NCBI GenBank assembly: GCA_963575745.1
Contig: CAUYUJ010022411.1
Coordinates: forward strand, 20,001 to 84,000
Source of the DNA: Prorocentrum cordatum
Lineage: Eukaryota > Sar > Dinophyceae > Prorocentrales > Prorocentraceae
Length of the DNA stretch: 64,000 nt
Direction: 5' to 3'
Part shown: positions 1-64,000 of the stretch, piece by piece
How positions within the stretch are numbered: position 1 is the first letter of the stretch
How the letters are laid out: each line of letters starts with the position of its first letter
Notes under the pieces: generated by a model
The model's database searches: none
Seen by the model: only the letters and a program-made list of their open reading frames with translations
What the model was told of the DNA's origin: nothing
Made by a program: the position numbers and the translations under genes

Positions 1-29
1 CAGGTTGACGGTTTACCGCCGGTTCCAGT
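1..29 (+). repeat. Right half of a module tail hairpin (window edge)
   Basis: The window opens inside a module tail: loop core GGTTGACGG, right stem arm TTTACCGCCGG and the terminal CCAGT at 25-29. The left arm lies outside the window. Confidence 0.85.
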
Positions 30-1191
30 TTCGTTCTCGAAATTTGACCATTCGTTAGAGCTCTAGTATTTTTTCCCATGATATTCGATCTTATTCCCGC
101 TCGCCATCTTGATCTCAGCTCGATCGGGTAACTTTGAAGGCCAAAAAGCGCAGGGGCGGGAACGGCCGGTTCGAGTCATCTTGATACGCGCTATCGGTAT
201 TTTGTACTTAACTCGAGCTGTAGGGCAGCTACAGAGCTGGTGAGCACAGCTATCGCACTCAGAATCATCAGGCGCGTTCGCCTGTTGAATCCAGAGGTCT
301 GAACTCGGTCTGCCAGCCGAGCTAGGTCCGCAAACCTATTTGTATTATTCGAGTCATCTTGATAGACACTCTCGGTTTTCTGTACTTAACTCGAGCTTTG
401 GGGCAGCTACAGTGCTTGTAAGCACAGCTATCGCACTCAGAATCATCACGCGCGTTCGTCTGTTGAATCCAGAGGTCTGAACTCGGCTTGCTAGCCGAGC
501 TAGGTCCGCAAACCTATCAGTATTATTGGAGTGATCTTGATAGACGCTCTCGGTTTTCTGTACTTAACTCGAGCTGTAGGGCAGCTACAGGGCTCATTGT
601 GACAGACATCGCTGGGGAATTATCAGTCGCGTTCGTCTATCGTACCGAGAGCTCTGAACTCGGCCTGCTGCCCGAGCTAGGTTCGCGAAACTGTTCGTAT
701 TGTCCGAATGATCTTGTGACATGCTCTCAATTTTCTGCACTCAACTCGTGCTGGGGAAGGGCTACAGTGCTGCAGGTCACATATATCGATTTGCACACAT
801 CAGGCGCGTCTTTCGGTCGATTCCAGAGCTCGGAACTCGGTCTGCTGCTCGAACTAGGTTCGCAAAACTATTATATTATTCGAATCGATACTGTCGGTTT
901 TCTGCACTTAACTCGGGCTGTAGGGGGCTTCAGTGCTGGGAATCACATGAGTGGATTCGCAGACATCAGACGCGCCCGCCTGTCGCATTCAGAGGTCTCA
1001 ACTCGGTTTGATACTCGAACTGGGTTGCAAAACTGTTCGTTTTTTGTTAGCGTCATCTTGAGAGGTCTGAAATCGCTTGGGCTTAAAAAATAGTCGTTCT
1101 TTCGAGTTTTTTTCCACAGTATATATTGTCAGGAAGCTCTACGAGTCTCCCGGCGGTAAGAAAGGTTGACGGTTTACCGCCGGCGCCCAGT
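30..1191 (+). mobile_element. Class A module, resumed body with complete 3' end
   Basis: The sequence starts inside the class A consensus (TTCGTTCTCGAAATTTGACC), so the head lies before the window. The leader runs to about 171. Diverged monomers then begin near 172, 350, 528, 705 and 881, a period of 176-178 bp. The 3' inverted repeat GGAAGCTCTACGAG lies near 1132-1145. It is followed by hairpin arms at 1150-1159 and 1174-1183 and the terminal CAGT at 1188-1191. Open frames here are by-products of the repeats. Confidence 0.85.
1150..1191 (+). repeat. Class A tail hairpin (reference copy)
   Basis: The left arm CCGGCGGTAA (1150-1159) is perfectly complementary to the right arm TTACCGCCGG (1174-1183). 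The 14-nt loop carries GAAAGGTTGACGGT. The element ends CGCCCAGT at 1191. The same structure closes nearly every class A module in the window. Confidence 0.9.
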
Positions 1192-1529
1192 TGACCGACC
1201 CGGCCAGAAAGGACAAAGTGTTAACTTTTGGGTGGTTTTGCAATTTTTTGAAAGATATTTGACCATTTATTTTGAGAAAGCAGATTTTTACTCCGAGCAT
1301 TGGCATATAAACTTTGTTCCCTGAGCAGCTCAGCTCTCTAGAGCAATTTTGAGTTCCAGTTCACTTGGAGCAACCGACCACATGTTGAATCCGAAAAAAT
1401 CTCAAGTTGAAGTTTTATAGAAACACCCAAAGAAGCTCTTCGCTTTCATCCTGAGCTGCCTCGCGGATGCAATGAGCTCTACGAGGTTCCCGGCGGTGAC
1501 CAGGTTGACGGTTCACCGCCGGCGCCAGT
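1192..1529 (+). mobile_element. Class B1 module, resumed body with complete 3' end
   Basis: It resumes at TGACCGACCCGGCC, just after the position equivalent to GAGCTAGT in the B consensus. The AT-rich B1 body contains GAAAGATATTTGACC and TTTTACTCCGAGCATTGG. It ends with the inverted repeat GAGCTCTACGAGGT, a hairpin with arms at 1490-1499 and 1513-1522, and CAGT at 1526-1529. Confidence 0.85.
1490..1529 (+). repeat. Class B tail hairpin (reference copy)
   Basis: The left arm CCGGCGGTGA (1490-1499) pairs with TCACCGCCGG (1513-1522). Relative to the class A hairpin both arms changed together (A:T to G:C), so the 10-bp stem is kept. The loop is CCAGGTTGACGGT and the end is GCGCCAGT. Confidence 0.9.
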
Positions 1530-2496
1530 TTTGTTCTCGAAATTTGACCATTCGTTAGAGCTCTAGTATTTTTTCCCATGATATTCGATCTTATTCCCGC
1601 TCGCCATCTTGATCTCAGCTCGATCGGGTAACTTTGAAGGCCAAAAAGCGTCCCGGCGGGAACGGCCGTTTCGAGTCATCTTGATACGCGCTGTCGGTTT
1701 TCTCAAGATAACTCGAGCTTCAGGACAACTACAGAGCTGGTCAGCACAGCTAATGCATTCAGAATGATCAGGCGCGTTCGCCTGTTGAATCCAGAGGTCT
1801 GAACTCGGTCTGCTAGCCGAGCTAGGGTCGCAAACCTATTCGTATTATTCGAATTATTGTAGTAGACGCTCTCGGTTTTTCGTACTTAACTCGATCTGTA
1901 GGGCAGGCACAGAGCTGATAATCACAGAAATCGATTGAGAATTATCAGGCGCGTTCGTCTGTTGAATCAAGAGCTCTGAACTCGGCCTGCTCCCCGAGCT
2001 AGGTTCGCGAACCTATTGGTATTGTTCGAGTCATCTTGAGAAGTGCTCTCGGTTTCTGTACTTAAATCGTGCTGGGGGGGGCTACAGTGCTGCTGGTCAG
2101 AGAAACCGATTTCGAGACATCAGGCGCGCCCGTTCGCCGAACCGAGAGCTCGGAACTCGGTCTGCTGCTCGAACGAGATCCGCAAAACTGTTGTATTATT
2201 CGAGTCATCCTGAGAGGTACTCTCGGTTTTCTGCACTTAACTCAGGCCGTATTGGTGGCTGCAGAGCTGGTAATCACAGGAATCGATCTGCAGACATCAG
2301 ACGCGTCCGCCTGTCGCATTCAGAGATCTGAACTCGGTCTCGTACTCGAGCTCGATTGGAAAACTGTCATCTTGAGGGGTCTATGGGCTGAAAAACTAGT
2401 TGTTCTCTGAAATCCTTTCCACATTATATATTGTCAGGAAGCTCTACGAGTCCCCCGGCGGTAAGAAAGGTTGACGGTTTACCGCCGGCGCCCAGT
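1530..2496 (+). mobile_element. Class A module, resumed body
   Basis: It begins TTTGTTCTCGAAATTTGACC directly after the preceding CAGT. It has class A leader, about four monomers, the 3' inverted repeat, the GGTAA/TTTACC-type hairpin and CAGT at 2493-2496. Confidence 0.85.
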
Positions 2497-3591
2497 ACCT
2501 CGTAGAGCTCTTCGACGAGATGAGCTAAGAGGAATTCGGGCGCAGGGTGGAGCTAGTTGGCCGACCCGACCAAAAGAGACAATGTGTTAACCTGGGGTCG
2601 GTTTTTGAAACTTTGTGCAAGATTTGACAATTCGTTTTCAGAAAACGGATTTTTCTCACATACAGTAAGCTATGGCGCACCTGCTGGTAAAATTTTCAGG
2701 GCTCTAGGGGCAATATTACTGTCAAAAGACTTGCAGGAACCGACTTTGCCTGCAGTGCAGTTTGGCAGGTGACGGTGGTTGGCTTTACTTAACTCGAGCT
2801 GTCAGCAAGCTACAGACCTCTCACGCACACCAGTCGATGCAGAATGATCTGGCGCGTCACACTGGAAGCTCGAGAGTTCCTAGAAATGGCTGAGTCAGGA
2901 GTTATGCTCGAAATACTGTCTCTATGTATGCGTGTTGCGAACGGTGTTTCGATGATAACTCGAGCTGAGTGCATGCTATGCATGCCAGGTACATTCCAAT
3001 CGAAGTAGCGACATGCGAGACATCGAATGGGAGCCTCGAGAGTGCCCAAATTGATTAGAATTTTCAAAATCAATGAAAAATATCGATTTGTACAATTTTG
3101 TATTTTTTGTGTCGGATGATTTTTTTTCTAATTTATATCGATCTATGGGTGACCTAGAGAGTTCTGGTGCATTTTTGTCGACGCAGAATGGTCTCGCGCT
3201 CTCACTGAGAGCGCGAGACTTCATATGAATAGCTTCGCTGGGAGTGAGAACTTTGGTCCAGCCGGCCGAGGCGGACAATGTGACAACTTTTGGGTGGTTT
3301 TGCAATTTTTTGAAAGATATTTGACAATTCATTTTGAAAAAGCAGATTTTTACTCCGAGCATTGAGATATAAACTTCGTTCCCTGATCAGCTCGGCCATC
3401 TAGAGTCATTTTCAGTACCAGTTCACTTGAAGGAACCGACTTCATGTTGACTCCGAAAAAATCTCAACTTGAAGTTTTTGTAGAAAAGCTCCCAGAAGCT
3501 CCCGCTTTGATGCTGAGCTTTCTCACGGATTCAAGGAGCTCTACGAGGTTCCCGGCGGTGACCAGGTTGACGGTTCACCGCCGGCGCCAGT
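2497..3591 (+). mobile_element. Composite class C + B1 module
   Basis: A B-type head (ACCTCGTAGAGCTC) starts at 2497 directly after a CAGT. It continues into class C sequence (TGGCGCACCTGCTGGTAAAATT). A region of about 450 bp (about 2790-3250) follows; it resembles a lone class A monomer and carries the perfect inverted stretch CTCGCGCTCTCACTGAGAGCGCGAG around 3192-3216. B1 sequence starts near 3251 and ends with the B hairpin and CAGT at 3588-3591. The same C+B1 fusion recurs at 3592-5695, so it is an established unit. Confidence 0.75.
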
Positions 3592-5695
3592 TTTTCAAAC
3601 TTTGTGCAAGATTTGACAATTCGTTTTCAGAAAACGGATTTTTCTCACATACAGTAAGCTATGGCGCACCTGCTGGTAAAATTTTCAGGGCTCTAGGGGC
3701 AATATTACTGTCAAAAGACTGGGCGCCGGCGGTAAACCGTCAACCTTTCTTACCGCCGGGGGACTCGTAGAGACTCCTGACAATATATAATGTGGAAACG
3801 AATTTCGAAGAACGACTAGGTCTTCAGCCCAAGCGATTATACAGCTCTCAAGATGACTCCAACAAAACAAACGAACAGTTTTCCAATCGAGCTCGAGAAT
3901 GAAACCGAGTTCAGACCTCTGAATGCGACAGGCGAACGCGTCTGATGTCTGCGGATCGATTCCTGTGATTACCAGCTCTGCAGCCCCCCATACAGCCTGA
4001 ATTCAGTGCAGAAAACCCAGAGTATCTCTCAGGATGACTCGAATAATACAACAGTTTAGCGGATTTCGTTCGAGCAGCAGACCGAGTTCCGAGCTCTCGG
4101 TTCGACGAACGGACGCGCTTGATGTCTCGAAATCGATTCCTGTGACCAGCAGCATTGTAGCCCTCTCCAGCACGATTTAAGCACCGAAAACCAAGGGCAC
4201 TTCTCAAGATGACTCGAATAATACCAGTAGGGTCGCGAACCTAGCTCGTGAAACAGGATGAGTTCAGAGCTCTTAATTTAACAGACGAATGCGCTTGATA
4301 GTTCTCAATCGATTTCTGTGATTATCAGCTCTGTAGATGCCCTACAGATCGAGTTAAGTACGAAAAACCGAGAACGTCTGTTACAATGACTCGAATAATA
4401 CGATTAAGTTTTCGACCCTAGCTCGGCTAGCAGACCGAAGACCTCTGGATTGAACAGGCGAACGCGCATGATCATTCTGAATGCATTACCTGTGCTAACG
4501 AGCCCTGTAGCTGCCCTGAAGCTCGAGTTATCTTGAGAAAACCGACAGCGCGTATCAAGATGACTCGAAACGGCCGTTCCCGCCTGCCTGCTTTTTGGCC
4601 TTCAAAGTTACCCGATCGAGCTGAGATCAAGATGGCGAGCGGAAATAATAAGATCGAATATCATGGGAAAAAATACTAGAGCTCTAACGAATGGTCAAAT
4701 TTCGAGAACAAAATTTTCAACCGACCAAAAGTCAGCAAAAGGTCCGTCGAGATTTTTCTTGCCAACTAGCTCTCCAACGCGCCGGAATTACTCTTAGCTT
4801 CCAGCCATAACTAGCTAAGGGAAGCTCTACGAGTTACTTGCAGGAACCGACTTTGCCTGCAGTGCAGTTTGGCAGGTGACGGTGGTTGGCTTTACTTAAC
4901 TCGAGCTGTCAGCAAGCTACAGACCTCTCACGCACACCAGTCGATGCAGAATGATCTGACGCGTCACACTGGAAGCTCGAGAGTTCCTAGAAATGGCTGA
5001 GTCAGGAGTTATGATCGAAATACCGTCTCTATGTATGCGTGTTGCGAACGGTGTTTCGATGATAATTCGAGCTGAGTGCATGCTATGCATGCCAGGTGCA
5101 TTCCAATCGAAGCAGCGACATGCGAGACATCGAATGAGCCTCGAGAGTGCCCAAATTGATTAGAATTTTCAAAATTAATGAAAAATATCGATTTGTACAA
5201 TTTTATATTTTTTGTGTCGGATGATTTTTTTCTAATTTATATCGATCTATGGGTGACCTAGAGAGTTCTGGTGCATTTTTGTCGACGCAGAATGGTCTCG
5301 CGCTCTCACTGAGAGCGCGAGACTTCATATGAATAGCTTCGCTGGGAGTGAGAACTTTGGTCCAGCCGGCCGAGGCGGACAATGTGACAACTTTTGGGTG
5401 GTTTTGCAATTTTTTGAAAGATATTTGACAATTCATTTTGAAAAAGCAGATTTTTACTCCGAGCATTGAGATATAAACTTCGTTCCCTGATCAGCTCGGC
5501 CATCTAGAGTCATTTTCAGTACCAGTTCACTTGAAGGAACCGACTTCATGTTGACTCCGAAAAAATCTCAACTTGAAGTTTTTGTAGAAAAGCTCCCAGA
5601 AGCTCCCGCTTTGATGCTGAGCTTTCTCACGGATTCAAGGAGCTCTACGAGGTTCCCGGCGGTGACCAGGTTGACGGTTCACCGCCGGCGCCAGT
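3592..5695 (+). mobile_element. Second C + B1 composite, interrupted by an inverted class A module
   Basis: It resumes as TTTTCAAACTTTGTGC and matches the 2497-3591 composite. It stops at CAAAAGACT (3720) and continues at ACTTGCAGGAACC (4836), with the inverted A module between. The remainder (4836-5695) matches the first copy nearly base for base and ends with the B hairpin and CAGT at 5692-5695. Confidence 0.85.
3718..4835 (-). mobile_element. Inverted class A module with clean insertion junctions
   Basis: Read on the minus strand it begins AACTCGTAGAGCTTCCC and ends GGCGCCCAGT. The empty site is preserved in the sister composite (CAAAAGACTTGCAGG near 2725). The filled site reads CAAAAG-ACT-element-ACT-TGCAGG, so the only flanking repeat is AGT, which is also the element's last three bases. 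This is one of only two inverted places in the window and defines both ends of a full class A module (about 1.1 kb). Confidence 0.9.
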
Positions 5696-6249
5696 AACTC
5701 GTAGAGCTTCCCGTAGCAAGTTCTTGCTGGAAGCTTAAGAGTAATTCCGGGGAGCTGGAGAGCTAGGTGGCAAGAAAAATCTCGACGTACCTTTGAGAGC
5801 TCGCTGAGAGCTAAAGGGTTTAAGATTAGAAGCCGGACGGTGGTGGTGCCTGCCAGGAGCTCCTCCGCGGCGGTCCACAGTCCTCGCAGCGACTCCGGTG
5901 AGCCGGCAACGTGTCCGAAGAGCTCCCGGCAAGCTGTCAAGCGTACCTGCGCGCGTGCAGGCACGCATGAAAGCGTTCCTGGCAGGGCTTCAGCAGCGCT
6001 GCAGGGGGGACACCAAGAGCTCTCTAGCAAAGATTCCCGGATAGCTCCTCGGAGAGCTAAGGGTTTCAGAGAAGAAGCCGGAGGTGGGTGGTGAGGGGGA
6101 CACGCCCACTTCTGCCGGTCCACGATCCTCGCAGCGAGTTGCCGGATGTTGCAGCGGGTCCGGGAGCGTGGCTTCCTAGCGTTTCCCAATACGCGTGGCT
6201 CAAGGGTGCGCGAAGCGCTTCGGCAGAGCTTCGGCAGGGCTTCGCCAGT
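5696..6249 (+). mobile_element. Class D GC-rich module with class A-type head
   Basis: The head AACTCGTAGAGCTTCCC and leader TTGGCAAGAAAAATCTCGACG match class A. From about 5780 the sequence turns GC-rich, with two related sub-blocks (GAGAGCTAAAGGGTTTAAG near 5810 and GAGAGCTAAGGGTTTCAG near 6052). No 3' hairpin is present; it stops at CTTCGCCAGT where another head begins. Open frames on both strands look like by-products of high GC. Confidence 0.7.
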
Positions 6250-6332
6250 GACTCGTAGAGCTTCCCCAAGCTCGTTGCTGGAAGCGTAAGAGTAATACCT
6301 CGTAGAGCTCTTCGGCATCGATGAGCTAGAGT
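6250..6332 (+). repeat. Two interrupted module heads
   Basis: An A-type head (GACTCGTAGAGCTTCCCC) runs 6250-6296 and stops at GAGTAAT. A B-type head (ACCTCGTAGAGCTC) runs 6297-6332 and stops at GCTAGAGT, where the next A head begins. Each stops at a T and is followed immediately by a new head. Confidence 0.8.
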
Positions 6333-7614
6333 AACTCGTAGAGCTTCCCTTAGCTAGTTATAGCTGGAAGCTAAGAGTAATTCCGGCGTGTCCCAGAGCT
6401 AGTTGGCAAGAAAAATCTCGACGGACCTTTTGGTGACTTTTGGTCGGTTGAAAATTTTCTTCCCAAAATTTGACAATTCGTTGGAGCTCTAGTATTTTTT
6501 CCCATGATATTCGATCTTATTCCCGCTCGCCATCTTGATCTCAGCTCGATCGGGTAACTTTGAAGGCCAAAAAGCAGGCAGGCGGGAACGGCCGTTTCGA
6601 GTCATCTTGATACGCGCTGTCGGTATTTTGTAGTTATTTCGAGCTATAGGGCAGCTACAGAGCTGGGAAGCACAGCTATCGCACTCAGAATCATCACGCG
6701 CGTCCGTCTGTTGGATCCAGAGGTCTGAACTCGGTCTGCTAGCCCAGCTAGGTCCGCAAACCTATTCGTATCATTTGAATCATCTTAATAGACACTCTCG
6801 GTTTTCTGTACTCAACTCGAGGTTTAGGGCAGCTACAGTGCTGGTAAGCACACCTATCGCACTCAGAATCATCACGCGCGTTCGCCTGTCGAATCCAGAG
6901 GTCTGAAATCGGTCTGCTAGCCGAGCTAGGTCCGCAAACTATTCGTATTATTCGAGTCATCTTGATAGACGCTCTCGCTTTTCTGTACTTAACTCGAGCT
7001 GTAGGGCAGCTACAGAGCTGATTGTGACAGACATCGATAGGGGATCATCAGTCGCGTTTGTCTATTGAATCGAGAGCTCTGAACTCGGCCTGCTGCCCGA
7101 GCTAGGTTCGCGAAACTGTTAGTATTGCCCGAATGATCTTCAGACGTGCTCTCAATTTTTCACTAAACTCGTGCTGGGAGATGGCTACAGTGCTGCAGGT
7201 CACATATATCGATTTGCACACATCAGGCGCGTCGGTCGGTCGATTGCAGAGCTCGGAACTCGGTCTGCTGCTCGAATTAGGTTCGCAAAACTATTATATT
7301 ATTCGAGTCGATACTGTCGATTTTCTGCGCTTAACTCGGGCTGTAGGGGGGCTTCAGGGCTGGGAATCACATAAGTGGGTTCACAGACATCAGACGCGCC
7401 CGCCTGTCGCATTCAGAGGTCTGAACTCGGTCTGATACTCGAACTGGGTTGCAAAACTGTTTGTTTTTTGTTAGCGTTATCTTGAGAGGATTGAAATCGC
7501 TTGGGCTTAAAAAATAGTCGTTCTTTGGAGTTTCCCCCACAGTATATATTGTCAGGAAGCTCTACGAGTCCCCCGGCGGTAAGAAAGGTTGACGGTTTAC
7601 CGCCGGCGCCCAGT
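6333..7614 (+). mobile_element. Complete class A module
   Basis: Head AACTCGTAGAGCTTCCC at 6333, leader with TTATTCCCGCTCGCCATC, monomers of about 178 bp, 3' inverted repeat near 7555, GGTAA/TTTACC hairpin and CAGT at 7611-7614. At 1282 bp it is the longest complete A module, with one more monomer than most. Confidence 0.85.
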
Positions 7615-8682
7615 TCCGGGGAGCTGGAGAGCTAGTTGGCAAGAAAAATCTCGACGGACCTTTTGCTGACTTTTGGTCGGTTGAAAATTTTGTTCTCGAA
7701 ATTTGACCATTCGTTAGAGCTCTAGTATTTTTTCCCATGATATTCGATCTTATTCCCGCTCGCCATCTTGATCTCAGCTCGATCGGGTAACTTTGAAGGC
7801 CAAAAAGCAGGCAGGCGGGAACGGCCGTTTCGAGTCATCTTGATACGGGCTGTCGGTTTTCTCAAGATAACTCGAGCTTCAGGACAACTACAGAGCTGGT
7901 CAGCACAGCTAATGCATTCAGAATGATCAGGCGCGTTCGCCTGTTGAATCCAGAGGTCTGAACTCGGTCTGCTAGCCGAGCTAGGGTCGCAAACCTATTC
8001 GTATTATTCGAGTCATTGTAGCAGACGCTCTCGGTTTTTCGACTTAACTCGATCCGTAGGGCAGCCACAGAGCTGATAATCACAGAAATCGATTGAGAAT
8101 TATCAGGCGCGTTCGTCTGTTTAATCAAGAGCTCTGAACTCGGCCTGCTCCCCGAGCTAGGTTCGCGAACCTATTGGTATTGTTCGAGTCATCTTGAGAA
8201 GTGCTCTCGGTTTTCTGTACTTAAATCGTGCTGGGGAGAGCTACAGTGCTGCTGGTCACAGGAATCGATTTCGAGACATCAGGCGCGTCCGTTCGTCGAA
8301 CCGAGAGCTCGGAACTCGGTCTGCTGCTCGAACGAGATCCGCGAAACTGTTGTATTATTCGAGTCATCTTGAGAGATACTCTCGGTTTTCTGCACTTAAC
8401 TCAGGCTGTATGGGGGGCTGCAGAGCTGGTAATCACAGGAATCGATCCGCAGACATCAGACGCGTCCGCCTGTCGCATGCAGAGGTCTGAACTCGGTTTC
8501 ATACTCGAGCTCGATTGGAAAACTGTTCGTTTGTTTGTTAGAGTCATCTTGAGAGGTCTAGAATCGCTCGGGCTGAAAAACTAGTCGTTCTCTGAAATTC
8601 TTTTCCACATTATATACTGTCAGGAAGCTCTACGAGTCCCCCGGCGGTAAGAAAGGTTGACGGTTTACCGCCGGCGCCCAGT
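7615..8682 (+). mobile_element. Class A module, resumed at TCCGGGGAGC
   Basis: It resumes at TCCGGGGAGCTGG, matching the A head interrupted at 6296 (GAGTAA-T). Monomer starts were located at 7831, 8009, 8185, 8360 and about 8540 (spacings 178, 176, 175 and 180). It ends with the A hairpin and CAGT at 8679-8682. Confidence 0.85.
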
Positions 8683-8947
8683 AATTCGGGCGCGAGCTGC
8701 AGCTAGTACCTCGTAGAGCTTTTCGGCATCGATGAGCTAGAGGAATTCCGGCGCGGGGTGGAGCTAGTAACTCGTAGAGCTTCCCTTAGCAAGTTATTGC
8801 TGGAAGCTTAAGAGTAGTACCCCGTAGAGCTCTTCGGCATCGATGAGCTAGAGGAATGCCGACGCGGGGTGGAGCTAGTTGGCCCACCCGGCCGAGGCGG
8901 ACAATGTACCTCGTAGAGCTCTTCGTCATCGATGAGCTAAGAGGAAT
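8683..8947 (+). repeat. Cluster of five interrupted heads
   Basis: A resumed B fragment (8683-8707) is followed by a B head (8708-8768), an A head (8769-8818), a B head with the first part of a B body (8819-8907) and a B head (8908-8947). Each stops at a T where the next head begins. The piece ending at 8947 (GAGGAAT) is resumed at 9873. The piece ending at 8907 (GGACAATGT) fits the sequence resuming at 15184. Confidence 0.75.
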
Positions 8948-9872
8948 AACTCGTAGAGCTTCCCTTAGCTAGTTATAGCTGGAAGCTAAGAGTAATTCCG
9001 GCGCGTCCCAGAGCTAGTTGGCAAGAAAAATCTCGACGGACCTTTTGGTGACTTTTGGTCGGTTGAAAATTTCGTTCTCGAAATTTGACCATTCGTTAGA
9101 GCTCTAGTATTTTTTCCCATGATATTCGATCTTATTCCCGCTCGCCATCTTGATCTCAGCTCGATCGGGTAACTTTGAAGGCCAAAAAGCAGGCAGGCGG
9201 GAACGGCCGTTTCGAGTCATCTTGATAGCGCTGTCGGTTTTCTCAAGATAACTCGAGCTTCAGGACACTACAGAGCTGGTCAGCACAGCTAATGCGTTCA
9301 GAATGATCAGGCGCGTTCGCCTGTTGAATCCAGAGGTCTGAACTCGGTCTGCTAGCCGAGCTAGGGTCGCAAACCTATTCGTATTATTCGAGTCATTGTA
9401 GCAGACGCTCTCGGTTTTTCGTACTTAACTCGATCTATAGGGCAGCCACAGAGCTCATACTAACAGAAATCGATTGAGACTTATCAGGCGCGTTCGTCTG
9501 TTGCATCAAGAGCTCTGAAATCGGCCTTCTCTCCGAGCTAGGTTCGCGAACCCATTCGTATTGTTCGAGTCATCTTGAGAAGTGCTCTCGGTTTTCTGTA
9601 CATAAATCGTGCTGGGGGAGGGCTATAGCTCTGCTGGTCACAGGAATCGATTTCGAGACATCAGGCGCGTCCGTTCGTCGAACCGATCGCTCGAAACTCG
9701 GTCTGCTGCTCGAACGAAATCTGCGAAACTGTTTTTGTTAGAGTCATCTTTGGAGGTTCATAAGCGAAAACTGGTCGTTCTCTGAAATTCGTTTCCACAT
9801 TATATATTGTCAGGAAGCTCTACGAGTCCCCCGGCGGTAAGAAAGGTTGACGGTTTACCGCCGGCGCCCAGT
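8948..9872 (+). mobile_element. Complete class A module, internally shortened
   Basis: A-type head at 8948, three recognisable monomers, a deletion near 9730 that removes most of the last monomer, then the 3' inverted repeat, A hairpin and CAGT at 9869-9872. Confidence 0.85.
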
Positions 9873-9894
9873 TCGGGCGCGGGGTGGAGCTAGT
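9873..9894 (+). repeat. Resumed fragment of a B-type head
   Basis: TCGGGCGCGGGGTGGAGC and the following TAGT continue the B head that stopped at GAGGAAT (8947). The 8948-9872 module is therefore a clean nested insertion in it. Confidence 0.7.
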
Positions 9895-10398
9895 ACCTCG
9901 TAGAGCTCTTCGGCATCGATGAGCTAGAGGAATTCCGGCGTGGGGTGGAGCTAGTTGGTCGACCCGGCCAGAAAGGACAAAGTGTTAACTTTTGGGTGGT
10001 TTTGCAATTTTTTGAAAGATATTTGACAATACCTCGTAGAGCTCTTCGGCATCGATGAGCTAGAGGAATTCCGGCGCGGGGTGGAGCTAGTTGGCCGGCC
10101 CGGCCTTAAGAGACAAAGTGATCACTTTGGGTCGGTTTTGCTGAGATTTGGAAGAATATGACAATTCATTTTGAGAAACCACATTTTTCTCACGTGTAGT
10201 GGGTTATGCCGCGTCTGCCAGTAAAATTTTTAGGTCCGTAGCTGCAATATTACTATCGAAAGACTTGCAGGAACAGATTTTGGATGGAAACCGAAAAATC
10301 GTGATTTTTCCAGTTTTCCGGCTCTCGCTTTAGAAGCTTCCTTGATCTGTTCTGAGGAGCGCTGTGCAACAAAAGGGCTCTACGAGGTGCCCGGCGGT

Positions 10399-10406
10399 AA
10401 CCTGGT
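10399..10406 (+). repeat. Left target-site duplication of LINE L-a
   Basis: AACCTGGT here is repeated at 11834-11841 on the other side of the LINE. It overlaps the last two stem bases and the first loop bases of the B3 hairpin. The A-rich LINE 3' end makes its 5' limit uncertain by a few bases. Confidence 0.8.
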
Positions 10407-11833
10407 GTCGTGCTCGACATCAATGGGATGTCATCCTGACGTGTGTGAGACGATGCATGCTGTTGATTCCTTTGAGCTCCCTGGTTCTCAGACACAATTA
10501 CCCGCGCATCGGCGCAATCTGATTTCCCAGATGCATAAGCGTGCAAAGACATTCCATCCATCTCAGGATTCTCTGTCGCAAAAGCGTTCCTGTGTTGAGT
10601 TGCCGTCGCAGGAAATCGCTGCAAACAAGCGGCGACGGGTGGCTCCACCTCAGCATCGTAGTACAGGGGACTCGCATATGCAGGCTAGAGAATGTATTTT
10701 TGCATGGTCGGGGGAGTGGACTGACCGACGGCAGGCCTTCATTGCATCGCTGCCTTGGAAAGAACGCCCATTAATGACGCGTCGGCATGAGGGGGGGAGA
10801 CCACTGGCGTTGAGAAACTTCCATTACATTTTCGAGTTGGTATCAGGGAAGGATTGGTATCACACGTTATCCTTTTCACGTCAGGGATGGAAAGAATTTC
10901 TGAAGCGGGCACTGGATGTTACTAACATGGAGGAGGCGTGGGGGTACTGTTACTTTAAACATGCACAACCTGCGGGATATGCTAGGGAGGAGGAGGAGAG
11001 GGAGAAGACGGAGGAGCAGCAAAGGAAGGAGGACGAGAAGATGGAGAAACGACTTGCGTACATTAATGAACATGCATCGGAGTGGAATGCGGAGCCTCGG
11101 GACTCGATACCGATGGAATTGATTGGGGACTCCGCCACAGGGGTGAATTGGATTAACGGTCTCTGGGCAACATCCAATATTATCTACAAGCACATTCTTG
11201 GCGACATTCAAAATAGGCTGGAGCATATCTCTGTGTTGTATGGTATGAGGCCTCCGAGTTGGGGCCACAATATGTTCAGGTGGATCTATCGAGAAGGAAA
11301 CGAAAGAGCTGACAGGCTGACATGGTTGGCCAGAACCAAAAATAGTTACGTTACGTTCCATACCTCACTTATTGAACATGCGAGTAAAACAAAACTAGAC
11401 GGCCTCCGTGGATTCTTCGACGGAGGTCGCTCTGTGGAGGGATGTGCTGCAGGATGGTGTATAGATTTGTGTGTACACGGGACGTGGCAGTTGGTGGCGG
11501 AGGAAGCTGTCTCGCTTGATGCCTCTGCTTCTGTCATGTTTTGTGAGATGATTGCAGCACAACGGCTCTGTATGGCCGTGGAGCACATTTTGGGTAGCAT
11601 CTTTCATCCAAGCAGCTGACTCATTTCATCTTGCTTGGAGCTCTCCAACACCTTTACATTTTCACATGTTGTATTGCATCCTTTTCCTTGTTCCTGCATC
11701 CTATTCCGTTGCCTATGCCTCAGTGGCTCGGCAGTGTGATGATAAGAGTTGCCCTCTCCAGCTACCCTGTGCTCCGTTTGGGAGTCTTAGGGCTCAGCTG
11801 TCACAGCTGTCCGCGCCCTGACTCAAACTCAAA
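10407..11833 (+). mobile_element. LINE L-a, 5'-truncated copy of the second LINE family
   Basis: It begins inside ORF2, at the part equivalent to position 52570 of L-e. It keeps the internal nuclear-signal region, the spacer and the permuted RNase H, followed by about 215 bp of 3' UTR ending in a short A-rich stretch. 5' truncation, the A-rich 3' end and an 8-bp flanking duplication are expected of target-primed reverse transcription. It is about 95% identical by eye to the matching parts of L-e and L-g. Confidence 0.85.
10408..11619 (+). pseudogene. LINE ORF2 C-terminal fragment with permuted RNase H
   Basis: The open frame continues upstream to an ATG at 10342 in module sequence, but only 10408-11619 is LINE-derived. 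It has a basic stretch NKRRRVAPP (a likely nuclear signal), a Trp-rich domain without a name I can give, a charged helical segment (about 10985-11070), then RNase H motifs in permuted order: GDS with Asp at 11128, EGNERAD with Asp at 11311, FDGG with Asp at 11419, and CEM with Glu at 11545. Spacings (61 residues Asp-Asp, 42 residues Asp-Glu) match the canonical enzyme once the order is rotated. It lacks endonuclease and reverse transcriptase, so it cannot move by itself. The stop is TGA at 11617. Confidence 0.85.
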
Positions 11834-11841
11834 AACCTGGT
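11834..11841 (+). repeat. Right target-site duplication of LINE L-a
   Basis: AACCTGGT, identical to 10399-10406, leading straight into TGACGG and the right hairpin arm. Confidence 0.8.
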
Positions 11842-12129
11842 TGACGGTTTACCGCCGGTTTCCAGTTCATTTTGAGAAAGCAGATTTTTCGCACCTGTAA
11901 ACGACTATGAGGGCCTCTCTGTCTTAGTATGAGCTCCGTAGGCGCATTTTTACTATCAAAACACTTGGCGGAACCATCTTCGTGTCGACGCGAAAAAAAT
12001 CAATTTTTCTCTTTTTGAAGAAATGCTTCCAGAAGCTCTCTCTTTCGACTCCGAGCACTCTTGCGCATGGAATGAGCTCTACGAGGTTCCAGGCGGTGAC
12101 CAGGTTGACGGTTCACCGCCGGCGCCAGT

Positions 12130-14243
12130 TGGCAAGAAAAATCTCGACGGACCTTTTGGTGACTAACTCGTAGAGCTTCCCTAAGCTAGTTATAGCTGGA
12201 AGCTAAGAGTAATTCCGGCGCGCTGGAGAGCTAGTTGGCAAGAAACATCTCGACGGAACTTTTGGTGACTTTTGGTCGGTTGAAAATTTTGTTCTCGAAA
12301 TTTGACAATTCGTTAGAGCTCTAGTGTTTATTCCCGTGATATTCGATCTTATTCCCGCTCGCCATCTTGATCTCAGCTCGATCGGGTAACTTTGAAGGCC
12401 AAAAAGCACTCTGGCGGGAACGGCCGTTTCGAGTCATCTTGATATGCGCTGTCGGTATTTTGTACTTAACTCGAGCTGTAGGGCAGCTACAGAGCTTGTA
12501 AGCACAGCTATCGATGAGAATCATCAGGCGCGTTCGCCTGTTGAATCCATAGGGCTGAACTCGGTCTGCTAGCCGAGCTAGGTCCGCAAACCTATTCGTA
12601 TTATTTGAGTCAAGTTGATACGCGTTGTCGGTATTTTCTACTTAACTCGAGCTGTAGGGCAGCTACAGTGCTGATAAGCACGCCTATCGCACGGAGAATG
12701 ATCAGGCGCGGTCGTCTGTTGAATTCATAGGTCTGAACTCGGTCTGCTAGCCGAGCTAGGTCCGCAAATCTATTCGAATTATTCGAGTCAACTTGATACG
12801 CGTTGTCGGTATTTTCTACTCAACTCGAGCTCTAGAGCGGCTACAGTGCTGGTAAGCACGCCTATCGTACTCAGAATAATCAGGCGCGTTCGCCTGTTGA
12901 ATTCATAGGTTTGAACTCGGTCTGCTGCATGATCTAGAATCACGAAACTGTTCGTATTCTTCCAGTCATCTTGAGAGCTACTGTCGGCGTTCTGCACTTA
13001 GCCCGGGCTGTAGGGGGGCTGCAGGGCGGGTAATCACAGGAATCGATTCGGAGACATCAGACGCCTCTGTCTGCTGCATTCAGAGGTCCGAACTCGGTCT
13101 GATACTCGAGTTGGGCTGAAAAACTATGTTCTCTGCAATTTTCTTCGACATTATATGTTGTCAGGAAGCTCTACGAGTCCCCCGGCGGAAACAAAGGTTG
13201 ACGGTTTACCGCCGGCGCCCAGTTTTGGTCGGTTGAGAATTTCGTTCTCAAAATTTGACAATTCGTTGGAGCTCTAGTATTTTTTCCTTTTCCCATGATA
13301 TTCGATCTTATTCCCGCTCGCCATCTTGATCTCAGCTCGATCGGGTAACTTTGAAGGCCAAAAAGCAGGCAGGCGGGAACGGCCGTTTCGAGTCATCTTG
13401 ATACGCGCTGTCGGTTTTCTCAAGATAACTCGAGCTTCAGGACAACTACAGAGCTGGTCAGCACAGCTAATGCATTCAGAATGATCAGGCGCGTTCGCCT
13501 GTTGAATCCAGAGGTCTGAACTCGGTCTGCTAGCCGAGCTAGGGTCGCAAACCTATTCGTATTATTCGAGTCATTGTAGCAGACGCTCTCGGTTTTTCGT
13601 ACTTAACTCGATCTGTAGGGCAGCCACAGAGCTGATAATCACAGAAATCGATTGAGAATTATCAGGCGCGTTCGTCTGTTGAATGAAGAGCTCTGAACTC
13701 GGCCTGCTCCCCGAGCTAGGTTCGCGAACCTATTGGTATTGTTCGAGTCATCTTGAGAAGTGCTCTCGGTTTTCTGTACTTAAATCGTGCTGGGGGAGGG
13801 CTACAGTGCTGCTGGTCACAGGAATCGATTTCGAGACATCAGGCGCGTCCGTTCGTCGAACCGAGAGCTCGGAACTCGGTCTGCTGCTCGAACGAGATCC
13901 GCGAAACTGTTGTATTATTCGAGTCATCCTGAGAGGTGCTCTCGGTTTTCTGCACTTAACTCAGGCTGTATGGGGGGCTGCAGAGCTGGTAATCACAGGA
14001 ATCGATCCGCAGACATCAGACGCGTCCGCCTGTCGCATTCAGAGGTCTGAACTCGGTTTCATACTCGAGCTCGATTGGAAAACTGTTCGTTTGTTTTGTT
14101 AGAGTCATCTTGAGAGGTCTATAATCGCTTGGGCTGAAAAACTAGTCGTTCTCTGAAATTCTTTTCCACATTATATATTGTCAGGAAGCTCTACGAGTCC
14201 CCCGGCGGTAAGAAAGGTTGACGGTTTACCGCCGGCGCCCAGT
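12130..14243 (+). mobile_element. Class A module interrupted by another class A module
   Basis: The first part (12130-12164) ends CCTTTTGGTGACT. The second part resumes at 13224 as TTTGGTCGGTTG, restoring the consensus exactly. The remainder has four monomers and ends with the A hairpin and CAGT at 14240-14243. Confidence 0.85.
12165..13223 (+). mobile_element. Complete class A module nested in class A
   Basis: Head AACTCGTAGAGCTTCCC at 12165, end CAGT at 13223, 1059 bp, inserted at GGTGACT|TTTGG of the host copy. The tail loop has a variant (GGAAACAAAGG), so the left arm is slightly mismatched. Confidence 0.9.
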
Positions 14244-15183
14244 TTCGTTCTCGAAATTCAACAATTCGTTTGAGCTCTAGTATTTTTTCCCGTGATATTC
14301 GATCTTATTCCCGCTCGCCATCTTGATCTCAGCTCGATCGGGTAACTTTGAAGGCCAAAAAGCACTGTGGCGGGAACGCCCGTTTCGAGTCATCTTGATA
14401 CGCGCTGTCGGTTTTCTGAACATAACTCGAGCTCTAGGGCAGCTACAGAGCTGGTAAGCACAGCTAATGCATGCAGAATGATCAGGCGCGTTCGCCTGTT
14501 GAACCCAGAGGTCTGAACTCGGTCTGTCAGCCGAGCTAGGTCCGCAAACCTGTTTGTATTATTCGAGTCAAGTTGATACGCGTTGTCGGTATTTTCTACT
14601 TAACTCGAGCTGTAGGGCAGCTACAGTGCTGGTAAGCACTCGTATCGCACTCAGAATGATCAGACGCGTTCGCCTGTTGAATCCATAGGTCTAAACTCGG
14701 TCTGCTAGCCGAGCTAGGTCCGCAAACCTATTCGTATTATTCGAGTCCACTTGATACGCGTTGTCGGTATTTTCTACTTAACTCGAGCTGTAGGGCAGCT
14801 ACAGTGCTGGTAAGCACGCCTATCGCACTCAGAATCATCAGGCGCGTTCGCCTGTTGAATCCAGAGCTCTGAACTCAGTCTGTTGCGCGATCCAGAATCA
14901 CGAAACTGTTCGCATTCTTCCAGTCATCTTGAGAGCTACTGTCGGCGTTCTGCACTTAATTCGGGCTGTAGGGAGGCTGCAGGGCGGGTAATCACAGGAA
15001 TCGATTCGGAGACATCAGACGCGTCCGTCTGTCGCATTCAGAGGTCTAAACTCGGTCTGATACTCGAGTTGGGCTCAAAAACTATTCGTTCTCTGCAATT
15101 TTTTCCGACAGTATATGTTGTCAGGAAGCTCTACGAGTCCCCCGGCGGTAAGAAAGGTTGACGGTTTACCGCCGGCGCCCAGT
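14244..15183 (+). mobile_element. Class A module, resumed body
   Basis: It resumes at TTCGTTCTCGAAATTC. Several monomers are followed by the 3' inverted repeat, A hairpin and CAGT at 15180-15183. The last monomers (14880-15090) carry a distinct variant (GCGCGATCCAGAATCACG) shared with 16245-16440. Confidence 0.85.
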
Positions 15184-15457
15184 TAACTTTTGGGTGGTTT
15201 TGCAATTTTTTGAAAGATATTTGACAATTCATTTTGAGAAAGCAGATTTTTCGCACCTGTAAACGACCACGAGGGCCTCTCTCTCTTAGTATGAGCTCTG
15301 TAGGCGCACTTTTACTATCAAAACACTTGGCGGAACCATCTTCATATCGAATGCTTCCAGAAGCTCTCTCTTTCGACTTCGAGCACTCTTACGCGTGAAA
15401 TGAGCTCTACGAGGTTCCCGGCGGTGACCAGGTTGACGGTTCACCGCCGGCGCCAGT
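15184..15457 (+). mobile_element. Class B2 module, resumed body
   Basis: It begins TAACTTTTGGGTGG, which fits the B head that stopped at GGACAATGT (8907). It has the TTTTTCGCACCTGTAAACG signature and ends with the B hairpin and CAGT at 15454-15457. Confidence 0.8.
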
Positions 15458-16859
15458 TGGCCAACCGGACGTTAAGAGACAATAACTCGTAGAGCTTCCC
15501 TTAGCTAGTTATAGCTGGAAGCTAAGAGTAATTCCGGCGCGCTGGAGAGCTAGTTGGCAAGAAAAATCTCGACGGAACTTTTGATGACTTTTGCTCGGTT
15601 GAAAATTTGGTTCTCGAAATTTGACAATTCGTTAGAGCTCTAGTATTTTTTCCCGTGATATTCGATCTTATTCCCGCTCGCCATCTTGATCTCAGCTCGA
15701 TCGGGTAACTTTGAAGGCCAAAAAGCACTCTGGCGGGACCGGCCGTTTCAAGTCATCTCGATACGGGGTGTCGGTTTTCTCGAGATGGCTCGAGCTTCAG
15801 GGCAGCTACAGCGCTGGTCAGCACAACTTATGCATTCAGAATGATCAGGCGCGTTCGCCTGTTGAACCCAGAGGTCTGAACTCGGTCTGCTAGCCGAGCT
15901 GGGTCCGCAAATCTACTCGTATTATTTGAGTCATCTTGGCAGACGCTCTCGGTTTTCTGTACTCAACTCGAGCTGTGGGGCAACTACAGGGCTGGTAAGC
16001 ACTCGTATCGCACTCAGAATGATCAGACGCGTTCGCCTGTTGAATCGATAGGTCTAAACTCGGTCTGCTAGCCGAGCTAGGTCCGCAAACCTATTCGTAT
16101 TATTCGAGTCCACTTGATACGCGTTCTCGGTATTTTCTACTTAACTCGAGCTGTAGGGCAGCTACAGCGCTGGTAAGCACACCTACTGCACTCAGAATCA
16201 TCAGGCGCGTTCGCCTGTTGAATACAGAGCTCTGAACTCAGTCTGTTGCGCGATCCAGAATCACGAAACTGTTCGCATTCTTCCAGTCATCTTGAGAGCT
16301 ACTGTCGACGTTCTGCACTTAATTCGGGCTGTAGGGAGGCTGCATGGCGGGTAATCACAGGAATCGATTCGGAGACATCAGACGCGTCCGTCTGTCGCAT
16401 TCAGAGGTCTGAACTCGGTCTGATACTCGAGTTGGGCTGAAAAACTATTCGTTCTCTGCAATTTTTCCGACAGTATATGTTGTGAGGAAGCTCTACGAGT
16501 CCCCCGGCGGTAACAAAGGTTGACGGTTTACCGCCGGCGCCCAGTGTGATGACCTCGGGTCGGTTTTGCAAAGATTTGAAGATATTTGACAATTTATTTT
16601 CAGAAACCAGATTTTTCTCACATGAATTGGGTTCTGCCGCGTCTGCCAGTAAAATTTTCAGGTCCGTAGCTGCAATATTTCTACTGAAAGACTTGCAGGA
16701 ACCGATTTTGGATGTAAACCGAAAAATCGTGATTTTTCGAGTTTTCCGGCTCTCGCTTCAGAAGCTTTCTTGATGTGTTGCGAGGAGCGCTGGGCAAGAA
16801 AAGAGCTCTACGAGGTCCCCGGCGGTAACCTGGTTGACGGTTTACCGCCGGTTCACAGT
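15458..16859 (+). mobile_element. Class B3 module interrupted by a class A module
   Basis: The first part (15458-15483) ends TTAAGAGACAAT. The second part resumes at 16546 as GTGATGACCTCGGGTCGG. The B3 body ends with a GGTAACCTGG-type loop and GGTTCACAGT at 16859. Confidence 0.85.
15484..16545 (+). mobile_element. Complete class A module nested in B3
   Basis: Head AACTCGTAGAGCTTCCC at 15484, 1062 bp, tail hairpin with loop CAAAGGTTGACGG and CAGT at 16542-16545. The target was GACAAT|GTGATG. Confidence 0.9.
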
Positions 16860-17568
16860 GATAACTTTTGGGTCGTTTTGCGAATATTTGAAAGATATTT
16901 GAGCATTTATTACCTCGTAGAGCTCGTCGGCATCGATAAGCTAGAGGAATTCCGGCGCGGGGTGGAGCTAGTTGGCCGACCCGGCCTTAAGAGACAAAGT
17001 GATGACTTTTGGTCGGTTTTGGGAAGATTTGAAAGATGTTTCACAATTTATTTTGAGAAACCAGATTTTTCTCACGTGTAGTGGGTTATGCCGCGTCTGC
17101 CAGTTAAATTTTTAGGTCCGTAGCTGCAATATTGCTATCGAAAGACTTGCAGGAACCGCTGGTGGATGGAAATCGAAAAATCGTAATTTTTCGAATTTTT
17201 CGGCTCTTGCTTTAGAAGCTCCCTTAATATTTTCTGAGAAGCGCTGTGCAAGAACAGAGCTCTACGAGGTGCCCAGCGGTATCCTGGTTGACGGTTTACC
17301 GCCGGTTCCGAGTTTCAGAAAGCAATTTTTCGCACCTGTAAACGATTATGAGGCTCTCTGTCTTAGTATGAGCCCTGTAGGCGCACTTTTACTATTGAAA
17401 CACTTGGAGCAACCATCTTCACGTCGACATGAAAAAATGGAAGTTCCCCCTTTTCGGGAAATGCTCTCAGAAGCTCTCTCTTTCGACTCTGAGCACTCTT
17501 GCGCGTGAAAAGGAGCTCTACGAGGTTCCCGGCGGTGACCAGGTTGACGCTTCACCGCCGGCGCTAGT
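16860..17568 (+). mobile_element. Class B2 module interrupted by a B3 module
   Basis: The first part (16860-16911) ends GAGCATTTATT. It resumes at 17314 as TTCAGAAAGCAATTTTTCG. The tail reads TAGT instead of CAGT at 17565-17568, and one hairpin arm has a C for G change (GACGCTTCACC). Confidence 0.8.
16912..17313 (+). mobile_element. Complete class B3 module nested in B2
   Basis: Head ACCTCGTAGAGCTCGTCGG at 16912; body with TTCTCACGTGTAGTGGG; hairpin CAGCGGTATCC / TTTACCGCCGG with two left-arm mismatches; end CCGAGT at 17313. Confidence 0.85.
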
Positions 17569-18508
17569 TCCGGGGTGCTGGAGAGCTAGTTGGCAAGAAA
17601 AATCTCGACGGACCTTTTGCTGACTTTTGGCCGGTTGAAAATTTTGTTCTCAAAATTCCAACATTCGTTAGAGCTCTAGTATTTTTTCCCATGATATTCG
17701 ATTCTATTCCCGCTCGCCATCTTGATCTCAGCTCGATCGGGTAACTTTGAAGGCCAAAAAGCACATGGGCGGGAACGGCTGTTTCGAGTCATCTTAATAG
17801 GCGCTGTCGGTTTTCTCAAGATATCTCGAGCGTCAGCACAACTACAGAGCTGGTAAGCACAGCTAATACATTCAGAATGATCAGGCGCGTTCCCCTGTTG
17901 AATCCAGAGGTCTGAACTCGGTTTGCTAGCCGCGCTAGGGTCGCAAACCTATTCGTATTATTCGAGTCATTGTAGCAGACGCTCTCGTTTTTTGTATTCA
18001 ACTCGAGCTGTAGGCAGCCACAGAGCTGAGAATCACAGAAATCGCTTGAGAATTATCAGGCGCGCTCGTCTGTTAAATCAAGAGCTCTGAACTCGGCCTG
18101 CTCCCCGAGCTGGATTCGCGAATCTATTGGTATTGTTCGAGGCATCTTGAGAGGTGCTCTCGGTTTTCTGTACTTAAATCGTGCTCGGGGAGGGCTACAG
18201 TGCCGCAGATCACGGATATCGATTTGCAGACATCAGGCGCGTCTTTTGGTCGATTCCAGAGCTCGGAACTCGGTGCTGCTCGAACGAGATACGCGAAACT
18301 GTTCTATCATTCGAGTCATCCTGAGCGGTACTCTCGGTTTTCTGCACTTAACTCAGGCTGTATCGGGGGCTGCAGAGCTGGTAATTACGGGAATCGATCC
18401 GCAGACATCAGACGCAGCTTACTACAGATGGGTTTTCCGGTGTGTGTTCTCTTTGCTCTCCGGGTTTTGGACGCCAAGCTGCTCGGTTGAAAATTTTGTT
18501 CTCAAAAT
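17569..18508 (+). mobile_element. Class A module lacking its 3' end, fused to class D and A scraps
   Basis: It resumes at TCCGGGGTGCTGG and follows the A consensus through three monomers to about 18414 (GACATCAGACGCAG). It then switches without a head to class D-like sequence (CTCTCCGGGTTTTGGACGC) and to A leader sequence (GGTTGAAAATTTTG). No inverted repeat or hairpin is present. The junctions look like illegitimate recombination. Confidence 0.7.
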
Positions 18509-18848
18509 AACTCGTAGAGCTTCCCTTGGCAAGTTATTGCTGGAAGCTTGAGAGTAACTCGTAGAGCTTCCCTTAGCAAGTTATTGCTGGAAGCTTACGA
18601 GTAATTCCGGGGAGCTGGAGAGCTAGTAACCCGTAGAGCTTCCCTCAGCAAGTTATTGCTGGAAGCTTCAGAGTAATTCCAGGGAGCTGGAGAGCTAGTA
18701 ACTCGTAGAGCTTCCCTGAGCAAGTTCTTGCTGGAAGCTAAGAGTAATACCTCGTGGGGCTCTTCGGCATCGATGAGCTAGAGGAATTCCGGCGCGGGGT
18801 GCAGCTAGTACCTCGTAGAGCTCTTCGTCGTCGATGAGCTAGAGGAAT
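18509..18848 (+). repeat. Cluster of six consecutive interrupted heads
   Basis: A-type heads start at 18509, 18556, 18628 and 18700; B-type heads start at 18749 and 18810. Each runs only about 45-75 bp before the next begins. Three stop points are GAGCTAGT or GCAGCTAGT; the others are GAGAGT, GAGTAAT and GAGGAAT. All end in T. Confidence 0.85.
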
Positions 18849-19244
18849 ACCTCGTAGAGCTCTTCGGCAAAGAGCTAAGAGGAATTCGGGCGCAGGGTGG
18901 AGCTAGTTGGCCGGCCCGACGAAAAGAGAGAATGTGGTAACTGGGGTCGGTTTTTCTCACTTTGTGCAAAATTTTGAAGTTCGTTTTGAGAATTGAGATT
19001 TTTATTCCCTGTAGTAAGCTATGGCGCACCTGCTGGTAAATTTTCCATGGCTCTAGGTCCAGTATTACTATGAAAACACTTGGAGGAACCCACTGTGTGA
19101 AAACCGTAAAATCGTCATTTCTCGAATTTTTCGGCTCTCGCTTCAGAAGCTTCCTTCACGTGTTCGGAGGAACGCTGTGTAAGAAGAGAGCTCTACGAGG
19201 TGCCCGGCGGTAACTTGGTTGACGGTTTACCGCCGGTTCCCAGT
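18849..19244 (+). mobile_element. Complete class C/B3-like module
   Basis: Head ACCTCGTAGAGCTC at 18849, with a short deletion in the head (GGCAAAGAGC). The body carries class C signature GCGCACCTGCTGG and a B3-like 3' half. It ends with GGTAACTTGG-type loop, TTTACCGCCGG and TTCCCAGT at 19244. Confidence 0.85.
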
Positions 19245-20531
19245 TCCGGAGCGCTGGAGAGCTAGTTGGCAAGAAAAATCTCGACGGACCTTTTGCTGAC
19301 TTTTGGTCGGTTGAAAATTTGGTTCTCAAAATTTGACCATTCGTTAGAGCTCTAGTATTTTTTCCCATGATATTCGATCTTATTCCCGCTCGCCATCTTG
19401 ATCTCAGCTCGATCGGGTAACTTTGAAGGCCAAAAAGCAGGCAGGCGGGAACAGCCATTTTGAGTCATCTTGATACGCGCTGTCGGTTTTCTTAAGATAA
19501 CTCGAGCTTCAGGACAGCTACAGAGCTGGTCAGCACAGCTAATGCATTCAGAATGATCAGGCGCGTTCGCCTGTTGAATCCAGAGGTACCTCGTAGAGCT
19601 CTTCGGAATCGATGAGCTAGAGGAATTCCGGCGCGGGGTGGAGCTAGTTGGTCGACCCGGCCGAGGCGGACAAAGTGATCACTTTCGGGTGGTTTTGCGA
19701 TTTTTTGAAAGATATTTGACCATTCATTTTGAGAAAGCAGATTTTTCGCACCTGTGAACGGCTATGAGGGTCTCTCTGTCTTAGTATGAGCTTTGTAGGC
19801 GCATTTTTACTATCAAAACACTTGGAGCAAACATCTTCATGTCGACACGAAAACATCAAATTTTTTTTTTTGTTAAGAAATGCTTCGAGAAGCTCTACCT
19901 TTCGACTCTGAGCACTCTTTCGCGTGGAAGGAGCTCTACGAGGTTCCCGGCGGTGACCAGGTTGACGGTTCACCGCCGGCGCCAGTCTGAACTCGGTCTG
20001 CTAGCCGAGCTAGGGTCGCAAACCTATTGGTATTGTTCGAGTTATCTTGAGAAGTGCTCTCGGTTTTCTGTACTTGAATCGTGCTGGGGGAGGGCTAGAG
20101 TGCTGCTAGTCACAGGATCGAGTTCGAGACATCAGGCGCGTCCGTTCGTCGAACCGAGAGCTCCGAACTCGGTCTGCTGCTCGAACGACGCGAAACTGTT
20201 GTATTATTCGAGTCATTCTGAGAGGTACTCTCGGTTTTCTGCACTTAACTCAGGCTGTACGGGGGGCTGCAGAGCTGGTAATCACAGGAATCGATCTGCA
20301 GATATCAGACGCGTCCGTCTGTCGCATTCAGAGGTCTGAACTCGGTTTCATACTCGAGCTCGATTAGAAAACTGTTTGTTTGTTTTGTTGAGTCATCTTC
20401 AGAGGTCTATAATCGCTTGGGCTGAAAAACTAGTCGTTCTCTGAAATTCTTTCCCACATTATAAATTGCCAGGAAGCTCTACGAGTCCCCCGGCGGTAAG
20501 AAAGGTTGACGGTTTACCGCCGGCGCCCGGT
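19245..20531 (+). mobile_element. Class A module interrupted by a B2 module
   Basis: The first part (19245-19587) ends TTGAATCCAGAGGT inside the first monomer. It resumes at 19987 as CTGAACTCGGTCTGC, exactly the next consensus bases. The tail ends CGCCCGGT (20531), a CAGT variant. Confidence 0.9.
19588..19986 (+). mobile_element. Complete class B2 module nested in class A
   Basis: Head ACCTCGTAGAGCTC at 19588, end CGCCAGT at 19986, 399 bp. The target was GAGGT|CTGAAC. This shows that AGT is not required at the target and that only T is shared across the two ends. Confidence 0.9.
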
Positions 20532-20864
20532 CGCCCCGGCCAGAAAGGACAAAGTGGTAACTTTTGGGTGGTTTTGCGAATATTTGAAAGATATTTGACA
20601 ATTCATTTTGAGAAAGCAGATTTTTACTCCGAGCATTGACATATAAACTTCTTTCCCTGAGCAGCTCAGCCCTCTAGAGCCACTTTCAGTACGAGTTCAC
20701 TTGGAGCAACTGACTTCATGTTGACTCCGGAAAATCTCAACTTAACGTTTTTGTAGAAAAGCTCCCAGAAGCTTTCCCTTTGATCCTGAGCTTTCTCACG
20801 GATGCAAGGAGCTCTACGAGGTTCCCGGCGGTGACCAGGTTGACGGTTCATCGCCGGCGCCAGT
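20532..20864 (+). mobile_element. Class B1 module, resumed body
   Basis: It resumes near CGCCCCGGCCAGAAAGG; the B1 body has TTTTTACTCCGAGCATTG. The tail hairpin has one right-arm change (TTCATCGCCGG) and ends CAGT at 20864. Confidence 0.8.
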
Positions 20865-21199
20865 TGGCCGATCCGGCCTCGACGGACAATGTGCGAACTT
20901 TGGGTCGGTTGGAACTTCGTGAGAGATTTGAACATTCGTTTTGAGATCTGTATTTTTCGCACCTGTAGTGGGTTATTTTGCGTTCGCTCGTCAATTATCA
21001 GGTCTCTAGGTGCAGTATTACTACCAAAACACTTGGCGAAACCGTGTTTGTATACAAACATAAAAACGTTTTTTTTTCGAGCTATTTTGGGTCTTCTTTC
21101 GGACTCTACCTGAATGTCTACCGAACTGCGCCCTGCAAGAAAGGAGCTCTACGAGGGCTCCGGCGGTAATCTGGTTGACGGTTTACCGCCAGTTCCAGT
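20865..21199 (+). mobile_element. Divergent B-like module (class G)
   Basis: It resumes TGGCCGATCCGGCC. The body differs from B1-B3 (GGAACTTCGTGAGAGATTTG, GTTATTTTGCGTTCGC). The 3' end has GAGCTCTACGAGG, a left arm with one change (CTCCGGCGGTAA), TTTACCGCC and TTCCAGT at 21199. Confidence 0.75.
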
Positions 21200-22194
21200 T
21201 CCGGCGCGCTGGAGAGCTAGTTGGCAAGAAAAATCTCGACGGAACTTTTGCTGACTTTTGGTCGGTTGAAAAATTTGTTCTCGAAATTTGACCATTCGTT
21301 AGAGCTCTAGTATTTTTCCCGTGATATTAGATCTTATTCCCGCTCGCCATCTTGATCTCAGCTCGATCGGGTAACTTTGAAGGCCAAAAAGCACTCTGGC
21401 GGGATCGGCCGTTTCGAGTTATCTTGATATGCGCTGACGGTTTTCTCACATAACTCGAGCTCTAGGGCAGCTACAGAGCTGGTAAGCACAGCTAATGCAT
21501 GCAGAATGATCAGGCGCGTTCGCCTGTTGAACCCAGATGTCTGAACTCGGTCTGTGGGCCGAGCTAAGTCCGCAAACCTGTTCGTATTATGCGAGTTATC
21601 TTGACAGAAACTCTCGACTTTCTGTCTTAACTCGAGCTGTAAGACAGCTATCGAGCTGCTATTTACAGAAACTGATTCAGAATCGTCAGTTGCGTTTGTC
21701 TGTCGACTCCAGAGCTCTGAACTCGGTTTTCTGCTCGATCTAGAATCGCGAAATTATTCCTGTTGGTCGAGTCATCTTGAGAAGTGCTCTCAATTTTCTG
21801 CACTCAACTCGTGCTGGAAGGGCTACAGTGCTGGATGTCATATGAATCGATTTAAAGAGGTCATTCGCGTTCGCCTGTCGAACCCAGAGCTCGGAACTCG
21901 GTCTGCTGCCCGAACTAGGTCCGCGAAACTATTGTATTGTTCGAGATATCCTGAGAGATGCTGTCGGTTTTCCGCACTGACCTCGGGCTGTAGGGGGCTG
22001 CGGGGCTGGTAATGACAGGAGTCGATACGCAGACATCAGACGCGTCCGCTTGTCGCATTCAGAGGTCAAAAAATATTCACTATGAGTCAGAATGTTGGTA
22101 GGTGCTGTCGGTTTTCTCAACTTAAGTCGAGCTTGGAATCTCTACGAGTTCCCCGGCGGTAACCAAGGTTCACGGTTTACCGCCGGCGCCCAGT
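21200..22194 (+). mobile_element. Class A module, divergent subtype
   Basis: It resumes at TCCGGCGCGCTGG. Four monomers, the later ones divergent (GGTCAAAAAATATTCACTATG near 22065). The tail loop reads CCAAGGTTCACGG. CAGT at 22191-22194. The same subtype recurs at 25742-26788, 42326-43326 and 44531-45502. Confidence 0.85.
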
Positions 22195-22828
22195 TCGCCC
22201 AGACGAACTTACTCATTTGGCCAGAGATGGCCACACATTTCATCATAACTATTGTCATCGATATCCCTTCGAACGAGACTATTTGAAGGTAGTCGCCTGT
22301 CGTGGGGGGTACGACGGGGGAGTGTGCAGCAAGGGCAGTGCATGCGGTTACTGGATGCAGGTTGGCTATCTCAACATGTCTTCGCGGGCGTCTCGGCATG
22401 GAGTGTATTCTACACGATGCTCCCCCTACCCGACCTCTTCCTCTCTACATTATCATGCTGACACACCGTTGATTTGGAGAGACGCTGCTGCTGCGGCTTG
22501 GTTGGAGCCAGGCGCCACGATCACCGAATGTGAGTTGTCCGCTGCCGAAGCATTGACACGTGCCATACGCATACAGCTTCAGCAATTTGATGACAGTGAT
22601 TTTGCTTCTTGATGATGTGTTATCCCTATGCCCTCCTGGGCTCGGGAATCATCTTCAAGTTTAGCTAAGTTATATGACACCTCAGCCCGCCTCCGTGGGT
22701 AGGTGCTCGTTTCACTGCTGCTCAGATGCCTAGCTGCGTAGCTGACACGGGCTGCGCTGAAGACCAGCGCCTCGCCAGCCCGCGTAAACACAAAAACCAA
22801 GGTTGACGGTTTACCGCCGGCGCCCAGT
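22195..22828 (+). mobile_element. LINE L-b 3' fragment plus right half of a module tail
   Basis: Eight bases of a B-type module (TCGCCCAG) are joined directly to LINE sequence at about 22202. The LINE runs to an A-rich end at about 22797 and is followed by the loop core GGTTGACGG, right arm TTTACCGCCGG and CAGT at 22828. The left hairpin arm that should precede the LINE is missing, from deletion or from movement of LINE plus right arm together. Confidence 0.75.
22202..22612 (+). pseudogene. LINE ORF2 fragment: second half of the permuted RNase H
   Basis: The frame opens at Asp of DELTHLA (22202), equivalent to the second Asp motif of the permuted RNase H. It continues through GGYDGG (the nucleophile-type Asp of canonical strand 1), GSACGYWMQVGY, and TECELSAAEAL with the conserved Glu. 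It stops with TGA at 22610-22612. The C-terminus resembles L-c and L-d rather than L-e/f/g, so it belongs to the first LINE family. The reverse transcriptase and endonuclease are missing. Confidence 0.85.
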
Positions 22829-23443
22829 GCTCGCAGGCTCCTAGGCAGAGGTGTCGTGGTAGGTTTCACAGAGCCCCGCGCGTCGTAAAAGACGCCCCCG
22901 CAGGCGTCTCCTGCGAGGTTTCCAGCGCCCCACGCATCGTTCCAGGCGGCCTGGCAGAGGTCGCCGTGCGGCGCTCTCGAGCGCTCTGCGCTCCGCGCCT
23001 TGCCTCGCTATCCGGGTTTTTCCCGGATAGCTTCTTGGGAGCTGAGGGTTTCAGATAAGAAGCCGGAGGTGGGTGGTGAGGAGGACACGCCTACCTCCGC
23101 CGCTCCACGATCCCCGCAGCAGGTTGCCGGAACCGGCAGCGGGTCCGGGAGCGTGGCTTCCTAGCGTTTCCCAATGCGCGTGGCTCCAGGGTGCGCGAAG
23201 CGCTTCGGCAGAGCTTCGGAAGAGCTTCGGCAGTTCTTCCAGGCTCTTAGGCAGATCTTTCTTGCGCGCTTTGCAGGGCCCCACGCATCGTAAACGGCGC
23301 CCCTGCAAGCGTCTTCTGCGAGGTTTCCAGCGTGCCGCGCATCGTTCCAGGCGGCCTGGCAGAGATCCCTGTGCGGCGTTCTGCGCTTCGCTTCGCTATC
23401 CGGGTTTTAGACGCTAACAAGTGGACGCTTACAAGTGTCCCGT
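22829..23443 (+). repeat. Class D GC-rich block
   Basis: The sequence is clearly GC-richer than its neighbours. About 23025-23240 closely matches 6035-6250 (AAGAAGCCGGAGGTGGGTGG). It contains direct repeats of its own: CGAGGTTTCCAGCG with ATCGTTCCAGGCGGCCTGGC appears near 22915 and again near 23318. It has no hairpin tail and ends GTGTCCCGT where an A head starts. No convincing coding frame. Confidence 0.7.
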
Positions 23444-24904
23444 AACTCGTAGAGCTTCCCTTAGCAAGTTATTGCTGGAAGCTTACGAGTAATTACGGAG
23501 AGCTGGAGAGCTAGTACCTCGTAGAGCTCTTCGGCATCGATGAGCTAGAGGAATTCCGGCGCGCGACCCGACCAGAAGAGACAATGTGACAACTTTGGGT
23601 CGGTTTTGCTAAGATTTGAAAGATAATTGATAATTGATTTTGAGAAAGCAGATTTTTCGCACCTGTGAACGATTATGAGGGCCTCTGCGTCTTAACATGA
23701 GCTCTGTAGGCGCACATTTACTATCGAAACACTTGGCGAAACCAACTTCATATTGACATGAATAAAAGTCAATTTTGCCTTTTCCGCGAAATGCTTCTAG
23801 AAGCTCTCTCTGTCGATTCTAAGCACTCTGACTCGTGGAAGGAGCTCTACGAGGTTCCCGGCGGTGACCAGGTTGACGATTCACCGCCGGCGCCAGTTGG
23901 CAAGACACATCTCCACGGACCTTTTGCTGACTTTTGGTCGGTTGAAAATTTTGTTCGCAAAATTTAACAATTCGTTAGAGCTCCAGTATTTTTTTCCCAT
24001 TGATCTCAGGTCGATCGGGTAACTTTGAAGGCTAAAAAGCAGGCAGGCGGGAACGGCCGTTTCGAGTCATCTTGATACGCGCTGTCGGTTTTCTCGAGAT
24101 GAATCGAGCTTCAGGACAACTACAGAGCTTGTCAGCACAGCTAATGCATTGATAATGATCAGGCGCGTTCGCTTGTTGAATCCAGAGGTCTGAACTCGGT
24201 CTGCCGAGGTAGGGTCGCAAACCTATTCGTATTATTCAAGTCATTGTAGCAGACGCTCTCGGTTTTTCGTACTTGACTCGATCTGTAGGGCAGCCACAGA
24301 GCTGATAATCACAGGAATCGATTGAGAATCATCAGGCGCGTCCGTCTGTCGAATGAAGAGCTCTGAACCTGCTCCCCGAGCTAGATTCGCGAACCTATTG
24401 CTATTGTTCGAGTCATCTTGAGAAGTGCTCTTGGTTTTCTGCACTTAAATCGTGCTGGGGGAGGGCTGCAGTGCTGGTCAGAGACATCGATTTGGAGACA
24501 TCAGGCGCGTCCGTTCGTCGAACCGAGAGCTCGGAACTGGGTCTGCTGCTCGAACGAGATCCGGGAATCTGTTGTATTATGCGTGTCATCCTGAGAGGTA
24601 CTCTCGGTTTTCTGCACTCAACTCAGGCTGTATGGGGGGCTGCAGAGCTGGTAATCACAGGAATCGATCCGCAGACATCAGACGCGTTCGCCTTTCGCAT
24701 TCAGAGATCTGAACTCGGTTTCATACTCGAGCTCGATTGGAATACTGTTCGTTTGTTTTGTTAGAGTCATCTTGAGAGGTGTATCATCGCTTGGGCTGAA
24801 AAACTAGTTGTTCTCTGAAATTCTTTCCCAGATTATATATTGTGAGGAAGCTCTAGGAGTCCCCCGGCGGTAAGAAAGGTTGACGGTTTCCGCCGGCGTC
24901 CAGT
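23444..24904 (+). mobile_element. Class A module interrupted by a B2 module
   Basis: Head AACTCGTAGAGCTTCCC at 23444; stops at GAGAGCTAGT (23515); resumes at 23898 as TGGCAAGACACATCTCC. Monomers follow, then a 3' inverted repeat with one change (GCTCTAGGAGT), hairpin right arm lacking one T (GGTTTCCGCCGG) and CAGT at 24904. Confidence 0.9.
23516..23897 (+). mobile_element. Complete class B2 module nested in class A (382 bp)
   Basis: Head ACCTCGTAGAGCTC (23516-23529) and 3' inverted copy GAGCTCTACGAGGT (23842-23855) are perfectly complementary over 14 bp. Then comes the GGTGA/TTCACC hairpin with one right-side change (GACGATTCACC) and CAGT at 23897. A good reference copy for class B2. Confidence 0.9.
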
Positions 24905-25131
24905 TCCGGCGCGGGGTGGAGCTAGTTGGCCGACCCGGCCTTAAGAGACAAAGTGGTGACTATGGGTCGGTTTTGCAAAGATTTCAAAGATATTTGACAA
25001 ATCATTTTGAGAAACCAGATTTTTCTCACGTGTAGTGGGTTATGCCGCGTCTGCCAATTAAATTTCCAGGCCCGTAGCTATTACTAGCGAAAGACTTGCA
25101 GGAACCGAGTGGGGATAGAAACCGGAAAATC
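24905..25131 (+). repeat. Class B3 fragment without tail
   Basis: It resumes TCCGGCGCGGGGTGG, runs through CTCACGTGTAGTGGG to AACCGGAAAATC, then switches abruptly to class A monomer sequence (AAGGTCCGCAAACC). No head or hairpin at the junction, so this is a rearrangement breakpoint. Confidence 0.75.
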
Positions 25132-25741
25132 AAGGTCCGCAAACCTATTCGTATTATTCCAGTCATCTCGACAGACGCTCTCGGTTTTCTGTCATTTACT
25201 CGAGCTAAGGGACAGCTACAGAGCAGATGCGTACATGATTCCGAATCATTAGTGGCTGCTGTCTGTTGAATCCAGAGCTCTCAACTCGGTCTGCTTCCCG
25301 ATCTAGAATCGCGAAAATGTTCGTATTGTTCAAGTCATCCTGAGAGATGTTGTCGGTTTTCTGCACTCAACTCGGGGTGAAGGGGGGATGCATGGCTGTT
25401 AATCACTGGAATCGATTCGAGGACATCAGGCGCGTCTGCCTTTCGCATTCAGAGCTCTGAACTTTGTCTCCTGCCCGAACTAGGACCGCGTAACTATTCG
25501 TATTGTTCGAGTCATCCTGAGAGGTGCTGTCGGTTCCCTGCACTCAACTCGGGCTGCAGGCCTGGTTATCACAGGAGTCGATGCGCAGACATCAGACGCG
25601 TCCATCTGTCGCATACAGAGGTCTGAACTCGGTCCGATACTCGAGCTGGGTTTCTCAAACTATTCGCATTGTTCGAGTCATCTTGGGCTGTAGGAGAGCT
25701 AGAGAGCTCGTACAGAAGACAAAGCTCGCTGAGAGCTAGAT
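25132..25741 (+). repeat. Class A monomers without head or tail
   Basis: About three and a half diverged monomers of the class A repeat. They end in GCTCGCTGAGAGCTAGAT, which resembles class D sequence near 5800, just before the next head. Confidence 0.7.
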
Positions 25742-26788
25742 GACTCGTAGAGCTTCCCTAAGCTAGTTGCTGGAAGCTTAAGAGTTATTCCGGCGCGCTG
25801 GAGAGCTAGTTGGGAAGAAAAATCTCGACGGAACTTTTGGTGACTTTTGGTCGGTTGAAAATTTTGTTCTCGAAATTTGACAATTCGTTAGAGCTCTAGT
25901 ATTTTTTCCCGTGATATTCGATCTCATTCCCGCTCGCCATCTCGATCTCAGCTTGATCGGGTGAATATTACTATCGAAAAACACTCTGGCGGGATCTGCC
26001 GTTTCGAGTCATCTTGATGCGCGCTGACGGTTTTCTGAACATAACTCGAGCTGTAGAACAGCTACAGAGCTGGTAAGCACAGCCAATTGATGTAGAATGA
26101 AAAGGCGCGTTCGCCTGTTGAATCGAGAGGCCTGAACTCGGTCTGTTAGCCGAGCTAGGTCCGCAAACCGATTCGTATTATTCGAGTCATCTTGACAGAA
26201 ACTCTCGGTTTTCTGTACTTAACTCGAGCTGTAGGACAGCTACAGAGCTGATATTTACATAAACCGATTCAGAATCATCAGTTGCGTTTGTCTATCGAAT
26301 CCAGAGCTCTGAACCCGGTCTGCTGCGCGATCTAAAATCACAAAATTATTCGTATTGGTCGAGTCATCTTGAGAAGTGCTATCGGTTTCCTTCACTCAAC
26401 TCACGCTGAGGGGCTACATGCAGTGCTTGTTGTCACAGGAATCGATTCGAAGAGATCAGGCGCGTCCGCCTGTCGAATCCAGAGCTCGGAACTCGGTCTG
26501 CTGCCCGAACTAGGTCAGCGAAATTATTGTATTGTTCGAGTCATCCTGACAGGTGCTGTCGGTTTTCCGCACTTGACTCGGGCTGTAGGGGGGCTGCAGG
26601 GCTGGTAATGAGGAGTCGATTCGCAGACATCAGACGCGTCCGCCTGTCGCATTCAGAGGTCAAAAAATATTCACTATAAGTCGGAATGTTGGTAGGTGCT
26701 GTCGGTTGTCTCAACTGAAGTCGAGCTAGAAAGCTCTACGAGTTCCCCGGCGGTAACCAAGGTTCACGGTTTACCGCCGGCGCCCAGT
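25742..26788 (+). mobile_element. Complete class A module, divergent subtype
   Basis: Head GACTCGTAGAGCTTCCC at 25742, 1047 bp. Monomers include the GGTCAAAAAATATTCACTATAAG variant; tail loop CCAAGGTTCACGG; CAGT at 26788. Confidence 0.85.
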
Positions 26789-26832
26789 TCGCCCAGCCGG
26801 CCGAGGCGGACAATGTGACAACTTTTGGGTGG
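26789..26832 (+). repeat. Class B1 fragment
   Basis: TCGCCCAGCCGGCCGAGG to CTTTTGGGTGG, then an abrupt switch to the interior of a class A monomer (ACAGCTACAGAGCTGG). No head at the junction. Confidence 0.75.
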
Positions 26833-27730
26833 ACAGCTACAGAGCTGGTGAGCACAGCTAATCGATCCAGAATGATCAGGCGCGTTCGCCTGTTGAACCC
26901 AGAGGTCCAAACTCGGTCTGCTATCCGAGCTAGGTCCGCACATCTATTCGTATTATTCGAGTCATTTTGACAGATACTCTCGGTTTTCTGTACTTAACTC
27001 GAGCTACAGGACAGCTACAGAGCTGATACGTACAGAATCCGATTCCGAATCATCAGTGGCCGTTGTCTGTTGAATCCAGAGCTCTGAACTCGGTCTGCTG
27101 CCCGATCTAGAATCGCGAACCTATTCGTATTGTTCGAGTCGCTTGCGAGGTGCTGTCGGTTTTCTGCACTTAACTCGGGCTGTAGGGGGGCTGCATTGGT
27201 AATCGCTGGAATCGATTCGGAGACATCGGGCGCGTGCGCCTGCGGAATCCAGAGCTTCGAACTCGGTCTGTTGCCCGAACTAGGTCCGCGAAACTATTCG
27301 TATTGTTCGAGTCATCCTGAGAGGTGCTGTCGGTTTCCTGCACTTAACTCGAGCTGTAGAGGGGGCTGCAGGGCTGGTTCACAGGGATCGATTCAGAGAC
27401 ATGAGACGCGTCCGCCTGTCGCATGCAGTAATCTGAACTCGGTGTGATATTCGAGCTAGGTTTGCCAAACTGTTCGTATTGTTCGAGTCATCCTGAGAGG
27501 TGCTGTCGATTTACGCACGTAACTCGGGCTGTAGGAGAGCTACAGAGCTCGTACAGAACACAATATAGAAGCATCGGGGGCGTTCGGCTGTTGCATCCGA
27601 GAGGTCTCAAATTGCCTGGGCTGAAAAACTATTTTTTCTGTGTAATTTCTTTCGAGATTATATGTGTTCAGGAAGCTCTACGAGTTTCCCGGCGGTAAGA
27701 AAGGTTGACGGTTTACCGCCGGCGCCCAGT
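26833..27730 (+). mobile_element. Class A module lacking its head
   Basis: It begins inside a monomer and carries four more, with the 3' variant GGCTGTAGGAGAGCTACAG shared with 41085, 44220 and 48715. The inverted repeat and A hairpin follow, with CAGT at 27730. Confidence 0.8.
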
Positions 27731-29142
27731 CCCGGTGTCTTCGCTCTTCGGGTTTTCGACGCTACCAAATGGTGACTTTTGGTCGGTTGAAAATACCTCG
27801 TAGAGCTTTTCGGCATCGATGAGCTAGAGGAATTCCGGCGCGGGGTGGAGCTAGTTGGTCGACCCGGCCAGAAAGGACAAAGTGGTAACTTTTGAGTGGT
27901 TTTGCAATTTTTTGCAAGATATTTGACAATTCATTTTGAGAAAGCAGATTTTTATTCCGAGCACTGACATATAAACTTTGTTCCCTGAGCAGCTCAGCCC
28001 TCTAGAGCCATTTTCAGTACCAGTTCACTTGGAGCAACCGACTTCATCTTGACTCCGAAAAATCTCAACTTGAAGTTTTTGTAGAAAAGCTCCCAGAAGC
28101 TCTCGCTTTGATCCTGAGCTTTCTCACGGATGCAAGGAGCTCTACGAGGTTCCCGGCGATGACCAGGTTGACGGTTCACCGCCGGCGCCAGTTTTGTTCT
28201 CGAAATTCAACAATTCGTTAGAGCTCTAGTATGTTTTCCCATGAAATTCGATCTTATTCCCGCTCGCCATCTTGATCTGAGCTCGATCGGATAACTTTGA
28301 AGGCCAAAAAGCAGGCAGGCGGGAACAGCCGTTTCGAGTCATCTTGATACGCGCTATCGGTTTTCTCAAGATAACTCGAGCTTCAGGACAAATACAGAGC
28401 TGGTCAGCACAGCTCATGCATTCAGAATGATCAGGCGCGTTCGCCTGTTGAATCCAGAGGTCTGAACTCGGTCTGCTAGCCGAGCTAGGGTCGCAAACCT
28501 ATTCGTATTATTCGAGTCATTGTAGCAGATGCTCTCGGTTGTGCGTGCTTAACTCGATCTGTAGGGCAACCACAGAGCTAATAATCACAGAAATCGATTG
28601 AGAATCATCAGGCGCGTTCGTCTGTTGAATCAAGAGCTCTGAACTCGGTCTGCTCCCCGAGCTAGGTTCGCGAACCTATTGGTATTGTTCGAGTCATCTT
28701 GAGAAGTGCTCTCGGTTGTTTGTACTTGAATCGTGCTGGGGGAGGGCTACAGTGCTGCTGGTCACATCGGAACTCGGTCTGCTGCTCGAACGAGATCCGC
28801 GAAACTGTTGTATTATTCGAGTCATCCTGAGAGGTACTCTCGGTTTTCTGCACTTAACTCAGGCTGTATGGGGGGCTGCAGAGCCGGTAATCACAGGAAT
28901 CCATCCGCAGACATCAGACGCGTCCGCCTGTCGCATTCAGAGGTCTGAACTCGGCTTCGTACTCGAGCTCGATTGTAAAACTGTTCGTTTGTTTTGTCAG
29001 AGTCATCTTGAGAGGTCTATTATCGCTTGGGCTGAAAAACTAGTCGTTCTCTGAAATTCTTTTCCCACATTATATATTGTCAGGAAGCTCTACGAGTCCC
29101 CCGGCGGTAAGAAAGGTTGACGGTTTACCGCCGGCGCCCAGT
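27731..29142 (+). mobile_element. Class D scrap and class A module interrupted by a B1 module
   Basis: A class D scrap (CTCTTCGGGTTTTCGACGC) joins A leader at about 27770, which stops at GGTTGAAAAT (27794). The A body resumes at 28193 as TTTGTTCTCGAAATTC and ends with the A hairpin and CAGT at 29142. Confidence 0.85.
27795..28192 (+). mobile_element. Complete class B1 module nested in class A
   Basis: Head ACCTCGTAGAGCT at 27795, 3' copy GAGCTCTACGAGGT at 28137-28150, B1 body, tail with one left-arm change (GGCGATGACC), CAGT at 28192. Length 398 bp; target GAAAAT|TTTGTTC. Confidence 0.9.
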
Positions 29143-30251
29143 AACTCGTAGAGCTTCCCTTAGCAAGTTCTTGCTGGAAGCTTAAGAGTAATTCCGGGGC
29201 GCTGGAGAGCTAGTTGGCAAGAAAAATGTCGACGGACCTTTGCTGACTTTTGGTCGGTTAAAATTTTGTTCTCGAAATTCAACAATTCGTTTCAGCTCTA
29301 GTATTTTTTCCCGTGATATTCGATCTTATTTCTGCTCGCCATCTTGATCTCAGCTCGATCGGGTACCTTTTACTGCCAAAAAGCGTCCCGGCGGGAACGG
29401 CCTTTTCGAGTCATCTTGATACGCGTTGTCGGTATTTTGCACATAACTCGAGCTGTAGGGCAGCTACAGAGCTGGTAAGCACACCTATCGCATTCAGAAT
29501 TATCAGGCGCGTTCGCCTGTTGAATCCAGAGGTCTGAACTCGGTCTGCTAGCCGAGCTAGGTCCGCAAACCTATTCGTATTATTAGAGTCATCTTGACAG
29601 ACGCTCTCGGTTTTCTGTATTTAACTCGAGCTGTAGGGCAGCTACAGGGCTCATTGTCACAGACATCGATGGTAAATCATCAGTCGCGTTCGTCTATTGA
29701 ACCGAGAGCTCTGAACTCGGCCTGCTGTCTGAGCTAGGTTCGCGAAACTATTCGTATTGTCCGAATCATCTTGAGGAGTGCTCTCGAATTTCTGCACTGA
29801 ACTCGTGCTGGGCAGGGCTACAGTGCTGCAGGTCACAGATATCGATTTGCACACATCAGGCGTGTCTGTCCGTCGATTCCTGAGCTTGGAACTCGGGCTG
29901 CTGCTCAAACTAGGTCTGCGAAACTATTCTATTATTCGAGTCGATACTGTCGGTTTTCTGCACTTAACTCGGGCTGTAGGGGGGCTGCAGGGCTGGGAAT
30001 CACATGAGTGGATTCGCAGACGTCAGACGCGCCCGCCTTTCGCATTCAGAGGTCTGAACTCGGTTTGATACTCGAACTGGATTGCGAAACTGTTTGTTTT
30101 TTTGTTAGAGTCATCTTGAGAGGTGTGAAATCGCTTGGGCTGACAAACTGGTCGTCCTTCGGAGTTTCTTTCCACACACTATTCGATGTCAGGAAGCTCT
30201 ACGAGTCCCCCGGCGGTAAGAAAGGTTGACGGTTTGCCGCCGGCGCCCAGT
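29143..30251 (+). mobile_element. Complete class A module (reference copy, 1109 bp)
   Basis: ACTCGTAGAGCTTCC (29144-29158) is perfectly complementary to GGAAGCTCTACGAGT (30192-30206). Leader, five monomers, then the A hairpin (right arm TTTGCCGCCGG, one change) and CAGT at 30251. It starts directly after the CAGT of the previous module, giving a tandem arrangement. Confidence 0.9.
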
Positions 30252-31458
30252 TCCGGCGCGCTGGAGAGCTAGTTGGCTCGAAAAAAAAGAATTGAACTTT
30301 TCACAACTTTTGTTCGGTTGAAAATTTTGTTCTCGAAATTCAACAATTCGTTTGTGCTCTAGTATTTTTTCCCGTGATATTCGATCTTATTCCCGCTCGC
30401 CATCTTGATCTCAGCTCGATCGGGTACCTTTTACTGCCAAAAAGCACACTGGCGGGATCGGCGGTTTCGAGTCATCTTGATACGCGTTGTCGGTATTTTG
30501 TTCTTGACTCGAGCTGTAGAGCAGCTACAGAGCTGGTAAGCACAGCTATCGCATTCAGAATTTTCAGGCGCGTTCGCTCGTTGGATCAAGAGGTCTGAAC
30601 TCGGTCTGCTAGCCGAGCTAGGTCCGCAAACCTATTCGTATCATTCGAGTCGTCTTGACAGACGCTCTCGGTTTCCTGTGCTTAACTCGAGCTTTAGGGC
30701 AGCTACAGAGCTGGTAAGCACATCTATCGCATTCATAATTATCAGGCGCTTTCGCCTGTTGAATCCAGAGGTCTGAACTCGGTCTGCTAGCCGAGCTAGG
30801 TCCGCAAACCTATTCGTATTATTCGAGTCGTCTTGACAGACACTCTCGGTTTTCTGTACTTAACTCGAGCTGTAGGGCAGCTACAGGGCTCATTGTCACA
30901 GACATCGATGGGGAACCATCAGTCGCGTTCGTCAATTGAACCGAGAGCTCTGAACTCGGCCTGCTGCCCGAGCTAGGTTCGCGAAACTATTCGTATTGTC
31001 CGAATCATCTTGAGAAGTGCTCTCAACTTTCTGCACTCAACTCGTGCTGGGGGAGGGCTACAGTGCTGCGGGTCACAGATATCGATTTGCACACATCAGG
31101 CGCGTCTGTTGGTCGATTCCAGAGCTCAGAACTCGGTCTGCTGCTCGAACTAGGTCCGCGAAACTATTCTTTTATTCGAGTCGATACTGTCGGTTTTCTG
31201 CACTTAACTCGGGCTGTAGGGGAGCTGCAGGGCTGGGAATCACAGGAGTCCATTCGCAGACATCAGACGCGTCCGCCTGTCGCATTCAGAGGTCTGAACT
31301 CGGTTCGATACTCGAACTGGGTTGCGAAACTGTTCGTTTTTTTCGTCAGAGTTATCTTAAGAGCTCTGAAATCGCTTGGGCTGAAAAACTAGTCGTTCTC
31401 TGGATTTTTTTACACATTATATTCTGTCAGGAAGCTCTACGAGTCCCCCGGCGGTAAG

Positions 31459-31467
31459 AAAGGTTGA
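31459..31467 (+). repeat. Left target-site duplication of LINE L-c
   Basis: AAAGGTTGA, repeated at 37674-37682. It lies wholly inside the hairpin loop. The duplication is perfect, so the insertion is probably fairly recent. Confidence 0.9.
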
Positions 31468-32020
31468 GGACGCGGAGCTTACCTCCCGCTCTCCCTCGGC
31501 CTTGCCCCGCCGGGGGGCTCTCTCGAGCTGCATTGTGCAGTAGGGAGTTGGGTTCCACATACTGTACACTCTTCCGCACACATCTTGGACAGCCTGCGGC
31601 CCCTCTGCTGGCATCAGGCTCCTGATTGAACTGGTTACTGGGAGGCAACGCCCTGCTGGTACGAGTGGAGCACGCATACGTCTGCATCTGCTTTTGTTCT
31701 TGGGAGCGTGCCTTCTTCCATTTTTGCTCTCGTCCATTATTCATTCCACGTGTGCGAGTTGAGTATTGTTGTATCGTCTGTGCAGTCACGAACAGCTTCG
31801 GAGAGCCAGCAGGAGGGTGGAACGTCTTATATCCTCTCGGAGAGCCTAGCTGTGTTTGGGATCGATTCTTTGCAGATCTGGAAGACTTCTATTGGGAGGA
31901 TTACTGTCGCCTAGAGTGTTGCATATTTCGTCGTTCCCGACCTTATCGACACTACTCGCATCGTTCTTGGTGTCTCTGTAAGTTCAAGAAGGGTCGTTTC
32001 GCCAGTTCTTTCCAGAAGAA

Positions 32021-33091
32021 ATGGAGGTTGACGGTCAGGGTAGCAAGAGGATGAAGACGGATATGGAGGAGGAGGAGAAGGTGGACAAGACGGGAGGTGA
32101 CATTCGTGATCAAAAGGCCATGAGAGAGAAAATTCTGAGTCTTCAAAAAGATGAGAGTTTGCGATTGTTCATGCAGATGTCCTTTCAGAATCATGATGAG
32201 TCGAAGGCCGCCTCGGTGGCCACTGACGTGCGTATTAGTAGTATGGATCAACGTCTCGGGGTCCAGACAGAGAAACTCACGGCCATTGAGAAGAAACAGC
32301 AGGAGCAGGAGATTAGGCTTAAGAACTTGGAGACCCTGGCCAGCCAGGATACTGCTTCGATTGGATCCTCTAACTCTACGATAGCAGCCCCGAGATTTGC
32401 AGGACGAACATCGACGGCAAAATTTACTCCTACATATGTAGAATTGTACGGATGGGTCCAGGACTGGTCGAATCGCACGAGTAGGGAACTTACGATGATC
32501 GACGATACGGATGCCTGCACACTACTCCAGAACACCCTGGGTCTATTGAAAGCGGATAACGAGCAGTTACACGGTCAAGTGGATGTGGTCAGCTCTGAGA
32601 AACTTGCCAGATCGAAACCGATGACGGGGAATATCAAGATTAGATTTAAGGTTGGGGCAGGGAGTGAAGTGGTCTATGCTGTACAGCGCGCTCTCACACG
32701 TATAAATGATGACGAATCGCTTAACCACGCCTTTTACACCAAGGTGAAGTCGAAGGTGTCTCGTTTGAGAGTTCGTGCAGAGGTCCCAGACGAGAAGATC
32801 CCACACAATCAAGCAGTTGGCCGATTTTATGGTGTCTGGAGCAGGAAGCACCCCACCATCTTCCTCAAAGGATCGACTGGATACGGAAAGTCGCCGTCCA
32901 CGATGTACTCTGACCCCGTTGAGGGGAAGCGGAGCTTGCTGGCCGAGTATCAGGCGGCCAGCTTCGGGGGATCTGGGCAGTGGCGAGTTATCCCAGCAGC
33001 TTGGACGTCTTTCGCCCAGAGGCACGGCATCACCATGACGGCGACAGAGCTCGAGGAGCTAGTCACGGACTCCAGGGCTGCTTCTCAGTGA
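32021..33091 (+). CDS. LINE ORF1 protein (L-c)
   Basis: 356 residues, starting at an ATG in a good context (AGAAGAAATGG). By position this is the ORF1 protein that in LINEs binds the element RNA and may act as a nucleic-acid chaperone. The N-terminus is acidic with a basic patch SKRMK (residues 8-12). A likely coiled coil spans about 75-107, rich in E, K and Q. A Ser/Thr-rich linker is followed by the conserved segment FTPTYVELYGW (135-145), shared with the second family (FTPTFIQLPGW). A charged domain of about 170 residues of unknown fold follows. I see no CCHC knuckle or RRM. The stop is TGA at 33089-33091, and the same frame stays open downstream into ORF2, which suggests readthrough. Confidence 0.85.
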   Translation: MEVDGQGSKRMKTDMEEEEKVDKTGGDIRDQKAMREKILSLQKDESLRLFMQMSFQNHDESKAASVATDVRISSMDQRLGVQTEKLTAIEKKQQEQEIRLKNLETLASQDTASIGSSNSTIAAPRFAGRTSTAKFTPTYVELYGWVQDWSNRTSRELTMIDDTDACTLLQNTLGLLKADNEQLHGQVDVVSSEKLARSKPMTGNIKIRFKVGAGSEVVYAVQRALTRINDDESLNHAFYTKVKSKVSRLRVRAEVPDEKIPHNQAVGRFYGVWSRKHPTIFLKGSTGYGKSPSTMYSDPVEGKRSLLAEYQAASFGGSGQWRVIPAAWTSFAQRHGITMTATELEELVTDSRAASQ

Positions 33092-36000
33092 CGCCGACGG
33101 GCGGAGCCGACGGAAGTCCGCTTCGCCACGCTCAACCTTCAACGTGCGGGGAGGAAGGATGACAAAGCTTATAGTGTTCTGACGAGGGTAGTCTACGGAG
33201 CACACCTAGGCTGGGATTTCCTGGGGGTACAGGAGTCTCAGAACATCGACGTTATGGCGCAATGGCTTGTCAAAATGGGACTGTACTACCACGTCTCGGA
33301 GGATCGCCGTGCTATGATACTCTATCGGAGGGCTGATAGTGTTCGAGGCCAATGGGCCTCAGAGAGGTGGTGCGCGATCCTTGCTGGACGGATGCTCTTT
33401 GTCTCATTGTACTTGCCTGATGCCAGCCAGCCCGAGTTTCTGGAGATATCACATTGTGCACTCCAGTCGGTGAGCTTGCTCAGAAAGTACGTATGCCGTC
33501 GTTATGGCTTCTGTCGTCTTGTTGTTGCCATGGATGCGAATGTTGAGATACAGCCACACTTACAGCATGAGGAGGAGGTTTATTCGGGAGGAGGCTTGGA
33601 GGTAGTGCAGATCCAGGCCACGGGGACCAAGGAGCGGGAGAGGAAGGAGAAGGTGGAGAGCTTGCGACAGGAGGTGGAGGATTGGTTGGTTCAGGAGCGT
33701 ATGTGTGCTTCGAATTCTTTTGGAGCTAGGAAGCCGACTTGGTTTGATTATCGGAAGGGGTCCCGCCGTGAAGTGCTGGATTACATCCTTGTTCCTCATG
33801 GATCGCAGGTGTCGGGGTGCTCGGTTGAGTTTCTGTACGTAGGACAGCAGCAGGGAGCCGTGATGAGATTATCAGATCATGCCCTTGTTCGAGCTTCTCT
33901 GAGAGTGGCTTCCAGGGAGTCGGCGAGACGGAATCTCTCACGACGTTCTCGAACCTTGAAAGGCTGGGACCCACTCAACTTGTCTGCTCGTCGATCGTGT
34001 CGCCAGTTGTTGGATGCCAATCTATTTTCGTGCCAACTTATGTGTCAGGCAGAGAGTGTTATCTATTCGTGTGCGTCGGCCACCGAATGTACCCCGAAGC
34101 GCCCAGCTCGACCCCCTGAACGATCGGAGTTGCTGCGGTCCTTGGATGTGCAGGTCTACCGGAGGAGGGCGGAGAGGGGGACGTTAGCCTATCGACTTCT
34201 ACGCAGAAAAAGAGATCGGGAAGCGAGAAAATTCAAACGAGCAAAGCTGGAATGGGAAGCGGAGCGTCCACGTAAAGCAGCTTTGAAGGCGGTGAAGATT
34301 GAGGGGGAGGAGAGCGTGGACAGGGAGAGGTGGATGGAGGAGATGATGAAGTTGAAGGAGGTCTGCGAGGATGAGGAGGAGCGTCGGCGGTCGATCAAGA
34401 TTGTCCAGGGCCTCAGGGAGGAGCTCCAGGGGTCCCCCAGACCCCAGGAGGCGACGCTCACGATGGCGGTGGTCCTTCGGGCCCGAGCTCGACTCAACCC
34501 TGGAAAAGCCACGGGACCAGACGGGGTGGGGGCAGAAGTAATCAAAGCGCTTCCGTGGAGAGCCGTTCGCACTATCAAGCGATTATTTTGTGATATCTTA
34601 CGTGGCATTGTTGTACCTCCATCTTCTTGGCATCAAACATTGACGACACTACTTCCCAAATCTTATCCGATATGCGATGTTTCTGATACGAGGCGTATTT
34701 CTGTGGAGAGTATCTTTAAGAAGTGGTACAGTACTTGTCTCTCGATCATGCTTGAACCATATTGTCTCCAGGCTGGCACTCATGCATCGTTATTCGGTTT
34801 CGTTCCCAAAAGATCATGCACCGAGATATTTGCAGGACTTAAGGCAGCAGCACAACACGCCTCACAGTGGGGGAAGGATCGACGTCTGGTTCTGGGGTCA
34901 GCGGATGTGAAGCAAGCTTTCCAGAACACGAAAATCTCGACGGTCAAACGTGCGTTCGACGTCCTCTCTATCCCTCCCTGGCTCCAGTACGGTGTGCTCG
35001 TGCCTATGCCGTGCGAGGTCACTTCGCTTCTCTTCCAGGGCTTGCAGCTGCCAGATGTGGGAATTGATACCCACATCAGGACAGGTGGGAACGACAGCCC
35101 CTCCTTGTGGAACCTGATAGTCGTTGCGATGTGGGCTCCTTTATTTAAGCTTTGGGATGAGCAGGGGATTGGGTTTCATTGTCTGGATCCAAACTCGGTG
35201 GGAGAAGTTTCGGCCTCGGTTCCTGTACACCACTTGCTATATGCCGACAACATCTTTATCTTGGGATCTTCGGAGGAGGAGTTTAGGCGACAGGTAGGAG
35301 ACATGACAGAGACTCTGCGGGGATGGGGATTCGAATGGAAGATCGAGTCGCTCGAGGTCGCGTTTATCGGTTTCTCGGAGAAGCCAAAACATCCTATCCT
35401 GGTTCGGGTTCAGGATCAGATGGTGCCGTTCAAAGTAGTTGATGAGATGAATGTCTTGGGGAACAGCATATACTGTAGCTATAGGGAGGCACACCAGGAC
35501 CTTCGGCGGCGGATCGGGGCCGCGCGACGAGCCTTCCATGCGCATGCAGCTTATTTTAGATCAAAGGCAGTCCCGTTTTCGGCCAAGTGTAGGAGTTATA
35601 TCACTCGGGTTCAGAGCATTCTCATTTATGGAAGTCAAGGTATTAGTTGGGACAGGGACTCCTTGCAGAGCCTGAATGTCTTTGAGGGAAATTGTCTTTA
35701 CCAGATGACGTCACCCCAAAAGCCAGCCTCCGAAAGTTGGGTTGTTTGGAAGCCAGCTCGACTCAGAATTGCTAGACGGATGTTCTTTGAAGCAAAGTGC
35801 CAGAGTGCAGTGCAGAGAGTTCTTTATTCCTTGTGGCAGCTTGGAGCTGACATAGCATCATATTTTGGAGCTAATGTCGACAGCGGATATCAGATTCCTG
35901 AGTCGGAGCTGAGCCCAGGAATGGTCGCGGGCTCTCTAGTTACCAATGGGATGGGGGAGGTCTCTTCAGTTACCAATGGGATGGGGGCTGTCTCTTCAGT

Positions 36001-37612
36001 TACTAGTGGGATGGGTGCAGTCTCTTCAGATATGAATGGGATGGGTGTGGTCTCTTCTGATATGCATGGGATGGTCTCTCCAGTTACCAGTGGGATGGAT
36101 GTGGTCTCTTCAGTTACTGGTGGGATGGTGGGAGTCTCTTCAGTTACCAGTGGGATGGGTGCTGTCTCTGATATGCATGGGATGGTCTCTCCAGTTACCA
36201 GTGGGATGGGTGTGGTCTCTTCAGTTACTAATGGGATGGTGGGAGTCTCTTCAGTTACCAGTGGGATGGGTGCTGTCTCTGCAGTTACTAATGGGATGGG
36301 CGCAGTCTCCTCAGATACGAATGGGATGGGCGCTGTCTCTTCAGATATGCATGGGATGGTCTCTTCTGCTATGCCCTCTGATAGGGCCTCTTCTTCTCGA
36401 GATGTTGAAGTTCCCTGTGAGCGGGGGGGGCCTAGGGATTCCCCCAGGCCCCCCCCGAAACGTCGGAGGGTGGCTGTTCCTGGACCTGGACAACAGACGG
36501 TGTATCCTCGTGCGCATCGTGACGCACGCCGGCTTCTGATGTGCTGTACCCCGAGGTGGGAGGAGAAAAGGACACTGGAGTCAAAATATTGGCGTTCACA
36601 GTGGAAGTGGAAGGAGGCCTCGAAACTGACACGATTAGGCAGTACTAAGGGGCAGGCGACGGGTGAACATCCTTGGTGTTTCATGTTCCAGACGATATTT
36701 CCCTCGTTTGTGAATCTGGAGGATCGGTGGTGGAGGGCGTGCTCTTTCTCTTACTCTGACTTCGTTCAGTATTGCAGGCAGTTCCTGGAAGCTTGTACTT
36801 TGGGGTCTCTGTTTGACTTGTTTGTTGTCCGTGGAGGAACTGGAGGGAGAGGAGACTACATAAAGGAGAGGGGGGAGGAGATGTTGGCTCGTCCGTTGTC
36901 GGCGAAGGAGTCCGAGAAGCTGGCCCAGAGATTGGCCTCGAACAATGAACAGGAGCCGACTTGGGATCTGAGTGATGATGGGATCGGTCTCGAGCTGACG
37001 GGCGATTCGCTTCTTATCTGTAACTGGATCAATGGTCTCTGGAAGGTTGAGGGAGGAGAAGGAGGAGATGGGGCTTCTTATCGTAGGCGGGTGGCAAATA
37101 TTATTTCTCTTTTGGAAGAGTTGGAGGAGGAAGGAATACGACCCCCCTCATGGGGCAACGACTTCATTCGACACATATATCGAGAGAGTAACACAGTAGC
37201 TGATGAACTTACCCACTTAGCACGGGAAGGCCAGATATTCAGAGAGCTGTTCCACCACCATATCTTTCGTTCTGATGTCCGAGACAACTTTCGAGTTATT
37301 GGCCTCCGCGGATCCTTCGACGGCGGAGTGTGTGCCCAAGGTGTGGGCGTTGGCTGGTTTCTGCAGATTGGATATATTCCTCGATTCCATGACCCTTACC
37401 CTGACCCTGAGCATAGAGATAAGAGAGCTCGTGTAGTCTCCCTCTTCCCCCAAGCCTCCTCTCCTTGTCCAATCATATGGGAAATAGTAGGGCGTTGTGC
37501 ACAGGCACTCCCCTCCCATAGCAGTATCACTGACGCTGAGCTTTCGGGTCTCGAGGGCCTCTTGCGGGCCGCAGTCCAGGTGGCCCAAGACCTCCAGCTG
37601 CAGAGAGACTAG
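33092..37612 (+). CDS. LINE ORF2 polyprotein: endonuclease, reverse transcriptase, permuted RNase H (L-c)
   Basis: The first ATG is at 33254 (1452 residues from there), but endonuclease homology begins earlier in the same frame, right after the ORF1 TGA. The APE-type catalytic Asn (FATLN, 33134) and Glu (GVQE, 33233) lie before that ATG; MDANVE (33530) and SDH (33872) lie after it. The reverse transcriptase (about 34500-35400) has motif A ADVKQAF (Asp at 34904), motif B-like GGNDSPSLWN, and motif C LLYADNIF with Asn (35249) where the second catalytic Asp is expected. A Met/Val/Ser/Gly repeat (35925-36370) and a nuclear-signal-like PKRRRVAV (36455) follow. The RNase H motifs are permuted: GDS Asp 37004, NTVAD Asp 37202, FDGG Asp 37319, DAEL Glu 37538. 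The stop is TAG at 37610. Confidence 0.9.
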   Translation, partial: RRRAEPTEVRFATLNLQRAGRKDDKAYSVLTRVVYGAHLGWDFLGVQESQNIDVMAQWLVKMGLYYHVSEDRRAMILYRRADSVRGQWASERWCAILAGRMLFVSLYLPDASQPEFLEISHCALQSVSLLRKYVCRRYGFCRLVVAMDANVEIQPHLQHEEEVYSGGGLEVVQIQATGTKERERKEKVESLRQEVEDWLVQERMCASNSFGARKPTWFDYRKGSRREVLDYILVPHGSQVSGCSVEFLYVGQQQGAVMRLSDHALVRASLRVASRESARRNLSRRSRTLKGWDPLNLSARRSCRQLLDANLFSCQLMCQAESVIYSCASATECTPKRPARPPERSELLRSLDVQVYRRRAERGTLAYRLLRRKRDREARKFKRAKLEWEAERPRKAALKAVKIEGEESVDRERWMEEMMKLKEVCEDEEERRRSIKIVQGLREELQGSPRPQEATLTMAVVLRARARLNPGKATGPDGVGAEVIKALPWRAVRTIKRLFCDILRGIVVPPSSWHQTLTTLLPKSYPICDVSDTRRISVESIFKKWYSTCLSIMLEPYCLQAGTHASLFGFVPKRSCTEIFAGLKAAAQHASQWGKDRRLVLGSADVKQAFQNTKISTVKRAFDVLSIPPWLQYGVLVPMPCEVTSLLFQGLQLPDVGIDTHIRTGGNDSPSLWNLIVVAMWAPLFKLWDEQGIGFHCLDPNSVGEVSASVPVHHLLYADNIFILGSSEEEFRRQVGDMTETLRGWGFEWKIESLEVAFIGFSEKPKHPILVRVQDQMVPFKVVDEMNVLGNSIYCSYREAHQDLRRRIGAARRAFHAHAAYFRSKAVPFSAKCRSYITRVQSILIYGSQGISWDRDSLQSLNVFEGNCLYQMTSPQKPASESWVVWKPARLRIARRMFFEAKCQSAVQRVLYSLWQLGADIASYFGANVDSGYQIPESELSPGMVAGSLVTNGMGEVSSVTNGMGAVSSVTSGMGAVSSDMNGMGVVSSDMHGMVSPVTSGMDVVSSVTGGMVGVSSVTSGMGAVSDMHGMVSPVTSGMGVVSSVTNGMVGVSSVTSGMGAVSAVTNGMGAVSSDTNGMGAVSSDMHGMVSSAMPSDRASSSRDVEVPCERGGPRDSPRPPPKRRRVAVPGPGQQTVYPRAHRDARRLLMCCTPRWEEKRTLESKYWRSQWKWKEASKLTRLGSTKGQATGEHPWCFMFQTIFPSFVNLEDRWWRACSFSYSDFVQYCRQFLEACTLGSLFDLFVVRGGTGGRGDYIKERGEEMLARPLSAKESEKLAQRLASNNEQEPTWDLSDDGIGLELTGDSLLICNWINGLWKVEGGEGGDGASYRRRVANIISLLEELEEEGIRPPSWGNDFIRHIYRESNTVADELTHLAREGQIFRELFHHHIFRSDVRDNFRVIGLRGSFDGGVCAQGVGVGWFLQIGYIPRFHDPYPDPEHRDKRARVVSLFPQASSPCPIIWEIVGRCAQALPSHSSITDAELSGLEGLLRAAVQVAQDLQLQRD
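35925..36370 (+). repeat. Coding minisatellite in LINE L-c
   Basis: About 15 head-to-tail units of roughly 24-30 bp encode variants of SSVTNGMGAV and SSDMHGMVSPVTSGM. All units keep the frame. It lies between the post-reverse-transcriptase region and the nuclear-signal region. L-e and L-g lack it. The long minus-strand open frame here is its shadow. Confidence 0.9.
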
Positions 37613-37673
37613 GTAGGCACTTAACGGGCGCTGGGGCGCTCGGTGCCTGGTCAGCCTCCCCAAAAAAAAAAAC

Positions 37674-37682
37674 AAAGGTTGA
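37674..37682 (+). repeat. Right target-site duplication of LINE L-c
   Basis: AAAGGTTGA identical to 31459-31467, preceded by the LINE's A-run and C, and followed by CGG and the right hairpin arm. Confidence 0.9.
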
Positions 37683-37704
37683 CGGTTTACCGCCGGCGCC
37701 CAGT

Positions 37705-38767
37705 CCGGAGCGCTGGAGAGCTAGTTGGCTCGAAAAAAAAGAACTGAACTTTTCTCAACTTTTGCTCGGTTGAAAATTCTGTTCTGAAAATTTGAACATT
37801 CGTTAGAGCTCTAGTATTTTTTCCCGTGATATTCGTTCTTATTCCCGCTTGCCATCTTGATCTCGGCTTGATCGGGTACCTTTTGCTGCCAAAAAGCACA
37901 CTGGCGGGATCGGCCGTTTTGAGTCATCTTGTCACGCGCTGTCGGTATTTTGTACTTAACTCGAGCTGTAGGGCAGCTACAGAGCTGGTAAGCACAGCTA
38001 TCGCATTCAGAATCATCAGGCGCGTTCGCCTGTTGAATCTAGAGGTCTGAATTCGGTCTGCTAGCCGAGCTAGGTCCGCAAACCTATTCGTATTATTCGA
38101 GTCATCTTGACAGACGCTCTCGGTTTTCTGTACTTAACGCGAGCTGTAGGGCAGCTACAGAGCTCATAGTCACAGAAATCGATGGGGAATCATCAGGCGC
38201 GTTCGTCTGTTGATTCGAGAGCTCTATAATCGGCCTGCTGCTCGAGCTAGGTTCGCAAAACTATTAGTATTGTCCGAATCATCTTGAAAAGTGCTTTAAT
38301 TTTCTGCACTGAACTCGTGCTTGGGGAGGGCTACAGTGCTGCGTGTCAGAGAAATCGATTTGCACAGATCAGGCGCGTTCGTCGGTCGATTAGAGCTCGG
38401 AACTCGGTCTGCTGCTCGATTTTGATCTGCGAAACTATTGTATTATTCGAGTCATCCTGAGAGATGATGTCAGTTTTCTGCACTTAACTCGGTCTTCAGC
38501 GGGGCTGCAGGGCTGTTAATCACATGGGTCGATTTGCAGACATCAGACGCGTTCGCCTAGTGCATTCAGAGGTCTGAATTCGGTTGATACTCGAACTGGA
38601 TTGCGAAACTATTTGTTTTTTCTTAGAGTCATCTTGAGAGGTCTGAAATCGCTTGGGCTGAAAAAACTAGTCGTTCTCTGGAGTTTTTTCCACACTATAT
38701 GCTGTCAGGAAGCTCTACGAGTCCCCCGGCGGTAACAAAGGTTGACGGTTTACCGCCGGTGCCCAGT
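37705..38767 (+). mobile_element. Class A module, resumed body
   Basis: It resumes at CCGGAGCGCTGG. It shares a leader variant (TTGGCTCGAAAAAAAAGAA) with 30252. Monomers, 3' inverted repeat, loop CAAAGGTTGACGG and CAGT at 38767. Confidence 0.85.
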
Positions 38768-39850
38768 TATTGCTGGAAGCTTAAGAGTAATTCCGGGGAG
38801 CTGGAGAGCTAGTTGATAAGAAAAATATCGACGGACCTTTTGCTGACTTTTGGTCGGTTGAAAATTTTGTTCTGAAAATTTGAACATTCGTCAGAGCTCT
38901 AGTATGTTATCCCATGATATTCGATCTTATTCCCGCTCGCCATCTTGATCTCAGCTCGATCGGGTAACTTTGAAGGCCAAAAAGCAGGCAGGCGGGAACG
39001 GCCGTTTCGAGTCATCTTGATACGCGCTGTCGGTTTTCTCAAGATAACTCGAGCTCCAGGACAACTACAGAGCTGGTCAGCACAGCTCAATGCATTCAGA
39101 ATGATCAGGCGCGTTCGCCTGTTGAATCCAGAGGTCTGAACTCGGTCTGCTAGCCGAGCTAGGGTCGCAAACCTATTCGTATTATTCGAGTCATTGTAGC
39201 AGACGCTCTCGGTTTTTCGTACTTAACTCGATCTGTAGGGCAGCCACAGAGCTGATAATCACAGAACTCGATCGAGAATCATCAGGCGCGTTCGTCTGTT
39301 GAATCACGAGCTCTGAACTCGGTCTGCTCCCCGAGCTAGGTTCGCGAACCTATTCGTATTGTTCGAGTCATCTTGAGAAGTGCTCTCGGTTTTCTGTACT
39401 TAAATCGTGCTGGGGGAGGGCTATTGTGCTGCTGGTCACAGGAATCGATTTCGAGACATCAGGCGCGTCCGTTCGTCGAACCGAGAGCTCGGAACTCGGT
39501 CTGCTGCTCGAACGAGATCCGCGAAACTGTTGTATTATTCGAGTCATCCTGAGAGGTACTCTCGGTTTTCTGCACTTAACTCAGGCTGTATGGGGGGCTG
39601 CAGAGCTGGTAATCACAGGAATCGATCCGCAGACATCAGACGCGTCCGCCTGTCGCATTCAGAGGTCTGAACTCAGCTCGATTGGAAAACTGTTCGTTTG
39701 TTTTGTTAGAGTCATCTTGAGAGGTCTATAATCGCTTGGGCTGAAAAACTGGACGTTCTCTGAAATTCTTTTCCACAGTATATATTGTCAGGAAGCTCTA
39801 CGAGTCCCCCGGCGGTAAGGAAGGTTGACTGTTTACCGCCGGCGCCCAGT
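38768..39850 (+). mobile_element. Class A module, resumed inside its head
   Basis: It resumes as TATTGCTGGAAGC, equivalent to GCAAGT|TATTGC in the A head. Leader, four monomers, hairpin (loop GGAAGGTTGACTG) and CAGT at 39850. Confidence 0.85.
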
Positions 39851-40212
39851 TCCGGCGCGGGCTGCAGCTAGTTTGCCAACCCGGCCCGGGCGGACAATGC
39901 GGTGACCTGAGGTCGGTTTTTGGGGAGATAGAGAGAGATTCTGAAATTTGTGTCTTGTAAACTTGAATTTTTATTCTATGCAGTGAATCATGGCGTTTTC
40001 GATGGTGCAATTCTTATGGTTCTAGCTAGATTATATCGATCAAAAGACTGCGGGGAACCAGCAGTGTGTACGACCGAAAATCAGATTTCTTTATTTATGA
40101 AGCTGGCATTGAGAAGCGTTTTTCTGATGTTATCCGGATCGCCCGTGTCTATTCAGAGCTCTACGAGGGTCCCGGCGGTAACCTGGTTGGTGGTGTATCG
40201 CCGGATGCCAGT
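39851..40212 (+). mobile_element. Class E module (divergent B-like)
   Basis: A B-like start (TCCGGCGCGGGCTGCAGC) is followed by a body unlike B1-B3 (GGGGAGATAGAGAGAGATTC, GTTTTTCTGATGTTATCC). The 3' end keeps GAGCTCTACGAGG and GGCGGTAACCTGGTTGG; the right arm is decayed (GTATCGCCGG). CAGT at 40212. Possibly related to the inverted modules at the window's right end. Confidence 0.7.
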
Positions 40213-41279
40213 TCCGGGGCGCTGGAGAGCTAGTTGTCAAGACAAATCTCGACGGACCTTTTGGTGACTTTTGGTCGGTTGAAAATTTTGTTCTCGAAAT
40301 TCAACCAGTTCGAGCTCTAGTATTTTTTCCCATGATATTCGATCTTATTCCCGCTCGACATCGTGATCTCAGCTCGATCGGGTAACTTTTATTGCCAAAA
40401 AGCACACGGGCGGCATCGCCTGTTTCAAGTCATCTTGTTACGCGCTGTCGATTTTATCCAGATAACTCGAGCTTCAGGACAGCTAGAGAGCTGTTGAGCA
40501 CAGCTAATCGATGCAGAATGATCAGGCGCGTTCGCCTGTTGAACCCAGAGGTCTGAACTCGGTCTGTTGGCCGAGCTAGGTCCGCAAATCTGTTCGTATT
40601 ATTCGAGTTATTTTGATAGACGCTCTCGGTTTTCTGTACTTAACTCGAGCTGCAAGACAGCTACGTAGCTGATACGTACAGAATCCGATCCCGAATCATC
40701 AGTGGCCGTTAATCGCGAAACTCTTCGTATTCTTCGAGTCACCTTGAGAGATGCTGTCGGTTTTCTGCACTTAACTTGGGCTGTAGGGAGGCTAGAGTGC
40801 TGGTGGTGAGAGCAATCGATTTGGAGACATCAGACGCGTCCGCCTGTGGAATCCAGAGATCGGAACTCGGTCTCCTGCCCGAACTCGGTTCGCGAAACTG
40901 TTCGTATTGTTCGAGTCATCCTGAAAGATGCTGTCGGCTTTCTAACTCGGACATCAGACGCGTCCGCCTGTCGCATTCAGAGGTCTGAACTGGGGGTAAT
41001 ACTCGAGCTGGGTTTGCCAAACTATTCGTTTTGTTCGAGTCATCTTGAGAGATGCTGTCGATTGACGCACGTAACTGGGGCTGTAGGAGAGCTACAGAGC
41101 TCGTACAGAAGACAATCCAGAAGCATCGGGAGGCGTTCGGCTGTTGCATCGAGAGGTCTGACATCGCTCGGGCTAAAAAAATATTCGTTCTCTGCAATTT
41201 TTTCGACATTATATTGTCAGGAAGCTCTACGAGTCCCCCGGCGGTAAGAAAGGTTGACGGTTTACCGCCGGCGCCCAGT
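40213..41279 (+). mobile_element. Class A module, resumed body
   Basis: It resumes at TCCGGGGCGCTGG. One monomer is shortened near 40705 and another near 40945. Normal 3' inverted repeat, A hairpin and CAGT at 41279. Confidence 0.85.
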
Positions 41280-41530
41280 TTGTGTGGTTTTGGGAAAATT
41301 GGAAAGATATTTGACAATTCATTTTGAGAAAGCAGATTTTTCGCACCTGTAAACGATTATGAGGGCCTCTCTGTCTTAGTATGAGCTCTGTAGGCGCATT
41401 TTTACTATCAAAACACTTGGCGCAACCATCTTCATGTCGACACAAAAAATCATTTTTTCTGGTAGCGCTGCAGCAGCGCTGCAGGTGCGTTTCTTGCCCT
41501 TTGCTCTTCGGATTTTGGACGCTGCCAAGT
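41280..41530 (+). repeat. Class B2 fragment fused to a class D scrap
   Basis: B2 sequence from TTGTGTGGTTTTGGG to GACACAAAAAATC, then from about 41462 class D-like sequence (GCGCTGCAGCAGCGCTGCAGG, CTCTTCGGATTTTGGACGC). No tail. Confidence 0.7.
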
Positions 41531-41599
41531 GACTTGCAAAGCTTCCCGAAGCTAGCTGCTGGAAGCTTAACAGTAATTCCGGCGCGCTGGAGAGCTAGT
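41531..41599 (+). repeat. Interrupted A-type head
   Basis: GACTTGCAAAGCTTCCC, a head with two changes, runs to GAGAGCTAGT where a B head begins. Confidence 0.75.
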
Positions 41600-41930
41600 A
41601 CCTCGTAGAGCTCTTCGTTATCGATGAGCTAGAGGAATTCCGTCGCTGGGTGGAGCTAGTTGGCCGACCCGGCCAGAAAGGAGAAAGTGATAACTTTTGG
41701 GTGGTTTTGCAAATATTTGAAAGATATTTGACAATTCATTTTGAGAAAGCAGATTTTTCGCACCTGTGAAATGTTATAAGAGCCTGAGAGTCTCAATATG
41801 AGCTCTCTGGGCGCACTTTTACTTCCGAAACACTTGGGGGAACCAACTTTGTTTCGACATTAAAAAAATTCAATGTTGATTTTTTCGAGAATTGCCTCCA
41901 GAAGCTTTCTCTTTCGACTCCCAGCTCTCA
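41600..41930 (+). mobile_element. Class B2 module lacking its tail
   Basis: Head ACCTCGTAGAGCTC at 41600, B2 body with TTTTTCGCACCTGTG, ending at CCCAGCTCTCA where the next module begins (head damaged: CACGTAGAGCTC). Confidence 0.75.
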
Positions 41931-42325
41931 CACGTAGAGCTCTTCGGCATCGATGAGCTAGAGGAATTCCGGCGCGGGGTGGAGCTAGTTAGCCCAGCCG
42001 GCCGAGGCGACAATGTGACAACTTTTGGGTGGTTTTGCAATTTTTTGAAAGATATTTGACAATTCATTTTGAGAAAGCAGATTTTTACTCCGAGCATTGA
42101 GATATAAACTTTGTTCCCTGAGCAGCTCAGCCCTCTAGAGTCATTTTCAGTACCAGTTCACTTGGAGGAACCGACTTCATGTTGACTCCGAAAAATCTCA
42201 ACTTGAAGTTTTTGTAAAAAAGCTCCCAGAAGCTCCCGCTTTGATGCTGAGATCTCTCACGGATGCAAGGAGCTCTACGAGGTTCCCGGCGGTGCCCAGA
42301 TTGACGGTTCACTGCCGGCGCCAGT
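41931..42325 (+). mobile_element. Class B1 module with damaged head
   Basis: CACGTAGAGCTC replaces ACCTCGTAGAGCTC. B1 body with ACTCCGAGCATTGAG; tail GGCGGTGCCC / TTCACTGCCGG with two changes; CAGT at 42325. Confidence 0.8.
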
Positions 42326-43326
42326 TCCGGCGCGCTGGAGAGCTAGTTGGCTCGAAAAATCTCGACTGAACTTTTCACAACTTTTGGTCGGTTGAAAATT
42401 TTGTTCTCGAAATTCAACGATTCGTTTGAGCTCTAGTATTTTTTCCCGTGATATTCGATCTTATTCCCGCTCGCCATCTTGATCTCAGCTCGATCGGGTG
42501 GGTATTACTGCCGAAAAGCGTCATGGCGGGATCGGCCGTTTCGAGTCATCTTGACACGCACTGACGGTTATCTGAACATAACTCTGGCTTTAGGCCAGTT
42601 ACAGAGCTGGTCAGCTCAGCTAATCGATGTAGAATGATTAGGCGCGTTCGCCTGTTGAATCCAGAGGTCTGAACTCGGTCTGTGAGCCGAGCTAGGTTCG
42701 CAAACCTATTCGTACTATTCGAGTCATCTTGACAGGAACTCTCGGTTTTCTGTACTTAACTCGAGCTGTAGGACAGCTACAGAGCTGATATTTACAGAGA
42801 CCGATTCAGAATCATCAGTTGCGTTCGTCTGTCGAATCCAGAGCTCTCAACTCTGTTTGCTGCCCGATCTAGAATCGCGAAACTATTTCTATTGGTCGAG
42901 TCATCTAGAGAAGTGCTTCCGATTTTTCTTCACTGAACTCGCGCTGAGGGGAGCTACAGTGCTGGTGGTCACAGAAATCGATTTAAAGACATCAGGCGCG
43001 TCCGCCTGTCGAATGCAGAGCTCGGAACTCGGTCTCCTGCCCGAATTAGGTTTGCGAAACTACTGTATTGTTCGAGTCATCCTGAGAGGTGCTATCGGTT
43101 TTCTGCACTTAACTCGGCCTGTAGGGGGGCTGCAGGGCTGGTAATGACAGGAGTCGATTCGCAGACACCATACGCGTCTGCCTGTCACATTCAGAGGTCA
43201 AAAAATATTCACTATAAGTCGGAATGTTGGTAGGTGCTGTCGGTTTTCTCAACTTGAGTCGAGCTAGGAAGCTCTACGAGTCCCCCGGCGGTAACCAAGG
43301 TTGACGGTTTACCGCCGGCGCCCAGT
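42326..43326 (+). mobile_element. Class A module, divergent subtype
   Basis: It resumes at TCCGGCGCGCTGG. Leader variant GGGTGGGTATTACTGCC; last monomer with GGTCAAAAAATATTCACTATAAG; loop CCAAGGTTGACGG; CAGT at 43326. Confidence 0.85.
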
Positions 43327-44422
43327 TTTGTTCTCGAAATTCAACAATTCGTTTGAGCTCTAGTATTTTTTCCCGTGATATTCGATCTTATTCCCGCTCG
43401 CCATCTTGATCTCAGCTCGATCGGGTGGGTATTACTGCCGAAAAGCGTCATGGCGGGATCGGCCGTTTCGAGTCATCTTGTCACGCGATGTCGGGTTTCT
43501 CAAGATAACTCGAGCTTCAGGACAGCTAAAGAGCTGGTAAGCACAGCTCATCGATCCAGAATGATCAGGCGCGTTCGGCTGTTCAAGCCAGAGGTCTGAA
43601 TTCGGTCTGCTAGCCGAGCTAGGTGCGCAAACCTGTTCGTATTATTCGAGTCATCTTGACAGGCGCTGTCGGTCTTCTTTACTTATCTCGAGCTACAGGA
43701 CAGCTACAGAGCTGATACGTACAGAATCTGATTCAGAATCATCAGTGGCCGTTATCTGTCGAATCCAGAGCTCTGAACTCGGTCTGCTGCCCGATCTAGA
43801 ATCGCGAAACTATTCGTATTGTTCGAGTCGCTTGCGAGATGCTGTCGGTTCTCTGCACTTAACTCGGGCTCTAGGGGGGCTGCAGAGCTGGTAATCACTG
43901 GAATCGATTCGAAGACATCAGGAGCGTTCGCCTGCGGAATCCAGAGCTCCAAACTCGGTCTGTTGCCCGAACTGGGTTCGCGAAACTATTCGTATTGTTC
44001 GAGTCATCCTGAGAGGTGCTGTCGGTTTCCTGCACTTAACTCGGCTGCAGGGGGGCTGCAGGGCTGGTAATCACAGGGATCGATTCGAAGACATGAGACG
44101 CGTCCGCCTGTCGCATACAGAGGTCTGAACTCGGTTTGATACTCGAACTAGGTTTGCCAAACTATTCGTATTGTTCGAGTCATCTTGAGAGATGCTGTCG
44201 ATTTACGCACGTAACTCGGGCTGTAGGAGAGCTAGAGAGCTCGTGCAGAAGACAATCTAGAAGCATCGGGGGCGCTTGGCTGTTGTATCCGAGAGGTCTC
44301 AGATTGCCTGGGCTGAAAAAGTATTTTTTCTGTGTAATTTCTTTTGACATTATATGTTGTCAGGAAGCTCTACGAGTCCCCCGGCGGTAACAAAGGTTGA
44401 CGGTTTACCGCCGGCGCCCAGT
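43327..44422 (+). mobile_element. Class A module, resumed body
   Basis: It resumes at TTTGTTCTCGAAATTC. Six monomers including the GGCTGTAGGAGAGC variant; loop CAAAGGTTGACGG; CAGT at 44422. Confidence 0.85.
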
Positions 44423-45650
44423 TCGACCAGGCGAAATTCCGGGAAGATATTTGATAATTGATTTTCAGAAAGCAGATTTTTCGCACCTTTGTAGGTGCAC
44501 TTTTACGATCAAAACACTTGGAGGAACCATGACTCGTAGAGCTTCCCCAAGCTAGTTGCTGGAAGCTTAAGAGTAATTCCGGCGCGCTGGAGAGCTAGTT
44601 GACAAGGAAAATCTCGACGGAACTTTTGCTGACTTTTGCTCGGTTAAAAATTTTGATCTCGGAGTTTGAATTTCGTTAGAGCTCTTCATCTCAGCTCGAC
44701 CGGGTGAATATTACTATCGAAAAGCACTGCGGCGGGATCGGCCGTTCGAGTCATCTTGATACTCGCTGACGGTTTTCTGAACATAACTCGATCTTTAGGA
44801 CAGCTAAAGAGCTGCTAAGCACAGCTAATCGATGTAGAATGCCTGTTGAATCGAGAGGTCTCAACCCGGTCTGTTAGCCGAGCTAGGTCCGCAAACCTAT
44901 TCGTATTATTCGAGTCATCTTGACAGGAACTCTCGGTTGTCTGTACTTAACTCGAGCTCTAGGACAGCTACAGAACTGATATTTGCAGAAACTGATTCAG
45001 AATCATCAATTGCGTTTGTCTGTCGAATCCTGAGCTCTGAACTCGGTTTGCTGCCTGATCTGGAATCGCGAAACTATTCGTATTGATCGAGTCATCTTGA
45101 GAAGGTGCTCTCAGTTTTCGTCACTCAACTCGCGCTGAGGGAGGCTATAGTGCTTGATCAGGAGAGATCAGGCGCATCCGCGTGTCGAATCATGAGCTCG
45201 GAACGCCGTCTGCTGCCCGAACTAGGTCCGCGACACTACTATATTGTTCGAGTCATCCTGAGAGGTGCTGTCGGTTTTCTGCACTTGACTCGGGCTGTAG
45301 GGGGGCTGCAGGGCTGGTAATGACAGAAGTCGATTCGCAGACATCAGACGCGTCCGCCTGTCGCATTGAGAGGTCAAAAAATATTTACTATGAGTCGGAA
45401 TGTTGGTAGGTGCTGTCGGTTTTCTCAACTTAAATCGAGCTTGGAAGCTCTACGAGTCTCCCGGCGGTAATCAAGGTTGACGGTCTACCGCCGGCGCCCA
45501 GTCTTCATGTCGACACGAAACAATCAGTTTTTCCCTCTTTCAAGAAATGCCAGAAGCTCTCTCTTTCGTCTCTGAGCACTCTCACGCGTGGAAGGAGCTC
45601 TACGAGGTTTCCGGGGGTGACCAGGTTGACGGTTCACCGCCGGCGCTAGT
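44423..45650 (+). mobile_element. Class B2 module interrupted by a class A module
   Basis: The first part (44423-44530) has internal deletions and ends GGAGGAACCAT. It resumes at 45503 as CTTCATGTCGACACG, restoring the B2 consensus. The tail has a changed left arm (CCGGGGGTGACC) and ends CTAGT at 45650. Confidence 0.85.
44531..45502 (+). mobile_element. Complete class A module nested in B2
   Basis: Head GACTCGTAGAGCTTCCC at 44531, 972 bp, leader shortened (TCGTTAGAGCTCTTCATC). Divergent monomers; loop ATCAAGGTTGACGG; CAGT at 45502. Target ACCAT|CTTCATG. Confidence 0.9.
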
Positions 45651-46284
45651 GGGCGCTACCAAGTGACTCGTAGAGCTTCCCTAAGCTAGTTGCTGGAAGC
45701 TTAAGAGTAATTCCGGCGGCGCGCTGCAGAGCTAGTTGAAGAAAAATCTCGACGGAACTTTGCTGACTTTGGGTCGATTGAAAATTTTGTTCTCGAAATT
45801 TGAACATTCGTTAGAGCTCTAGTATTTTTTCCTGTAATATTCGATCTTATTCCCGCTCGCCATCTTGATCTCAGCTCGACCGGGTACCTTTTACTGCTAA
45901 AAAGCACTGTGGCGGGATCGGCCGTTTCGAGTCATCTTGATACGGGATGACGGTTTTCTGAACATAACTCGAGCTTTAGGTCAGCTACAGAGCTGGTAAG
46001 CACAGCTAATACATTGAGAATGATCAGGCGCGTTCGCCTGTTGAATCCAGAGGTCTGAACTCGGTCTGCTAGCCGAGCTAGGTCCACAAACCTATTCGTA
46101 TTATTCGTCATCTTGATAGAAGCTCTCGGTTTTCTGCAGTTAACTCGAGCTATATGACAGCTACAGAGCTGGTAAGCACAGCTAATTCATTCAGAATGAT
46201 CATGGGCGTTCGCCTGTGGAAGCAAGGAAGCTCTACGAGTTCCCAGCGGTAACCAAGGTTGACGGTTTACCGCCGGCGCCCAGT
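45651..46284 (+). mobile_element. Shortened class A module after a class D scrap
   Basis: GGGCGCTACCAAGT (45651-45664) resembles the class D end. An A head (GACTCGTAGAGCTTCCC) follows at 45665. Only about one and a half monomers remain before the 3' inverted repeat and tail (GCGGTAACCAAGG / TTTACCGCCGG, CAGT at 46284), so most monomers have been deleted. Confidence 0.8.
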
Positions 46285-46311
46285 GGGCGCTACCAATGGA
46301 CGCTACCAAGT
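46285..46311 (+). repeat. Class D scrap
   Basis: GGGCGCTACCAATGG and GACGCTACCAAGT: two tandem copies of the short piece that also precedes heads at 27765, 41530 and 45664. Confidence 0.6.
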
Positions 46312-46709
46312 ACCTCGTAGAGCTCTTCGGCATCGATGAGCTAGAGGAATTCCGGCGCGAGGTGGAGCTAGTTGGCCCAGCCGGCCGAGGCGGACAATGT
46401 GACAACTTTTGGGTGGTTTCGCAATTTTTTGAAAGATATTTGACAAATCATTTTGAGAAAGCAGATTTTTCGCACCTGTGGACGACTATGAGGGTCTCTC
46501 TGTCTTACTATGAGCTCTGTAGGCGCACTCTTACTACCAATACACTTGGCGGAACCATCTTCATGTCGACACGAAAAAAATATTTTTTCTTTTCTTCGAG
46601 AAATGCTTTCAGAAGCTCTCTTTTTCGACTCCGAGCACTCTTACGCGTAAAATGAGCTCTGCGAGGTTTCCGGCGGTGGCCAGGTTGACGGTTGACCGCC
46701 GGCGCCAGT
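46312..46709 (+). mobile_element. Complete class B2 module
   Basis: Head ACCTCGTAGAGCTC at 46312, B2 body with TTTTTCGCACCTGTGG, tail hairpin with both arms altered (GGCGGTGGCC / GTTGACCGCC), CAGT at 46709. Length 398 bp. Confidence 0.85.
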
Positions 46710-46770
46710 ACCTCGTAGAGCTCTTCGGCGTCGATGAGCTAGAGGAATTCCGGCGCGGGGTAAAGCTAGT
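46710..46770 (+). repeat. Interrupted B-type head
   Basis: ACCTCGTAGAGCTC to GTAAAGCTAGT, 61 bp, followed at once by another B head. Confidence 0.8.
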
Positions 46771-47169
46771 ACCTCGTAGAGCTATTCGACATCGATGAGC
46801 TAGAGGAATTCCGGCGCGGGGTGGAGCTAGTTGGCCGACCCGGCCGAGGCGGACAATGTGACAACTTTTGGGTGGTTTTGCAAAAATTTGAAAGATATTT
46901 GACAATTCATTTGGAGAAAGCAGATTTTTCGCACCTGTAAACGACTTCGAGGGCCTCTGCGTCTTAATATGAGCTCTCTAGATGCACTTTTACTATCAAA
47001 TCACTTGGCGGAACCATCTTTATGTCGACATGAAAAAAATCATGTTTTTTCTTTTTCGAGAAATGCTTCCAGAAGCCCTCTCTTTTGATGCTGAGCACTC
47101 TTGCGCGTGCTAGGAGCTCCACGAGGTTCCGGGCGGTGACCAGGTTGACGCTCCACCGCCGGCGCCAGT
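46771..47169 (+). mobile_element. Complete class B2 module
   Basis: Head ACCTCGTAGAGCTATTCG at 46771, B2 body, tail CGGGCGGTGACC / CTCCACCGCCGG, CAGT at 47169. Length 399 bp. Confidence 0.85.
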
Positions 47170-47375
47170 TCGGCGAGTGGGCAAAATTTCGAAAAGGGGC
47201 GCGATCATACTATCTGCCACCTGGCTCAGCCGATTTTGAAGCTCAAAGGATTCGTTTGGGCTCATAATTGCGTAGAACGAAGCTTTCATAGAAGTTCTCT
47301 CTCGGATTCTTAGATCATGCCGTCGAGAAATTCTGCTCAGCAAAGCCAGGATTCTGACCTCATGACATGAAACAT
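47170..47375 (+). other. Unclassified 206-bp segment
   Basis: It begins TCGGCGAGTGGGCAAAATTTCG after a CAGT and ends CATGACATGAAACAT before a B head. It does not match any class that I can align by eye. It may be the resumed end of an element not otherwise present here. No coding evidence. Confidence 0.5.
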
Positions 47376-47742
47376 ACATCGTAGAGCTCTTCCGCATCGG
47401 TGAGCAAGAGAAATCCCGGCGCGGGGTGGAGCTAGTTGGTAGACCCGGCCAGAAAGGACAAAGTGTTAACTCTTGGATGGTTTTGCGGAAAATTGGAAGA
47501 TATTTGAGAGTTAATTTTGAGAAAGCAGAGTTCTCGCACCTGTAGTGGGTTATTGCTTGTCCGCCAGTAAAAGTTCCAGGTCTGTAGGTGCAGTATTACC
47601 ATCAAAACACTTGGGGGAAGCGACGTTGGATAAAAACAGGAAAAACGTGATTTTTCGATGTGTTGCGAGAAGCGCGGATGAGAAAAGAGCTCTAGAAGGG
47701 TCCCGGCGTAACCTGGTTGACGGTTCACCGCCGGTTCCCAGT
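47376..47742 (+). mobile_element. Class B3-like module
   Basis: Head ACATCGTAGAGCTC, one change, at 47376. Body with TTCTCGCACCTGTAGTGGG. Tail with one base missing in the left arm (CCCGGCGTAACC), TTCACCGCCGG and TTCCCAGT at 47742. Confidence 0.8.
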
Positions 47743-48915
47743 TCTGGGGCGCTGGAGAGCTGCCTGGCAAGAAAAATCTCGACGGACCCTTTGCTGATTT
47801 TTGGTCGGTTCAAAATTTTGTTCTGGAAATTCCTCAATTCGTTTGAGCTCTAGTATTTCTGTCCCGTGATATTCGATCTAATGTCCGCTCGCCATCTTGA
47901 TCTTAGCTCGATTGGGTAGATATTACTGTCAAAAAACACACTGGCGGGATCGACCGTTGCGAGTCATCTTGATACGTGCTCTCGGTATATTGGACTTAAC
48001 TCGAGATAGAGGACAGCTACAGAGCTGGTAAGCACAGCTAATCGATTCATAATGATCAGGCGCGTTCGCCTGTTGAATCTAAAGGTCTGCACTCGATCTG
48101 CTAGCCGAGCCAGGTCCGCAAACCTATTCGTATTATTCGAGTAATCTTTACAGGCGCTCTCGGTTTTCTGTATTTAAATCGAGCTATATGACAGCAACAG
48201 AGCTGATACTTATAGAAACCGATTCAGAATTATCAGTCGTGTTCGTCTGTTGAATCGAGAGCTCTGAACTCGGTCTGCTGCCCGATCTAGAATCGCGAAA
48301 CTATACGTATTGTTCGAGTCATCTTGAGAGGTGCTGTCAGTCTTCTGTACTTAACTCGGGCTGTAGGGGGGGCTACAGTGCTGGTAGTCACAGGAATCGA
48401 TTTAGAGATATAAGGCGCGTCTGTCTGTCGAATCCAGAGCTTGGAACTCGGTCTGCTGCCCGACCTAGGTTCGCGAAACTGTTCGTATTGTTCGAGTCAT
48501 CCCGAGAGGTGCTGTCGGTTTTCTGCACTTAACTCGGCTTGTAGGGGGGCTGCAGAGCTGGTAATCACAGGAATCGATTCGGAGACAACAGACGCGTCCG
48601 TCTGTCGCATTCAGAGGTCTGAACTCGGTTTCATACTCGAGCTAGGTTTGCCAAACTATTCGTATTGTTCGAGTCATCTTGAGAAGTGCTGTCGGTTTAT
48701 GCGCGTATTTCGGGCTGTAGGAGAGCTACAGAGCTCGTGCAGAAGACAATCCAGAAGCATCGGGGGCGTTCGTCTGTTGCATCGAGAGGGTTGAAATCGC
48801 TTGGGCTGAAAAATTGTTCGTCCTCTGCAATTGTTTTCGACATTATATATTGTCAGGAAGCTCTACGAGTCCCCCGGCGGTAAGAAAGGTTGACGGTTTA
48901 CCGCCAGCACCCAGT
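47743..48915 (+). mobile_element. Class A module, resumed body
   Basis: It resumes at TCTGGGGCGCTGG. About five monomers, 3' inverted repeat, hairpin with two right-side changes (CCGCCAGCACCCAGT), end at 48915. Confidence 0.85.
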
Positions 48916-49181
48916 TTGGGTTGTTTTGCTAATATTTGAAAGATATTTGGCCATTTATTTTGAGAAAGCAGATTTTTCGCACCTGTAGTGGGTTATGCCG
49001 CGTCTGCCAGTAAAATTTTCAGGCAAGTAGGTGCAGTATTATTATCAAAACACGTAGGGGAACTGACGTTGGATAAAAAACAGAAAAACGTGATTTTCCG
49101 AGTTTTCCGTTTTTCGCTCGAGAAGCTTTCTTCATGTGTTCTGAGAATCGCCGTGCAAGAACAGAGCTCTACGAGGTTCCC
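48916..49181 (+). repeat. Class B3 fragment ending at the LINE L-d junction
   Basis: It resumes TTGGGTTGTTTTGC. B3 body with TTTTCGCACCTGTAGTGGG, then GAGCTCTACGAGGTTCCC, and stops at the first bases of the hairpin left arm where LINE sequence begins. No right half of this tail is found downstream. Confidence 0.75.
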
Positions 49182-49998
49182 TAATGGACCTCGAGGCTCC
49201 CCTGAGGCTCGAGAGAAGGCTGATACTGAGGCGGTCGACATCGCGACCAACCCTATGCACCCCAAGTACGACCCCAAAGAGTCCGCCAAGCTTGCAATAC
49301 GTTATGCTATGATCCAGGAGCGTGCGACTGTGTGGGATATATCCTCAGAGGGTTTTGCTGCTGAGTTCAAGGGTGACTCATTACTTATCTGCTCCTGGCT
49401 ACATTGGAAATGGAGATGTGAGAATCGTGGCTACTGCAAGAGGACAGCTGCCATTATCGATTGTACCTTTGAGCTCGCTGCGTGTTTCAATCTGAGGCCT
49501 GCTGCCTTGGGACGTGGGATATGGAGACGTGAATTCAGGAAGGACAATACACGAGCGGATGAATTGACGCAGGAGGCCAGATGTGGCCGCACATGCTACA
49601 GAACTCATTGTTATTTATATCCATTCGAAACTTATCTCTTACCGTTCGCTATCAGGGGAGGCTTTGATGGCGGGGATGACCAGCAAGGATCAGGATGTGG
49701 TTTCTGGCTTCAGATCGGCTTAATCAATACTCAGTGCAATCCCAGTGAGATAGGCATCGCTTCCGCGAGAACCGTGGGCCCCTTCCCTGCTGGGCATGAG
49801 TTTGCTGTTTCTAGTGCCGTGCCCCTCGTTTGGAGGGATGTGGCCGAGGCCGCGTGGCTCCTTGAAGGAGCTACAGTCACAGAATGTGAATTGTCGGCAG
49901 CCGAAGCGCTGCTCAGCGCTGCCCGTGTGCTTCTGCGGGACCTGTCCTCGCCCAGCTGCACTCAGCTGGGAACGCGAGTCCAAACAAACAAAAACCAG
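49182..49998 (+). mobile_element. LINE L-d, 5'-truncated fragment of the first LINE family
   Basis: Only the region just before and through the permuted RNase H remains. The 3' end (AACAAACAAAAACCAGG) is A-rich and runs into ACCAGG, as expected if it entered a class B loop (GACCAGGTTGACGG). The rest of the loop is lost. Confidence 0.75.
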
Positions 49999-50025
49999 GG
50001 TTTTGTTGCTTTGATGAATGTCTGA
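49183..50025 (+). pseudogene. LINE ORF2 fragment with complete permuted RNase H (L-d)
   Basis: The frame is open upstream into module sequence (ATG at 48988), but LINE homology starts at about 49183. The motif order is FKGDSLLICSW, then RKDNTRADELTQEA, then IRGGFDGGDDQQGSGCGFW, then TECELSAAEAL. This is the same permuted order as L-c. The frame continues past the A-rich end (to 50025), so the native stop is lost. No reverse transcriptase. Confidence 0.85.
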
Positions 50026-50038
50026 TCGGCTGTGGCTT
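49999..50038 (+). other. Junction segment between L-d and L-e
   Basis: About 40 bp (TTTTGTTGCTTTGATG and onward) that I cannot assign to a module or LINE. Confidence 0.4.
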
Positions 50039-53000
50039 TGATCAATGCAGTAAAACGGCATTGTATGGCCGTGGAACACGTTTTGGGTAGCGTTCCAACC
50101 AGCTCTTACACCATTCTCTAACCTGTTCCAACACCTTTGCATTCTCACATGTTGTGTTGCATCCTTTTCCTTGTTCCTGCATCCTATTCCGATGCCTATG
50201 CCTCAGTGGCTCGGCAGTGTGATGATAAGAGGTGCCTTCGTCGTACGACCTGGAAGGCCAAGGAGGAGACGGAGGAGGAGGACAAGGTTCTTGATTACCT
50301 GTGTATTCCGAGCTCCTGGGAAAGGCCTCGGTGGGAGGTGTCGTGGTTAAGGCCAACACTCAGGGGCTCCGTGGACCCCAGAAAGACCCGCCTGTCGGAC
50401 CATGCCCTGCTCACCTTGCTTGTCCCCGAATCGGCCGCTCCGACTCGACGTTGGAGAACGAAGCCGCGACAGACGTTCACTCATTGGTGCTGCGACGAGG
50501 CCTCGGAATTGCAAGTTTCGGCTAACCTTGATCGTCGTTTGCACGCTGCAGCTCGTTACCCATCTGGTCTCTGCCCGGATGAATTGGCTCCTGTTATCTT
50601 GGATGCATGTACACAGGACAAGGAGTCATGCACCAATGTCCCAAAGGAAATGCAGATCCCCAAAAAGACAGATCGTCATACGGAACTTGATGATGAATAT
50701 CGCCGACTGCGTCGTGAAGGAGGGGAGGAGGAGGAGCTCATCAGGGTTACGAAGGAGAGAAGGAAGGAGATGCGTGCACACACTCGTCGTCGACTCGAAT
50801 ACGATCATCGTGACGGGAAGCTCGCTCGGACGGTGGTGGACTAATTGAGTTATGACAATGTGCTCACGGAGGATAGGGAGTTGTGGGAGAAGGCGCTCTT
50901 TGCTCACGGGTTCGCTAAGTACCACTGTGCTGCGCAAGGGATACGTAACGTGGGGAGTGTATCGAGGAGAGGAGGAGGAGGAGGTTGCAGGACACGAACA
51001 CTGTGGACGTCTCCCCCATTTCCATGTCCGTATTGTTACAGGCACGATCACGCTTAAAGTGTGGTAAGGCGGTGGGTAAGGACGGAGTTTCTCCTTCTAT
51101 GTTGAAACGTATCACGTGGGTAGGTTTGCGTCATATTCTTCGGTTATTCCAGGACCTGTATCTTCAACGGTATCCTACTCCTCGGATTTGGTCTGAGTTG
51201 CTTGTGGTGTTGATGCCGAAAGCTAAAGATATCACTAAGTTGTCTGATACTCGTGCTCTCGTCTTACTTAGCAGCCTAAGCAAGTGATATACTTCATGTT
51301 TGGTTGAGATTGCTGAAGGTTATCTGAAAAGGGTCCCACACAATCTACATAACTACGGATTTTGCAAGGGAAGGCGCACGCACGAGATCACTGCCATGCT
51401 TAAGCATGTCACCACACGCGCTCTGGAGTGGGGGAAAGATGAGACCCTGCACCTCGCGTCATTAGATGTGCAGACTGCCTTTGATAACGTCACGGTTGAG
51501 AAGGCCATTCGGGCCTTGGATGCCATCCCTGGGTTCCCCAATGACCTTGCGTTGGCGCTGCTCGCTCCCAGTATCCTGGACACAGCGGACTTTTCCTTTC
51601 AGGACTCCACGGCGACGGTATTCCCTGGGATGCATGTGTACGTACTGCCATTGTGGAGGCCCCCTTCCTGTGGAAGTGTGTGACACTACTGATGTGGGAT
51701 AGGCTTGTACTGAATTGGGAGGAGGAGAAGCTGGGGTACGATTTGGGGGAGGACGCTGGTGGGAGGTATCTTACTCATGCGCTCTGGGCCGAAAACATTT
51801 TGCTTTTCTCGAAATCAAAGACTGAGCTCATACGTATGGTGGGGGACTTCTCGGACCAGCTGTATACACACGGTTTCAGATGGAAAGGTTCCTCACTGCA
51901 CTATCTTGCCTTTGGGGAGGACTCTGAAGGCGCCTCGACGGGGAACCTCGTTGTCCAGGTGAACGATCTCGGTGCCCTGTGTCTTCCGCGATGCTCTGAA
52001 ATTGAGTGCCTGGGTTGCCTGGTCACGACCAAGACTGACAAACACCATGATGTGGCTTGGAAATTGGCTTCGGGGTTGGAAGCGATTTAATCAGTTCCGC
52101 AAGTTTTATACGAATCGTGCTGTACCCTTCCAGAAGAAAATCAAGCATTATGAATCTAGGTTGCGTAGTTTTGTACTTTTCTGTGTTGAAGGCATGCCAG
52201 CGGACCACCGCACCTTGAAACAGTTGCACACGTGGGAAGGTAAAATATTGTTCTATGGTACGCCGCCCGAAACCTGCCGACATGGATTGGAGTATATACT
52301 TTTGCAACTGGTACAAACGTGGGCGGCGTATGCTCCTGGAATTGGGACGGCCGTCTCTTGTGCAGCTATTCTTGTTTCGTCAGTGGCAGTGGGCTCAGGA
52401 CTGTACGTTTGCTGTGAAACGCCTGAACCCAACGCCCGCGCATATTCCTCCAGGTACTTTTGATTCTTCAGGCAAGCCTGGCCCCAACGTCTTTGCTGCG
52501 TGTGAGCCGCCGCCGGCCAGGAGACAACGTCAGGATGAACCCATGTATGTGCTACCAAGTATTGTGTGCTCGGCATCAATGGGAAGTCATCCTGACGGCT
52601 GTGAGACGATGCATGCTGTTGATTCCTTTGAGCTCCCTGGTTCTCAGACACAATTACCCGCGCATCGGCGCAATCTGAGTTCCCAGATGCATAAGCGTGC
52701 AAAGACACCCCATCCATCTCAGGATTCTCTGTCGCAAAAGCGTTCCTCTGTTGAGTTGCCGTCGCAGGAAATCGCTGCAAACAAGCGGCGACGGGTGGCT
52801 CCACCTCATCATCGTAGCACAGGGGACTCGCATATGCAGGCTAGAGGATGTATTTTTGCATGGTCGGGGGAGTGGACTGACCGACGGCAGGCCTTCATTG
52901 CATCGCTGCCTTGGAAAGATCGCCCATTAATGACGCGTCGGCATGAGGGGGGGAGACCACTGGCGTTGAGAAACTTCCATTCCATTTTCGAGTTGGTATC

Positions 53001-53970
53001 AGGGAAGGATTGGTATCATACGTTATCCTTTTCACGTCAGGGATGGAAAGAATTTCTGAAGCGGGCACTGGATGTTACTAACATGGAGGAGGCGTGGGGG
53101 TACTGTTATTTCAAACATGCACAACCTGCGGGATATGCTAGGGAGGAGGAGGAGAGGGAGAAGACGGAGGAGCAGCAAAGGAAGGAGGACGAGAAGATGG
53201 AGAAACGACTTGCGTACATTAATGAACATGCATCGGAGTGGAATGCGGAGCCTTGGGACTCGATACCGATGGAATTGATTGGTGACTCCTCCACAGGGGT
53301 GAATTGGATTAACGGTCTCTGGGCAACATCCAATATTATCTACAAGCACATTCTTGGCGACATTCAAAACAGGCTGGAGCATATCTCTGTGTTGTATGGT
53401 ATGAGGCCTCCGAGTTGGGGCCACAATATGTTCAAGTGGATCTATCGAGAAGGAAACGAAAGAGCTGACAGGCTGACATGGTTGGCCAGAACCAAAAATA
53501 GTTACGTTACGTTCCATACCTCACTTATTGAACATGCGAGTAACACAAAACTAGACGGCCTCCGTGGATTCTTCGACGGAGGTCGCTCTGTGGAGGGATG
53601 TGCTGCAGGATGGTGTATAGATTTGTGTGTACACGGGGCGTGGCAGTTGGTGGCGGAGGAAGCTTTCTCGCTTGATGCCTTTGCTACTGTCATGTTTTGT
53701 GAGATGATTGCAGCACAACGGCTCTGTAGCATCTTTCATCCAAGCAGCTGACTCATTTCATCTTGCTTGGAGCTCTCCAGCACCTTTACAATTTCACATG
53801 TTGTACTGCATCCTTTTCCTTGTTTCTGCATCCTATTCCGTTGCCTATGCCTCAGTGGCTCGGCAGTGTGATGATAAGAGATGCCCTCTCTAGCTACCCT
53901 GTGCTCCGTTTGAGAGTCTTAGGGCTCAGCTGTCACAGCTGTCCGCGCCCTGACTCAATTTTAAAAAAAC
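50039..53970 (+). mobile_element. LINE L-e, decayed second-family copy with a misplaced 3' UTR piece at its front
   Basis: 50039-50230 matches the end of ORF2 and 3' UTR of this family (compare 11549-11755). It is joined directly to the middle of the endonuclease at about 50231. The rest runs collinearly to a 3' UTR and an A-run near 53962-53969. The order 3' UTR then body suggests a junction between two tandem copies with sequence lost between them. Confidence 0.8.
50231..53751 (+). pseudogene. LINE ORF2 remnant (L-e): end of endonuclease, reverse transcriptase, permuted RNase H
   Basis: Endonuclease motifs VLDYLCIPSSW and RLSDHALLTLLVPE (50290-50425) open the frame. A TAA at 50842 and a two-base insertion near 50955 follow. 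The reverse transcriptase continues in another frame with a TGA at 51284 where the sister copies have TGG or TGT, ASLDVQTAFDN at about 51459-51490, a frameshift near 51617, and HALWAENILLFS near 51780 (motif C with Glu for Asp). Further shifts lie near 52075 and 52250. The last part (52255-53751) is open and holds NKRRRVAPP and all four permuted RNase H motifs. The copy is inactive. Confidence 0.85.
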
Positions 53971-54265
53971 GAAGGTCTTCCTTGGTTACTGTCGGGGACT
54001 CCTCGAGCCGCATCGTGCGGTCTGGTGTTACACACTCGTGTATAGTACTGTATCCGCGGGGAGGGCGGGGCGATCGGCGCCCACCGTCGAGCTTCCAGGT
54101 GCGCAGGCCGCAGGTATCCTTTGTTGTATCTTTGCTTGATTGTGCTACTCATCAGCATTCCCGTTTTTGTTCTCTGTGTTGCTGCATATTCTTGGATTGA
54201 CTTGAATTGTATCAGGGCTCCGAGATCAGCTCATCCGTTTTTTTTCTCAGGTAGGTGACGTGCTG

Positions 54266-54390
54266 TACTTTCTTGTGAGGACATCAATTTCTGAGTGAGT
54301 AATTCTTGTGAGGACATCTGTACTTTCTTGTGAGGACATCTGTACCTCTTGTGAGGACATCTGTACTTCCTGTGAGGACACCTGTACATC
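54266..54390 (+). repeat. Short tandem repeat in the L-f 5' UTR
   Basis: Five copies of a unit of about 21 bp, CTTGTGAGGACATCTGTAC with variants (first copy more diverged). L-g has only a trace (57610-57670). It lies just upstream of ORF1. Confidence 0.85.
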
Positions 54391-54502
54391 CCACATCACG
54401 GCGTGGAACACCCAACCCAGCCCTTCGTGGGAGAGCGGGAGGCTGCCTCCGAGTGTGGAGTCGGAATCCCAGTGTGATATCGTGTACCCACCATCGATTG
54501 CA

Positions 54503-55567
54503 ATGGCGGGGTCTAGTGATGTCGCGATGGCAGAGGCTGAGACTGAACGCAAACGAATGAGGGAGGAGGAGCAGACGGGCTCAGCTAACCTGTTGAGCGA
54601 ACTTCAGAGAATGATGGCACAGCAAACGCAGAGTGTGACGGCGGGGAAAATTGAGACGGTCAAGACGGCATTCACAGCAGTTGACAGTAAGGTGGGCGCC
54701 GTCCAAAAATATTTCAATCAAGATATGCAGGCTCTTTCACGCAGGCAAGTGGATCTAGAGCAGAAGGCGCAAGGGCTTCAGCAGAAGGGTCCACCCAGTG
54801 ATGCAGGATCAGGGTCTACGGATGCTTGGAGTAATTATGCGGGCCCTGCGGGCTCCTCTGCTACGGCCACTGCTCTCAAGTATGGTAATCGTACGCCAGT
54901 TCGCGAATGGAATCGAGTGCGGGAGGATTTCACACCGACCTTCATTCAACTCACAGGTTGGGCGCGAGGTGGAGTCGGCAACCTCAAGACTCGTTCATCG
55001 GATATGCTCTCCTGAGATCATGCTCTGTCTGTCATTCGTAAACCTGTCCGTGGCACAGGAAAGATGACTGAGGAGCATTTCGACATGCGTAGGATCGAGC
55101 GGGAGCACAAAAATAAACCATGTGGTCTTTACCGGGTACGATTCTATGTTATAAGTGGCAAGTTGACGAACGATGAAATTTGGGAGATACGCAGTTCTTG
55201 GGCCATCGAGCTTGAGAATGACACGCACGACCTGAAGCAAATCATTCCCATCCTGGCCAACAAGCGTCTCGGCGTACCCTGTGAACCAGCACCCTGGAAG
55301 CAACCACATGTATCTGCCGTGGATCGTTGTCAAGCTATCTTTGCTACTCTCAGGAGTGGCTCCCAGTGGCTGAAGGGTGAGATGGGTCCTCCTGTCAGCT
55401 ATGTGTGGGGCTACCCTTCGGCCACGACGCCGAAGACGGAGGGAGTCTGCATTGCCGCTTTTGATCCTAACTTGGGGTGGAAGGTTGATGCCGAGCTGAT
55501 GCGTAAGGTCGATGACAAGTTGGATTGCGAGGCCTTCCAGGCCAAGCTCAACTTTCGTACCTGGTGA
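54503..55567 (+). pseudogene. LINE ORF1 (L-f) with one internal TGA
   Basis: The start is chosen at 54503 (ATGGCGGGG), inside a longer frame whose upstream part is 5' UTR repeat. The N-terminus is acidic and basic-rich (ETERKRMREEE), with a helical region, QQKGPPSDAGSGSTDAW, and FTPTFIQLTGW. The internal TGA at 55013-55015 replaces the TGG found in L-g (LLSWDHALP). The frame then continues to TGA at 55565, with EMGPPVSYVWGYPS and the conserved end KLNFRTW. The endonuclease follows in the same frame. Confidence 0.8.
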
Positions 55568-56207
55568 AGGTGCCATGGCGCCATCGTGGGCACGCATAAC
55601 GTGAGACGCTGTGGCAGCATGAACAGCCACGACTTGCTTGCTCAGATCAAGACCTCGAATTGCGGATCAAGACCTCGAATTCGGAAGTTCTCGCTTTGCA
55701 GGAGTGCCAAAACCTTGGTGTAGGTAGGTGCTCTGAACATGGTTTCACTTTAACTCTTTCTAATGATGGGAAGGCGGGGGTTCTCTACAAGAGGGTGTGG
55801 AGAGCCTCCATGCGTGAATGCATCAGGGGTAATCGTTATGTCATTCTCGTGTTTCAATCGTTGATTGTTGCCAGCTTGTACTTACCACATGCGCCGAAAA
55901 AAAGGGGATCACAATATCTTATTCACACAAACATTGCAGTCGTTTCGAAAGGATCTGGATACGCTCCGAGTTCGGTTTCCCAAGGAAGGGTGGGACTTGT
56001 TGATCGGGATGGATGCCAACGTTGAGCTTCTGCCAGACACGGTCTTTGGAGATGTTGCTTTGACTGGTTCTGCAGTACAGGGTGAGAGATTTGAAGAAGG
56101 GGACAATGCAGGAGGAGGTGGACGTGGAGGTTTTCAGCAGGGTAGGAGGAGGATGCAACAGTACATGTGTGACGAGCTCTGTGAATGTATGTGGCATTTT
56201 TTTCTTT

Positions 56208-56239
<32 letters not shown>

Positions 56240-57497
56240 CTTTTTCCGAGCTCCTGGGAAAGGCCTCAGTGGGAGGTGTCGTGGTTAAGGCCTACACTCC
56301 AGGGATCCGTGGACCCCAGAAAGACTCGCCTGTCGGACCATGCCCTACTCACCTTGCTTGTTCCCGAATCGGCCGCTCCGGCTCGACGTTGGAGAACGAA
56401 GCCACGGCAGACGTTCACTCATTGGTGCTGCGAGGAGGCCTCGGAATTGCAAATTTCGGCTGACCTTGATCGTCGTTTGCATGTTGCAGCTCGTTACCCA
56501 CCTGGTCTCTGCCCGGATGAATTGGCTCCTATTATCTTGGATGCATGTACACAGGACAAGGGGTCATACACCAATGCCCCAAAGAAAATGCAGATCCCCC
56601 AAAAGACAGATCGTCATAAGGAACTTGATGATGAATATCGCCGTCTGCGTCGTGCAGGAGGGCAGGAGGAGGAGCTCATGAGGGTTAAGGAAGGAGATGC
56701 GTGCACACACTCGTCGTCGACTCGAATGCGATCATCGTGACGGGAAGCCCACTCGGACGGTGGTGGACACATTGAGTTATGACAATGTGCTTACGGAGGA
56801 TAGGGAGTTGTGGGAGAAGGCGCTCTATGCTCACGGATTCGCTAAGTACCACTGTGCTGCGCAAGGGATACGAAACGTGGAGTGTATCGAGGAGAGGGCG
56901 AGGAGGAGGTTGGAGGACACGAACCCTCCGGCCGTCGCCCCCATTTCTATGTCCGTATTGTTGCAGGCACGATCACGCTTAAAGTGTGGTAAGGCGGTGG
57001 GTAAGGATGGAGTTTCTCCTTCTATGTTGAAACGTATCACGTGGGTTGGTTTGCGTCATATTCTTCGGTTATTCCAGGACCTGTATCTTCAACGGTATCC
57101 TACTCCTCGGATTTGGTCTGAGTTGCTTGTGGTGTTGATGCCGAAAGCTAAAGATATCACTAAGTTGTCTGATACTCGTGCTCTCGTCTTACTTAGCAGC
57201 TTAAGCAAATGGTATACTTCATGTTTGGTTGAGATTGCTGAAGGAAATCTAAAAAGGGTTCCACACTATCTACATAACTACGGATTTTGCAAGGGAAGCC
57301 GCACGCACGAGATCACTGCCATGCTCAAGCACGTCACCACACACGCTCTGGAGTGGGGGAAAGATGAGACCCTGCTCCTCGCGTCATTAGATGTGCAGAC
57401 TGCTTTTGGTAACGTCACGGTTGAGAAGGCCAGCGGGCCTTGGATGCCATCCCTGGGTTTCCCAATGACCTTGCGTTGGCGCTGCTCGCACCCAGTA
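55568..57497 (+). pseudogene. LINE ORF2 remnant (L-f): endonuclease and half of reverse transcriptase
   Basis: In frame with the ORF1 stop: GTHNVRR, then a small duplication near 55650, EVLALQE, a shift at the seven-A run (55899-55905), and GMDANVELLPD. A poly-T tract (56198-56246) replaces the segment that in L-e and L-g precedes the endonuclease C-terminus. RLSDHALLTLLVPE follows, then a shift near 56690. The reverse transcriptase starts LSYDNVLTEDRELW and runs to VQTAFGN (Asp to Gly after AF), then shifts near 57430 and is cut at about 57497. Confidence 0.8.
56198..56246 (+). repeat. Poly-T tract inside LINE L-f
   Basis: Nearly 50 bases of T with three C interruptions. It replaces about 90 bp found in L-g. 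It could be a deletion repaired with an A/T tail, a small reverse-oriented retroposed tail, or partly an assembly artefact. Confidence 0.85.
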
Positions 57498-57731
57498 TCT
57501 AGCTCGCTTTCTCTGTTTCGCTGCATATATTTGTTTGATTGTTTGTGTTCCGTCAGGGCTCCGAGATCAGCGTATCCAACTTTTCTCAGGCAGGTGACGT
57601 GCTGTACTTTCTTGTGGAGAGAATTTCGACACGACGACAGATTCTAAGCGTTCCCGTGAAGACATCAACTTCTTGGAACAGTGGGTTTCCCAAAGGAGTT
57701 CAAGTATTCGAACCCCGTCACTTTTGCAGCA

Positions 57732-58809
57732 ATGTCCCAGCATAACCCAGCAGGTGAGCCCCGTTCCAAAAAGAGTAAGGCTGAGGGCGAGGATGAGGAT
57801 ATGACTCGGGCAAGCAGTGAGGAGGAGGAGCAGTTTGGAGACTATGATGAAAGGAATCCTGGTAAACAAGCTCATGCCATGATGATGGCCATGTTGACAA
57901 AACAGAACACGCAGGAGAAACGAATTTCACGGATTGAGCAGGAGGTCAAACGGATCCACCAGCGTGGTGAAAATAATGAGGCTGATGTTGCAGCTATGCA
58001 GCAGCATATCCGTTTGCTTCAGCAGAAGGGCCCACCCAGTGATGCGGGGTCAGGTTCCACGGATGCTTGGAGTAACTATGCGGGCCCAGTGGGATCCTCT
58101 GCCACGGCCACTGCTCCCAGGTATGGTAATCGTACGCCAGTTCGTGGATGGAATCGAGTGCGGGAGGACTTCACACCGACCTTCATTCAACTCCCAGGTT
58201 GGGCTCGAGGTGGAGTCGGCAACCTCAAGACTCGTTCAACGGATCTGCTCTCTTGGGACCATGCTCTGCCTGTCATTCGTAAATTTGTCCGTGGCACGGG
58301 GAAGATGACTGAGGAGCATTTCGACATGAGTAGGATCGAGCGGGGGCACAAAAACAAACCAAATGGACTTTATCGGGTACGATTCTATGTTATAAATGGC
58401 AAGCTGACGAATGATGAAATATGGGAGATACGCAATTCTTGGGCCATGGAGCTTGGGAATGACACGCACGACTTGAAGCAAATCACCCCCATCCTGGGCA
58501 ACAAGCGTCTCGGCGTCTCCTGTGAACCAGCACCCTGGAAGCAACCACATGTTTCTGCTGTGGGTCGTTGTCAAGCTATCTTTGCTACTCTTCAGGAGTG
58601 GCTCCCAGTGGCTGAAGGGTGAGATGGGTCCTCCTGTCAGCTATGTGTGGGGCTATCCTTCGGCAACGACGCCGAAGACGGAGGGAGTCTGCATTGTCGC
58701 TTTTGATCCTAACTTGGGGTGGGAGGTTGATGCCGAGCTGCTGCGTAAGGTCGATGACAAGTTGGATTGCGAGGCCTTCCAGGCCAAGCTCAACTTTCGT
58801 ACCTGGTGA
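57732..58809 (+). pseudogene. LINE ORF1 (L-g) with one frameshift
   Basis: Start at 57732 (GCAGCAATGTCCC), inside a frame that also opens at 57681. The basic patch RSKKSK (residues 11-16) is followed by an acidic stretch and a likely coiled coil (about 55-100, IEQEVKRIHQRGE). Then QQKGPPSDAGSGS, FTPTFIQLPGWARGG and a C-terminal domain. One extra T near 58590 (CTCTTCAGGAG versus CTCTCAGGAG in L-f) shifts the frame to a stop at 58622; the correct frame resumes and ends KLNFRTW with TGA at 58807-58809. Confidence 0.85.
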
Positions 58810-59543
58810 GGGTGTCATGGCGCCATCGTGGGCACGTATAACGTGAGGCGCTGTGGCTGGATGAGCAGCCACGACTTGCTTGCTCAGATCAAGACCTCGA
58901 ATTCGGAAGTTCTCGCTTTGCAGGAGTGCCGCAACCTTGGAGTAGGTAGGTGCTCTGAACATGGTTTCACTTTAACTCGTTCTAATGATGGGAAGGCGGG
59001 GCTTCTCTACAAGGGGGTGCGGGGAGCCTCCATGCGTGAATGCATCAGGGGTACACGTTATGCCATTATCGTGTTTCAGTCGTTGATTGTTGCCAGCTTG
59101 TACTTACCACATGCGCCGAAAAAAAGGGGATCATGACATCTTATTCACACAAACATTGCAGTCGTTTCGAAAGGATTTGGATGCGCTCCGAGGCAGGTTT
59201 CCCAAGGAAGGGGGGGGGACTTGTTGTTCGGGATGGATGCCAGCGTCGAGCTTCTGCCTGGCACGGCCTTCGGAGATGTTGCCCTGACTGTTCAGGGTGA
59301 GAGAGTTGAAGAAGGGGACAATGCAGGAGGAGGTGGACGTGGGGGTTTCCAGCAGGGTAGGAGGATGCAACAGTACATGTGTGACGAGCTCTGTGAATGT
59401 ATGTGGCATTATGGTTTGTTTTTTTCTCGAACTCTTTTGGGACTCGTCGTTCGACCTGGGAGGCCACGGAGGAGACGGAGGAGGAGGACAAGGTTCTTGA
59501 TTACCTGTGGATTCCGAGCTCCTGGGAAAGGTCTCAGTGAGAG
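58810..59543 (+). pseudogene. LINE ORF2 N-terminal part (L-g): APE-type endonuclease
   Basis: It is in frame with the ORF1 TGA and has no intervening ATG in this frame. It reads GTYNVRRCGW (catalytic Asn), SEVLALQEC (catalytic Glu), then IVASLYLPHAP. A seven-A run at 59118-59124 shifts the frame, as in L-f. FGMDASVELLPGT follows with a further G-run disruption near 59212. The frame of LDYLWIPSSW includes TGA at 59537-59539 where L-e and L-f have TGG. Confidence 0.8.
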
Positions 59544-62500
59544 GTGTCGTGGTTGAGGCCTACACTCAGGGGCTCCGTGGACCCCAGAAGGATTCGCTTG
59601 TCGGACCATGCCCTGCCCACCTTGCTTGTCCCCGAATCGGCCGCTCCGACTCGACGTTGGAGAACGAAGCCACGGCAGACGTTCACTCATTGGTGCTGCG
59701 AGGAGGCCTCGGAATTGAACGTTTCGGCTAACCTTGATCGCCGCTTGTATGCTGCAGCTCGTTGCCCACCTGGCCTCTGCGCGGAGGAATTGGCTCCTGT
59801 GATCTTGGATGCATGTACACAGGACAAGGAGTCATGCACCAATGTCCCAAAGAAAATGCAGATCCCCAGAAAGACTGATCGTCATAAGGAACTTGATGAT
59901 GAATATCGCCGGCTGCGTCGTGAAGGAGGGGAGGAGGAGGAGCTCATGAGGGTTAAGAAGGAGCGAAGGAAGGATATGCGTGCACACACTCGTCGCCGAC
60001 TCGAATACGATCATCGTGACGGGGAGCTCACTCGGACGGTGGTGGGCAAACTGAGTTATGACAGTGTGCTCACGAAGGATAGGGAGTTGTGGGAGAAGGC
60101 GCTCTATGCTCACGGATTCGGCAAGTACCACTGTGCTGCGCAAGGGATACGAAACGTGGAGTGCATTGAAGAGAGGAGGAGGAGGAGGAGGAGGAGGTTG
60201 CAGGACACGAACTCTCAGGCCGTCTCCCCCATTTCCATGTCCGTATTGTTGCAGGCACGATCACGCTTAAAGTGTGGTAAGGAGGTGGGTAAGGATAGAA
60301 TTTCCCCTTCTAGGTTGAAGCGTATCACGTGGGTAGGCTTGCGTCATATTCTTCGGTTATTCCAGAACCTCTATCTTCAACGGTACCCTACTCCTCGGAT
60401 TTGGTCTGAGTTGCTTGTGGTGTTGATGCCGAAAGCTAAGGATACCACTAAGTTGTCTGATATTCGAGCTCTCGTTTTACTTATCAGCCTAAGCAACTGT
60501 TATACTTCATGTTTGGTTGAGATTGCTGAAGGTTATCTAAAAAGGGTTCCACACTATCTACATAATTACGGATTTTGCAAGGGAAGACGCACGCACGATA
60601 TCACCGCCATGCTTGAGCACGTCACTACACATGCTCTGGAGTGGGGAAAAGATGAGACCCTGCACCTTGCGGCACTAGATGTGCAGACAGCTTTTGATAA
60701 CGTCACGGTTGAGAAGGCCAGTCGGGCCTTGGATGCCATCCCTGGGCTTCCTAATGGCCTTGCGTTGGCGTTGCTCGCTCCCAGTACCCTGGGCACAGCG
60801 GACTTTACCTTCCAGGACTCCACGGCGACGGGTATTCCCTGGGACGTATGTGTGCGTACTGGCAGTGTGGAGGCCCCCTTCCTGTGGAAGCGTATGACTC
60901 TACTCATGTGGGATAAGATTGTACTGAATTGGGAGGAGGAGAAGCTGGGGTACGACTTGGGGGAGGAGGCTGGCGGGGGGTATCTTACTCGCGCACTTTG
61001 GGCCGATAACATTTTGCTTTTCTCGAAATCCAAGATTGAGCTCGCACGTATGGTGGGGGACTTCTCGGCTCAGCTTTACACACACGGTTTCAGATGGAAA
61101 GATGCCTCACTACACTATCTTGCTCTTGGGGGGGACTCTGAAGGCGCCTCGTCGGGGAACCTCGTTGTCCACGTGAACGATCTCGGTGCCCTGTGTCTTC
61201 CGCGATGCTCTGAAATGGAGTGCCTGGGTTGCCTTGTCACGACCAAGACTGACAAACACCATGCTGTGGCTTGGAAATTGGCTCGGGGTTGGAAGCGATT
61301 TAATCAGTTCCGCAAGTTTTATACGAATCGTGCTGTACCCTTCCAGAAGAAAATCAAGCACTATGAATCTAGGTTGCGTAGCTTTGTACTTTACGGCGTC
61401 GAGGGCATGCCAGCGGACCATCACACCTTGAAGCAGTTGCACACGTGGGAAGGTAACATATGGTGTTCCATGGTACGTCGCCCGAAACCTGCCAACATGG
61501 GTTGGAGTCTGTACTACTGTAACTTGTATCATCGTGGGCGGCGTATGCTCCTGGAATTGGGACGACCGTCTCTTGTGCAACTGTTCTTGTTTCGTCAGTG
61601 GCAGTCGGCTGAGGATTGTACGTTTGCTGTGAAACGCCTGAACCCAACACCCGCGCAGATTCCTCCAGGTACATTCGTTTCTTCAGGTAAACTTGGCCCC
61701 AACGTCTTTGCTGCATGTGTGCCACCGCCGGCCAAGAGACAACGTCAGGACGAGCCCATGTACGTGTTACCAGATATTGTCAGCTCGGCATCAATGGGAA
61801 GTCATCCTGGTGTGTGCGAGACGATGCATGCAGTTGATTCTTTGAGCTCCCTGGTTGTTCTCAGACACAATTACCTGCACATCGGCGCAATTTGATTTCC
61901 CAAATCCATAAGCGTGCAAAGAAATCCCATTGCCCTGCTGTTGCTCAGGATTCTCTGTCGCTAAAGCGTTCCTCTGTTGAGCTGCCGTCGCAGGAGATCG
62001 CTGCAAACAAGCGGCGACGGGTGGCTCCACCTCATCATCGTAGCACAGGGGACTCGCATATGCAGGCTAGAGAATGCATTTTTGCATGGTCGGGGGAGTG
62101 GTCTTGCCGACGGCAGGCCTTCATTGCATCATTGCCTTGTAAAGATCGCCCATCAATGACACGTCGACATGAGGGGGGGAGACCACTGGCGTTGAGAGAC
62201 TTCCATTACATTTTCGAGTTGGTGTCAGGGAAGGATTGGTATCATACGTTATCCTTTTCACGTCAGGGGTGGAAAGAATTTCTGAAGCGGGCGCTGGACG
62301 TTACTAACATGGAGGAGGCATGGGGGTACTGTTATTTCAAACATGCACAACCTGCGGGGCATGTTAGGGGGGAGGGGGAGAGGGAGAAGACGGAGGAGCA
62401 GGAAAGGAAGGAGGAGGAGAATAAGGCGAAACGAATTGCGTACGTAAATGAACATGCATCGGAGTGGAATGCGAAGCCTCGGGGCTCGATACCGATGGAA

Positions 62501-63040
62501 TTGATTGGTGACTCCTCCGCGGGGGTGAATTGGATTAGCGGTCTCTGGGCAACATCCAATATTATCTACAAACACATTCTTGGCGACATTCAAAACAGGC
62601 TGGAGCATATCTCTGTGTTGTATGGTATGAGGCCTCCGAGTTGGGGCCACAATATGATCAAGTGGACCTATCGAGAAGGAAACGAAAGTGCTGACAGGCT
62701 GACATGGTTGGCCAGAACCAGAAATAGTTACGTTACGTTCCATACCTCTCTTATTGAACATGCGAGCAAAGCAAAATTAGACGGCCTCCGTGGATTCTTC
62801 GACGGAGGTCGCTCTGTGGAGGGATGTGTTGCAGGATGGTGTATAGATTTGTGTGTACACGGGGCGTGGCAGTTGGTGGCGGAGGAAGCTTTCTCGCTTG
62901 ATGCCTCTGCTTCTGTCATGTTCTGTGAGATGATTGCAGCACAACGGCTCTGTATGGCCGTGGAACACATTTTGTGTAGCCTCTTTCATCCAAGCAGCTG
63001 GCTCATTTCATATATGCTTGGATGTGCTTCTTCACTCTAA
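59544..63040 (+). pseudogene. LINE ORF2 main part (L-g): reverse transcriptase and permuted RNase H
   Basis: 59544-61895 is one open frame of 783 residues: endonuclease end RLSDHALPTLLVPE, a long basic linker (EERRRRRRRRLQD), reverse transcriptase with GKDRISPSRLKRI, motif A LDVQTAFDN (Asp 60678), SVEAPFLWK as motif B-like, motif C ALWADNILLFS (Asp 61005, Asn 61008), and a thumb-like region. A frameshift near 61845 moves to the frame 61892-63040: NKRRRVAPP, a Trp-rich domain, and permuted RNase H with GDS Asp 62510, SAD Asp 62693, FDGG Asp 62801 and CEM Glu 62927. It ends with TAA at 63038, later than the sister copies because their TGA is TGG here. Confidence 0.85.
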
Positions 63041-63262
63041 TAATCTTGCATCTTATTCCTATGCCTACGCCCCCGTGGCTCGGCAGTGTGAAGATAAGAG
63101 ATGCTTTTCTTTCTTCCTGCGTCCTATTCCGATGCCTATGCCTCCGTGGCTCGGCAGTGTGATGATAAGAGATGCTCGCACTTGCTACCCTGTGCTCCGT
63201 TTGGGAGTCTTAGGGTTCAGCTGACACAGCTGTCCGCGCCCTGACTCAAACTCAAAAAACCA

Positions 63263-63603
63263 ACTGGAAGCCAGCGGTGCGCCGTCAACCAGGCTGCCGC
63301 CTGCACCCTCGTAGAGCTCTTTTTACGCAGATGGGTGCTCAGGTTGTCAAGTTGACGGTTCCTCAGAACTCAGGGAAACTTGCCATTATTCTTTTGGGTT
63401 TATACAAAACCCGTTCCTCCACGTCTTTTGACAGTAATGTTGCAGCTACAGACCTGAGACTTCGACAGGGAGACGTGGCATCACCCACGACACGTGATCA
63501 AAAATAATTGCTCTCAACAAGAACAGTCAAATCTCACAATCATCGGAGCGCCGACGCCAGGTCATCATATTGTTTGTCCGGGACGGATGGGCCAACTAGC
63601 CCA
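63263..63603 (-). mobile_element. Inverted divergent module (class E/B3-like)
   Basis: On the minus strand the tail at 63263-63319 reads GAGCTCTACGAGGG, then GCCTGGTTGACGG, and ends CTTCCAGT. The hairpin is decayed. The body shares TTGACAGTAATGTTGCAGC-like sequence with B3 in reverse. It lies directly at the 3' end of LINE L-g. Confidence 0.75.
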
Positions 63604-63940
63604 ACTGAGACCCGGCGGTAAACTGTCAACCAGGTTACCGCCGGGGCCCTAGTAGAGCTCTCAGCACGCCAAATCAGGGCCCAGAAAACAAGGGACAGCG
63701 TTCTCGAATGTCAGCCTGAGAACTCGCCAGATGTATTTTGTAGTTTTATACGACGTCGATTCCCCCAAGTGTTTTGATATGAGTACTACAGCTACGGACC
63801 TGAGAATTCCACTGGCAGACGCGGCATAAGCCACTACAGGTGCGGTAAATACCGGTTCTTAGAACGAATTTCGACATCTTTCAAAATATTCGAAAACCGA
63901 CCCCAGGTCATCACATCCTCCGCCCGGGCGTGCTCAGCCA
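63604..63940 (-). mobile_element. Inverted class B3-like module
   Basis: Minus-strand tail: GAGCTCTACTAGG, CCCGGCGGTAACC, loop TGGTTGACAG, TTTACCGCCGG, GTCTCAGT (63604 is the last base). The body includes the reverse of GGCTTATGCCGCGTCTGCC-like B3 sequence near 63820. Confidence 0.8.
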
Positions 63941-64000
63941 ACTGGGAGCCAGGTCAACCGTTTATTAGGTTGCCGCTGGGGCCCTCGTGGAGCTCTTAAC
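63941..64000 (-). mobile_element. Inverted module tail, cut by the window edge
   Basis: Minus-strand: GAGCTCCACGAGG, CCCAGCGGCAACC, a decayed right arm, then GGCTCCCAGT ending at 63941. Third inverted module in a row, so the array has changed orientation here. Confidence 0.75.

What the first reader, a model, noticed from the sequence alone, without database searches (positions are those of the whole stretch)
37004..37540. Circularly permuted RNase H at the C-terminus of the LINE ORF2
In canonical RNase HI the active-site order is Asp (DG, strand 1), Glu (helix A), Asp (DS, strand 4), Asp (N..AD). In L-c the order is GDS Asp (37004), NTVAD Asp (37202), FDGG Asp (37319), DAEL Glu (37538). The same order appears in L-a, L-d, L-e and L-g, and L-b has the matching last three motifs. 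In L-a the spacings are 61 residues for the DS-to-AD pair and 42 for the DG-to-E pair, against 64 and 38 in E. coli RNase HI. All four acidic residues are kept in two divergent LINE families, which suggests a working enzyme whose gene was rotated. I know of no described LINE with this arrangement, but I cannot search.
Basis: partly seen in the sequence, partly recalled or inferred. Interest (0 to 1): 0.88.

Follow-up and report, generated by a model that had tools for sequence, protein, structure and literature searches.

The report
Circularly permuted RNase H in LINEs
An abundant family of jumping genes carries an RNA-destroying enzyme (RNase H) whose two halves are joined in the opposite order, yet which keeps its catalytic residues and its predicted folding elements; I found no description of such an enzyme in nature.

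Summary
Residues 1296-1506 of the LINE ORF2 (36977-37609) are an archaeal-type RNase H domain with its halves swapped: β4-αB-αD-β5-αE, then β1-β2-β3-αA. The four catalytic acids and the archaeal-type Arg are invariant in 8 of 8 divergent proteins aligned, three window families and five database proteins. With halves swapped back, profile alignment to 36 canonical RNases H covers 124 of 145 columns (pairwise E 2e-14). In native order it covers 63. AlphaFold gives the permuted order for the whole domain (pLDDT 81, pTM 0.80) and a confident βββα unit for the second half alone, whose best structural matches include RNase HI. The domain is as constrained as the reverse transcriptase (dN/dS 0.08-0.12 against 0.07-0.09). 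The genome search listed 140 copies at 96-100% identity, 41 in the full 1506-aa frame. Pfam finds no canonical RNase H in ORF2. Activity and three-dimensional superposition of the whole domain are not shown. No report of a natural permuted RNase H was found, in an open-access library only.

The parts
31982..33091 (+). ORF1 frame of the LINE (369 aa, stop to stop), directly abutting ORF2; no Pfam match at E up to 1
33092..37612 (+). ORF2 frame, 1506 aa (stop to stop; true start not determined): endonuclease, reverse transcriptase, linker, permuted RNase H
33092..33931 (+). APE-type endonuclease region (QE, D-x-N and SDH motifs; motif names recalled)
   Evidence: Pfam PF03372 only E 0.019 over residues 209-263, below its cut-off; motifs read
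34682..35338 (+). Reverse transcriptase core (RVT_1), with ADN instead of ADD in motif C at 35240-35251
   Evidence: RVT_1 E 1.5e-8 over residues 531-749; motif C
35942..36421 (+). Low-complexity in-frame repeat linker between RT and the C-terminal region (limits approximate)
   Evidence: translation; dN/dS 0.47-0.49
36977..37609 (+). Circularly permuted RNase H domain (residues 1296-1506)
36977..37279 (+). First half of the domain = second half of canonical RNase H (β4, αB, αD, β5, αE)
   Evidence: native order matches template columns 65-127; RNase HI 3aly_A and 4e19_B, about 30% identity
37280..37609 (+). Second half of the domain = first half of canonical RNase H (β1, β2, β3, αA)
   Evidence: (tested on the B1 counterpart)
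37004..37006 (+). Catalytic Asp D1305 (GDS; counterpart of E. coli D70)
37181..37183 (+). Arg R1364 (YRE), counterpart of the conserved His, as in archaeal-type RNases H
   Evidence: invariant 8 of 8; H-to-R rule from PMC4640811, passages
37202..37204 (+). Catalytic Asp D1371 (VAD; counterpart of D134)
37319..37321 (+). Catalytic Asp D1410 (FDGG; counterpart of D10)
37538..37540 (+). Catalytic Glu E1483 (DAEL; counterpart of E48)
11101..11616 (+). Permuted RNase H of family B, copy B1 (compact form, spacings 61 and 42)
53257..53748 (+). Permuted RNase H of family B, copy B2 (helix αA shortened at its end)
62483..62998 (+). Permuted RNase H of family B, copy B3 (end approximate)
49348..49944 (+). 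Permuted RNase H of family C (end approximate)
22175..22585 (+). Fragment of family D: last three motifs only (Asp of PDEL at 22202)

Best explanation
The C-terminus of this LINE's ORF2 protein is a naturally circularly permuted, archaeal-type RNase HI. Shown by sequence and prediction: its chain begins at strand β4, runs through αE, and continues over a stretch of about 20 residues into β1-β2-β3-αA, where the protein ends. Inferred: the two halves fold together into one RNase H unit, so that D1410, E1483, D1305 and D1371 form the usual two-metal site. Inferred: after the endonuclease nicks the target and the reverse transcriptase copies the RNA onto it, this domain cuts the RNA strand of the RNA:DNA hybrid so that second-strand synthesis can proceed, as the RNases H of other LINEs are thought to do (recalled). 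Inferred origin: tandem duplication of a canonical RNase H followed by loss of the outer halves, in an ancestor of these LINE families.
Confidence: 0.93

Rival explanations
1. Domain-swapped or split RNase H: the two halves do not pair within one chain, but complement the opposite halves of a second ORF2 molecule, so the active unit is a dimer.
For: Sequence and conservation cannot tell cis from trans pairing. LINE ORF2 dimers are proposed for some elements (recalled).
Against: The single-chain model is predicted as one unit with pTM 0.80, and the 35-41 residues between the AD and DG aspartates leave a linker that could span within one chain (inference). AlphaFold on one chain cannot exclude swapping.
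Confidence: 0.1
2. An RNase H-derived domain that has lost nuclease activity and only binds RNA:DNA hybrid or helps the RT.
For: No activity has been shown. Fold and binding can outlive catalysis.
Against: All four acids and the Arg are kept in 8 of 8 divergent proteins, and dN/dS equals that of the RT.
Confidence: 0.08
3. Unrelated fold whose motifs mimic RNase H by chance or convergence (for instance a PelC-like or formyltransferase-like α/β unit).
For: Foldseek ranks PelC first for the whole model, and formyltransferases tie in the VIA list for the second half.
Against: The five leading PelC rows have TM 0.27-0.29 and rmsd above 12 Å. The two RNase H rows show 29-30% identity where all other rows show at most 14%. 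The profile match spans both halves with all catalytic columns in register.
Confidence: 0.02
4. Assembly or frameshift artefact that juxtaposes halves of two RNases H.
For: None found.
Against: 41 of 140 listed copies carry the same 1506-aa frame, family B has its own intact 1392-aa frame, and five database proteins show the same order.
Confidence: 0.005

Closest known systems
Archaeal-type RNase HI (RVT_3, PF13456; e.g. Sulfolobus tokodaii RNase HI 2ehg, Halobacterium RNase H1 4e19, LC11-RNase H1 3u3g)
   Same: Catalytic D-E-D-D, Arg in place of the conserved His, GDS and RExN..AD motifs, profile match over 124 of 145 columns once the halves are swapped
   Different: Order of halves is reversed; the domain starts at β4 and ends at αA
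RNase H of canonical LINEs (I group, plant L1 and others, list in PMC4640811, passages), and L158 of the same genome
   Same: RNase H in ORF2 of a LINE; in L158 C-terminal to the RT; presumed role in removing template RNA
   Different: Canonical order β1 to αE, read by eye in L158
RNase H upstream of RT: oomycete Utopia (PMC4640811, passages) and L001 of this genome; L156 and L157 have it directly after the endonuclease
   Same: RNase H captured by a non-LTR element; L156 and L157 share the FDG/DAEW style of motifs (read by eye)
   Different: Canonical order, and N-terminal to the RT in Utopia and L001; what follows in L156 and L157 was not fetched

Membership tests
RNase HI, archaeal-like (RVT_3) | Four catalytic acids D-E-D-D | tested here: met
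   Invariant in 8 of 8 aligned proteins
RNase HI, archaeal-like (RVT_3) | Arg replacing the conserved His | tested here: met
   Invariant 8 of 8; rule from PMC4640811, passages seen
RNase HI, archaeal-like (RVT_3) | Secondary structure in canonical order β1-β2-β3-αA-β4-αB-αD-β5-αE | tested here: not met
   Same main elements, permuted order
RNase HI, archaeal-like (RVT_3) | Pfam gathering score | tested here: not met
   Best native-order E 0.0062; even swapped, 20.6 of 21.6 bits for B1
RNase HI, archaeal-like (RVT_3) | Homology of both halves to the family | tested here: met
   Swapped profile spans template columns 2-127 of 145; second half alone above 200 of 200 shuffles, though with only 15% hhalign probability
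RNase HI, archaeal-like (RVT_3) | Three-dimensional superposition of the whole domain and clustering of the acids | tested here: inconclusive
   Sequential aligners only; each half matches RNase HI apart, at middling scores; coordinates not available
RNase HI, archaeal-like (RVT_3) | Metal-dependent cleavage of RNA in RNA:DNA hybrid | not testable with these tools
   -
APE-type LINE (non-LTR retrotransposon) | Reverse transcriptase domain | tested here: met
   RVT_1 35 bits over a cut-off of 29.6; best PDB sequence match is LINE-1 ORF2, E 6e-4
APE-type LINE (non-LTR retrotransposon) | N-terminal APE-like endonuclease in the same ORF | tested here: inconclusive
   PF03372 below cut-off; SDH and D-x-N motifs present
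APE-type LINE (non-LTR retrotransposon) | No terminal repeats; A-rich 3' end; target-site duplication | tested here: inconclusive
   A-run followed by a 9-mer at 37674 that also stands at 31459; exact ends not settled; terminal repeats not searched for

The most novel reading that the evidence does not exclude
This is the first natural circularly permuted RNase H known: an old, catalytically intact permutation that a whole LINE clade has kept through deep divergence. The clade also carries an altered RT catalytic motif (ADN for ADD) and spread to very high copy number. The join between RT and RNase H, and so the path of the hybrid from polymerase to nuclease, was thereby rebuilt.
Probability: 0.75. 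Interest if true: 0.82.

Novelty: new variant of a known kind. Interest (0 to 1): 0.75.

Why it matters
RNase H is one of the most studied enzymes and folds (recalled), and the main text of the 2014 survey of its superfamily (PMC3985635) contains no word beginning 'circular' or 'permut'. A natural permutant that is conserved and amplified would show that LINE RT-RNase H fusions tolerate re-wiring of the chain. It gives a natural test case for folding and for RT-RNase H geometry. Domain annotation by ordinary profiles misses it: none of 7 related ORF2 proteins scanned whole rang RNase H in Pfam at E up to 1. LINEs recorded as lacking RNase H may therefore be misjudged.

Tried and rejected
Looked for a remnant of the first half upstream of the GDS motif, as tandem duplication might leave: the 181 residues upstream in 7 proteins score 13.5 against canonical RNase H and 7.9 against the second half, inside the null of 100 shuffles (maxima 18.8 and 19.9). 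No trace, so the duplication route stays inference.

Protein search with the domain region of L-c found nothing, although the RT-region search later found proteins that do carry the domain. One search is therefore a miss of the search, not absence. A scan of viral contigs with one pattern gave 26 stretches and no relative.

Foldseek and VIA with the whole model did not list RNase H high. I read this as the effect of the permutation and tested the second half apart. The second-half sequence profile found no RNase H in the PDB. By HMMER against a small set of canonical sequences, the second-half profile had no hit below E 0.001 either, while the swapped profile had 25 and the native one 15 of the sequences tried.

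Papers: searches (open-access PMC only). No paper on a permuted natural RNase H showed in titles or abstract starts; lists were partly capped (25 of 32; 5 of 6). I saw passages only of PMC5890265, PMC4640811, PMC3985635, PMC2628886, PMC3578095, PMC7824862, PMC2848206 and PMC8303175. In the last three the words 'circularly permuted' concern methylases, a wHTH fold and a ribosomal RNA title. One DOI was not held. Dinoflagellate, perhaps Prorocentrum cordatum (~4.15 Gbp per the abstract start of PMC10449503, against 4.13 Gb here), is my guess from genome size.

dN/dS caveats: the pairs are not independent. In the L-c group 2 of 28 pairs gave no ratio, and the rest are at most 0.115. Family B pairs (36) range from 0.076 to 1.68, 1 pair gave no ratio, and one B copy has a stop in the domain. 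The two comparisons rest on 5 amino-acid changes each in the domain and share the window copy. The regular expression misplaced the AD motif of P0002; one search gives the right spacing (66 and 41).

Full report
WHAT IS THERE. The window holds a LINE whose ORF1 frame (31982-33091) abuts ORF2 (33092-37612, 1506 aa without a stop). Pfam finds a reverse transcriptase (RVT_1, E 1.5e-8) and a sub-threshold endonuclease match, and no RNase H at E up to 1. Five further places in the window carry the same region: family B three times, family C once, and fragment D with the last three motifs.

RELATIVES. In the window's own 4.13 Gb genome, the search scored 140 of 5347 first-look candidates and lists all 140 as matches at 96-100% identity, so the count is a lower bound. 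By my count of the table, 74 of 140 have the top score with 100% identity, 41 of 140 sit in a 1506-aa frame, and 137 of 140 have no stop inside the matched stretch. For family B 150 of 15272 candidates were scored, and many sit in a 1392-aa frame; I read one of these. A protein search with the RT region of L-c returned 5 proteins: P0002, P0003 and P0004 carry the domain in the same order, P0005 lacks the C-terminus, and P0006 is a distant RT protein with 22% identity. A search with the RT of family B returned P0007 and P0008, both with the same order. The hosts of these proteins are not given.

CONSERVATION. Eight domains (L-c, B1, C, P0002, P0003, P0004, P0007, P0008) align with 24 invariant columns. 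Among these are the GDS Asp, the AD Asp, the DGG Asp, the helix Glu and the Arg of the YREGN motif. That Arg stands where other RNases H have His; Arg is the mark of the archaeal-like type according to PMC4640811 (passages). Not every feature is constant: DG-to-E spacing runs from 42 (B1) to 75 (P0003), owing to a variable insert between β2 and β3.

SWAP TEST. I built a profile of 36 canonical archaeal-type RNases H: 2ehg and 35 sequences of at least 105 residues out of the 80 loci. In native order the permuted domain matches template columns 65-127 only (63 columns, score 71.9). With halves swapped, and with columns limited to those of the compact copy B1, it matches columns 2-127 (124 columns, score 88.6, pairwise E 2.1e-14), with all four acids in register. 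The first half alone scores 70.6 and the second alone 22.9. Shuffling columns 200 times gives at most 16.45 for the second half and 24.06 for the swapped whole. A scan of 57 rotations of the full native alignment shows a broad plateau near 79.5-79.8 where the halves are swapped, against 72.2 for the native order, and loses the first-half match where that half is cut. In this scan the match begins only at template column 31, because of the β2-β3 insert; 60 shuffles reach at most 26.0. Single-sequence tests agree but are weaker. RVT_3 for B1 goes from E 0.047 (half) to 4.3e-4 (nearly whole) on swapping, while L-c changes little (0.029 to 0.024) and C gives no RVT_3 match. With other cut points L-c goes from 0.027 to 0.0016. 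Over the eight, 5 of 8 swapped (best 5.1e-4) and 4 of 8 native (best 6.2e-3) ring RVT_3 at E up to 1. Against the PDB, LC11-RNase H1 (3u3g) improves from E 0.26 to 0.02.

SELECTION. Between the window copy and two diverged subfamily members, dN/dS is 0.08 and 0.12 in the domain, 0.07 and 0.09 in the RT, 0.12-0.13 in residues 281-440, 0.21-0.27 in the endonuclease and in residues 1111-1295, and 0.47-0.49 in the low-complexity linker. The domain figures rest on 5 amino-acid and 13-18 silent changes each. The domain is held as tightly as the polymerase.

HOW IT MOST LIKELY WORKS. Shown: order, conservation, predicted secondary structure, constraint. Inferred: the halves fold together; the four acids bind two metals; the domain removes template RNA after target-primed reverse transcription. 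Permutation places β4, not β1, next to the RT side and leaves αA at the very C-terminus of ORF2 (21-27 residues after the Glu in 6 of 8; 44 and 50 in C and P0003). The path of the hybrid from RT to nuclease therefore need not be that of canonical fusions. Duplication followed by loss of the outer halves is the usual route to permutation (recalled), but no remnant was found.

CONTEXT IN THE SAME GENOME. Matches to canonical RNase H profiles are common there: 150 scored with PF00075 and 80 with PF13456. I read four of these places by eye. L158 is a LINE frame with a canonical RNase H at the C-terminus. L001 has one between endonuclease and RT. L156 and L157 have one directly after the endonuclease; what follows was not fetched. 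PMC4640811 calls the position upstream of RT unique to oomycete Utopia. At least three RNase H arrangements thus coexist in one genome.

NOVELTY. Searches for permuted RNase H in open-access papers showed none by title or abstract start, three papers that hold both sets of words concern other things, and the superfamily survey PMC3985635 has no word beginning 'circular' or 'permut' in its main text. Subscription literature and repeat databases were not searched, so novelty is likely but not proved. As a permuted homologue of a known enzyme family in a known element class it is a new variant of a known kind.

Noticed in passing
35240-35251 and 60999-61010; P0002-P0005, P0007, P0008, L074: The RT catalytic motif C reads YADN or WADN instead of the usual ADD in 8 of 8 relatives read (P0001-P0005, P0007, P0008, L074), while the distant P0006 has YADD. 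A conserved second-Asp-to-Asn change in an intact LINE family is unusual (recalled); one paper search for YADN listed two papers, neither relevant by title.
   Followed up: partly
L001 (G000:C4603); L156, L157: L001 is a LINE frame with a canonical-order RNase H between endonuclease and RT, a position that PMC4640811 calls unique to oomycete Utopia; L156 and L157 have one directly after the endonuclease, the rest not fetched.
   Followed up: partly
35942-36421: In-frame minisatellite (repeats like VTSGMGAVSS) inside ORF2 between RT and C-terminal region; its length seems to differ between subfamilies (frames of 1449, 1469 and 1506 aa).
   Followed up: no
28192-31467 and 37704-39850: Copies of L-c are often flanked by the same satellite-like repeats; L019 and L035 show L-c copies joined head to tail.
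   Followed up: no
37684, 22174 and 26 other places: The 11-mer GGTTTACCGCC stands just after the L-c A-run, just before the truncated fragment D, and at 28 places of the window on the + strand in all. It may be a repeat that the LINEs insert next to, or a shared tail.
   Followed up: no
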